From positions 1 to 34,541 of the forward strand of contig JAHWJY010000020.1 of the NCBI GenBank assembly GCA_019348135.1: a DNA stretch of 34,541 bases, written 5' to 3'. Below are positions 1-34,541 of the stretch, one piece after another (position 1 is the stretch's first letter; the number at the start of each line of letters is the position of its first letter). The translations under genes were made by a program, and so were the position numbers. The notes below the pieces were generated by a model that saw only the letters and a list, made by a program, of their open reading frames with translations, was not told where the DNA came from and ran no database searches. The DNA is from Actinomycetota bacterium. GTDB lineage: Bacteria; Actinomycetota; Nitriliruptoria; Nitriliruptorales; Nitriliruptoraceae.

Positions 1-866
1 CCTCCCGACAGGCCCAGGTTGGCGTGGATCTCGCGCGTCGCCGTGGACCGGTTGAGCGTGTAGAAGTGCAGGCCGGGAGCGCCGGCGTCGAGCAGCTCCC
101 GGCACAGCTCGGTCGCCGTCTCGACCCCGAGCTCGCGCACCGCCGTCTCGTCCTCCTCGACCGCGAGGAACCGCTCGGCGAGGGCGGACGGGAAGGCGGC
201 GCCGGACAGCTCGGCGAAGCGCTGGATCTGGCGGACGTCCGTGACCGGCATGACGCCGGGGAGGACGGGCGTGTCGCAGCCGAGCGCGGCGAGCTCGTCC
301 ACCATCCGGAGGTAGTCCTCCGCGCGGAAGAAGAACTGGGTGATGCCGAAGTCGGCGGCGCACAGCTTCGCGGCGAGGTGGCGCCGGTCCGAGGTGCGGT
401 CGGGCGACAGCGGGTGCACCTCGGGGTGGGCCGCGACCCCGACCGAGAAGCGGTCGCCGCCGACCTCGCGGGCCAGCTCCACGAGCTCGATGGCGTGGCG
501 GAGCTCCGTGGGGGTCGCGTCGGGGTCGTCCTGCGGCGGGTCGCCGCGCAGGGCGAGGATGTTCTCCACGCCGGCGTCGCGGTAGCGCGCGAGGATGTCG
601 TTGAGCTCCGCGCGCGTGTGGGAGACGGACGTGAGGTGGGCCATCGGGGTCATCGACGTGCGCTCGAGCAGGTCGACGACGATGCGGTGCGTGCGCTCGC
701 GGGTCGACCCGCCGGCGCCGTAGGTCACCGACACGAACGACGGACCGAGCGGCTCGAGCTCGTTCAGGGTGTCCCGGAGGTTGCGCTCGCCGGCGTCGGT
801 CCTCGGCGGGAAGAACTCGAACGAGTACGTCCGCCCGGCGGCGAGGAGGTCGCAGATGCGGCTCAT
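1..866 (-). CDS. metF: 5,10-methylenetetrahydrofolate reductase, C-terminus cut by window edge
   Basis: MetF reduces 5,10-methylene-THF to 5-methyl-THF with FAD, feeding methionine synthesis in the cytoplasm. The frame is open from ATG 866 to base 1 (288 codons, no stop). Visible hallmarks are FEFFPP at residues 16-21 with the family's catalytic Glu at 17, the YGAGGS flavin-site loop at 49-54 and LRGDPP at 106-111. E. coli MetF is 296 aa, so only a short C-terminal tail is missing. The start overlaps the stop of the upstream GNAT/acyl-CoA synthetase gene in an ATGA (863-866), so the two are very probably one transcript with coupled translation. Identity is secure. Confidence 0.96.
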   Translation of the reverse strand, partial: MSRICDLLAAGRTYSFEFFPPRTDAGERNLRDTLNELEPLGPSFVSVTYGAGGSTRERTHRIVVDLLERTSMTPMAHLTSVSHTRAELNDILARYRDAGVENILALRGDPPQDDPDATPTELRHAIELVELAREVGGDRFSVGVAAHPEVHPLSPDRTSDRRHLAAKLCAADFGITQFFFRAEDYLRMVDELAALGCDTPVLPGVMPVTDVRQIQRFAELSGAAFPSALAERFLAVEEDETAVRELGVETATELCRELLDAGAPGLHFYTLNRSTATREIHANLGLSG

Positions 867-3637
867 GGCGCCGCCACGCGCATGCGGACGTCGACGGCGA
901 CCACGCCCTGCCCCTCGGGGAGGACGAACACGGGGTTGAGGTCGAGCTCGGCGATCTCGGGCAGGTCCTCCACCATCGCGTTGATGCGGTGCAGGAGGTC
1001 CTTCAACGCCCCGACGTCCGCGGGGTCGCTGCCGCGGAACCCGGTCAGCAGCGGCTTCATGCGCAGCTGGTCGAGCATGTCGTCGACGTCGACGTCGGTC
1101 AGCGGCGTGATGCGCACGCTGACGTCGCGCAGGAGCTCGACCAGCGTGCCGCCCATGCCGGTCATCACGATCGGCCCGAACGAGGGGTCGGAGCTGACGC
1201 CGACGACCATCTCGACCCCGCCGTCGACCATCTCCTGCACGAGGAAGGCGCCGGCGTGCTCGGCCATCCCGGCCTGCTCGAGGGACGCCGTGATGTCCTC
1301 GATGGCCTCGGCGACCTCGGCGGGTGAGCCGAGGCCGAGGCGGATGCCCCCGACGTCGGTCTTGTGGATCGGGGCCGCCACCTTCACGGCCACCGGGGTG
1401 CCGAACGCGGCCTGCACGTCCGCCCCCTCGGACGCGGTCGCGACGACGCGCGACCGCGCGAGCGTCACGCCGTAGGCGTCCAGCACGGCCTCGGCCTCGG
1501 CGGCGGCCAGCCAGGTCGCGGTCCCTCCCTCGGTCGCCGGCGCGTCGGTCACCTCGCTCGCGTGGGCGCGTCCGAGCAGGCGCTTGCCGGACCCGTCGCC
1601 GCCGGCCGCCGCGCTGGCCAGGGCGGCCTCCACCACGGCGCGCGCACGGTCCGGGTCGACGCCCTCGGGCGTGACGACGGCGCCGAGTGGACGCGCGCGC
1701 CAGTCGGCGTACCGGGCCACGCGACCGAGCGCCCGCGCGGCGTCCTCGGGGAAGGCGAAGGAGGGGATGCGTGCCTCGGCCAGCTCGGCGGGCACGCCGC
1801 GGGCCGACATGAACACGGAGATGACCGGGACGTCCGCGGGGAGGTCGCGCCGGGCCTCGGTGAGGGCGGTGGCGACGTCCCCGGTGTCGGTCGTGCCCGC
1901 CGGGATGAAGATGACCAGGACGGCGTCCACCTCGTCGGCGTTGCCGAGCACCCGCAGCGCCCTCCCGTAGCCCTCGGCGGACGCGCTGGCGATCATGTCG
2001 ACCGGGTTGTTCACGCCCGCCTCGGCGGGGAGGAAGGTCAGGAGCTCCTCGCGGGTGGCGTCGCCGAGCGTCGGCACCTCGAGCCCGTTCGACTCGCACG
2101 CGTCGGCGGCGAGGATGCCGGGACCGCCGGCGTTGGTGAGGATGGCGACGCGGCGGCCGGCCGGCAACGGCTGCGAGCTCAGCAGCGCGGCGACGTCGAA
2201 CAGCTCCTCGAGGGTGTCCGTGCGGATCACCCCGGTCTGACGGAAGAGCGCGTCCACGGCCACGTCACCCGAGGAGATCGCGGCGGTGTGGGACGAGGCG
2301 GCGCGGACGCCGGCGCTGGTGCGCCCGGACTTCACGGCGACGATGGGCTTCTCGCGCGAGATGCGCCGGGCGATGCGGGAGAACTTGCGCGGGTTGCCGA
2401 ACGACTCGAGGTAGAGCAGCACCACGTCGGTGTCGGGGTCGCGCTCCCAGTACAGCAGCAGGTCGTTGCCGGAGATGTCGGCCTTGTTGCCGACCGAGAC
2501 GAACGTCGAGATCCCGAGCCCGAGGTCCTGGGCGTGGTCGAGGACCGCCAGCCCGAGCGCCCCGGACTGCGACGAGAAGGCGAGCCGGCCGGCGTCCGGG
2601 AACGTCCGGGAGAAGGTCCCGTTCATGCGGACCTCGTCGCCGGCGTTCATCAGGCCCATGCAGTTCGGCCCCACGATGCGCAGGCCGTGGCCACGCGCAC
2701 GCGCCATCAGGTCGACCTGGCGCTGCTGGCCCTCCGCACCGGCCTCGGAGAACCCCGCGGAGACGATGCAGACCGCCTTCACGCCGAGCCCACCGGCCTC
2801 GTCGACCACGTCGCCCACGTGCTCCGCCGGCACGCACACGATCACGAGGTCGGGCACGGCGGGACAGTCGGACAGCGACGGGTAGGCCGCGACGCCCTGC
2901 ACGGCGTCCGACGACCGGTTGACGGGGTAGACGACGCCCTGGAAGCCGCCCCGCAGCAGGTTGTCGAAGACGAGCCCGCCGATGGCGCGCCGGTCCCGGC
3001 TCGCGCCCACGACGGCGACCCGGTCGGGGTGGAAGAACCGTCGCAGCGCCGCCTCCGCGGCCTGCCGCTCGTCCTCGGCGACGACCTGCAGGAAGTTCTC
3101 GGACAGCTCGAGCCCGAGGTCGGCCCGCACGATGCTGCCGCCCCCGACGTCCTCGCGCTCGGAGCGGTAGGACAGCCCGACGTCCCGGACGAGGTTCAGC
3201 ATGCGGGCGTTGTCGGCCAGGATCTCGCCGGTGAGGGTCTCGACCCCGGCCTCGAGCGCGGCGTGCGCGATCCGGCGCACGAGCGCCGTGCCGATCCCAC
3301 GGCCCTGCTCGGCGTCCTCGACGAGCGCGGCGAACTCGGCGTGGGTCGGCTCGTCCTCGTAGCGGGCGTACCGGGCCACGGCGACGACGCGCTCGTCCTC
3401 GCCGCGCCCGAGGGTGGCCACGACCGCGAACTGCGTGGACGGGTCGAGGTCGGTGAAGCGCCCGACGTTCTGCGGCGTGAGCAGGAACGGTCCCAGGAAG
3501 CGGGCACGCCGCGAGCGCTCGCTCGTCCGCTCCCACATGGCGAGCAGGCGCTCGCGGTCGTCGGGCCGGATCGGGCGCACGTGCACGGTCGTGCCGTCGG
3601 GCAGGACGTGGTCGTGCTCGATGCCGTGGTCGACCAT
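863..3637 (-). CDS. GNAT acetyltransferase fused to acyl-CoA synthetase (ADP-forming) / Pat-like
   Basis: A 924-aa fusion. The N-terminal GNAT domain (about 15-165) carries the acetyl-CoA loop QGRGIGTAL at 111-119. Next come a CoA-binding Rossmann domain (about 203-300), GPNC at 323-326, succinyl-CoA-synthetase-like domains with the conserved SSHT histidine at 450, and a C-terminal ATP-grasp domain (about 700-924) ending in ELDLNP. This GNAT-first order matches actinobacterial PatA-type protein lysine acetyltransferases; the enterobacterial Pat/YfiQ has GNAT last. In many Pats the synthetase half is only regulatory, but here the His and the ATP-grasp glycine motif look intact, so NDP-forming acyl-CoA ligase activity cannot be excluded. 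It is the first gene of a two-gene unit with metF. ATG 3637 has only a weak GAGG-type RBS. Confidence 0.9.
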   Translation of the reverse strand: MVDHGIEHDHVLPDGTTVHVRPIRPDDRERLLAMWERTSERSRRARFLGPFLLTPQNVGRFTDLDPSTQFAVVATLGRGEDERVVAVARYARYEDEPTHAEFAALVEDAEQGRGIGTALVRRIAHAALEAGVETLTGEILADNARMLNLVRDVGLSYRSEREDVGGGSIVRADLGLELSENFLQVVAEDERQAAEAALRRFFHPDRVAVVGASRDRRAIGGLVFDNLLRGGFQGVVYPVNRSSDAVQGVAAYPSLSDCPAVPDLVIVCVPAEHVGDVVDEAGGLGVKAVCIVSAGFSEAGAEGQQRQVDLMARARGHGLRIVGPNCMGLMNAGDEVRMNGTFSRTFPDAGRLAFSSQSGALGLAVLDHAQDLGLGISTFVSVGNKADISGNDLLLYWERDPDTDVVLLYLESFGNPRKFSRIARRISREKPIVAVKSGRTSAGVRAASSHTAAISSGDVAVDALFRQTGVIRTDTLEELFDVAALLSSQPLPAGRRVAILTNAGGPGILAADACESNGLEVPTLGDATREELLTFLPAEAGVNNPVDMIASASAEGYGRALRVLGNADEVDAVLVIFIPAGTTDTGDVATALTEARRDLPADVPVISVFMSARGVPAELAEARIPSFAFPEDAARALGRVARYADWRARPLGAVVTPEGVDPDRARAVVEAALASAAAGGDGSGKRLLGRAHASEVTDAPATEGGTATWLAAAEAEAVLDAYGVTLARSRVVATASEGADVQAAFGTPVAVKVAAPIHKTDVGGIRLGLGSPAEVAEAIEDITASLEQAGMAEHAGAFLVQEMVDGGVEMVVGVSSDPSFGPIVMTGMGGTLVELLRDVSVRITPLTDVDVDDMLDQLRMKPLLTGFRGSDPADVGALKDLLHRINAMVEDLPEIAELDLNPVFVLPEGQGVVAVDVRMRVAAP

Positions 3638-3689
3638 CGGGGGCCTCGGGGAGGGAGCGGGTGCAGGGAGTCGAGTCGGGACGGGGGAG

Positions 3690-3695
3690 AAGGTA
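3690..3695 (-). promoter_or_regulatory. Candidate -10 box for the Pat-like/metF operon
   Basis: On the minus strand TACCTT matches the actinobacterial TANNNT -10 pattern, about 53 bases upstream of ATG 3637. No convincing -35 element is visible. This 183-base gap (3638-3820) also holds the upstream region of the plus-strand gene at 3821; nothing else is recognised in it. Confidence 0.35.
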
Positions 3696-3820
3696 GGCGA
3701 CGGCGCGCCACGTCCGGATGGCCAGCGTCGTCCGGCAGGTCAGCCCTTGTGCCGCGTTGCGGCGACCGGCACCATGGCCACCGTCGGGCCCCCGCTCGGG
3801 CCACCGACGAGGAGACGCGG

Positions 3821-4456
3821 ATGGGCGACACCGTCGACACCCGGATGGCCGCTGCCGAGGCGCAGCTCGAACGGCTGGACGACCGCGAGGTGGAGGGTCC
3901 CCCCGACGACACGGGCACGGTCGACACCGTCGAGCTCTCCGAGGGCATGCACATCGAGGAGGCCGACGCGCACCTGGAGGCGCCGGCCGCGATCGGGCTC
4001 ACCACGGACGAGATCATGCTCGAGCTCGACGCCGGCGGTGACGCCGAGGTCGTGGATTGCGTCGACGCGTTCGCCGAGGCGTACAACGCCCGGGACCTCG
4101 AGGCGCTGCTCGAGCTGATGGCGGAGGACGGGGAGATGCCCGGCCTCGGCAACGACCTCGACCACCTCCCCGAGGCGGTCGAGGACCTGTGGGAGCGCCG
4201 TCCCAGCACCGTGCTCACCCGCGGCGACCTCGACGGGCAGGTGCTCGCCGTGATGTGGGAGCTCGGCGACGGCGGGAGGTGGTGGCGGGTCGCGACGCTG
4301 CACTTCGACGACTGCGGGGACGGCCAGATCGGGGTGGTCGAGTTCTCCGACGACCCCGGCATCCTCGAGGAGGTCCTGACCGACGCCCCGGACGCCGACC
4401 TCGACGAGGGCAGCCGCTGGGAGGAGTGGGCCGAGGGGGCCGTCGACGAGGGCTGA
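3821..4456 (+). CDS. Acidic NTF2/SnoaL-like protein of unknown function
   Basis: A 211-aa, strongly acidic, soluble protein with no signal peptide or membrane segment. The N-terminal ~85 residues are Asp/Glu-rich and low in complexity. From about residue 86 the pattern VDAFAEAYNARDLEALLELM is the opening helix of SnoaL/NTF2-like alpha+beta cone folds, followed by strand-rich sequence with WWRVATLHFDD. Such folds bind small ligands or act as isomerases, but no catalytic set is recognised, so no reaction is assigned. ATG 3821 is preceded by GAGGAG (3809-3814). It stands alone between divergent metF-unit genes and a convergent flavin reductase. A longer ORF in the same frame running back to 1364 is antisense to the Pat-like gene and is not believed. 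Confidence 0.72.
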   Translation: MGDTVDTRMAAAEAQLERLDDREVEGPPDDTGTVDTVELSEGMHIEEADAHLEAPAAIGLTTDEIMLELDAGGDAEVVDCVDAFAEAYNARDLEALLELMAEDGEMPGLGNDLDHLPEAVEDLWERRPSTVLTRGDLDGQVLAVMWELGDGGRWWRVATLHFDDCGDGQIGVVEFSDDPGILEEVLTDAPDADLDEGSRWEEWAEGAVDEG

Positions 4457-4477
4457 CGGACGGACGGCCGGGTCGGC

Positions 4478-5158
4478 TCAGTCGCCGAGGCGCGGGATCG
4501 CCGCACCCGGCTGCGTGCCCTCCACGTCGCGGCTCCAGCTCGGGCGCGGCAGCTGGAACACCTCCCCGAGACGGGCGTAGCGCGTGCCCGCCAGGCGGCA
4601 GACCGGGTCGAGCAGCTGCGGGTCGACGCGGCCGTCCCGCCACACGGCGGGGTCGACGCTGATGTGGGTCACCTCGCCGACGACGATCGTGCCGTTGCCC
4701 GCGGCGACGGTCTCGACGACACGGCACTCGAGCGCGGCCCGCGCCTCCGCGACCCGCGGCGGGGCGACGCTCCGGGACGGGACCGGCGTCACGCCCGCCC
4801 AGGTGAACTCGTCCTCCTCGGGCGGGAAGTCGGTCGACGTGAAGTTCATCGCCTCGACCACCTCCATCGACACGAGGTTGGCGACGAACTCACCGGTGGC
4901 GCGGACGTTGCGGAGGGTGTCCTTCACCCCCGAGGAGCTGAAGACGACGTGCGGGGGATCGTGGGCCACGACGTTGAAGTAGCTGTGCGGGGCGAGGTTG
5001 CGTCGGCCCGTCGCGTCGAGGGTGGAGACCCAGGCGATGGGCCGCGGGATCACGAGCCCCGTCATCAGGAAGTACACCTCGCGTGACGGCCAGTCGGCGG
5101 GCGTGAGCTCGAGCGGCGTGTCGAGGGTCGCCGGCGGGGTCTCGTGCGAGCTCGTCAT
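4478..5158 (-). CDS. Flavin reductase-like, FMN-binding split-barrel protein
   Basis: A 226-aa protein of the flavin reductase-like domain family (COG1853 type). RPIAWVST (about 39-46) followed by NLAPHSYFN is the classic FMN-binding start of the split barrel. Most characterised relatives reduce FMN with NAD(P)H or bind flavin as oxidoreductases; the partner here is unknown. No signal peptide. ATG 5158 has an RBS-like AGGTGAG just upstream, and a TAGGCT -10 box lies about 37 bases further up, giving a short leader. It converges with the NTF2-like gene (21-base gap) and diverges from the CsbD pair. Confidence 0.85.
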   Translation of the reverse strand: MTSSHETPPATLDTPLELTPADWPSREVYFLMTGLVIPRPIAWVSTLDATGRRNLAPHSYFNVVAHDPPHVVFSSSGVKDTLRNVRATGEFVANLVSMEVVEAMNFTSTDFPPEEDEFTWAGVTPVPSRSVAPPRVAEARAALECRVVETVAAGNGTIVVGEVTHISVDPAVWRDGRVDPQLLDPVCRLAGTRYARLGEVFQLPRPSWSRDVEGTQPGAAIPRLGD

Positions 5159-5194
5159 CGCTCACCTGTCCTTGCGGTCGGGGGCGTCCCGGCG

Positions 5195-5200
5195 AGCCTA
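5195..5200 (-). promoter_or_regulatory. Candidate -10 box of the flavin reductase-like gene
   Basis: TAGGCT on the minus strand, 36 bases upstream of ATG 5158. It has the same sequence as the -10 box in front of the GMC oxidoreductase at 22285-22290, here with a leader long enough to hold a ribosome-binding site. Confidence 0.45.
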
Positions 5201-5308
5201 GGGAGCTACCGCCGGCCGGCCGCATCCGACGGCGTCCGCCCGTCCGGAGCGGAGGTACCACTGGTCCGGAGCCCGCCACCGCGGGCGCCGCACCACGAGG
5301 AGCACGAC

Positions 5309-5521
5309 ATGGCAGACGACGACAACGTGATGGAGAAGGCCAAGGGCACCGCGAAGGAGGTCGCCGGCAAGGCGACCGGCTCCGACGAGCTCGCCAAGGA
5401 GGGCCAGCACCAGCAGAAGAAGGGCCAGAAGGAGCAGGAGGCCGAGAACCTGCAGGAGCAGGCGGCCCAGAAGCGCGCCGAGGCGCAGGGTCACGAGGGT
5501 GCCGAGAAGAAGCACCAGTGA
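5309..5521 (+). CDS. CsbD-like general stress protein, copy 1
   Basis: A 70-aa hydrophilic protein rich in Lys, Glu, Gln and Ala. It shows the CsbD signature near its N-terminus (MEKAKGTAKEVAGKATG, residues 8-24), then a charged helical tail with EKKHQ at the end. CsbD proteins are induced by general stress in many bacteria; their molecular role is unknown. ATG 5309 follows GAGGAGCACGAC, a good RBS. The next gene is a paralogue with the same length and nearly the same leader, so this is a tandem duplication. A 12-bp hairpin separates the two. Confidence 0.9.
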   Translation: MADDDNVMEKAKGTAKEVAGKATGSDELAKEGQHQQKKGQKEQEAENLQEQAAQKRAEAQGHEGAEKKHQ

Positions 5522-5527
5522 GCACGT

Positions 5528-5555
5528 CCGTGCGGCGGCCCCGGCCGCCGCACGG
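5528..5555 (+). terminator. 12-bp GC hairpin between the CsbD copies
   Basis: 5528-5539 pairs perfectly with 5544-5555 around a 4-base loop (CCCG). It starts 6 bases after the stop of CsbD copy 1. There is no T-tract, as is common for actinobacterial terminators. It could terminate, attenuate or protect the upstream mRNA so that the two copies are expressed at different levels. Confidence 0.55.
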
Positions 5556-5591
5556 TCCTCCCGGGGGGACGCACGAGGCGAGGAGCACGCC

Positions 5592-5804
5592 ATGAGCGAC
5601 GACATCACCGAGAAGGTCAAGGGCCTCGCCAAGGAGGTCGCTGGCTCGGCCACCGGCTCCGAGGAGCTCCGCCGCGAGGGCGAGGAGCAGCAGAAGAAGG
5701 CCCAGAAGACCGAGGAGGCCGAACGGCTCGAGCGGGAGGCCGCCGACAAGCGTGTCGAGGCCGCCCGCCACGAGGGCGCCCAGCAGGCCCACCAGGGCAG
5801 CTGA
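5592..5804 (+). CDS. CsbD-like general stress protein, copy 2
   Basis: Also exactly 70 aa, with the CsbD core KVKGLAKEVAGSATGSEEL (8-26) and a charged Glu/Lys/Arg tail that ends in HQGS. Relative to copy 1 the aligned parts are VMEKAKGTAKEVAGKATGS and the shared K-A/G-Q-K motif; the tails have drifted (Gln-rich in copy 1, Glu/Arg-rich here). ATG 5592 is preceded by GAGGAGCACGCC, matching the leader of copy 1 except for one base. Function as for other CsbD proteins: stress-associated, mechanism unknown. Confidence 0.9.
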   Translation: MSDDITEKVKGLAKEVAGSATGSEELRREGEEQQKKAQKTEEAERLEREAADKRVEAARHEGAQQAHQGS

Positions 5805-5828
5805 GCCCCTCGATCGGCCCGCGGGGGG

Positions 5829-6026
5829 TCAGCTCCCGCGCTGTGGGTCCTGGTCGAGATCGTGCCCCACGGCCTCGGCCTCCTTCTGCTCGCCCTTGCC
5901 CGAGACCACGTAGTAGATGGCGTAGGCGCCGCCGGCGAGCAGCACCGGCAGCTTCAGCGGCCCGGGCACCATCCGCCAGCCCTTGCGCAGCATCGGGGTG
6001 GCGGCGATCGCGGTCTTGATGTCCAT
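5829..6026 (-). CDS. Small single-span membrane protein, unknown
   Basis: A 65-aa protein. A basic N-terminal part (TPMLRKGWRMVPGPLK) leads into one hydrophobic span at about 26-44 (LPVLLAGGAYAIYYVVSG), followed by a charged tail. No family is recognised. ATG 6026 has GAAGAG 6 bases upstream. It converges with CsbD copy 2 and lies downstream of the histidine kinase gene in the same direction, with an 84-base gap, so it could be co-transcribed. The clean start, RBS and membrane segment support a real gene; function is open. Confidence 0.68.
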   Translation of the reverse strand: MDIKTAIAATPMLRKGWRMVPGPLKLPVLLAGGAYAIYYVVSGKGEQKEAEAVGHDLDQDPQRGS

Positions 6027-6081
6027 GGGGGTCTCTTCGACGTGGGTTCGCCGGGGAGTGTGCCCCGCGACGGTGGGCCCC

Positions 6082-6096
6082 GACCGTCGAACGGTC
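6082..6096 (-). terminator. Short hairpin after the histidine kinase gene
   Basis: GACCGT/ACGGTC inverted repeat (6 bp, 3-base loop CGA), 15 bases past the kinase stop. Weak and without a T-tract; it may also lie in the leader of the small membrane protein gene. Confidence 0.3.
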
Positions 6097-6110
6097 AGTC
6101 GATCCGCCGA

Positions 6111-7880
6111 TCAGGCCGTGGGCACCGCGGCCCCGACCGGTGGCTCGACGACGTCGGCGGTCCCCACCGACGCCGGCGCCGCCGCCGGTCCGGCCGGCAG
6201 ACGCACCCCGAAGACCGATCCGGGCTCGGCCGGCTCGTACCAGACGGTGCCGCCGTTGGCCTCGGCGAGCGTCCGCACGATCGACAGGCCGAGCCCGACG
6301 CCGCGGGCCGTGCGCTTCGTGCCGACGCTCGCCTGGCTGAACCGTTCGAACAGCGCCGGCGTGAACTCGGGGTCGACCCCGGGACCGTGGTCCCGGACAC
6401 GCAGCTCGACGCCCGCCGGTCCGGCGTGGGCGGTGATGGTCACCGGGGCCTCACCGTACTTGTGCGCGTTCTCGACGTAGTTGACGAGGACCCGGCGGAG
6501 GTGGTCCGGGTCGGCGATCACCGTGATGGCCTCGTCGACGTCGAGGCACACCGGGACCGGCAGCACGAGCTCGTGCAGCGTCTCGGCGGCGACGTCGGCC
6601 ACCCGCAGCTCCTCGGGGTAGGCGCGCACCGTGCCCTCACGGGACTGCGCGAGGGTCAGCAGGTCGTCCACCATCCGCTCGAGCACGCGGGTCTGCGACG
6701 AGATGCGGCCGACGAACAGCGCGCGCTTGTCGTCCTCGAGCTCGCCGGCGTAGCGCAGCATCGTCTCGGCGTAGCCCCGGATCGAGGTCAGCGGCGTGCG
6801 GAACTCGTGCGACACCATCGAGACGAAGTCGTCCTTCATCCGGCTGGCGACCGCGAGCTCGGCGTTGGTCTGGCGCAGCCGTGCCTGCGCGAGCTCGAGC
6901 GACGTGAGCGTGTCCTCGATGCGTGCGGCCAGGGAGGCGAGCTCGTCCTCCCCGTCGAGCGCCACGACGGGTCGGTCCTCCCCGTCGGACCGCTCGACGA
7001 GGGTGGTGAGCCGTGCCAGCCGCGACAGCAACCGTCGCTCGAACCACCACAGGAGAGCGCCGCCGCCGACGACGGTCGTCACCAGGATGAGCAGGAACAG
7101 CCGGCCGGACGCGGCCCGGCCCGCGGCGGAGATGGCCCGGGGGACGTCCGTGGTGACCTCGACCGTGTACCAGCCGGCCGGGTCGGTGAGGAAGGCCGTC
7201 GCCCGCACGAGTTCCCCGTCCTCGACCGAGCGCACCCCCTCGGGCTCGAAGGGCGCCGGCGCCATGCGGTACCGCCGGTCGCGCACGGGGGCGACGGTCG
7301 CCTCCACGTGGGCCCGCCGCGACAGCCGTTCGAGGTAGTCGCCGTCGACGCGCCGCACCGAGACGACGGTGCCGATGCGGCGGTCCCCGTCGGTCACCTC
7401 GTGCGAGACGAACGCCGCGACGCCGGCCTCGGAGGTGACGAGCCCGCGCACCGACGGGTCGCCCGTCGCGGAGACCCGCAGCGTGTTGTCGCGCAGGCGC
7501 CGCTCGAGCGCGACCGGCAGCGGGCGTCCGTTGGTGAGCTCCAGGACGGACCGCCCGAGGCCGTCGAGCAGCAGGATCCCGTCGATGTGCGCGTCCCGGA
7601 GCTCGCCCGGGGTCCCGCGCCACGGGTAGAGGTCGTCGCGCAGCCCCCGCAGCACGAGCGCCGCGTCGGGCTGCTCGGCGTAGGACCGGGTGATGGCGAG
7701 CTGGCCCTCGAGATCGGCGTCGAGCGCCGCCGTGACGCGCTCCAGCCGCTCGGCCGCGTCCGCGCGCTCGAGGTCCGCGAAGCCGGCGACGACCACCGAG
7801 CGTGCGATCCAGCCGAACGTCACGAGGGTCACGAGCACGGCACCGCCGACGACCAGGAGCGCGCGGGTGCGCAACGACAT
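6111..7880 (-). CDS. CHASE4-domain sensor histidine kinase (orphan)
   Basis: A 589-aa membrane sensor kinase. TM1 is at about 8-31, then a periplasmic-side CHASE4-like domain (about 35-195) with DGLGRSV, TM2 at 261-280 and a HAMP-like linker to about 335. HisKA carries SMVSHEFRTPL with phospho-acceptor His358. The ATPase domain has the N-box NYVENAHKYG (467-476, Asn471), DHGPG (497-501), ERFSQ and GVGLGL (527-532), so all catalytic boxes are intact. ATG 7880 is chosen because AAGGAGG lies 7 bases upstream; the frame also runs 29 codons further up without an RBS. No response regulator is adjacent. It is divergent from the sugar transferase that opens the polysaccharide locus, so it could sense envelope state, but that is inference. 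Confidence 0.93.
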   Translation of the reverse strand: MSLRTRALLVVGGAVLVTLVTFGWIARSVVVAGFADLERADAAERLERVTAALDADLEGQLAITRSYAEQPDAALVLRGLRDDLYPWRGTPGELRDAHIDGILLLDGLGRSVLELTNGRPLPVALERRLRDNTLRVSATGDPSVRGLVTSEAGVAAFVSHEVTDGDRRIGTVVSVRRVDGDYLERLSRRAHVEATVAPVRDRRYRMAPAPFEPEGVRSVEDGELVRATAFLTDPAGWYTVEVTTDVPRAISAAGRAASGRLFLLILVTTVVGGGALLWWFERRLLSRLARLTTLVERSDGEDRPVVALDGEDELASLAARIEDTLTSLELAQARLRQTNAELAVASRMKDDFVSMVSHEFRTPLTSIRGYAETMLRYAGELEDDKRALFVGRISSQTRVLERMVDDLLTLAQSREGTVRAYPEELRVADVAAETLHELVLPVPVCLDVDEAITVIADPDHLRRVLVNYVENAHKYGEAPVTITAHAGPAGVELRVRDHGPGVDPEFTPALFERFSQASVGTKRTARGVGLGLSIVRTLAEANGGTVWYEPAEPGSVFGVRLPAGPAAAPASVGTADVVEPPVGAAVPTA

Positions 7881-8097
7881 CCGGGGGCCTCCTTCGGTGC
7901 TCGTCTCGGACTCGGGCCTGCCTTCCCCGTCGGTCGGGACAGGGTGGGCTGAAGGAGGGCGCGACATCGGGCGTGCGGGGGGCGGACGCGGGGTGGGCGG
8001 GCGCCGGCGGGCGGCCCCGGATCGCGGTGAGCGGTCGGTGCGCCATGGCCGAAGGGACGTCCGGTCGGCGTATCTAGTCCGGAAGTCACGCGTTACA

Positions 8098-8125
8098 TTG
8101 GCTACACAGGGTCAGGTCCTAAATG
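8098..8125 (+). promoter_or_regulatory. Candidate sigma70-type promoter of the sugar transferase
   Basis: TTGGCT (8098-8103) and TAAATG (8120-8125) are separated by 16 bases in the only AT-richer stretch of the gap, about 80 bases before the GTG start. Reasonable but imperfect match. Confidence 0.4.
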
Positions 8126-8145
8126 GCCACGCCGGACGCACCGAG

Positions 8146-8164
8146 AGGTCCCCGCCGGGGACCT
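8146..8164 (+). promoter_or_regulatory. Perfect 8-bp hairpin in the sugar transferase leader
   Basis: AGGTCCCC (8146-8153) pairs with GGGGACCT (8157-8164) around a 3-base loop and is followed by TT. It sits 38 bases before the GTG start. A second AGGTCC at 8114-8119 could pair with the same GGACCT arm, so two exclusive structures are possible if transcription starts upstream of it. It could be an attenuator, an mRNA stabiliser or an operator. Confidence 0.5.
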
Positions 8165-8202
8165 TTCCACGGCCCACCCAGACGACTCACCGTGAGGAAG
8201 CA

Positions 8203-8979
8203 GTGACGGAGCGTACGTACAGCCACGGCGTGGACGAGGAGGCGCGGGTCGAGGTCCCCGCGCGTGCCCGCCCCGTCGGTGGGTACGAGCGCGCCGTGAA
8301 GCCGGTCGTGGACCGCGTCGTCGGCCTCCTCCTGCTGCTGATCCTGCTGCCCCTCGTCGCCCTCGTCGCGGCCGGGGTGCTGCTGGCCCTGGGCCGGCCC
8401 GTCCTGTACCGCCAGACCCGCGTCGGGTTCCGGGGCGAGCACTTCACCATGCTGAAGTTCCGATCCATGGGCCCCGACCGTCGGGAGGGGCGCGCTCACT
8501 GGTACGACGGCCCGGAGCGACGGCGTCGGCACAAGACCGAGGCCGACCCCCGTCACACCGCCTACGGGCGGTTCATCCGCCGCTTCAGCCTCGATGAGCT
8601 CCCGCAGCTCTGGAACGTCGTCCGCGGTGACCTGAGCCTCGTCGGTCCCCGCCCCGAGCTCCCGCAGGTCGTGGCCGGCTACGACGACTGGCAGCACGCC
8701 CGCCACGACGTCCGACCCGGGGTCACGGGCCTGTGGCAGGTCACCGAGCGTGACCACGACGGGATGATGCACCGCCACGTCGGCACGGACCTGCGCTACA
8801 TCCACCACCTGTCGCCCCGGCTCGACCTGTGGATCGCGCTCTGGACCGTCCCCGCGATCCTCGGCGTCCCCACCACGCGCACCCCGCGCTGTCTCGACGC
8901 GACGCCCCATGGCTCCGAGGCGGACCGGCAGGGCGCGCGCGGGCAGGCACGGGTCGCCGAAGAGGCGAGCGCGGCCTGA
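8203..8979 (+). CDS. Polyprenyl-phosphate sugar-1-phosphate transferase, minimal type
   Basis: A 258-aa bacterial sugar transferase (PglC/WbaP C-terminal family). It transfers a sugar-1-phosphate from a nucleotide sugar to undecaprenyl phosphate at the cytoplasmic face and starts surface glycan assembly. One hydrophobic re-entrant segment lies at about 40-64, followed by RQTRVG (70-75), LKFRSM (84-89), the catalytic SLDELPQ with Asp131-Glu132, GPRPE (148-152) and PGVTGLWQV. The large N-terminal membrane domain of WbaP is absent. The C-terminal ~35 residues are a low-complexity extension. The GTG start follows GAGGAAG with short spacing. The first sugar cannot be told from sequence. It converges with the WecG-type gene, 19 bases apart. 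Confidence 0.93.
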   Translation: MTERTYSHGVDEEARVEVPARARPVGGYERAVKPVVDRVVGLLLLLILLPLVALVAAGVLLALGRPVLYRQTRVGFRGEHFTMLKFRSMGPDRREGRAHWYDGPERRRRHKTEADPRHTAYGRFIRRFSLDELPQLWNVVRGDLSLVGPRPELPQVVAGYDDWQHARHDVRPGVTGLWQVTERDHDGMMHRHVGTDLRYIHHLSPRLDLWIALWTVPAILGVPTTRTPRCLDATPHGSEADRQGARGQARVAEEASAA

Positions 8980-8998
8980 CCTCCCACCGCGGCGGGTG

Positions 8999-9745
8999 TC
9001 ACCGCGCCCGGCGGCGCCACCCCTCGGCGAGGACCTGGCGTGCCATCAGCACCAGGAACGCGGGGTTGTTGAGCAGGTAGCGCCGCCACAGCCGCCGCGG
9101 CTCACGCCACAGCCGGTAGGCCCACTCGAGGCCACGGTCCTGGATCCAGTCGGGTGCCTGCGGCACGGTGCCCGCCAGGAGGTCGAACGCGGCTCCCACG
9201 GCGAGGAGCGCCTGCCCCGGCAGCTCGTCGCGGACGCGGTCGACCCACAGCTCCTGCTTCGGCATGCCGAGTCCGACCCAGACGCAGTCGGCCCCGCTGG
9301 CGCGGATGTCGGCCAGCACCTCGGCCTCCTCGCCCGGTGCGAGGGGCCGGAACGGCGGGGCGTGGCTGCCCACGATGCGGACGCCGGGTGCGATGCGCTC
9401 GGCGGCGGCGCGCAGGGACGCCAGCGTCTCGGGCGTGGCGCCGTAGAGGTAGTGGGTCCAGTCGCGCTCGACGCCGTACGGCAGCGCGAGCTCCATCAGG
9501 TCGGGTCCGTAGACCCGCGGCTGGTCCGGCGCACCGGTCCGCCGCAGCGTCCACACGAGCGGCATGCCGTCGGGGGTCGCGACGTCCGCACGCTCGAGCG
9601 TGGCGCGGACCTGCGGGTCACGGCGCGCCGTCATCACCGAGTGCACGTTGCAGAACGCGAACACCGTCGCCCGGTCCCGCGGACGCGCGTCGATCAGCTC
9701 GAGGACCTCGGCGTAGCTGGTCGTCGACACGGGAACGCCCGCCAC
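8999..9745 (-). CDS. WecG/TagA/CpsF-family glycosyltransferase
   Basis: A 248-aa GT26 enzyme. The family adds the second sugar, often a ManNAc or ManNAcA residue, to a lipid-linked first sugar. Visible motifs are ATPDGMP (56-62), YGPDLM (79-84) and GLGMPKQELW (158-167), all typical; the C-terminal part is basic and amphipathic (YRLWREPRRLWRRYLLNNP), as expected for membrane association. GTG 9745 is chosen because the family begins with this 'xxGVPVxxxSYxEVLxLI' segment; no clear RBS is visible and GTG 9730 is an alternative. It lies 53 bases downstream of the LAATG gene in the same direction. With the sugar transferase opposite, it probably supplies the second step of the same glycan. Confidence 0.9.
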   Translation of the reverse strand: MAGVPVSTTSYAEVLELIDARPRDRATVFAFCNVHSVMTARRDPQVRATLERADVATPDGMPLVWTLRRTGAPDQPRVYGPDLMELALPYGVERDWTHYLYGATPETLASLRAAAERIAPGVRIVGSHAPPFRPLAPGEEAEVLADIRASGADCVWVGLGMPKQELWVDRVRDELPGQALLAVGAAFDLLAGTVPQAPDWIQDRGLEWAYRLWREPRRLWRRYLLNNPAFLVLMARQVLAEGWRRRAR

Positions 9746-9798
9746 CGGTCTGCGCGGTGGCGGGCGGAACCGAGCGGGGGAAGATCCCCCGGCGGGTG

Positions 9799-10173
9799 TC
9801 AGGACTCGGTGCGCGTGCGGCGCCGGCCGGCGGCGAGTGCGCCACCGCCGAGGGCCAGAGCGCCGAGGGCGGCCAGCGCGGCGGTGTCGGCGTCGATGCC
9901 GGTGGCCGCGAGCTCCGCGTCGGTGCTCTCGACGGCGGGTGCGCCGGCCGGTGCGCCGGCGGAGTCCTCGTCCTCGTCCGCGGGGGCGGCGTCCGGGCGG
10001 TCGAAGCGTCCGGGCAGCACACCGGTCTCCCCGGCGCACTCGACGTCACCGGCGGCCGAGCCCGGGCCCTGCACGACCTCGCAGTCCTCCTGGGCGAAGG
10101 CGGCACCGGCGGGGAGGACCGTCAACGCGAGCACGGCCGTGAACGCGGTGCGGGTGCGGGAGAGAGGCTTCAT
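9799..10173 (-). CDS. Small secreted wall-anchored protein with LAATG sorting signal
   Basis: A 124-aa protein. A signal peptide (basic MKPLSRTR, hydrophobic to about 26, AFA-Q cleavage) precedes a ~75-residue acidic, Ala/Pro-rich ectodomain with only two Cys (in DCEVV and VECAG), which could form a disulfide. The C-terminus is a sortase signal: LAATG, a hydrophobic segment, then a basic RRRTRTES tail. LAXTG is the motif known for class E sortases of high-GC Actinobacteria. ATG 10173 follows GAAGGA. No homologue is recognised and no sortase gene is seen here. It lies between the WecG-type and DUF4012 genes, so a surface role linked to the glycan is likely but unproven. Confidence 0.82.
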   Translation of the reverse strand: MKPLSRTRTAFTAVLALTVLPAGAAFAQEDCEVVQGPGSAAGDVECAGETGVLPGRFDRPDAAPADEDEDSAGAPAGAPAVESTDAELAATGIDADTAALAALGALALGGGALAAGRRRTRTES

Positions 10174-10255
10174 GTGCGGTCCTTCATGCGCTGCGGACGC
10201 GAGGTGGCTGGCTGCATCGGCGGCCGCGACGGACCCGTGACGGCCCGTGCTCACC

Positions 10256-10261
10256 ACGGTA
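10256..10261 (-). promoter_or_regulatory. Candidate -10 box of the LAATG protein gene
   Basis: TACCGT on the minus strand, 82 bases upstream of ATG 10173, inside the 166-base gap after the DUF4012 gene. No clear -35 element. Confidence 0.3.
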
Positions 10262-10335
10262 CAGGTTGTGCAGGTCCGAGGGTAGGGGTCCTGGCGGGCC
10301 GCCGCCCCGGCCATCCGGGCGATTCTGGCGGCCGT

Positions 10336-10351
10336 CCGGTCACCCGACCGG
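10336..10351 (-). terminator. Hairpin at the DUF4012 stop codon
   Basis: CCGGTC/GACCGG, 6 bp with a 4-base loop, overlapping the TGA. Short and without a T-tract; a weak terminator candidate. Confidence 0.3.
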
Positions 10352-12235
10352 GCGCAGCCGGACCTCCAGGACGGTCTCGCCGCCGTGGACGCGGTCCTCG
10401 TAGGTGAGCTCGTCGCCGGCGAGCTCCATCCCCTCGGGGACCTCGTCCGCCACGAACCCCTCGGGGACCGTGACCGTGAGCCGGACGTCGGTGGGCGGGA
10501 CCGTGACCTGGTGGCGGACCGTGAGCCGGTAGACGAGCCGGCCCTCGGTGTCCTCCCAGGCGTCGGCCACGCGCCACGCGTAGCGCAGCGACCTGGACCC
10601 GCCGCGCGGCACCTCGACCCAGGTGGTCGCGACGGGGTGGCCCAGCTCGTCCTCGAGGACCGTGCCGTAGAGGCCGTCGTCCGCCTCCTCGAGCTCGCAG
10701 GAGGTGGCGCAGTAGGTGCTCAGCACGAAGCGGTTGTCGCCGACGTCGAGGCCGGCCACGTTCGGACCGAGCACGTGCTGCGGGCGTCCCTCGGCGGGGG
10801 CGTCGTTGTCGAACGTGACCTCCAGCTCGCTTCGGGCGGCGCCGTCGCCCAGCAGCTGGACGCGGTACGCGATCGACCGCCCGGTGTAGTAGTCGACCTT
10901 GGCGTTGGTCGCGCTGTTGACGACGACGGCGAGGAAGTCGCCCTCCGGGTCCGGCAGCGCGCCGTCGGCCCCGACGGCGGCGAGACCCTGCTGGACGTCC
11001 GGGTGCCGCGAGTGCACCAGGAGGTGGCCGTCGGCGACGAGCTCGGAGAGCGTGCCCAGGGACTCGCGGGCGGTGTCGCCGGAGGCGGCGTCGAGGAACC
11101 CGAGGAGCGCCGCGCCGGCGACCTCGCCGAGCAACCCCTTGCGCTCGTCGCCCGACCCGAGGTCGGCGTAGGCCTCGTTGGTCACGTAGGCGACGACGTC
11201 GCCGCCGATGAGGGCGGTGCCGTCCGGCAGCTCGACCGGTCCGGACAGCTCGACCAGGGCGGCGAGGGCGAACGGGTCCACGACGATGGTCCCGTCGACG
11301 GGGTCGTGGCCCGTCCGTTCCCACAGGGCCTCGATGGCCTCGGCGGCCGAGGGGAAGTCCGGCGTCAGGTTGAGGTTCTTCCACGTCCCGGACCCGCCGA
11401 ACGCGTCGTAGCGCGGCGGTAGCGGGGTCGTGTCGAGCTCCTCGAGCGGGACGTCGTCGAGATCGTTGATGTCCCCGAACGAGCCGATGGAGAGCCGTCC
11501 CTCGTCGAACGTGGCGATGGCGTAGCTGCCGAGGAAGCCGATGGTCCCGCGCTGCTCCGCCGGGTTGGCGGCGGCGAGGAAGTAGCGACGTGGCTCCTCG
11601 GCGCCGAGGAACGGCGGCAGGGAGCCCGCCAGGGCCGTGAGGTCGTCGAGGGTCCCGGCGACGGGCTCGACCAGCTCCAGGAAGTCCGCCCGCGCGTCGG
11701 CGACCTCCGCGACGAGCTGTCCCTCCGGCGAGGCGACGACCAGGTCGCGCGCCGCGACGATGTGCGCGGAGGCCGTCTCGATCGGGGCGACGAGCTCCGC
11801 CAGCGCGACCGCCGGGAGGGCGCCGTCACGCGGCAGGAGCGAGTCGGCACCGTCGGGCAGCGCGAGGATCGCCGCGGTGACCGTCCGGCCGCCGGCGGCC
11901 ACCAGGGCGGCGCCGTCCGCCACCGCGGTGGCCGTGCGCAGGTCGTCGCCGACCAGCGGCAGCCGGGTGGCGAGACGGACGTCCGGTCGTCCGAGGCGAC
12001 GCTGGGCGTCCTCGAGGGCGGAGGAGGCGTCTGCGAGTGCCGCGTCCGCGCCCTCGATGTCCAGGGCGCCGACGGCCTCGCGCGCCACGTGCAGGTCGTC
12101 CTCGGCGACGCGCATCGACGACCGCGCGGACAGCGCCGCGGTCGCGACCGCCGCACCCCAGACGACGAGCACCAGCAGCACGAGGACGACGAGGAGCGGC
12201 CAGCGGCGCCGGTCGCCGCGGTCGGCGGCGGTCAC
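10340..12235 (-). CDS. DUF4012 domain membrane-anchored protein
   Basis: A 631-aa protein with a basic N-terminus (DRGDRRRWP) and one TM segment at about 12-36; the rest is predicted outside the membrane. Helical sequence follows (about 40-200), then the DUF4012 core with YFLAAANPAEQRGTIGFLGSYA and SIGSFGDINDLDD. DUF4012 proteins recur in actinobacterial exopolysaccharide loci; their activity is not established, though resemblance to LytR-CpsA-Psr-type context has suggested a role in glycan attachment or export (inference). The GTG start overlaps the TGA of the SAF oxidoreductase gene as GTGA (12232-12235), making it the fourth coupled gene of the rfbF operon. Confidence 0.88.
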   Translation of the reverse strand: MTAADRGDRRRWPLLVVLVLLVLVVWGAAVATAALSARSSMRVAEDDLHVAREAVGALDIEGADAALADASSALEDAQRRLGRPDVRLATRLPLVGDDLRTATAVADGAALVAAGGRTVTAAILALPDGADSLLPRDGALPAVALAELVAPIETASAHIVAARDLVVASPEGQLVAEVADARADFLELVEPVAGTLDDLTALAGSLPPFLGAEEPRRYFLAAANPAEQRGTIGFLGSYAIATFDEGRLSIGSFGDINDLDDVPLEELDTTPLPPRYDAFGGSGTWKNLNLTPDFPSAAEAIEALWERTGHDPVDGTIVVDPFALAALVELSGPVELPDGTALIGGDVVAYVTNEAYADLGSGDERKGLLGEVAGAALLGFLDAASGDTARESLGTLSELVADGHLLVHSRHPDVQQGLAAVGADGALPDPEGDFLAVVVNSATNAKVDYYTGRSIAYRVQLLGDGAARSELEVTFDNDAPAEGRPQHVLGPNVAGLDVGDNRFVLSTYCATSCELEEADDGLYGTVLEDELGHPVATTWVEVPRGGSRSLRYAWRVADAWEDTEGRLVYRLTVRHQVTVPPTDVRLTVTVPEGFVADEVPEGMELAGDELTYEDRVHGGETVLEVRLRPVG

Positions 12236-13542
12236 GGCGTCGCGTCCCTCGGCGCCGGCGGGAGCCGCTCCGCCTGGCGTGCGCGGAGCTCGTCCACGAG
12301 CCTCCCCGGGGGGACCTCGACGTCGTCGTAGGTCAGCACCGCGTCCCTCGCGACGTCGCGGACGAGCCGGCAGCCCTCCGCGACGCCGATGGGCAGCAAC
12401 CGCCCGTCCGCGGTCGTGTCCGCCCGCTCCGCCTGGCCGTAGGTGTGGTAGCCGCCGAGCCGGTCGAGCACCGTCCCGGCCGGGAGGTCGGTCTTGGCCA
12501 GCGTGATGACCTCGACGGTCGGGGCGCCGTCCGGGCGGAGGGTCGCGTCACCGAGGAGCACCGCGCGGGCGATCGTCTCGGGCACCTCGAAGTGGCACAG
12601 GTGGTACGGCCGGTAGAACGCGTACAGCGGACCCTCGCCGAGCTTGTAGAGGTTGAGGTAGTGCTGCTGCTTGGGGTCGTCGTGCGTCGCGAAGCAGAAG
12701 ACGCCCGGGCCGGGCTTCGCCTTGACGAGGTAGTCGACGACCCCGCCGAGGGTCTCGAGCTCGTCGAGGTCGTAGAGCGCGGTCGCGTCGTCGACGTGAC
12801 CGTCCCAGTCGAAGCCGTTCATGCCGCGCTTCGGCACCGTGAGCCCGAAGGCGTTCGCGACCGTGGCCTGCTCGAAGCTGATCTTGGTCCCGTCGGCGAA
12901 CGACGTGACCATGTTGACGTTCTGGCCCCACTGCTCGGCGAAGCCCTGCTGGGTCGTGGGCGTGCGGTATTCGTCCTGCAGGCCCTTGATGTTGCCCACG
13001 ACGAGCGGCCGGCACCCGATCCCCCGCACGAACCGGACGAGGTCGCCCTGCACGCCGGGCTGGTCGCCACCCGACGAGGTGTAGACGACGCCGGCGGCCT
13101 CGGCCTCGAGCTGCAGCAGCGGCCCGACGGTGCCGTCGACCTCGGCGTTCATCGAGACCACGTGCGTGCCGTGGCCGATGGCGTCCAGGATGACCCGCGC
13201 GGCGTGGTCGACCGCTCCGGTGACCTCCACGATGACCTCGACCGACCCGGCACGGGTCAGGACCGTCGGGTCGTCGGTGACCGCCACCCGTCCGGCCGCG
13301 ACGCTGCGGTCGAGGTCCGCCGGCGAAGTGGCGGTGTCGACGTCGTCCACGCCGGCGTAGGCGTAGGCCTCGCGGGCGCGGTCGGGGTGCCGGTTGGCGA
13401 TCGCGACGAGCTCCATGCCCGGGGTCGACCGCGCGATCTGGTTGGCGATGCCCTGCCCCATGAAGCCGGCACCGACCATGCCGACGCGCACGGGGCGGCC
13501 CTCGCCGGCGCGCGCCTCGAGCAGACGGTCGACGATGATCAC
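12232..13542 (-). CDS. NAD(P)-dependent oxidoreductase with C-terminal SAF domain
   Basis: A 436-aa homoserine-dehydrogenase-like oxidoreductase. A Rossmann fold opens with VGMVGAGFMGQG (20-31), a central catalytic-like region holds SSGGDQPG and NIKGLQDEYRTPTTQQGFAEQ, and a C-terminal SAF domain (about 360-425) resembles antifreeze-protein and sialic-acid-synthase tails. Proteins of this layout are common in polysaccharide loci beside rfbF and rfbC homologues; the substrate is not established. The start is GTG 13542, overlapping the rfbC stop as GTGA; upstream sequence in the same frame is a shadow of rfbC. It is the third gene of the sugar-nucleotide operon. Confidence 0.88.
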   Translation of the reverse strand: MIIVDRLLEARAGEGRPVRVGMVGAGFMGQGIANQIARSTPGMELVAIANRHPDRAREAYAYAGVDDVDTATSPADLDRSVAAGRVAVTDDPTVLTRAGSVEVIVEVTGAVDHAARVILDAIGHGTHVVSMNAEVDGTVGPLLQLEAEAAGVVYTSSGGDQPGVQGDLVRFVRGIGCRPLVVGNIKGLQDEYRTPTTQQGFAEQWGQNVNMVTSFADGTKISFEQATVANAFGLTVPKRGMNGFDWDGHVDDATALYDLDELETLGGVVDYLVKAKPGPGVFCFATHDDPKQQHYLNLYKLGEGPLYAFYRPYHLCHFEVPETIARAVLLGDATLRPDGAPTVEVITLAKTDLPAGTVLDRLGGYHTYGQAERADTTADGRLLPIGVAEGCRLVRDVARDAVLTYDDVEVPPGRLVDELRARQAERLPPAPRDATP

Positions 13543-14099
13543 GTGCCGACCGCACCACGGTCGGGCTGCCGCTCGGACAGCAGCGGCCAGGCGGCGTCCT
13601 TGTCGGAGATGTCGGTGACGGGGAGCGGCCACGCGATGCCCAGCGCCGGATCGTCGAAGCGCAGGCCCTGCTCGGCGCCGGGGGTGTACGAGGCCGACAC
13701 CTGGTAGACGAGGAGCACGTCGTCCGTGAGCGCCTGGAAGCCGTGCGCGAACCCCTCCGGGACGTGCAGCGCCCGGTGGTCGTGCTCCGTCAGCTCGACC
13801 GCGACGTGCTGCAGGTACGTCTCCGAGCCGGGGCGTACGTCGACGGCGACGTCGAGGATCGCGCCGCGGAGGCACCGGACGAGCTTGGCCTCCTCGTGGG
13901 GGGCGGTCTGGAAGTGCAGCCCTCGGATGGTCCCGCGCGTGCGCGACAGGCTCATGTTCGTCTGGGCCGTCACCGGGGTCAGCCCCACCTCGGCGTACTC
14001 GTCGGCGCAGAAGGCCCGCGCGAACCAGCCACGCTCGTCCTCCCGCTTCTCGAGGTCGACCACCGTCGCCGGCGGGACGTCGGTGGTGGTGAACCGCAT
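13539..14099 (-). CDS. dTDP-4-dehydrorhamnose 3,5-epimerase family protein
   Basis: A 186-aa cupin-fold epimerase of the RmlC/RfbC family, close to the usual ~180 aa. It shows RGWFARAF (23-30), TNMSLS, RGLHFQ (59-64) with the catalytic His62, VPEGFAHGF and a Tyr (about 138) in SASYTP where RmlC has its acid. In the rhamnose pathway it epimerises C3 and C5 of a 4-keto-6-deoxy sugar. Here it follows rfbF rather than rmlA/B/D, so the substrate may be a CDP- rather than dTDP-sugar, and some such homologues act at C3 only. ATG 14099 overlaps the rfbF stop as TGATG and the downstream gene starts in its stop (GTGA). Confidence 0.88.
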   Translation of the reverse strand: MRFTTTDVPPATVVDLEKREDERGWFARAFCADEYAEVGLTPVTAQTNMSLSRTRGTIRGLHFQTAPHEEAKLVRCLRGAILDVAVDVRPGSETYLQHVAVELTEHDHRALHVPEGFAHGFQALTDDVLLVYQVSASYTPGAEQGLRFDDPALGIAWPLPVTDISDKDAAWPLLSERQPDRGAVGT

Positions 14100-14968
14100 C
14101 ACCACACCTTCCACGGCGCCTCGCCGGACTCCCACAGGTCGTTCAGCTGCTTGAGCTCGCGGTAGGTGTCCATGCCCAGCCAGAAGCCCTCGTGCGGGAA
14201 CACCGACAGCTCGCCGTCGCGGGCGAGGTGCTGGAGCGGCTCCGACTCGAAGAAGAGGTCCACGTCGCCCGAGACGTAGCGGAACATCTCGCGCTGGAAG
14301 AAGAAGAAGCCACCGGAGACGAAGCCCTCCGCCTGCGTCGGCTTCTCGTTGAACTCGGTCACCTTCGCGCCGTCGACGTGCATCTCGCCGTAGCGGGAGC
14401 CGGGATGCACGCCGGTGACGGTCCCGATCCGGCCCTGGTCGTAGTGGTGGGCCAGCCCGGCGGTGAGGTCGACGGCGCCGATGCCGTCGCCGTAGGTGAA
14501 GCAGAAGGTGTCGGCGTCGACGTACCGCTCCACGCGGCCCAGTCGGCCGCCGGTCCCCGTGCGGAGGCCGGTCTCGGCGAGGGTGATCTCCCAGTCCTCG
14601 TCGGCGATCTGGTTGAGGAACTCCGGTTCGTGCTCCTCGGAGAGCTCGAGGCGGATGTCGGAGAGCCGCTCGCGGTAGGTGAGGAAGTACTCCTTGATGA
14701 GCCAGGACTTGTAGCCGAGGCAGATGACGAACCGACGGAACCCGTGGGCCCCGTAGAGCTTCATGATGTGCCACAGGATGGGCTGGTCACCGATCGGGAC
14801 GAGCGGCTTCGGGAGGCCGTCGGAGTCCCGCCCCATGCGCGTGCCGAACCCCCCGGCGAGGATGACCACCGGGATGTCGGCGGGGGCGAGCCGGTCGGGC
14901 AGAACCTCGTCTCCTGGTCGGTCGTTCGACCCTAACGCAGCGGTGCGCGATGGGTGACGCTCGGTCAT
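14099..14968 (-). CDS. rfbF: Glucose-1-phosphate cytidylyltransferase
   Basis: A 289-aa nucleotidyltransferase making CDP-glucose from CTP and glucose-1-phosphate, the entry to CDP-deoxysugars. It shows VVILAGGFGTRM (34-45), LPKPLVPIGDQPILWHIM (52-69), CFTYGDGIG, GEMHVDGAKVTEFNEKP and GFWLGMDTYRE, all RfbF-specific. It opens a four-gene coupled operon (rfbF, rfbC-like, SAF oxidoreductase, DUF4012). The start is uncertain: ATG 14968 adds about 33 residues before the family's normal beginning, and that extension contains a TTA leucine codon and a TAGGGT -10-like box, so the real start may be GTG 14869 (MVILAGG). No CDP-glucose 4,6-dehydratase is adjacent. Confidence 0.92.
   Translation of the reverse strand: MTERHPSRTAALGSNDRPGDEVLPDRLAPADIPVVILAGGFGTRMGRDSDGLPKPLVPIGDQPILWHIMKLYGAHGFRRFVICLGYKSWLIKEYFLTYRERLSDIRLELSEEHEPEFLNQIADEDWEITLAETGLRTGTGGRLGRVERYVDADTFCFTYGDGIGAVDLTAGLAHHYDQGRIGTVTGVHPGSRYGEMHVDGAKVTEFNEKPTQAEGFVSGGFFFFQREMFRYVSGDVDLFFESEPLQHLARDGELSVFPHEGFWLGMDTYRELKQLNDLWESGEAPWKVW
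14929..14934 (-). promoter_or_regulatory. Candidate internal -10 box for rfbF
   Basis: TAGGGT on the minus strand, inside the first codons of the longest rfbF reading frame. If used, transcription begins near 14922 and excludes ATG 14968, leaving an AGGAG at about 14913-14917 in the leader and GTG 14869 as the nearest canonical-length start. Confidence 0.3.
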
Positions 14969-14969
14969 C

Positions 14970-14975
14970 TACCGT
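14970..14975 (+). promoter_or_regulatory. Candidate -10 box of the GT2 gene at 15006
   Basis: TACCGT fits TANNNT and lies 30 bases before GTG 15006, giving a leader of about 23 bases that holds the GGGGGCGG ribosome-binding region. No -35 element is evident. Confidence 0.4.
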
Positions 14976-15005
14976 CGGGCGGAGAGACGAGGGACGGGGG
15001 CGGAC

Positions 15006-15959
15006 GTGGAGCGTGGACCGGAGGTGTCGGTCGTCGTGCCGACGCACGACCGCGCCGAGCTGATGCTGGCCACGCTCGCCTCGGCGCTGGCGCAGCGCGA
15101 CGTCGACCTCGAGGTCGTGGTCGTCGACGACGGCTCGACCGACGACACGCTCGAGGTGCTCGCGCAGGTCGACGACGACCGGCTGCGGGTCGTCCGCCAC
15201 GGCCACGCCCGGGGCGTCGGCGCCGCGCGGAACACCGGCATCCGCGAGGCACACGGCGAGTGGGTCGCGCCGCTCGACGACGACGACCTGTGGGCGCCGG
15301 GCAAGCTCGCCGCCCAGCTGGCCGCCGCGCGGGCGAGCGGACGCGACTGGGTGGTCACCCTCGCGGTCCAGTTCCTGCTGCCCGGACCGGTGCCGTGGGT
15401 CGCGTCCGGTCCACGCTCCGCCGAGTCGCTGTCCGCGGTCCTGCCGACGAAGAACGCCGTCCCCGGCGGCGGCTCCGGGGTGCTGGCACGCCGGGACGCG
15501 GTCCTGCGGCAGGGCGGGTTCGATCCCGACCTCTCCCTGCTGGGCGACTGGGACATGTGGCTGAAGCTGCTCCGGGCCGGACCGCCGGCCGTCGTGAACG
15601 AGCACCTCGTCGGCTACCGACTGCACCCCCAGAGCATGTCGGCACGCAACGCCGAGCGCGTCTTCTCCGAGCTCGCCGTCCTCGACGAGCGCTACCGGGA
15701 CCTGCGGGACGGTCACCCGCTGAAGCCGGTCGACACCTTCCGGTGGTTCGGCATGACCGCCTGGCGCAGCGGTGACCGCGCCGCAGCGCGACGCTGGTAC
15801 CTGCGCGGTGCGCGGGCCGGCGACCGTGCGGCCGTGGTCAAGGTCCTGCGCTCGCTGGTGCCCGTCCAGCGGCTCCGTCGGCACACCACGACGTGGCCGG
15901 AGGGCGTGCTGGACTGGCTCGAGCCGGCGCTCGGGGCGCGGCCCCCGTCGACGGTGTGA
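15006..15959 (+). CDS. GT2 family glycosyltransferase
   Basis: A 317-aa GT-A-fold transferase. SVVVPTHDR (8-16) and VVVVDDGSTDDT (37-48) bind the nucleotide; the metal-binding acidic run is LDDDDLW (90-96); GDWDMW is the acceptor/catalytic region. A C-terminal helical tail (about 245-317) contains WRSGDRAAARRWYLRGARAGD. Soluble, no membrane span. The same domain plus tail recurs as the N-terminal half of the fusion protein at 22373, with an identical 15-residue stretch ALAQRDVDLEVVVVD (27-41 here). The next gene starts in its stop codon. Donor and acceptor sugars cannot be deduced. Confidence 0.92.
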   Translation: MERGPEVSVVVPTHDRAELMLATLASALAQRDVDLEVVVVDDGSTDDTLEVLAQVDDDRLRVVRHGHARGVGAARNTGIREAHGEWVAPLDDDDLWAPGKLAAQLAAARASGRDWVVTLAVQFLLPGPVPWVASGPRSAESLSAVLPTKNAVPGGGSGVLARRDAVLRQGGFDPDLSLLGDWDMWLKLLRAGPPAVVNEHLVGYRLHPQSMSARNAERVFSELAVLDERYRDLRDGHPLKPVDTFRWFGMTAWRSGDRAAARRWYLRGARAGDRAAVVKVLRSLVPVQRLRRHTTTWPEGVLDWLEPALGARPPSTV

Positions 15960-16831
15960 CGCCCGACGTCAGCGTCATCGTCCCGTGTCGGAACGCCGCC
16001 GCGGAGCTCGGCGACCAGCTGCGGGCACTGGCCGCCCAGTCCCACGACGGTCCGTGGGAGGTGGTGGTGGTCGACGACGGCTCGACCGACGGGACCTCGC
16101 AGGTGGCCGAGGACCACCGGCCGGTCCTGCCCGCGCTCACGGTCGTCCGGCGCACGGGCGGAGGGAACGTGTCGGCGGCCCGCAACGCGGGCATCGCCGT
16201 CGCGCGTGGTGACCGGCTGCTGTTCTGCGACGCCGACGACGTGGTCGCGCCCGGATGGGTGGCCGCGATGGTCGAGGCGCTGGCCACCGCCGACATCGTC
16301 GGAGGGGCGATGGACGCCGTACCGCTCAACCCCGCGTGGGTCCTGGGATCACGCGCGACCCAGCGGGAGGGGCTCCAGACGGCCGACGTGGCCGGCTGGG
16401 ACCTCCTCCACGGCGGCCCGGGCAACCTCGGCATCACCCGACGCCTGCTGGACGCCATCGGCCCGTTCGACGAGGACGAGGGCGTGGCCCGCCAGGAGGG
16501 CGTCGACCTGTTCTTCCGTGCGCAGCTCGCCGGCTTCACGCCCGCCTTCGCGCCCGACGCCGTCGTCGCGATCCGGTTGCGGACGTCGCTGCGCGCCGTC
16601 TACCGGCAGGCGCGCGGCTGGGCCGAAGGGTCGGTCGCGATCCACCGCAAGTTCGCGCCGCTGGGCATGCCGGAACCGTCGCGCTGGCGAGGCCTGGCCG
16701 CGTGGGTCCTCGTCCCGCTCCGATTCGGCGCCGTCCGGGGCCGTGGCGACCTCGCGCGGTGGGTCCACCTGCTGGGCTGGCGGGTCGGACGGCTCCGCGG
16801 CAGCGTGCGCGAGCGGATGCTGGCGCCGTAG
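15956..16831 (+). CDS. GT2 family glycosyltransferase
   Basis: A 291-aa GT-A transferase with VSVIVPCRN (5-13), VVVVDDGSTDGT (36-47), NVSAARNAGI, the metal site CDADD (91-95) and NLGITRRLLDAIGPFDE before a glutamate-bearing GVDLFFRAQLAG segment. The C-terminal basic helices may touch the membrane. Start GTG 15956 overlaps the preceding TGA as GTGA, which I prefer over the GTG at 15893 that would overlap the upstream gene by 67 bases. It is co-transcribed with the GT2 at 15006 and ends 5 bases from the convergent SDR gene. Confidence 0.9.
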   Translation: MTPDVSVIVPCRNAAAELGDQLRALAAQSHDGPWEVVVVDDGSTDGTSQVAEDHRPVLPALTVVRRTGGGNVSAARNAGIAVARGDRLLFCDADDVVAPGWVAAMVEALATADIVGGAMDAVPLNPAWVLGSRATQREGLQTADVAGWDLLHGGPGNLGITRRLLDAIGPFDEDEGVARQEGVDLFFRAQLAGFTPAFAPDAVVAIRLRTSLRAVYRQARGWAEGSVAIHRKFAPLGMPEPSRWRGLAAWVLVPLRFGAVRGRGDLARWVHLLGWRVGRLRGSVRERMLAP

Positions 16832-16836
16832 GGAGG

Positions 16837-17874
16837 TCAGCTCACCGGCTCGTCGCGCCACCGGAGGTGGTCGTCGACGCGTCCCTCGTCGATGAGCGAC
16901 TGCAGCCAGGCGATGCGGCGGTAGGTGAACGCGCGGTGCTCCGGTGCGAGGCCGTGCTCGCGGAACCGGTCGCGCAGCTGCTCCGCGCCCCGGCGCGCGT
17001 CCCACCGGGGATCGAAGGTCGGCAGCTCGCGACGGATCCTGTCGAAGCTCACGCGGTAGGACCGCGGATCGCCCCCGGCCTCGCCCGTGATCCGGATCGT
17101 GCTCCCGGGGACGACGTCCGCCACGATCGCGGCGAGCCCGCTCACCTGGTGGTTGTCGGCCTCGGTGCCGACGTTGAAGGCCCGGTCGTGCACGTCCTCG
17201 GCCGGTGCCTCCAGCGCCGAGAGGAAGGCACGCGAGATGTCCTCGATGTGCACGAGGGGGCGCCAGGGCGTGCCGTCGGACAGCACCAGGATCTCGCCGG
17301 TGAGGACGGCGGTCGCGACGAGGTCGTTCAGCACCAGGTCGAGCCGCAGCCGCGGCGACCAGCCGTAGGCCGTCGCGTTGCGGAGGTAGACCGGCGTGAA
17401 GCGGTCGTCGGCCAGCGACGCCAGGTCCGCCTCGACGGCGACCTTCGACTGCGCGTAGGCGCTCACCGGAGCCAGCGGCGCCGACTCGTCGACCAGGACG
17501 GTCGTGTCGGCGGCCCCGTAGACGCTGCACGAGGAGCTGTAGAGGAACCGTCGGACGCCGGCGTCCTTCGCGAGCTCCGCGAGCCGCGTCGATGCGTGGT
17601 GGTTGATGTCGTGGGTGTGCTCGGGCGCGAGGTCGCCGAGCGGGTCGTTCGAAAGGGCGGCGAGATGCACGATCGCGTCGATGCCGCGCAGGTCGTCCGC
17701 GCTGACGTCGCGCAGGTCGCGGCGGACCTCCTCGACGGGGGGGACCGGTGCGCCGTGGAGGCACGGTCGGAAGAGGCACGAGTCGAGCCCGACGACCTCG
17801 TGTCCGGCGCGCTGGAGCATCGGCGTCATGACCGTGCCGATGTAGCCGTCGTGCCCGGTCATCAGCACCCGCAC
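16837..17874 (-). CDS. NAD-dependent epimerase/dehydratase (extended SDR)
   Basis: A 345-aa extended SDR. The Rossmann entrance is GHDGYIG (7-13), then VHLAALSNDP, SSSCSVYG and the catalytic YAQSK (Tyr139, Lys143), with NATAYG and WRPLVHIEDISRAF downstream. Such 'GHxGYIG' SDRs often accompany rfbF/rfbC homologues in polysaccharide loci and act on nucleotide sugars as 4-epimerase, reductase or dehydratase; which one cannot be told. With rfbF lacking a neighbour dehydratase, this is the best candidate within the window. GTG 17874 is supported by AGGGGA 6 bases upstream and a TAGCAT -10 box. Confidence 0.88.
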   Translation of the reverse strand: MRVLMTGHDGYIGTVMTPMLQRAGHEVVGLDSCLFRPCLHGAPVPPVEEVRRDLRDVSADDLRGIDAIVHLAALSNDPLGDLAPEHTHDINHHASTRLAELAKDAGVRRFLYSSSCSVYGAADTTVLVDESAPLAPVSAYAQSKVAVEADLASLADDRFTPVYLRNATAYGWSPRLRLDLVLNDLVATAVLTGEILVLSDGTPWRPLVHIEDISRAFLSALEAPAEDVHDRAFNVGTEADNHQVSGLAAIVADVVPGSTIRITGEAGGDPRSYRVSFDRIRRELPTFDPRWDARRGAEQLRDRFREHGLAPEHRAFTYRRIAWLQSLIDEGRVDDHLRWRDEPVS

Positions 17875-17909
17875 GGCGGTTCCCCTGGCATCGGCGCATC
17901 GACCGCGGG

Positions 17910-17915
17910 ATGCTA
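17910..17915 (-). promoter_or_regulatory. Candidate -10 box of the SDR gene
   Basis: TAGCAT on the minus strand, 35 bases before GTG 17874; the implied leader holds the AGGGGA ribosome-binding site (17881-17886). It shares a 95-base divergent gap with the GT4 promoter at 17958. Confidence 0.42.
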
Positions 17916-17957
17916 CCCGGCGCTGACCCCGGCCCCCGGACGATCACGGCCCCGGAC

Positions 17958-17963
17958 TAGCCT
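17958..17963 (+). promoter_or_regulatory. -10 box of a probable leaderless gene
   Basis: TAGCCT is followed by exactly 6 bases and the GTG start at 17970, leaving no room for a leader or RBS. Actinobacterial leaderless genes show this spacing. The GMC gene at 22278 has the same arrangement. Confidence 0.5.
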
Positions 17964-17969
17964 GTCGTC

Positions 17970-19115
17970 GTGCGAGATCCGCGACGTGTCGTCATCGTGC
18001 AGCGGACGCTGCGCGCCTACCGGCGACCCTTCTACGACCTCCTCCGACCGGCGCTCGCCGGTCGCGGCATCGCCCTCCGGCTCGTCCACACGACACCGTC
18101 CGACCGGGTCGAGCCGGGTGCCGTCCCCGGGTGGGCCGAGCGGGCTGCGGGGCGCGTCCTCACCGCAGGGGGCCGGCAGCTGGTGTGGCAGTCGTTGGGC
18201 CGGTCCGTCCGCGGGAGCGACCTCGTGGTCGTGGAGCAGGCCGTGCAGCTCCTCGGCAACTACCCCCTCCTGGCGCGCCAGCGCTGGGGCGGACCGCGGG
18301 TCGCGATGTGGGGCCACGGTCGCACCTTCCACGCCGACGCGACGGGCGTTCTGGAGCGCGTCAAGGCGGCGGTCACCCGCGAGGCGCACTGGTTCTTCGC
18401 CTACAACGAGCTCGCCGTGCAGGCGGCGGTGGATCTCGGGATGCCGCCCGAGCGCGTCACCGACGTCCGGAACGCCACCGACACGGCGGCCCTGGCGCGG
18501 GCCGTCGCCGCCGTGGACGAGCCGGCGATCGCGGCCATGCGGGGTGAGCTCGGGCTGACCGGGGACCACGTGTGCGTCTTCCTGGGGTCGATCCACCCGG
18601 CGAAGGGGCTGCCGTTCCTCGTCGCCGCCGTCGAGCACGCGCGCCGTCGGATCCCGGACCTGGAGCTGGTGGTGGTCGGGGACGGCCCCGCCGCGCCGCA
18701 GCTCCGGCGGGAGACCGGTGACCGGGCGTGGATCCGGTGGGCGGGCACACGGACCGGCACGGACCTCGCCACGATCCTGGCGCTCGGCCGGGTGGCGGTC
18801 GTCCCGGGGTGGGCGGGCCTCGTGATCGCCGACTGCTTCGCCGCCGGCCTCCCGCTGGTGACGAGCGGGACGATGGCCCACCCACCCGAGATCGCCTACC
18901 TCCGGTCCGGCGTCAACGGTCTCCTCGTCGACGACGGTGGGGACCCGGCGCGGTACGCCGCTGCCGTGGTCGACCTCCTGACCGACGACGCGGCCCGGGC
19001 CTCACTCGCGCGTGGTGGGCGACGTTCGGCCGAGGGGCTGACCGTCGACGCCATGGCGGAGCGGTTCGCCGAGGGGGTCGAGCGCGCCCTGGCGGCACCC
19101 CGGCGTCACGGCTGA
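17970..19115 (+). CDS. GT4-like glycosyltransferase
   Basis: A 381-aa GT-B-fold transferase. The N-terminal half has QRTLRAYRRPFYDLLRP (11-27) and an AMWGHGRTF segment (112-120). The C-terminal donor-binding half has FLGSIHPAKG (204-213), VVVGDGP, and VVPGWAGLVIADCFAAGLP (277-295), which takes the place of the usual ExFGxxxxE signature with Trp-Ala-Gly instead. It is closely related to the C-terminal half of the fusion at 22373. No signal peptide. GTG 17970 lacks an RBS and lies 6 bases after a TAGCCT box. Its 3' end overlaps the convergent GMC gene by 10 bases. Confidence 0.87.
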   Translation: MRDPRRVVIVQRTLRAYRRPFYDLLRPALAGRGIALRLVHTTPSDRVEPGAVPGWAERAAGRVLTAGGRQLVWQSLGRSVRGSDLVVVEQAVQLLGNYPLLARQRWGGPRVAMWGHGRTFHADATGVLERVKAAVTREAHWFFAYNELAVQAAVDLGMPPERVTDVRNATDTAALARAVAAVDEPAIAAMRGELGLTGDHVCVFLGSIHPAKGLPFLVAAVEHARRRIPDLELVVVGDGPAAPQLRRETGDRAWIRWAGTRTGTDLATILALGRVAVVPGWAGLVIADCFAAGLPLVTSGTMAHPPEIAYLRSGVNGLLVDDGGDPARYAAAVVDLLTDDAARASLARGGRRSAEGLTVDAMAERFAEGVERALAAPRRHG

Positions 19116-20710
19116 GCCCGCAGGTGGGCCGCCAGTCGGGCGGCCAGGGCGAGGATCGTCAGCGTCGGGTTCGGCGTCCCCGATGTCGGGAAGACCGAGC
19201 TCCCCGTCACGTACACGTTGGCGACGCCGTGCAGGCGGCCATCCGGGTCGACGACGCCGGCCGCGGGATCCGCCGACATGCGGGTCGCGCCCATGTGGTG
19301 GTGGGTCCCCCCGAGCAGCTGGGCGGAGCCGTCGGGTTCCCGCACCAGGTCGGTCCGTCCCAGCCCGGCGGACGCGAACGCCTGGGCCAGCAGCACCTGG
19401 GCGGCGGCTGCGCCGGCGCGGTCGTCGTCCGTCCACGTCCAGTGCACGTCGGCGACCGGCGCGCCCAGGGCGTCCCGGCGTTCCGACAGCACGACGCGGT
19501 TCGTGCGGTCGGGGACCTGCTCGCAGCGCTGGACGAGCTCGAGGTCCGGCCACCGTCGTGCCGGACCGCTCTGGCGCGACCACCCCCCGCGGGACATCTC
19601 GGGCCACGCGTCGCGCCGTCGCGCCACCACGCCCCGCGCGACGCCGGCGACCGCGCGGGGGTGCCGCAGCGCAGCGACGACGGACCCGGCGTCCCGGGCC
19701 AGGACGGCGCGTCGCAGCTGGGAGGCGAGCTCGGGGTCGTAGCCGGCGGGCCGTGGCAACAGGTAGAACGCCGAGCCCGGCAGCTCGCCGCCCAGTCGTC
19801 CGCGGCCGACCACCAGGCGCCCCATGACGCGGCTGCCGTCGACGGTCCGGTGGTCGTAGAAGCCGAGGGCGGCGCGGATGCCCGGGCGGGAGCGCAGCAT
19901 GCCGGCACGGACCAGGGGATGGTCCATGAAGGTCCGGCCGACGAGGTCGTGGTCGTTGCCGAGACCGCCCCGTCCCCGGGCGGACGCCAGCAGCAGCCGG
20001 GCGTTCTCGATGCCGCCGGCGGCGAGGACGACCTCCCGGCACCGGACCCGGTGCCGACGTCCGGGCGCGCTCGCCACGACGACGTGGTCCACGCGGGCGT
20101 GCTCCACCACGAGCTCGGTCGCCGTCGCGTGCGTCGCGATACGGCAGGAGGGATCCGCCGTCACCCGGTCCCGGAGGTCGCGGGAGAGGCGCTCGCCCGG
20201 CGCGAACCGGAAGACGTCGGTGTCGACGTCGCGCAACGCGAGCGGTGCGGCGTCCGGCGCGGTCCAGGGGGCGGCGTCGTATCGGACCGGCCCGAGCCCG
20301 AGGAGCTCGTGCGCCCGGGCGTAGAAGGGCGCGAGGTCCCCGGCATCGAGGGGCCACGCGGCCCGCCACGAGGGCGCGCCCCGCAGGTCCTCGTCGCCGA
20401 ACGGGATCAGCCGCACGCCGTGGTCCGCGCCGTCGAGCGAGATGTCCCAGAGGTGCGCCGTGCCGCCCACCTGCCGGTGGCGGGTCCCGGTGAGGGGCGT
20501 GGCCCCGTACCGGGTGTCGCCGGAGACCGTGCCGACGCCGAGCCCCTGGGCACCGGGGACGGGCTCGGGGCCGCCGCTCTCCAGCAGCAGCACCTCGCGT
20601 CCGGCGCCGCGGAGCTCCGCGGCCACGGCCAGCCCGGCAGGGCCGGCGCCGACGATGCACAGGTCGGCCCGAAGCTCCTGGCCCTCCGCCAGGTCCCGGA
20701 GGTCGAGCAT
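19106..20710 (-). CDS. GMC-family FAD-dependent oxidoreductase, copy B
   Basis: A 534-aa flavoprotein. The FAD-binding site is DLCIVGAGPAGLAVA (16-30), followed by a GGTAHLWD motif, AGGIENARLLLAS, and a GMC C-terminal domain with the catalytic pair in THHHMGATRM (469-478) and NPTLT (514-518). It lacks a signal peptide or Tat motif, so it is cytoplasmic. GMC enzymes oxidise alcohols or sugar hydroxyls, passing electrons to oxygen or other acceptors; the substrate here is unknown, but the position among glycosyltransferases suggests a sugar. It follows its paralogue; the stop/start reads GTGATG, so either GTG 20713 or ATG 20710 may be the start. Paralogues share layout but are clearly diverged. 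Confidence 0.88.
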   Translation of the reverse strand: MLDLRDLAEGQELRADLCIVGAGPAGLAVAAELRGAGREVLLLESGGPEPVPGAQGLGVGTVSGDTRYGATPLTGTRHRQVGGTAHLWDISLDGADHGVRLIPFGDEDLRGAPSWRAAWPLDAGDLAPFYARAHELLGLGPVRYDAAPWTAPDAAPLALRDVDTDVFRFAPGERLSRDLRDRVTADPSCRIATHATATELVVEHARVDHVVVASAPGRRHRVRCREVVLAAGGIENARLLLASARGRGGLGNDHDLVGRTFMDHPLVRAGMLRSRPGIRAALGFYDHRTVDGSRVMGRLVVGRGRLGGELPGSAFYLLPRPAGYDPELASQLRRAVLARDAGSVVAALRHPRAVAGVARGVVARRRDAWPEMSRGGWSRQSGPARRWPDLELVQRCEQVPDRTNRVVLSERRDALGAPVADVHWTWTDDDRAGAAAAQVLLAQAFASAGLGRTDLVREPDGSAQLLGGTHHHMGATRMSADPAAGVVDPDGRLHGVANVYVTGSSVFPTSGTPNPTLTILALAARLAAHLRAQP

Positions 20711-22278
20711 CACCCCGCGGTCCGCAGCGAGCCGCGGAGGTGACGGGCCAGGCGGACGGCGAGGGCCACGACGGTCAGCGTGGGGTTGGCGACGCCACCC
20801 GTCGGGAAGACCGAGGCGCCCGTGACGTAGAGGTTGGACATCGTGTGGACCCGCTGGTCGGCGTCCACCACCCCCAGGCGCTCGTCGTCGTGCATCCGGG
20901 TCGTGCCCATGTGGTGGAAGCCGCCACCGATGAGGGGGGGCGGCTCCACGTCGCCGAACCGGTCCTCCACGTGCCCGAGACCCGCGTCGCGCAGCGCGCG
21001 GTCGAGGATGTCCTGACCGGCCCGTACCGCGGCCCGATCGCGTTCCGTCAGCCGCCAGTCGAGCCGCGCCACGGGCTGGCCGAACCGGTCGCGGCGCCCG
21101 CCGAGCGTGACGCGGGAGTCCGGGTGGGGCTCCTGCTCGGTCATCCCCACCAGCATCCCGACCTCCGGAGGACCGTCGCCCAGGGCCGCCCTGACCGCGC
21201 GTGCCGTCTGACCCGGTCGGCGGAGCAGGCCGGCGATGCGCGCACCGGTCCGGGGAACGGGCCGCCGGTAGCTCGCCAGGTCCCGGACCTCGGACAGCAG
21301 CTGCCCGGCTGCGGAGAGACGGGCCCGCGGGACCATGTGGACGGACCAGGCCGAGCCCAGCGCCCCCACGCGCTCGAGCGCGGCGGAGGAGGGCGCGAGC
21401 ATGCCCACGAGCTCGGTCCCGTCGACGTCGTGGCGATCGTAGACCTGCATCCGTCGGGCGAACGTCGGGTCCCGCGGCACGAGCACTCCGGAGCGGACGT
21501 GGGGGTGCTCCATGAAGTACCGGCCGACGCGGTCGTGGTGGTTGCCGAGGCCGGCCGGGCGGTCACGGCGGCTGAGCAGGAGCAGCCGGGCGTTGTCGAT
21601 CCCGCCCATCGCCAGCACGAACGCCCGCCCGTGCACCTCGAGCGTGCGGCCGTCTCCCGTCGTCGCCGTCGCCTCCGTCACGCGGTGGTCGTCGCTGTGC
21701 AGCTCGAGGACGGTGGTGGACGTGAGGACACGGACGTCCCGGAGGCGGTCGAGCTCGTCCCAGCGCGAGGTGAACGAGTCCAGCGGCCCGATCCGGAAGC
21801 GCCACGTCTCGATGAGGTCGGGATCCGTGGGCAGGGGCCCGGCGGTCGCCTCCGCCCAGCGGTCGGCGGTGACGTCGGGTCCCAGTCGGAGGAGCTCGGC
21901 CGCCCGCTCGTAGTCCCCGGCGAGCTCGGCACGGGAGAACGGCCAGCCGATGCGGCCGACGCTGGGGCGCGGGGCGAGATCGGCCGCGTCCAGCTCCCGC
22001 GCCCGGAAGCCGGAGTCACCCCGCCAGTGGTTGGACGTCCCGCCGAAGCCGCGGATCCGCGTGCTGTCGAGCCGGTAGTAGTGCGGGTCGCCGTTCTCGC
22101 CGCCGGCGAGCTGCTGGCCGCGACGGGAGATCCCTCGATCCCCGCTCTCCAGCACGCACACCGAGAGGCCGTGCCCGGCGAGCTCGAGGGCCAGCGCCAG
22201 ACCCGCGGGGCCGGCGCCGATGACGCACACATCGGTCTCGATGCGGTCCGCCGCGACCTGTCGTCCGTCCTCGATCAT
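20710..22278 (-). CDS. GMC-family FAD-dependent oxidoreductase, copy A
   Basis: A 522-aa flavoprotein, first of a coupled pair. TDVCVIGAGPAGLALALEL (15-33) binds FAD; GGTSNHW, AMGGIDNARLLLLS and the C-terminal HHMGTTRM (455-462) with NPTLT (498-502) complete the GMC set, so the active-site His and Asn are both present. No signal peptide. ATG 22278 lies exactly 6 bases after a TAGGCT box with no RBS, the layout of a leaderless transcript. The only genes nearby are glycosyltransferases and the paralogue downstream, so oxidation of a lipid- or nucleotide-linked sugar is a reasonable but untested role. Confidence 0.88.
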   Translation of the reverse strand: MIEDGRQVAADRIETDVCVIGAGPAGLALALELAGHGLSVCVLESGDRGISRRGQQLAGGENGDPHYYRLDSTRIRGFGGTSNHWRGDSGFRARELDAADLAPRPSVGRIGWPFSRAELAGDYERAAELLRLGPDVTADRWAEATAGPLPTDPDLIETWRFRIGPLDSFTSRWDELDRLRDVRVLTSTTVLELHSDDHRVTEATATTGDGRTLEVHGRAFVLAMGGIDNARLLLLSRRDRPAGLGNHHDRVGRYFMEHPHVRSGVLVPRDPTFARRMQVYDRHDVDGTELVGMLAPSSAALERVGALGSAWSVHMVPRARLSAAGQLLSEVRDLASYRRPVPRTGARIAGLLRRPGQTARAVRAALGDGPPEVGMLVGMTEQEPHPDSRVTLGGRRDRFGQPVARLDWRLTERDRAAVRAGQDILDRALRDAGLGHVEDRFGDVEPPPLIGGGFHHMGTTRMHDDERLGVVDADQRVHTMSNLYVTGASVFPTGGVANPTLTVVALAVRLARHLRGSLRTAG

Positions 22279-22284
22279 GGACGG

Positions 22285-22290
22285 AGCCTA
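22285..22290 (-). promoter_or_regulatory. -10 box of a probable leaderless gene
   Basis: TAGGCT on the minus strand, then 6 bases, then ATG 22278. It mirrors the spacing of TAGCCT-N6-GTG at 17958-17972. Confidence 0.5.
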
Positions 22291-22341
22291 GCCCGGGCCC
22301 CGAGCGTCCCTGCGGCCTCCCGGGCGGGTCGGCGTCACGAG

Positions 22342-22347
22342 TAGCCT
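22342..22347 (+). promoter_or_regulatory. -10 box of the GT2-GT4 fusion gene
   Basis: TAGCCT, identical to the box at 17958, but 25 bases before its GTG start, so this transcript keeps a leader with a GGGAG ribosome-binding site (22364-22368). Together with 22285-22290 it forms a divergent promoter pair in a 94-base gap. Confidence 0.48.
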
Positions 22348-22372
22348 CCCCGCGACACCGCCAGGGAGCTCC

Positions 22373-24487
22373 GTGCCCGACGTCTCCGTCGTCATCTCGA
22401 CCTACGACCGCGTGGCCATGCTGCGCGAGGCCCTGTGGTGCGCCCTGGCCCAGCGCGACGTCGACCTCGAGGTGGTCGTCGTCGACAACGGGTCGACCGA
22501 CGGCACGCAGGCCTACCTCGCCGAGGTGTCCGATCCACGCGTCCGCGTGATCCGCAACGACCGGTCCCTCGGGCCGACCGGCGGCAGGAACACCGGCCTC
22601 GCCGCGGCCGTCTCCCCCTGGGTGGCGTTCCTGGACGACGACGACCTGTGGTCGCCGGACAAGCTCCGTCGCCAGCTCGAGGAGGCGGAGCGGACGGGCG
22701 CCGGCTGGGTCTACTGCGGATGCGTCTACATCGACGCGGACCGTCGCATCCTCGGCGGTCGTCCTCCGCTCGCTCCGGCGGACGCCGCGGCGGTCCTGCC
22801 CCGGATGTACGTGGTGCCGGCAGGGCTGTCGGGGATGCTCTTCCGTCGCGACCGGGTCGACGGGGACGGTCTGCTGGACGACCGCCTCCGCTGGCAGACG
22901 GACTGGGACCTCTCCCTCCGGCTCCTCCGGACCGGACCCCCGGCGGCCGTGTCCGCCCCGCTCGTCGCGTACCGACAGCACGCCGGCCAGGTGTCCCAGG
23001 CCGCGTCCCGGTACGAGCCGGAGCTGGAGGTCATGGAGCGGAAGTTCGCGGACCTGCGCCAGCCCGACCAGCCGTTCGACCGCGGTGTGCAGCACCGTTT
23101 CGTCGCCTCGGAGGCGCTGCGGTCCGGGCAGCGCCGGATGGCGCTGCGGAGCTACGCGGCAGCCGTCCGGATGGGCGACACCGGATCCCTGCTGCGCTCG
23201 CTCGCCCTGTGGCTCCCGCGTCGCCTCCACCCCTGGTTGCGCCGCAGGCTGCTGTCGGACCCCGGCTGGCTGGCGGAGGCCGGGTCGTGGCTCGACGAGC
23301 TGCCCGCTCCCCGGCGCCGGGTCGTGTTCGTCCACCGGACGCTGCGCCGCTACCGCGTGCGGTTCTTCTCGGAGTTGCGCACGAGCCTCGCCGAGCACGG
23401 CGTCGACCTCGAGCTCCTGCACGCCAACCGCGACCTCGGTGGCCCCCGGCAGGACGCCGGCGAGCTGCCCTGGGCGACCGAGGTCCGGGCACGCTCGCTG
23501 TCCCTCCGTCGCCGGCAGGTGATCTGGCTCCTCGGCTGGCCGCTCATGCGGTCCGCGGACCTCCTGGTCGTCGAGCAGGCGTCGCGACTGGTCCTGAACG
23601 TGCTGCTCGGCGTGCGGCGGGCGCTGGGCGTACCCCCGCCGTACGCCCTCTGGGGGCACGGGATGAACTTCGATCCCGGCACCGCGAGCCGGCTCGGGGA
23701 GCGCGTGAAGCGCTGGATGACCCTGCGGGCCGACTGGTGGTTCGCCTACACCCGAGGGGCCGCCGACATCGTGGCGGGGTTGGGGTTCCCGGCAACGCGC
23801 ATCACGACCTTCGAGAACGCGACCGACACCACCGCCCTCGCGGCCGCGTCGGCACGTCTCGACCCGACCGCCATCGCGAAGGCCCGCGCCGACCTGGGCG
23901 TGCGCGGCGACCACACCTGTCTCTTCCTCGGGAACTTCGCCCCCGAGAAGCGGCTCGACCTCCTCGTCGCGGCCGGCGACCTGGTCCGTGAGCGTCTGCC
24001 GACGTTCGAGCTGCTGATGGTCGGCGCCGGCGAGCAGTCGGACGAGCTGCGACGGGCGGTCGCCTCCCGACCCTGGCTCCGCCTGGTCGGTCAGCGCTTC
24101 GGCGACGACCTCGCCGACGTGGCGTCCGTCTGCCGCCTGTTGCTGATCCCCGGCTGGGCCGGTCTGTCCGTCGTCGACAGCTTCGCGCTGGGACTCCCCA
24201 TCGTGATCAGCGCAGGGCTCCCGCACCCACCCGAGGTCGAGTACATCCAGCACGGGGTCAACGGGATCGTCTCGGACGACGAGGGACGAGCCGAGGGCTA
24301 CGCGGCGACCGTCGTCGAGCTGCTGAGCTCGCCGGACCTGCTGGGGGACCTGTCGGCGGGGGCCCGGGCCTCGTCCGGCACCTACACGCTCGAGGCCATG
24401 GTCGCCCGGGTCACCGCCGGCATCGTGGCGGCGCTGACGGCCGTCGACCGCCCGGCGTCCGGCCACGCGACCGGCGACCGCGCGTGA
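22373..24487 (+). CDS. Two-domain glycosyltransferase: GT2 fused to GT4-like
   Basis: A 704-aa protein. Residues 1-240 are a GT2 domain with VVVVDNGSTDGT (34-45) and LDDDDLW (87-93), followed by the same helical tail seen in the 15006 protein (SEALRSGQRRMALRSYAAA, 246-264). From about 315 a second transferase starts (VVFVHRTLRRYRVRFFSEL), with WGHG at 427-430, a FLGNFAPEKR donor-site opening and IPGWAGLSVVDSFALGLP. Each half matches a stand-alone gene of this locus (15006 and 17970), so the gene looks like a fusion of duplicated neighbours, and probably carries out two consecutive glycosyl transfers. It ends in a GTGA overlap with the next gene. Confidence 0.92.
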   Translation: MPDVSVVISTYDRVAMLREALWCALAQRDVDLEVVVVDNGSTDGTQAYLAEVSDPRVRVIRNDRSLGPTGGRNTGLAAAVSPWVAFLDDDDLWSPDKLRRQLEEAERTGAGWVYCGCVYIDADRRILGGRPPLAPADAAAVLPRMYVVPAGLSGMLFRRDRVDGDGLLDDRLRWQTDWDLSLRLLRTGPPAAVSAPLVAYRQHAGQVSQAASRYEPELEVMERKFADLRQPDQPFDRGVQHRFVASEALRSGQRRMALRSYAAAVRMGDTGSLLRSLALWLPRRLHPWLRRRLLSDPGWLAEAGSWLDELPAPRRRVVFVHRTLRRYRVRFFSELRTSLAEHGVDLELLHANRDLGGPRQDAGELPWATEVRARSLSLRRRQVIWLLGWPLMRSADLLVVEQASRLVLNVLLGVRRALGVPPPYALWGHGMNFDPGTASRLGERVKRWMTLRADWWFAYTRGAADIVAGLGFPATRITTFENATDTTALAAASARLDPTAIAKARADLGVRGDHTCLFLGNFAPEKRLDLLVAAGDLVRERLPTFELLMVGAGEQSDELRRAVASRPWLRLVGQRFGDDLADVASVCRLLLIPGWAGLSVVDSFALGLPIVISAGLPHPPEVEYIQHGVNGIVSDDEGRAEGYAATVVELLSSPDLLGDLSAGARASSGTYTLEAMVARVTAGIVAALTAVDRPASGHATGDRA

Positions 24488-25674
24488 GGATCCTCTCGGT
24501 CATCACGGCGTACCCACCCTCGACGGGGGGCGCACAGGTGCACGCCCACGAGCTCCACCGCTCGTTGCTCGCACGCGGCCACGAGGTGGTCGTCGCGACC
24601 GCGTGGCGGGAGACGAGGACCGACTGGGCCCTCGGGACGACGGTCCGCGCACCCGGACGACGGCCACCCGACGTGCTGGACGGCGTGCGCGTGGAGCACC
24701 TCGGTCTCGCGGCGAGCCGTCGGCTCCGGGCCGGCGCAGCCCTCGCCGCGTACCCCGCTGCCATGCGGACCCTCGCCCCGGCGCTCACGGCCGCCTACGC
24801 CCCGGCGGCCCGCGACGTCCTCGACCGGGTGCAGCCGGACGTCGTGCACCTGTCGCGGGTGGGGCGTGAGTGGCTGTACCAGGCCGTCGTCCGCGCCGCC
24901 CGCGCGCGTGGCATCCCCTACGTGCTCACCCCCAACCACCACCCCCACTGGACGCGGCCGTGGCACTGGTGGTGGTGGGAGCTCTACCGCCACGCCGACG
25001 CCGTCCTGGTCCTCTCGGAGCACGAAGCGGAGGCCATCGAGGCGGGCGGGGTCGACCGCGAGCGGATCGTCCGGACGGTCGTGGGTCCGGTCGGTGAGCC
25101 GCCGGAGCCCACCGCGGCGGACGCGCCACCGGACGTCCCGCCGGCGGTCGCCTTCCTCGGCCAGATCCGGCACTACAAGGGCCTCGACGTGCTGGAGGCC
25201 GCGATGCGGCTGGTCCGCAGCGAGCTGCCGGGGACCCGCCTCGCGGTCGTCGGGCCGTGGCTCGACGCCCCGGGCGCCCTGCGGCGGCGGCTGGAGGACG
25301 ACCCGCTGACGACCGTCCACGGGAGCGTCGACGAGGCCACGAAGTGGGGCGTCCTCCGGCGGTCGGCGCTGCTGTGCGTGCCGTCCTCCGGCGAGGCCCT
25401 CGGGGGGGTCTACCTCGAGGCGTGGCGCGTCGGGCGTCCCGCGGTCGGGGCGGACATCCCGCCCGTCCGGGAGCTGTTCGGCCGGACCGGGGGAGGCGTC
25501 GTGGTCGACCGCGATCCGGCGGCGCTCGCCGCGGTGCTGGTGGGCCTCCTCCGGGACCCCGTGCGACGCGACGAGCTCGGCACCGCCGGCCGTCGCGCGC
25601 TGGCGGAGGAGTACAACTGGGGGACGGCCGCGAGCCGTGCCGAGGACGCCTACGAGCTGGCCCGGCGTCCCTGA
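24484..25674 (+). CDS. GT4 family glycosyltransferase
   Basis: A 396-aa GT-B transferase. MRILSVITAYPPSTGGAQVH is the typical GT4 opening with a Gly-rich acceptor loop; ARARGIPYVLTPNHHPH resembles the linker before the donor domain; FLGQIRHYKGLDVL opens the nucleotide-sugar-binding half, and SSGEALGGVYLEAWRVGRP stands for the ExFGxxxxE signature (Glu in GEALG and LEAW). Residues around HWWWWELYRHAD are unusually Trp-rich. GTG 24484 overlaps the fusion gene stop (GTGA), so the two form an operon. Sugar specificity unknown. Confidence 0.92.
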   Translation: MRILSVITAYPPSTGGAQVHAHELHRSLLARGHEVVVATAWRETRTDWALGTTVRAPGRRPPDVLDGVRVEHLGLAASRRLRAGAALAAYPAAMRTLAPALTAAYAPAARDVLDRVQPDVVHLSRVGREWLYQAVVRAARARGIPYVLTPNHHPHWTRPWHWWWWELYRHADAVLVLSEHEAEAIEAGGVDRERIVRTVVGPVGEPPEPTAADAPPDVPPAVAFLGQIRHYKGLDVLEAAMRLVRSELPGTRLAVVGPWLDAPGALRRRLEDDPLTTVHGSVDEATKWGVLRRSALLCVPSSGEALGGVYLEAWRVGRPAVGADIPPVRELFGRTGGGVVVDRDPAALAAVLVGLLRDPVRRDELGTAGRRALAEEYNWGTAASRAEDAYELARRP

Positions 25675-25677
25675 TCC

Positions 25678-27354
25678 TCAGGGGAGCTCGTCCGCGCAGG
25701 ACGCCGCGCTGGGGTGGACGGGAGGGTCCTCGCCGGCGGGGACGGGCCCGTAGCGGGTCCGGGTGAACCGGGGCACGTCCGACGCCGGCACGGGTCGACG
25801 GTCCGGCACCAGGGTGGAGACCCGCCCCTCGCGATCCATGCCCTCGTCGCGCCACGTCGCCCAGTCGATCGGGTCGGCGTCGTCGCCCAGCACCCAGAAG
25901 CGTCCCTCCGGGTCCGGGACGGACCAGTGGTTGCGCTCGAAGCGGACGGTGTCGCGACCTTCGGTCAGCTCGGTCTCGATGCGCATCCCGGAGTGGTCGT
26001 CGTGCGCCACGACGTTGTCGTGCACCCACAGCCCGGTCGTGCGCCGGGGCCCGTGGTCGCCCGTCTCCTCCTCGTCGGCGTCACGCGCGAGGATGCCCAG
26101 CGGCTGACCCGAGACGACGTTGTGGGCGATCTCGACGTCGCTCGTGTTCGAGACGAAGATGCCCGTGCTGGCGGCCTCCTCACCGGCGCGGAGGTTGCCG
26201 TGGACCTCGTTCCAGAACACGCGCGCGCCCTGACCGATCTCCGGGAAGATCCCGATGACGTTGTCCTCGACCAGGTTGGCGCAACCGACCGCGTCCTCGT
26301 TGTCGATGTCCCACCACAGGCCGGGCCCGTCGTTGCCGTGGACGTGGTTGTTGGCGAAGGCCATGCCGGAGGTGAGCGTGAACTTCGTCCCGCCGCCCTC
26401 CCAGCGCCAGTAGAAGCCGAGCTGGCGGTTGTCCGCGATCTCGTTCGACAGGACCCGGAGGGGCCGGGCCCCGCCGGGCTCCACGGGTGACTCGCTGTGC
26501 CGCGCCCCCGGACCGCCGATCCCGGCCTGTCCGTTGCCGGCGAACCGCGAGTGCTCGACGAGCATCCCCGGCCCCGTGCCGAGGCCGTAGGCGTGGTTGG
26601 AGGACGCGTCCACCGATCGCACGGTCCAGTCGACGGTGTGCCGACCGTTGATGGCCCCACGTTGCGCCGGGGTGGCGTAGTGCCGGACCACCAGGTTCTC
26701 GATCGTGACGTCGCGGACGCCCTCGCCCACGAAGGCGAAGTCCGCCACCGCGAGCTCGAGCAGGTCCCACCGTCCCGGGTCGGCGGCGAGGTGGAGCCGG
26801 TCGGCGTCGTAGTCGAGGTACCACTCGTGCTCGGTGTCGAGGTCCGCGAGCTGCTCCACGTGACGCAGCCGCTGTCCGTCGGCGTAGAGGTCCTCCGGGT
26901 GCGCCTCGCGTTCGTGGCCCTCGATCATCGTGCCGTGGACGAACCCCTCGGCGTCCACCCCGTCGAGCACCCACGCGGAGCCCTCGCGACGGAACGCGTC
27001 GGCATCGAGGAGCTGCGCCCCGGACATCACCGCCCCGGGCTCACCGGTGAAGCGGTCCCCGTCGCGCGGTTCGACGGAGAGCTGCCGGTGCACGCCCGAC
27101 GCGAGCAGGAAGGACGTCCCCGGCGGATGGTCGCGGACGAGCGCCTGGAGGTCGTCGCCCACCTCGACCCGCACCGCGCCGGCCGGGGGCGGGACGTCGG
27201 GTGCCGGCGGGAGCGGCGTGCGGGTCGGTGGATCGCCACCGCGCACCTCCCGTCCGGGGAGGGGGTCGGCCGGCCCGGCGGTGAGCTGCCACGACACGAC
27301 GCCCGCCGCCACGGCGACCACGACGGCGAGGCCCACGGCGAGGAGCCGGCTCAG
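25678..27354 (-). CDS. Membrane-anchored right-handed parallel beta-helix protein
   Basis: About 558 aa. A signal/anchor (SRLLAVGLAVVVAVAAG) is followed by a Pro-rich linker and, from about residue 70, a long repeat-rich region of short strands with Asn ladders: VTIENLVVRH, MLVEHSRFAGNGQAGIG, VEIAHNVVSGQPLGI, GLWVHDNVVAHDDHSGM. This is the pectate-lyase/parallel-beta-helix architecture of polysaccharide lyases, epimerases and hydrolases; no catalytic set can be named. The start is uncertain: CTG 27354 forms a CTGA overlap with the upstream stop and gives a good MSR- signal; GTG 27336 lacks the basic n-region, and GTG 27423 would overlap by 72 bases. Likely acts outside the cell on the locus' glycan. 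Confidence 0.82.
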   Translation of the reverse strand: MSRLLAVGLAVVVAVAAGVVSWQLTAGPADPLPGREVRGGDPPTRTPLPPAPDVPPPAGAVRVEVGDDLQALVRDHPPGTSFLLASGVHRQLSVEPRDGDRFTGEPGAVMSGAQLLDADAFRREGSAWVLDGVDAEGFVHGTMIEGHEREAHPEDLYADGQRLRHVEQLADLDTEHEWYLDYDADRLHLAADPGRWDLLELAVADFAFVGEGVRDVTIENLVVRHYATPAQRGAINGRHTVDWTVRSVDASSNHAYGLGTGPGMLVEHSRFAGNGQAGIGGPGARHSESPVEPGGARPLRVLSNEIADNRQLGFYWRWEGGGTKFTLTSGMAFANNHVHGNDGPGLWWDIDNEDAVGCANLVEDNVIGIFPEIGQGARVFWNEVHGNLRAGEEAASTGIFVSNTSDVEIAHNVVSGQPLGILARDADEEETGDHGPRRTTGLWVHDNVVAHDDHSGMRIETELTEGRDTVRFERNHWSVPDPEGRFWVLGDDADPIDWATWRDEGMDREGRVSTLVPDRRPVPASDVPRFTRTRYGPVPAGEDPPVHPSAASCADELP

Positions 27355-29162
27355 GACCCGCCCCCGTGTCGCAACGCCGCGCCGAGCCGGCGGAGGTACG
27401 GGCTCACGAAGTACACGGGCCACAGGGGTCCGGCCCACCGGCGGGCGAAGGCTCGCCACTCCCGGGGAGGCAGGCCCTTGGGGCTGCGCAGGTGCCGGAG
27501 CTCGGCGGCGGCGTCGCGCACCGAGGGCGGGTTGGCGGCGCACGTCCCGACCGTCCCCGGCGCCAGCAGGACCGTGACGCCACGGCACCGGGCGCGCAGT
27601 CCGTAGTCGAAGTCACCCATGCCGTGGGTGAACCGGGCGTCGAGGTTGCCCACGCGTTCCGCGACGGTCGCGGGGACGAGCACGCAGTTGCCGTTGATCG
27701 TCTCCACCTCGACGGGAGCGTCCCCCGGCTCGACCCGCGAGAAGCGCAGCGGACGGCCGGCGTGCTCCCGTCGCACGCCGCCGTAGGTCAGCGCGCCCGT
27801 GTCCGGGTCGCGGGTCGCCCCGGCGACGATCGCCTCCCCCGCGTCCCGCCAGACGGCGAGCAGCCGGGCGACGGCGTCGCGATCGAGGATCGTGTCGTCG
27901 TTCAGCCACAGGTAGGCGTCGGGGACCGGATCGCGCTGACGTGCCAGCTCCCACGCGCGACGCATGCCCGCGTTCCAGTAGAGCTCCGGCCCCGCCTCGT
28001 CGACGTGGGCCGACGGGAACCGCTCACGGACCGCCGCCGCGGTCCCGTCGCTCGAGCCGGCGTCGACGAGGACGACGTCGAGGTCGGCATCGACCTCCTG
28101 GTCGTGCAGGGCGGCGAGGCTGGCCAGCGTCACCTCGCGTCGGTCGTGCGACGTCGCGAGGACCGCGATCCGTGGTCGTGTCGCGGCGCGGTCGTCGGTG
28201 GCGGGCCGACGGGTGGGCGTCGACGCGGCGCGGCGGATCCGGGGCAGGCCCCGCCACCCGTGCCCGTCGACGGCGGCGACCCATCCACCATCCGCCAGCC
28301 GGTGCGCGTCGAGGTGGTGCATGCGCTCGACGTTCCAGGCACGGCGGCCGGGCGACAGGACGGGGGAGTCGCCGACGGGGCGCTCGCGGTAGGACCCGGG
28401 GGACAGCTCCACGACCTCGCTGGCCCAGACGCGTTCGCCGTAGGACGCGGTCGCCTCCTGCGTGAACCGCAGGAGGCGGTCGTCGAGGGTCAGCACGCGC
28501 CCCGCTGAGCGCGTGGAGACGCCCGTGTCGCTGACGACCGGGCTCGCCGGGTGCTCCTCCCAGCCGTGGTCCAGCGCGGCGCTGCCGTAGAGGCGCAGCA
28601 CCGGGGAGGTCCCCCCCGTGGTCGTCCACAGCCACCACCGGCCCCCGTGGCGCGCCAGGCTCGGATCGGCGAAGTCGTGGCCCCGGAGGAGCTCGGAGAC
28701 CTGCTCCCACCGGTGCGGGCCGGCGGTGGCTCGCCACAGCCCGATCGACCCGTCGGCTCCGGACTCGGGGACCATCAGGATCTCGCCATCCGCACGGAAC
28801 ACGTACGGGTAGGACAGGTGGTGGGCGGCCCGGAGGACGATGCCCTCGTACTCCCAGTGGACGAGGTCCCGGCTGCGCGCGAGCCCGATCTCGCCACGCT
28901 CCCGGTCCGCGTTCAGCACCTCGAACAGCAGCGACCAACCGTCGTCGCCCGGCAGCAGGAAGGGATCGGCCACGAACCGGGCGGGGACGTCGGTCACGTG
29001 GTGGGGCTCGAGGACGGGGTTCGGGTCGGGCGCGGGCGCGGTGAGGGACAGCGGTGACGGGCCGACGTGGATGCCGATGGACCAGCGCATCGAGCGGCTC
29101 GCACGCCCCGTCCGCAGTGATCGGACGAGGGTCGGGCCTCGTCCGTTCGGCCCGCTGGCCAC
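27351..29162 (-). CDS. GINT1-type beta-propeller fused to GT2 glycosyltransferase
   Basis: A 603-aa cytoplasmic protein. The N-terminal ~300 residues match the glucosamine inositolphosphorylceramide transferase 1 N-terminal family, a five-bladed propeller resembling GH43 folds: RFVADPFLLPGDDGW (62-76), EIGLARSRDLVHWEYEG, SYPYVF (117-122), VPES (131-134) and a second blade ADPSL (165-169). After a basic linker a GT2 domain (331 to ~560) follows with VVLVDAGSSDGT and LWLNDDT (418-424), the rhamnosyltransferase-like metal site. The start GTG 29162 is set by GAGGAG 5 bases upstream; GTG 29168 overlaps the RBS and ATG 29090 is the point where family members often begin. The beta-helix gene follows in overlap. 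Confidence 0.88.
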   Translation of the reverse strand: MASGPNGRGPTLVRSLRTGRASRSMRWSIGIHVGPSPLSLTAPAPDPNPVLEPHHVTDVPARFVADPFLLPGDDGWSLLFEVLNADRERGEIGLARSRDLVHWEYEGIVLRAAHHLSYPYVFRADGEILMVPESGADGSIGLWRATAGPHRWEQVSELLRGHDFADPSLARHGGRWWLWTTTGGTSPVLRLYGSAALDHGWEEHPASPVVSDTGVSTRSAGRVLTLDDRLLRFTQEATASYGERVWASEVVELSPGSYRERPVGDSPVLSPGRRAWNVERMHHLDAHRLADGGWVAAVDGHGWRGLPRIRRAASTPTRRPATDDRAATRPRIAVLATSHDRREVTLASLAALHDQEVDADLDVVLVDAGSSDGTAAAVRERFPSAHVDEAGPELYWNAGMRRAWELARQRDPVPDAYLWLNDDTILDRDAVARLLAVWRDAGEAIVAGATRDPDTGALTYGGVRREHAGRPLRFSRVEPGDAPVEVETINGNCVLVPATVAERVGNLDARFTHGMGDFDYGLRARCRGVTVLLAPGTVGTCAANPPSVRDAAAELRHLRSPKGLPPREWRAFARRWAGPLWPVYFVSPYLRRLGAALRHGGGS

Positions 29163-29232
29163 GTTCACTCCTCGCCCGTTCGGGTGTGACTCTCGCCCCC
29201 GGGCTCAAGTGTGCGGGGGGAGCTCCGATGAG

Positions 29233-29238
29233 AGGGTA
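29233..29238 (-). promoter_or_regulatory. Candidate -10 box of the propeller-GT2 gene
   Basis: TACCCT on the minus strand, 71 bases upstream of GTG 29162, in the 194-base divergent gap shared with the riboswitch. The overlapping GGTAGA on the plus strand may belong to the riboswitch promoter; neither has an obvious -35 element. Confidence 0.3.
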
Positions 29239-29263
29239 GAGCCGTCCGTTCAGCCGAACGCCG

Positions 29264-29346
29264 GCCGTAGCACCCGAAAAGGCACACCCGTCGTGAGGCG
29301 GGGACGCAAAGCCACGGGACCCACGAGGTCAGCCGGGCTACCGAAG
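29264..29346 (+). promoter_or_regulatory. GEMM-I cyclic-di-GMP-type riboswitch aptamer
   Basis: The stretch 29299-29313 reads CGGGGACGCAAAGCC, the hallmark core of GEMM-I. The full pattern is present: P1 closed by GTAGC (29267-29271) with GCTAC (29337-29341); AAAAGGCACACC matching the AGGGCAAACC strand; a GTGA GNRA tetraloop (29293-29296) for the P2-P3 contact; GGGACC...GGTC second helix; and AGCCGGGCTACCG closing sequence. Aligned to Vc2 the base at position 20 is G (29281), the c-di-GMP-specific identity (cGAMP variants have A). The Shine-Dalgarno AAGGAG begins 3 bases after P1, so regulation is probably translational. Ligand not proven. Confidence 0.88.
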
Positions 29347-29349
29347 GAG
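29344..29349 (+). promoter_or_regulatory. Shine-Dalgarno deciding a TTG start
   Basis: AAGGAG at 29344-29349, 7 bases before TTG 29357, abuts the aptamer's P1 helix. Its AAGG (29344-29347) can pair with CCTT (29355-29358), which would hide both the SD and the first bases of the start codon. Confidence 0.7.
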
Positions 29350-29356
29350 CTCTCCC

Positions 29357-31603
29357 TTGTCGTCGTCGACTCTCGTCCACCGTAGCGTCACCGGCACCTC
29401 GGTCCGGATCCTCATCCTCGCGCTGGCCCTCAGCGTCCTCGTGGGTGTGGCACCGCCCGCCGCGGAGGCATCGACCGGGCCGGTCCGCCTCGGGCTCCAC
29501 GTCACCGACGTCGAGCTCGACGCGTGGCGCGCACGGGCCACGACCGGGCCGTACCGGCGCGCCGGCGACGCCGGGACGAACTCGCCCGGCGACTGGGACC
29601 GGATCGTCTCCAACCGCGCCGACTTCCTCGCGTCGCCGGCATCCTTCCGCTGGGCGGGCCCCGCGGACCCCGGTGGCTGCATCGACTTCCCTGGCGGCAT
29701 CCAGTACGACCCGCCCGTCGCCACCAGCCGCGGCCTGCGCGATGCCGCGTTCCACGCGATGGTGACCGACGACGCGGCGACCCGACGCACCGTGGCGCAG
29801 TCCCTCGTCGCGCAGGCACGCGTGTCGAACCTCGACTTCTCGAACCGCGCCCGGTGGTGCCTCGACGTCATCGACGACCTCAACCCCGGCTTCGAGATCG
29901 CCAACTGGCTGACCTCGCTCCTGTACGCCGTCGAGTACGTCGAGATCGGGGACCGGCTGGGCGGGACCGCCTCGTTCACGGCCGCCGATCGACAGGTCGT
30001 GCTCGACTGGATGTACCACGCCGCCGAGTTCATGAACTTCGACACGAACAAGTCGCTCCGGTCCATCTTCCCGGACCGCGACCAGAAGGCCGCGCCCCCG
30101 TACACGCTGAGCTCGACCCTCCAGGAGAACGCCTACTACGAGAAGACGCCGTACGACGGCGCGGGCCTCACCATCGGCGGCATCGCGCGGTACTACAACA
30201 ACCGCAACGCCGCCAAGCAGCGGTTCGTGGGGCTCCTCGGCCTGCACCTGTCGCAGCGCACCGACGGCTACGTCGCGCCGACCGGTCAGCAGGGCTACAC
30301 CGCGGCGAGCTACGTCCGGGACGCGAGCAAGTTCGCGCGTGACTTCCTCGTCTACTCCACCTACCCGGCCGGGTACGTGGGGGAGTTCGAGCGCTGGAAG
30401 ACCGAGCTGCCGGACCTCGGCTGGGCGTACGCCGGCCAGGCACTCGCCCCGATCCTCACCTACGTCGACGCGCTCGCCCGCACGGGGGACCGCTCGCTGT
30501 ACGACTTCACGACGAGCGCCGGCGTCCACAACACCGAGGGCACCCCGGCCGGCACGTCGGGGAAGAACTGGCGCTGGGCCGTCAACCAGTTCGTCAGCTT
30601 CCGGACGACCCAGGTCCGCTACATCCCGGGCCACGGAGGCGATGCGAACTACCGGATCGACGGCACGCACGGGAGCTGGCAGTCCATCCACGAGGTGATG
30701 TTCGCCCCCTTCAACCGCTACTGGCAGGACGGCGCCCTCGAGGACATCCTCCTGCGGACGACCTCCGCGGTCCCGGCCTACCCCTCCTCGCCGGCGAGCG
30801 TCGGGCAGTACTCGGTGTGGAACGGTGACTGGGGCACGCTCCCGGCCACGATGTTCATGACCGCGCAGATGCCGGCCGGCACGAGCCCGTACGACGCCAC
30901 CGCGCCGGCGCCCGAGCCGATCGTCGAGGAGGAGGAGACCGTCCTCGAGCCGGCGCCGAAGGCCAAGAACCCCCGGCGTCCGAAGGCGCTCGTGGCGGAC
31001 TACTCCCTGGCCTGCCCCGGGTTCACCACGGAGACGGCCTTCGAGGACGTGGCCGGGTCGGTCCACCTCGAGGCCATCGCGTGCCTCGCGGACGCCGGCA
31101 TCGCCACCGGCACGACGCCGACGACGTTCTCGCCCCACGCATCCGTGAGCCGCGGGCAGCTGGCGGCGTTCGTCACCCGCCTGCTCGAGGTGGCCCGTCC
31201 GGAGCTCGCGTCGCTCGTCCCGTCGGACCCGTTCTCCGACGACGACGGCAACCCGCACGAGCGCAGCATCAACGTCCTCGCCCACCTCGGCATCCTCGAC
31301 GGGACCGGGCAGGGACGCTTCTCGCCGGCGGCTCCGGTCCAGCGGGCGCAGGCCGCGTCGATCCTCGTGGCCGCATCCTCCTACCTCGGTGGCACGCCGC
31401 CCGTCGACGCCGTCGACTACTTCGCCGACGACGACGGGACGGTCCACGAGGCCGCGATCAACGACGCGGCCGCGCTCGGGATGGTCAGCGGGACCGGCGG
31501 CGAGCTCTACGCCCCGACCGGCGCGGTCAGCCGCGGCCAGATGGCGACGATGCTCACCCGCCTCGCGTCCGTCAACGGGGTCTCACTCACCGGCGTGGCC
31601 TGA
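29357..31603 (+). CDS. Secreted SLH-anchored protein with polysaccharide lyase-like domain
   Basis: A 748-aa protein starting at TTG 29357 after a riboswitch and AAGGAG. A signal peptide covers 1 to ~38. Residues ~45-510 form an all-helical enzyme-like domain resembling alginate-lyase/heparinase-type alpha-alpha toroids (VTDVELDAWRARA opening, NPGFEIANWLTSLLYAVEY, IGGIARYYNNRNAAKQ, HGSWQSIHEVMFAPFNRYW); the match is by overall pattern, and the canonical NNH of alginate lyases is not seen. A charged Pro/Glu/Lys linker (515-548) leads to three SLH repeats (about 556-748) in which the usual TRAE is replaced by SRGQ, QRAQ and SRGQ. SLH repeats bind cell-wall polymers, so this enzyme should sit on the surface. 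It overlaps the convergent gene by 21 bases. Confidence 0.82.
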   Translation: MSSSTLVHRSVTGTSVRILILALALSVLVGVAPPAAEASTGPVRLGLHVTDVELDAWRARATTGPYRRAGDAGTNSPGDWDRIVSNRADFLASPASFRWAGPADPGGCIDFPGGIQYDPPVATSRGLRDAAFHAMVTDDAATRRTVAQSLVAQARVSNLDFSNRARWCLDVIDDLNPGFEIANWLTSLLYAVEYVEIGDRLGGTASFTAADRQVVLDWMYHAAEFMNFDTNKSLRSIFPDRDQKAAPPYTLSSTLQENAYYEKTPYDGAGLTIGGIARYYNNRNAAKQRFVGLLGLHLSQRTDGYVAPTGQQGYTAASYVRDASKFARDFLVYSTYPAGYVGEFERWKTELPDLGWAYAGQALAPILTYVDALARTGDRSLYDFTTSAGVHNTEGTPAGTSGKNWRWAVNQFVSFRTTQVRYIPGHGGDANYRIDGTHGSWQSIHEVMFAPFNRYWQDGALEDILLRTTSAVPAYPSSPASVGQYSVWNGDWGTLPATMFMTAQMPAGTSPYDATAPAPEPIVEEEETVLEPAPKAKNPRRPKALVADYSLACPGFTTETAFEDVAGSVHLEAIACLADAGIATGTTPTTFSPHASVSRGQLAAFVTRLLEVARPELASLVPSDPFSDDDGNPHERSINVLAHLGILDGTGQGRFSPAAPVQRAQAASILVAASSYLGGTPPVDAVDYFADDDGTVHEAAINDAAALGMVSGTGGELYAPTGAVSRGQMATMLTRLASVNGVSLTGVA

Positions 31604-32764
31604 CCCCAGCACCGCCTGCCTCCAGCGGGGCAGGATCCGCTCCGGGGTCAGGTCACGGCGGTGCCGTGACCGGGCCGCCTCCTGCATCCGCGCGTACATG
31701 GCGGGATCGCCGAGCACCGCCGCGACCGTCTCGGCCGCCCCGTCCGGGTCGGTGAGGTCCCACACCCGCCCTTCGACGCCGTCGGAGAACACCTCCGGGA
31801 TCGCGCCCCGCGCCGGAGCCAGCACCGGCACGCCCGCGGCGAGCGACTCGGCCAGGACGATCCCGAAGCTCTCGGTCCGGGCGGCGTGGACGTACAGCCG
31901 GTGGGACGGCAGCCACCGTGCCGCGTCCGCGACCCGGCCCGGGAACCGCACGACGTCCGTGAGACCCAGGACCGCGGTCCGTCCCTCGAGGGCGGCTCGG
32001 TCCGGTCCGTCGCCGACGAGCGTCAGGGTCCACCGGTGCCCGCGCCGCCGACCGGCGGCCAGCACCTCCAGCAGGAAGCCCTGGTTCTTGCGCGGCTCGA
32101 GGGTCCCGATGGAGATGAGGTCGCCGGTCGGCGCGTCCGGATCGGGGACCGCCGCCTCGACGGGGTGGGGGATGACCTCGCAGGGCGCGTCCACGTCCGC
32201 ACCCCAGCGACCGGTGACGGTCTCGAGGCTGAACCGCGAGGGGAACACGACCAGGTCGGAGCCGCGCACCATGAGGCGCTCGCGCCGGTCGAGGAGGCGG
32301 GCGTGGAGCCCGCCCGGCCGGGCCCGGCCCCGCTCCACCAGCTCCGCGGCCTCCGACTCGTTGTAGTGGGCCGTGCTGACCACGCGTGCCGACGGTCGGA
32401 GACGTCGCGCCGCCAGGGCGGCCGCCGTCGCGGACGGTTCCTGGGCGTAGAGGACGACGGTGCGGCCGCGGTGGCGGACGAGGAGTCCCACGACGTGGAG
32501 CGCGAGGATGGCCTCGAAGCCGATCCTGGTCCAGACCGAACCCAGCTCGGGGTGGAGACGCCCGAGCAGCGCCCCGACGGTGGTCACGGCGCGTCGCCGC
32601 CACCGCGAGACGCTCCAGGGCGAGGCGAAGCGCGCCTCGACCCCCCAGTCCGTTGCCGCCTCCATCACGAGATCCACGTGCTGGTGGATCCCCGTCTCGC
32701 CCCGCCGCCCCAGGAACGACAGCACCACCAGCAGCGGGCGTCGGTCGGGCTCGGTCCCGTTCAC
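31583..32764 (-). CDS. GT4 family glycosyltransferase
   Basis: A 393-aa GT-B transferase. An N-terminal acceptor domain opens with LLVVLSFLGRRGETGIHQHVD; the donor domain has SIGTLEPRKNQGFLLEV, TLVGDGPDRAAL and the GT4 signature ARTESFGIVLAESLAAG with two glutamates. The hydrophobic stretch about 85-100 (AILALHVVGLLV) may touch the membrane. GTG 32764 overlaps the stop of the Wzy-type gene as GTGA, so it is the last gene of an operon reading in from the right edge. Its 3' end overlaps the SLH protein gene by 21 bases on the opposite strand. Confidence 0.92.
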   Translation of the reverse strand: MNGTEPDRRPLLVVLSFLGRRGETGIHQHVDLVMEAATDWGVEARFASPWSVSRWRRRAVTTVGALLGRLHPELGSVWTRIGFEAILALHVVGLLVRHRGRTVVLYAQEPSATAAALAARRLRPSARVVSTAHYNESEAAELVERGRARPGGLHARLLDRRERLMVRGSDLVVFPSRFSLETVTGRWGADVDAPCEVIPHPVEAAVPDPDAPTGDLISIGTLEPRKNQGFLLEVLAAGRRRGHRWTLTLVGDGPDRAALEGRTAVLGLTDVVRFPGRVADAARWLPSHRLYVHAARTESFGIVLAESLAAGVPVLAPARGAIPEVFSDGVEGRVWDLTDPDGAAETVAAVLGDPAMYARMQEAARSRHRRDLTPERILPRWRQAVLGSGHAGE

Positions 32765-34104
32765 GGGGACCGGGTCCCGGCGGGCACCGCGGGGCGCGGG
32801 GCGGACGTCCTCCGGCCGGCGGCCACGGCGGCGAGCGCGAGACCCAGCGGGAGTCCCTGGTCGACCAGCGGATGGGAGGTCGCGTTCTGGACGAGCGAGA
32901 TCACCAGGATCACCGCGAGCGCGTCATCCCGCAGCGCCGGGGTGCCGCCGCGGGAGCGCCACAGGCGGACGATGGCCACCGCGTGCACGCCGAGGAACAC
33001 GGCGAGGCCGAGGACACCGACCCGCAGCAGCAGCTCCAGGTAGAAGTTGTGGGGCGAGACGTCCACCAGCCGTCCGCTGACGATCCGCGGGAAGCCGCCC
33101 CCGAACGGACGTCCGAGCAGCCACTCCTGCGGGTCCTCGGGTCCCTGGGACTCGTAGAGGTCGAACCACCCCTCCACGCGCCACGAGAACGTGTCGACGT
33201 TGGAGGCCGAGTCCGAGAGGTCGTCCATCACGAGCGTCTCCGTGCCCTCGCCGAGGACGAGGAGCGACAGGCCGGTCGCCGCGACGATCCCCACGGTGCC
33301 CCACACCAACAGCCGACGTCCCACCGAGGGGACGCGCACCAGGAGCAGCACCGCGACGAGCGCGAGCTCGGCCCACAGCGTGCGGTGCTGGAGGAGCAGG
33401 ACGGCGGCGGCCCCGGCACCGGCGAACCACGCGAGACGGTGCGCTGGCATGGCCGGGACGGCGGGCGGCGACCCGGACGACCACGCGGCGCCGGTCCCCG
33501 GCTCACGGACGGCGACGAGGGTCCAGACCGCGATCACGACCGCCTGGAGGAGGACGAGGGTCTCGAACGACGGGATCACGCGCATGTCGTCGACCACGCC
33601 GAGGGCGGTGATGCCGATCCCGGTGAAGAACAGCGACCAGCGCAGGACCACGACGACCAGGATGAGCACCCCGAGCCGCACCCACGCCCGCGCGATCCAG
33701 CTGCGGGTCGCCGGCGTCAGCTGGATCGTGGTGCCGTACAGCGCCGCGCCCGTGAAGCTGACGTACTTCCTCGCCTCGTTGACGGCCGCGCCGGCGCCGA
33801 ACTCGCCCGCGCCGCCGACGATGCCGAGCAGCACCAGCAGCCCGTAGACCAGCAACGCCCACTGCCCGCCCGAGAGGGCGTCCTGCCGGAGGAACCGCGC
33901 GATCGCCGCGACGATCAGGGCGACCCCGACGACGTCGCTGGCGGACACGCGGAAGCCCACCAGGACGACCTCCGCCTCGACGTGCAGCAGTCGGAGGGCG
34001 ACGATGAAGAGGACGAGCCCGACCCCCCAACGGCTGTCCCGGATGACGAGCTCGACGAGGACCAGCGCGACGACGAGCACCGGCAGGACCGGCAGCAGGG
34101 CCAT
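32761..34104 (-). CDS. O-antigen ligase / Wzy-type polymerase membrane protein
   Basis: A 447-aa polytopic membrane protein, hydrophobic through most of its length with about ten spans (for example LPVLPVLVVALVLVELV at the start). The long external loop ends in SPHNFYLELLLRVGVLGL (around residue 348), the Wzy_C/WaaL signature with its essential His. The family polymerises repeat units or ligates finished glycans on the outer face of the membrane; the two cannot be separated by sequence alone. The stop of the upstream GT and this start read GTGATG, so GTG 34107 or ATG 34104 is the start. It is followed by a GT4 in GTGA overlap. Confidence 0.88.
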   Translation of the reverse strand: MALLPVLPVLVVALVLVELVIRDSRWGVGLVLFIVALRLLHVEAEVVLVGFRVSASDVVGVALIVAAIARFLRQDALSGGQWALLVYGLLVLLGIVGGAGEFGAGAAVNEARKYVSFTGAALYGTTIQLTPATRSWIARAWVRLGVLILVVVVLRWSLFFTGIGITALGVVDDMRVIPSFETLVLLQAVVIAVWTLVAVREPGTGAAWSSGSPPAVPAMPAHRLAWFAGAGAAAVLLLQHRTLWAELALVAVLLLVRVPSVGRRLLVWGTVGIVAATGLSLLVLGEGTETLVMDDLSDSASNVDTFSWRVEGWFDLYESQGPEDPQEWLLGRPFGGGFPRIVSGRLVDVSPHNFYLELLLRVGVLGLAVFLGVHAVAIVRLWRSRGGTPALRDDALAVILVISLVQNATSHPLVDQGLPLGLALAAVAAGRRTSAPRPAVPAGTRSP

Positions 34105-34541
34105 CACCGGCGTCCTCCTCGCGCTCGCTCGTAGACCTCTTCGTACCCGGCCGCGACCCGATCCAGGGTGAACTCCCGGCGGGCGTGGTCGTAGCCCGCC
34201 TCCACCTGCTGGCGGACGGCGTCGTCCCCGGCGAGCACCGCCGACATCGCGCCGGCGAGAGCGGCGGGGGACGTGACGTCGACCAGGCTCCCGGCCGCGC
34301 CGTCCCGGCAGACCCAGGGGACCGCACCGCTCGCGCGGCCGGCGATGACGGGGACACGGCGGGCCATGGCCTCCACGAGGACCAGTCCGAAGGACTCCTC
34401 CAGGGACGGGTGCACGAGGGCGACGGCGCCCGCGAGCTCCTCCATCGCCCGGTCGCGGGGGAGCTGACCCAGGAAGTGCACGCCGTCCGAGAGCCCGGCC
34501 TGGGCGGCCCACCGCTGCGCGGCCTCGTCGGGCCCGTGGTC
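34104..34541 (-). CDS. GT4 family glycosyltransferase, N-terminus beyond window
   Basis: Open from the right edge to its TGA at 34104; 145 residues visible, about the last third of a GT4. HFLGQLPRD (22-30 of the visible part) and HPSLEESFGLVLVEAMARRVPVIAG contain the donor-binding ExFGxxxxE signature. An apparent GTG start at 34481 is only an internal codon, because the frame and homology continue to the edge. It is coupled to the Wzy-type gene downstream by TGATG. Confidence 0.9.
   Translation of the reverse strand, partial: DHGPDEAAQRWAAQAGLSDGVHFLGQLPRDRAMEELAGAVALVHPSLEESFGLVLVEAMARRVPVIAGRASGAVPWVCRDGAAGSLVDVTSPAALAGAMSAVLAGDDAVRQQVEAGYDHARREFTLDRVAAGYEEVYERARGGRR

Follow-up and report, generated by a model that had tools for sequence, protein, structure and literature searches.

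In the O antigens of Klebsiella, co-operating glycosyltransferase (GT) modules are carried in one chain (WbbB of O12) or on separate interacting proteins (O4 and O7) (PMC11231755). These multi-GT polymerases are the closest experimental parallel to the fused transferase described here, with which they would share the use of two GT modules for one repeat unit (PMC11231755). The Klebsiella systems are, however, ABC-transporter-dependent and provided with chain terminators, whereas the locus analysed here looks Wzy-type. Two alternating sugars are also handled by one bifunctional chain in the chondroitin synthase K4CP and in the heparosan synthases. A GT2 domain of K4CP matches the GT2 half of the fusion by sequence and fold, but K4CP is a processive polymerase with two GT2 domains, whereas the fusion pairs a GT2 with a GT4-like GT-B domain. 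This second domain resembles the retaining GT4 transferases (MshA, BshA, PimA, HepE and WsaF) in its complete GT-B fold and its matches to PF13692 and PF00534, and its family differs from them in the EX7E motif. Fusions of GT2 and GT4-like modules in other Actinomycetota show the same arrangement, with the GT2 N-terminal, the same GT4-like module C-terminal and a short junction between them, but two other subfamilies supply their GT2 halves, and these fusions stem from separate events.

A full-text search of the open-licence literature returned no paper on fusions of the GT4-like family or on the polysaccharide loci of this class. The enzyme class is already known; what is new is the recurrent C-terminal capture of the GT4-like family and its altered motif. 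The fusion was found in a stretch of 34,541 nucleotides (hereafter the window) from a Nitriliruptoraceae genome bin (GCA_019348135.1, contig JAHWJY010000020.1), which is 71.6% complete and the one genome from which this fusion is known (G000:C243).

Two complete glycosyltransferase domains in one continuous frame

The fused gene occupies positions 22373–24487 of the forward strand, from a GTG start at 22373, directly preceded by an AGGGAG that is plausible as a ribosome-binding site, to a stop at 24485–24487, and encodes 704 amino acids. Third-position G+C remained at 0.95–0.97 through the junction of the two halves, and the gene is thus a single continuous coding frame. Pfam placed a GT2 domain at residues 5–125 and a GT4-type domain at 514–652. 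Two complete GT domains are present within one frame, as in bifunctional enzymes of the K4CP or WbbB type, in agreement with the fusion glycosyltransferase proposed in the earlier note on this DNA. A canonical GT4 gene (24484–25674, +) follows, the GTG of which overlaps the stop of the fusion by 4 bases (GTGA); therefore, both genes are probably translationally coupled.

The N half (residues 1–308; 22373–23296, +) matched PF00535 with an E value of 1.3e-33 and 116.7 bits, against a curated cut-off of 23.3. In the family alignment, the motifs DDDD (88–91) and DWD (177–179) and the residues Y200 and H203 were all present, and D88–D91 and D177, which correspond to the DXD-type metal site and the catalytic Asp, were invariant among 17 aligned GT2 family members. 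Both halves were folded separately with AlphaFold2, and the model of the N half (pLDDT 93) showed a GT-A fold followed by six C-terminal helices, the helical tail covering residues 208–307. The structures nearest to it were those of the GT2 enzymes 6p61, K4CP, TarP and SpsA. An inverting, metal- and DXD-dependent transferase is expected from these features.

The C half (residues 315–704; 23315–24484, +) matched PF13692 (E 5.5e-16, 59.6 bits) and PF00534 (48.6 bits), both above the cut-off. Its AlphaFold2 model (pLDDT 93.6) had a complete GT-B fold, with MshA, HepE and BshA as the nearest structures (TM about 0.7), and the motifs WGHG, a conserved K, PG..GL...D and H..E were recognised, so that a retaining transferase is expected. 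The EX7E motif by which GT4 enzymes are recognised was altered: the first Glu was missing in 46 of 46 genes of the family and replaced by a small residue, the second was Asp in 44 of them, and the alignment with MshA left a three-residue gap where the segment of the first Glu falls. For this reason, the C half is referred to as GT4-like and not as GT4. Shortly after the position of the second Glu, there is an H-x-x-E motif with His and Glu invariant across the family; in the numbering of the C half, Lys216, Asn172, His308 and Glu311 were conserved in all 46 members.

The halves are joined by the six residues ELPAPR (309–314; 23297–23314, +). The stand-alone GT2 relatives terminate 4–17 residues past a conserved W-L (residues 306–307 of the fusion), and the stand-alone GT4-like relatives start at R/VVIVQ (residues 315–319). 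Both halves are full-length compared to these relatives, with a join of about 6–8 residues. As the ends of the former and the starts of the latter fit the junction, two complete enzymes are joined end to end with practically no linker. The possibility of two separate genes with an internal start was rejected, as the sole start codon near the junction, a GTG at 23324, is not preceded at a suitable spacing by a ribosome-binding site.

Proposed function and the surrounding locus

The window carries what looks like a surface-polysaccharide locus of the Wzy type. By Pfam, it encodes a priming sugar-phosphate transferase (PF02397; 8260–8979, +) and a WecG/TagA-type transferase (PF03808; 8999–9760, −). 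A putative Wzy, an O-antigen ligase/polymerase-like membrane protein (32761–34050, −), is proposed from a weak match to Wzy_C (PF04932), of 22 bits and under the cut-off of 31.7. Further genes encode a DUF4012 protein, an NTP transferase, a protein of the dTDP-sugar epimerase type and a NAD epimerase, along with several GT2 and GT4 enzymes and two GMC oxidoreductases. No Wzx flippase was recognised among the annotated genes of the window, which ends inside a GT4 gene; therefore, the locus may continue elsewhere.

The fused protein is proposed, with some confidence, to be a bifunctional transferase that adds two successive sugars to a polyprenol-linked repeat unit of a Wzy-type polysaccharide, and to derive from two pre-existing stand-alone genes other than copies of the neighbours 15006 and 17970. 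These two genes, the orthologues of which are still separate in related Nitriliruptoria, would have become joined end to end. The inverting GT2 half would then add one sugar to the polyprenol-PP-linked repeat unit and the retaining GT4-like half would add another in succession, either order of the halves being compatible with the sequence. From homology and genomic context, we infer that both domains are catalytic, that they act consecutively and that the product is a polysaccharide.

It could be argued that only one of the halves is catalytic, with the GT4-like half, given its atypical donor site, or else the GT2 half serving as a scaffold or acceptor-binding module. The replacement of the first EX7E Glu by a small residue and the Asp at the second position in 44 of the 46 genes would fit this idea, as both glutamates are present in the other GT4 structures compared, where the first contacts O3 of the donor sugar (PMC3898925). 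However, the four residues invariant in all 46 members and the complete fold are unlike a decayed domain, and WsaF, a working CAZy GT4, also lacks the first Glu: its E333 corresponds to the second, and the preceding stretch is replaced by a proline-rich motif (PMC3898925). With this precedent, the missing Glu in the C half may change how the donor is recognised and still leave the enzyme active, and the loss of catalysis in one half is considered unlikely. The C half is therefore a candidate for unusual donor recognition, and catalysis by both halves of a bifunctional enzyme is the reading preferred here.

Several other features of the locus were recorded. Nucleotide-sugar genes at 12232–14968 (−) encode a DRL-type oxidoreductase, an RmlC dTDP-sugar epimerase type and a sugar-1-phosphate nucleotidyltransferase (possibly a cytidylyltransferase), and suggest an unusual deoxysugar. 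A tandem pair of GMC-type oxidoreductases (19106–22278, −) lies between the two GT4-like genes; comparable GMC genes adjoin GT4-like genes in G045 (L045, 2780–6000) and G017 (L043, 9437–9871). A second fused transferase of the locus (27351–29168, −) combines a GINT1_N-type domain with a GT2, and its counterparts are a GT2 without the GINT1_N part in G050 (L040, 17722–18516) and a GINT1_N part without the GT2 in G023 (L042, 985–1854); in genomes of the G359 type, a GT2 of this kind is joined to the GT4-like family instead. A large protein that looks exported and carries three SLH repeats at its C terminus is also encoded within the polysaccharide locus (29357–31603, +).

Recurrent fusion of the GT4-like family

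The search for the same fusion in related genomes that had been suggested earlier gave no second copy among 66 genomes of the class. The GT4-like family was present in 6 of these 66, with an additional weak partial match in G014, and the four genomes with the clade of the N half all carried it (4/4). This co-occurrence had a hypergeometric p of 2e-5, or 2e-4 without the genome of the window, values whose significance is inflated by the kinship of the genomes. Across the phylum, the profile of the GT4-like family was found in 8 of 397 sampled genomes, also in other classes.

In other Actinomycetota, the GT4-like module was fused to three further types of partner, two of them other GT2 subfamilies and one a canonical GT4, which together with the fusion of the window makes four; the module was C-terminal in every fusion found. 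The first type (a) has as partner the GINT-type GT2, the subfamily found at the C end of the window gene 27351–29168, and was detected in the genera g226 (G359, G614, G676 and G938, the contig of the latter beginning inside the GT2) and g396 (G925, G927 and G928). The partner of the second type (b) is a GT2 subfamily with a GDDD motif, present in five genomes of family f120 (G981, G1002, G1021, G1158 and G1197; loci L188, L193, L194, L195 and L197). In the third (c), a canonical GT4 is the partner (G924 and G928; L182, 301–2637, and L184). Each fusion claimed was verified by alignment or Pfam, and the large open frames seen around many GT4 matches were discarded as fusions, being mostly high-G+C read-through.

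Some neighbouring genes of these fusions were also observed. In at least three genomes (G1021, G1158 and G1197), the GDDD-type fusion is closely preceded by a stand-alone GT4-like paralogue, and the fusions of canonical GT4 and GT4-like (WGHG-bearing) modules of G924 and G928 come directly after a GINT-type GT2 gene.

Five changes between the fused and the stand-alone state were needed in a tree of 46 members of the GT4-like family, at least four of them forced by strongly supported branches. A common origin of the fusion of the window and the seven GINT-type fusions was rejected with these 46 sequences (p = 0.002), an earlier set of 18 sequences with three GINT-type fusions having given a borderline p of 0.06. 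In G583, the GT4-like gene and a type (a) GT2 are immediate neighbours with the same orientation.

The two domains could also perform unrelated steps, on different linkages or glycans, and owe their fusion to chance in a locus dense with transferase genes. Other GT4s of the same genomes are at times fused to a GT, and the locus itself contains another GT fusion (27351–29168). However, when seven genomes were compared, 4 of 11 GT4-like genes were fused to another GT, compared to about 4 of the 157 other GT4 matches listed (p = 6e-4), a difference that is indicative only, the genomes being partly picked for having fusions, the GT2 profile home-made and the check limited to frames of at least 600 amino acids. 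Furthermore, the fusions of the GT4-like family recur with different partners and, within every other lineage, have been retained by several species. A neutral fusion is thus regarded as quite improbable. Although fusion alone does not imply consecutive action, functional coupling of the halves is plausible, and it is better supported than it would be by the fusion alone.

More tentatively, and with clear reservations, the GT4-like family might be a portable module for the "next step", with a donor site of a non-EX7E kind, captured independently, and always at the C-terminal side, by at least four kinds of transferases in polysaccharide loci of Actinomycetota, so that each of its fusions would mark two adjacent linkages of the repeat unit. 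If this were true, the fusion partners could reveal the order of the repeat unit from sequence. The assignment of linkages to individual glycosyltransferases is a long-standing bottleneck in the study of polysaccharide loci, and recurrent fusion of one transferase family to different partner transferases gives direct hints on which enzymes work side by side. With the stand-alone and fused versions that occur in nature, it could also readily be tested whether the joining of two transferases improves the assembly of the repeat unit.

Origin of the two halves

The earlier note had related each half to a separate gene of the same locus, and both similarities were confirmed by pairwise alignment. 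Residues 2–282 of the N half, including the C-terminal tail, aligned with the product of the stand-alone GT2 gene 15006–15959 (+) at 44% identity (E = 2e-46), and residues 315–693 with that of the stand-alone GT4-like gene 17970–19115 (+) at 43% identity (E = 1e-85). Within the genome bin as a whole, no product matched the respective half better than these two, and the next best reached 27–34% identity. The paralogy was upheld, but it is not recent: where residues were identical, the fraction of identical codons was 52% for the N half and 56% for the C half, compared to the 53–54% expected from codon usage. Therefore, the paralogy with both neighbours is old.

For the N half, stand-alone orthologues with 56–58% identity were found in G007, G023 and G050, which represent three other genera, one of them in another family. 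G050 corresponds to Egibacteraceae YX2bin43 (contig JAUJNX010000004.1). Together with the N half, these three GT2 proteins formed a clade with 100/100 support, with 15006 outside, and an AU test rejected a clade of the N half with 15006 (p = 2.4e-6). By score against the N half, 15006 was about the fifteenth of the 20 relatives compared. The N half is not derived from a duplicate of 15006, and its source is a type of stand-alone gene kept in related Nitriliruptoria, as judged from these trees.

The placement of the C half was not settled in smaller trees. In the 46-member tree, it grouped with the stand-alone genes of G017 and G050 (98/84), with 17970 as the next branch out (95/87), and a sister relation of the C half and 17970 gave an AU p of 0.40 with the 46 sequences (0.27–0.40 over the tests run). 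The C half is thus a member of the GT4-like family that includes 17970 and branches with stand-alone genes of other genera, its parentage by 17970 being neither supported nor excluded (p = 0.40).

The identical run of 15 residues, ALAQRDVDLEVVVVD, on which the earlier note had relied is real (residues 24–38 of the N half and 27–41 of 15006). It is no sign of a recent origin, because no strand of the GT2 family is more conserved than the one in which it falls, and other pairs of the family share runs of 10–14 residues. The motifs shared by the C half and 17970 were likewise found, but they are largely family-wide: WGHG was present in about 45 of the 46 members, and all 46 have the last G and the L of PGWAGL as well as the H and the last E of HPPE.

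The proposal that 15006 and 17970 were duplicated and their copies fused, which would make these neighbours the direct parents of the fusion and partners in action, is consequently very improbable. Both are the best matches in their own genome, 15006 has the longest stretch of identical residues in common with the fusion, and the p of 0.27–0.40 would allow 17970 as sister of the C half. However, a recent duplication of the two neighbours was ruled out by the trees, the AU test and the codon identities, with no residual codon similarity left, and the three genera with orthologues of the N half show 56–58% identity, against 44% for 15006. The outcome that the earlier note had named as contrary to it, a placement of the halves closer to other proteins than to 15006 and 17970, was thus obtained by trees for the N half, and a neighbour origin of the C half stays at p = 0.40. 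The functional link drawn from the fusion by Rosetta-stone logic applies to the GT2 type of the N half and the GT4-like family, given their co-occurrence and the fusions found elsewhere, but not to 15006 with 17970 in particular; extending it to them is an extrapolation by paralogy, weakened because the GT4-like module accepts many partners. The origin from two other stand-alone genes is preferred.

In G050 and G023, the stand-alone GT2 and GT4-like genes are in divergent orientation with about 3 kb between them; therefore, the fusion required a rearrangement, and losing a single stop codon would not have sufficed. An assembly or sequencing artefact, in which tandem genes of the bin were merged by misassembly or an erroneous base, might be suspected of a fusion seen in a single incomplete bin, but it is hardly credible, given that the domains are not separated by any intergenic remnant, that third-position G+C shows no break, that the single possible internal start lacks a suitably spaced ribosome-binding site, that one base error would be insufficient for divergent genes at such a distance, and that independent GT2–GT4 fusions occur in other species.

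The sequence upstream of 17970 was also considered as a possible counterpart of the fusion linker, as an alignment (17865–19106) extended into it through a stop; its translation is stop-interrupted and rich in Arg and Pro, and it looks non-coding.
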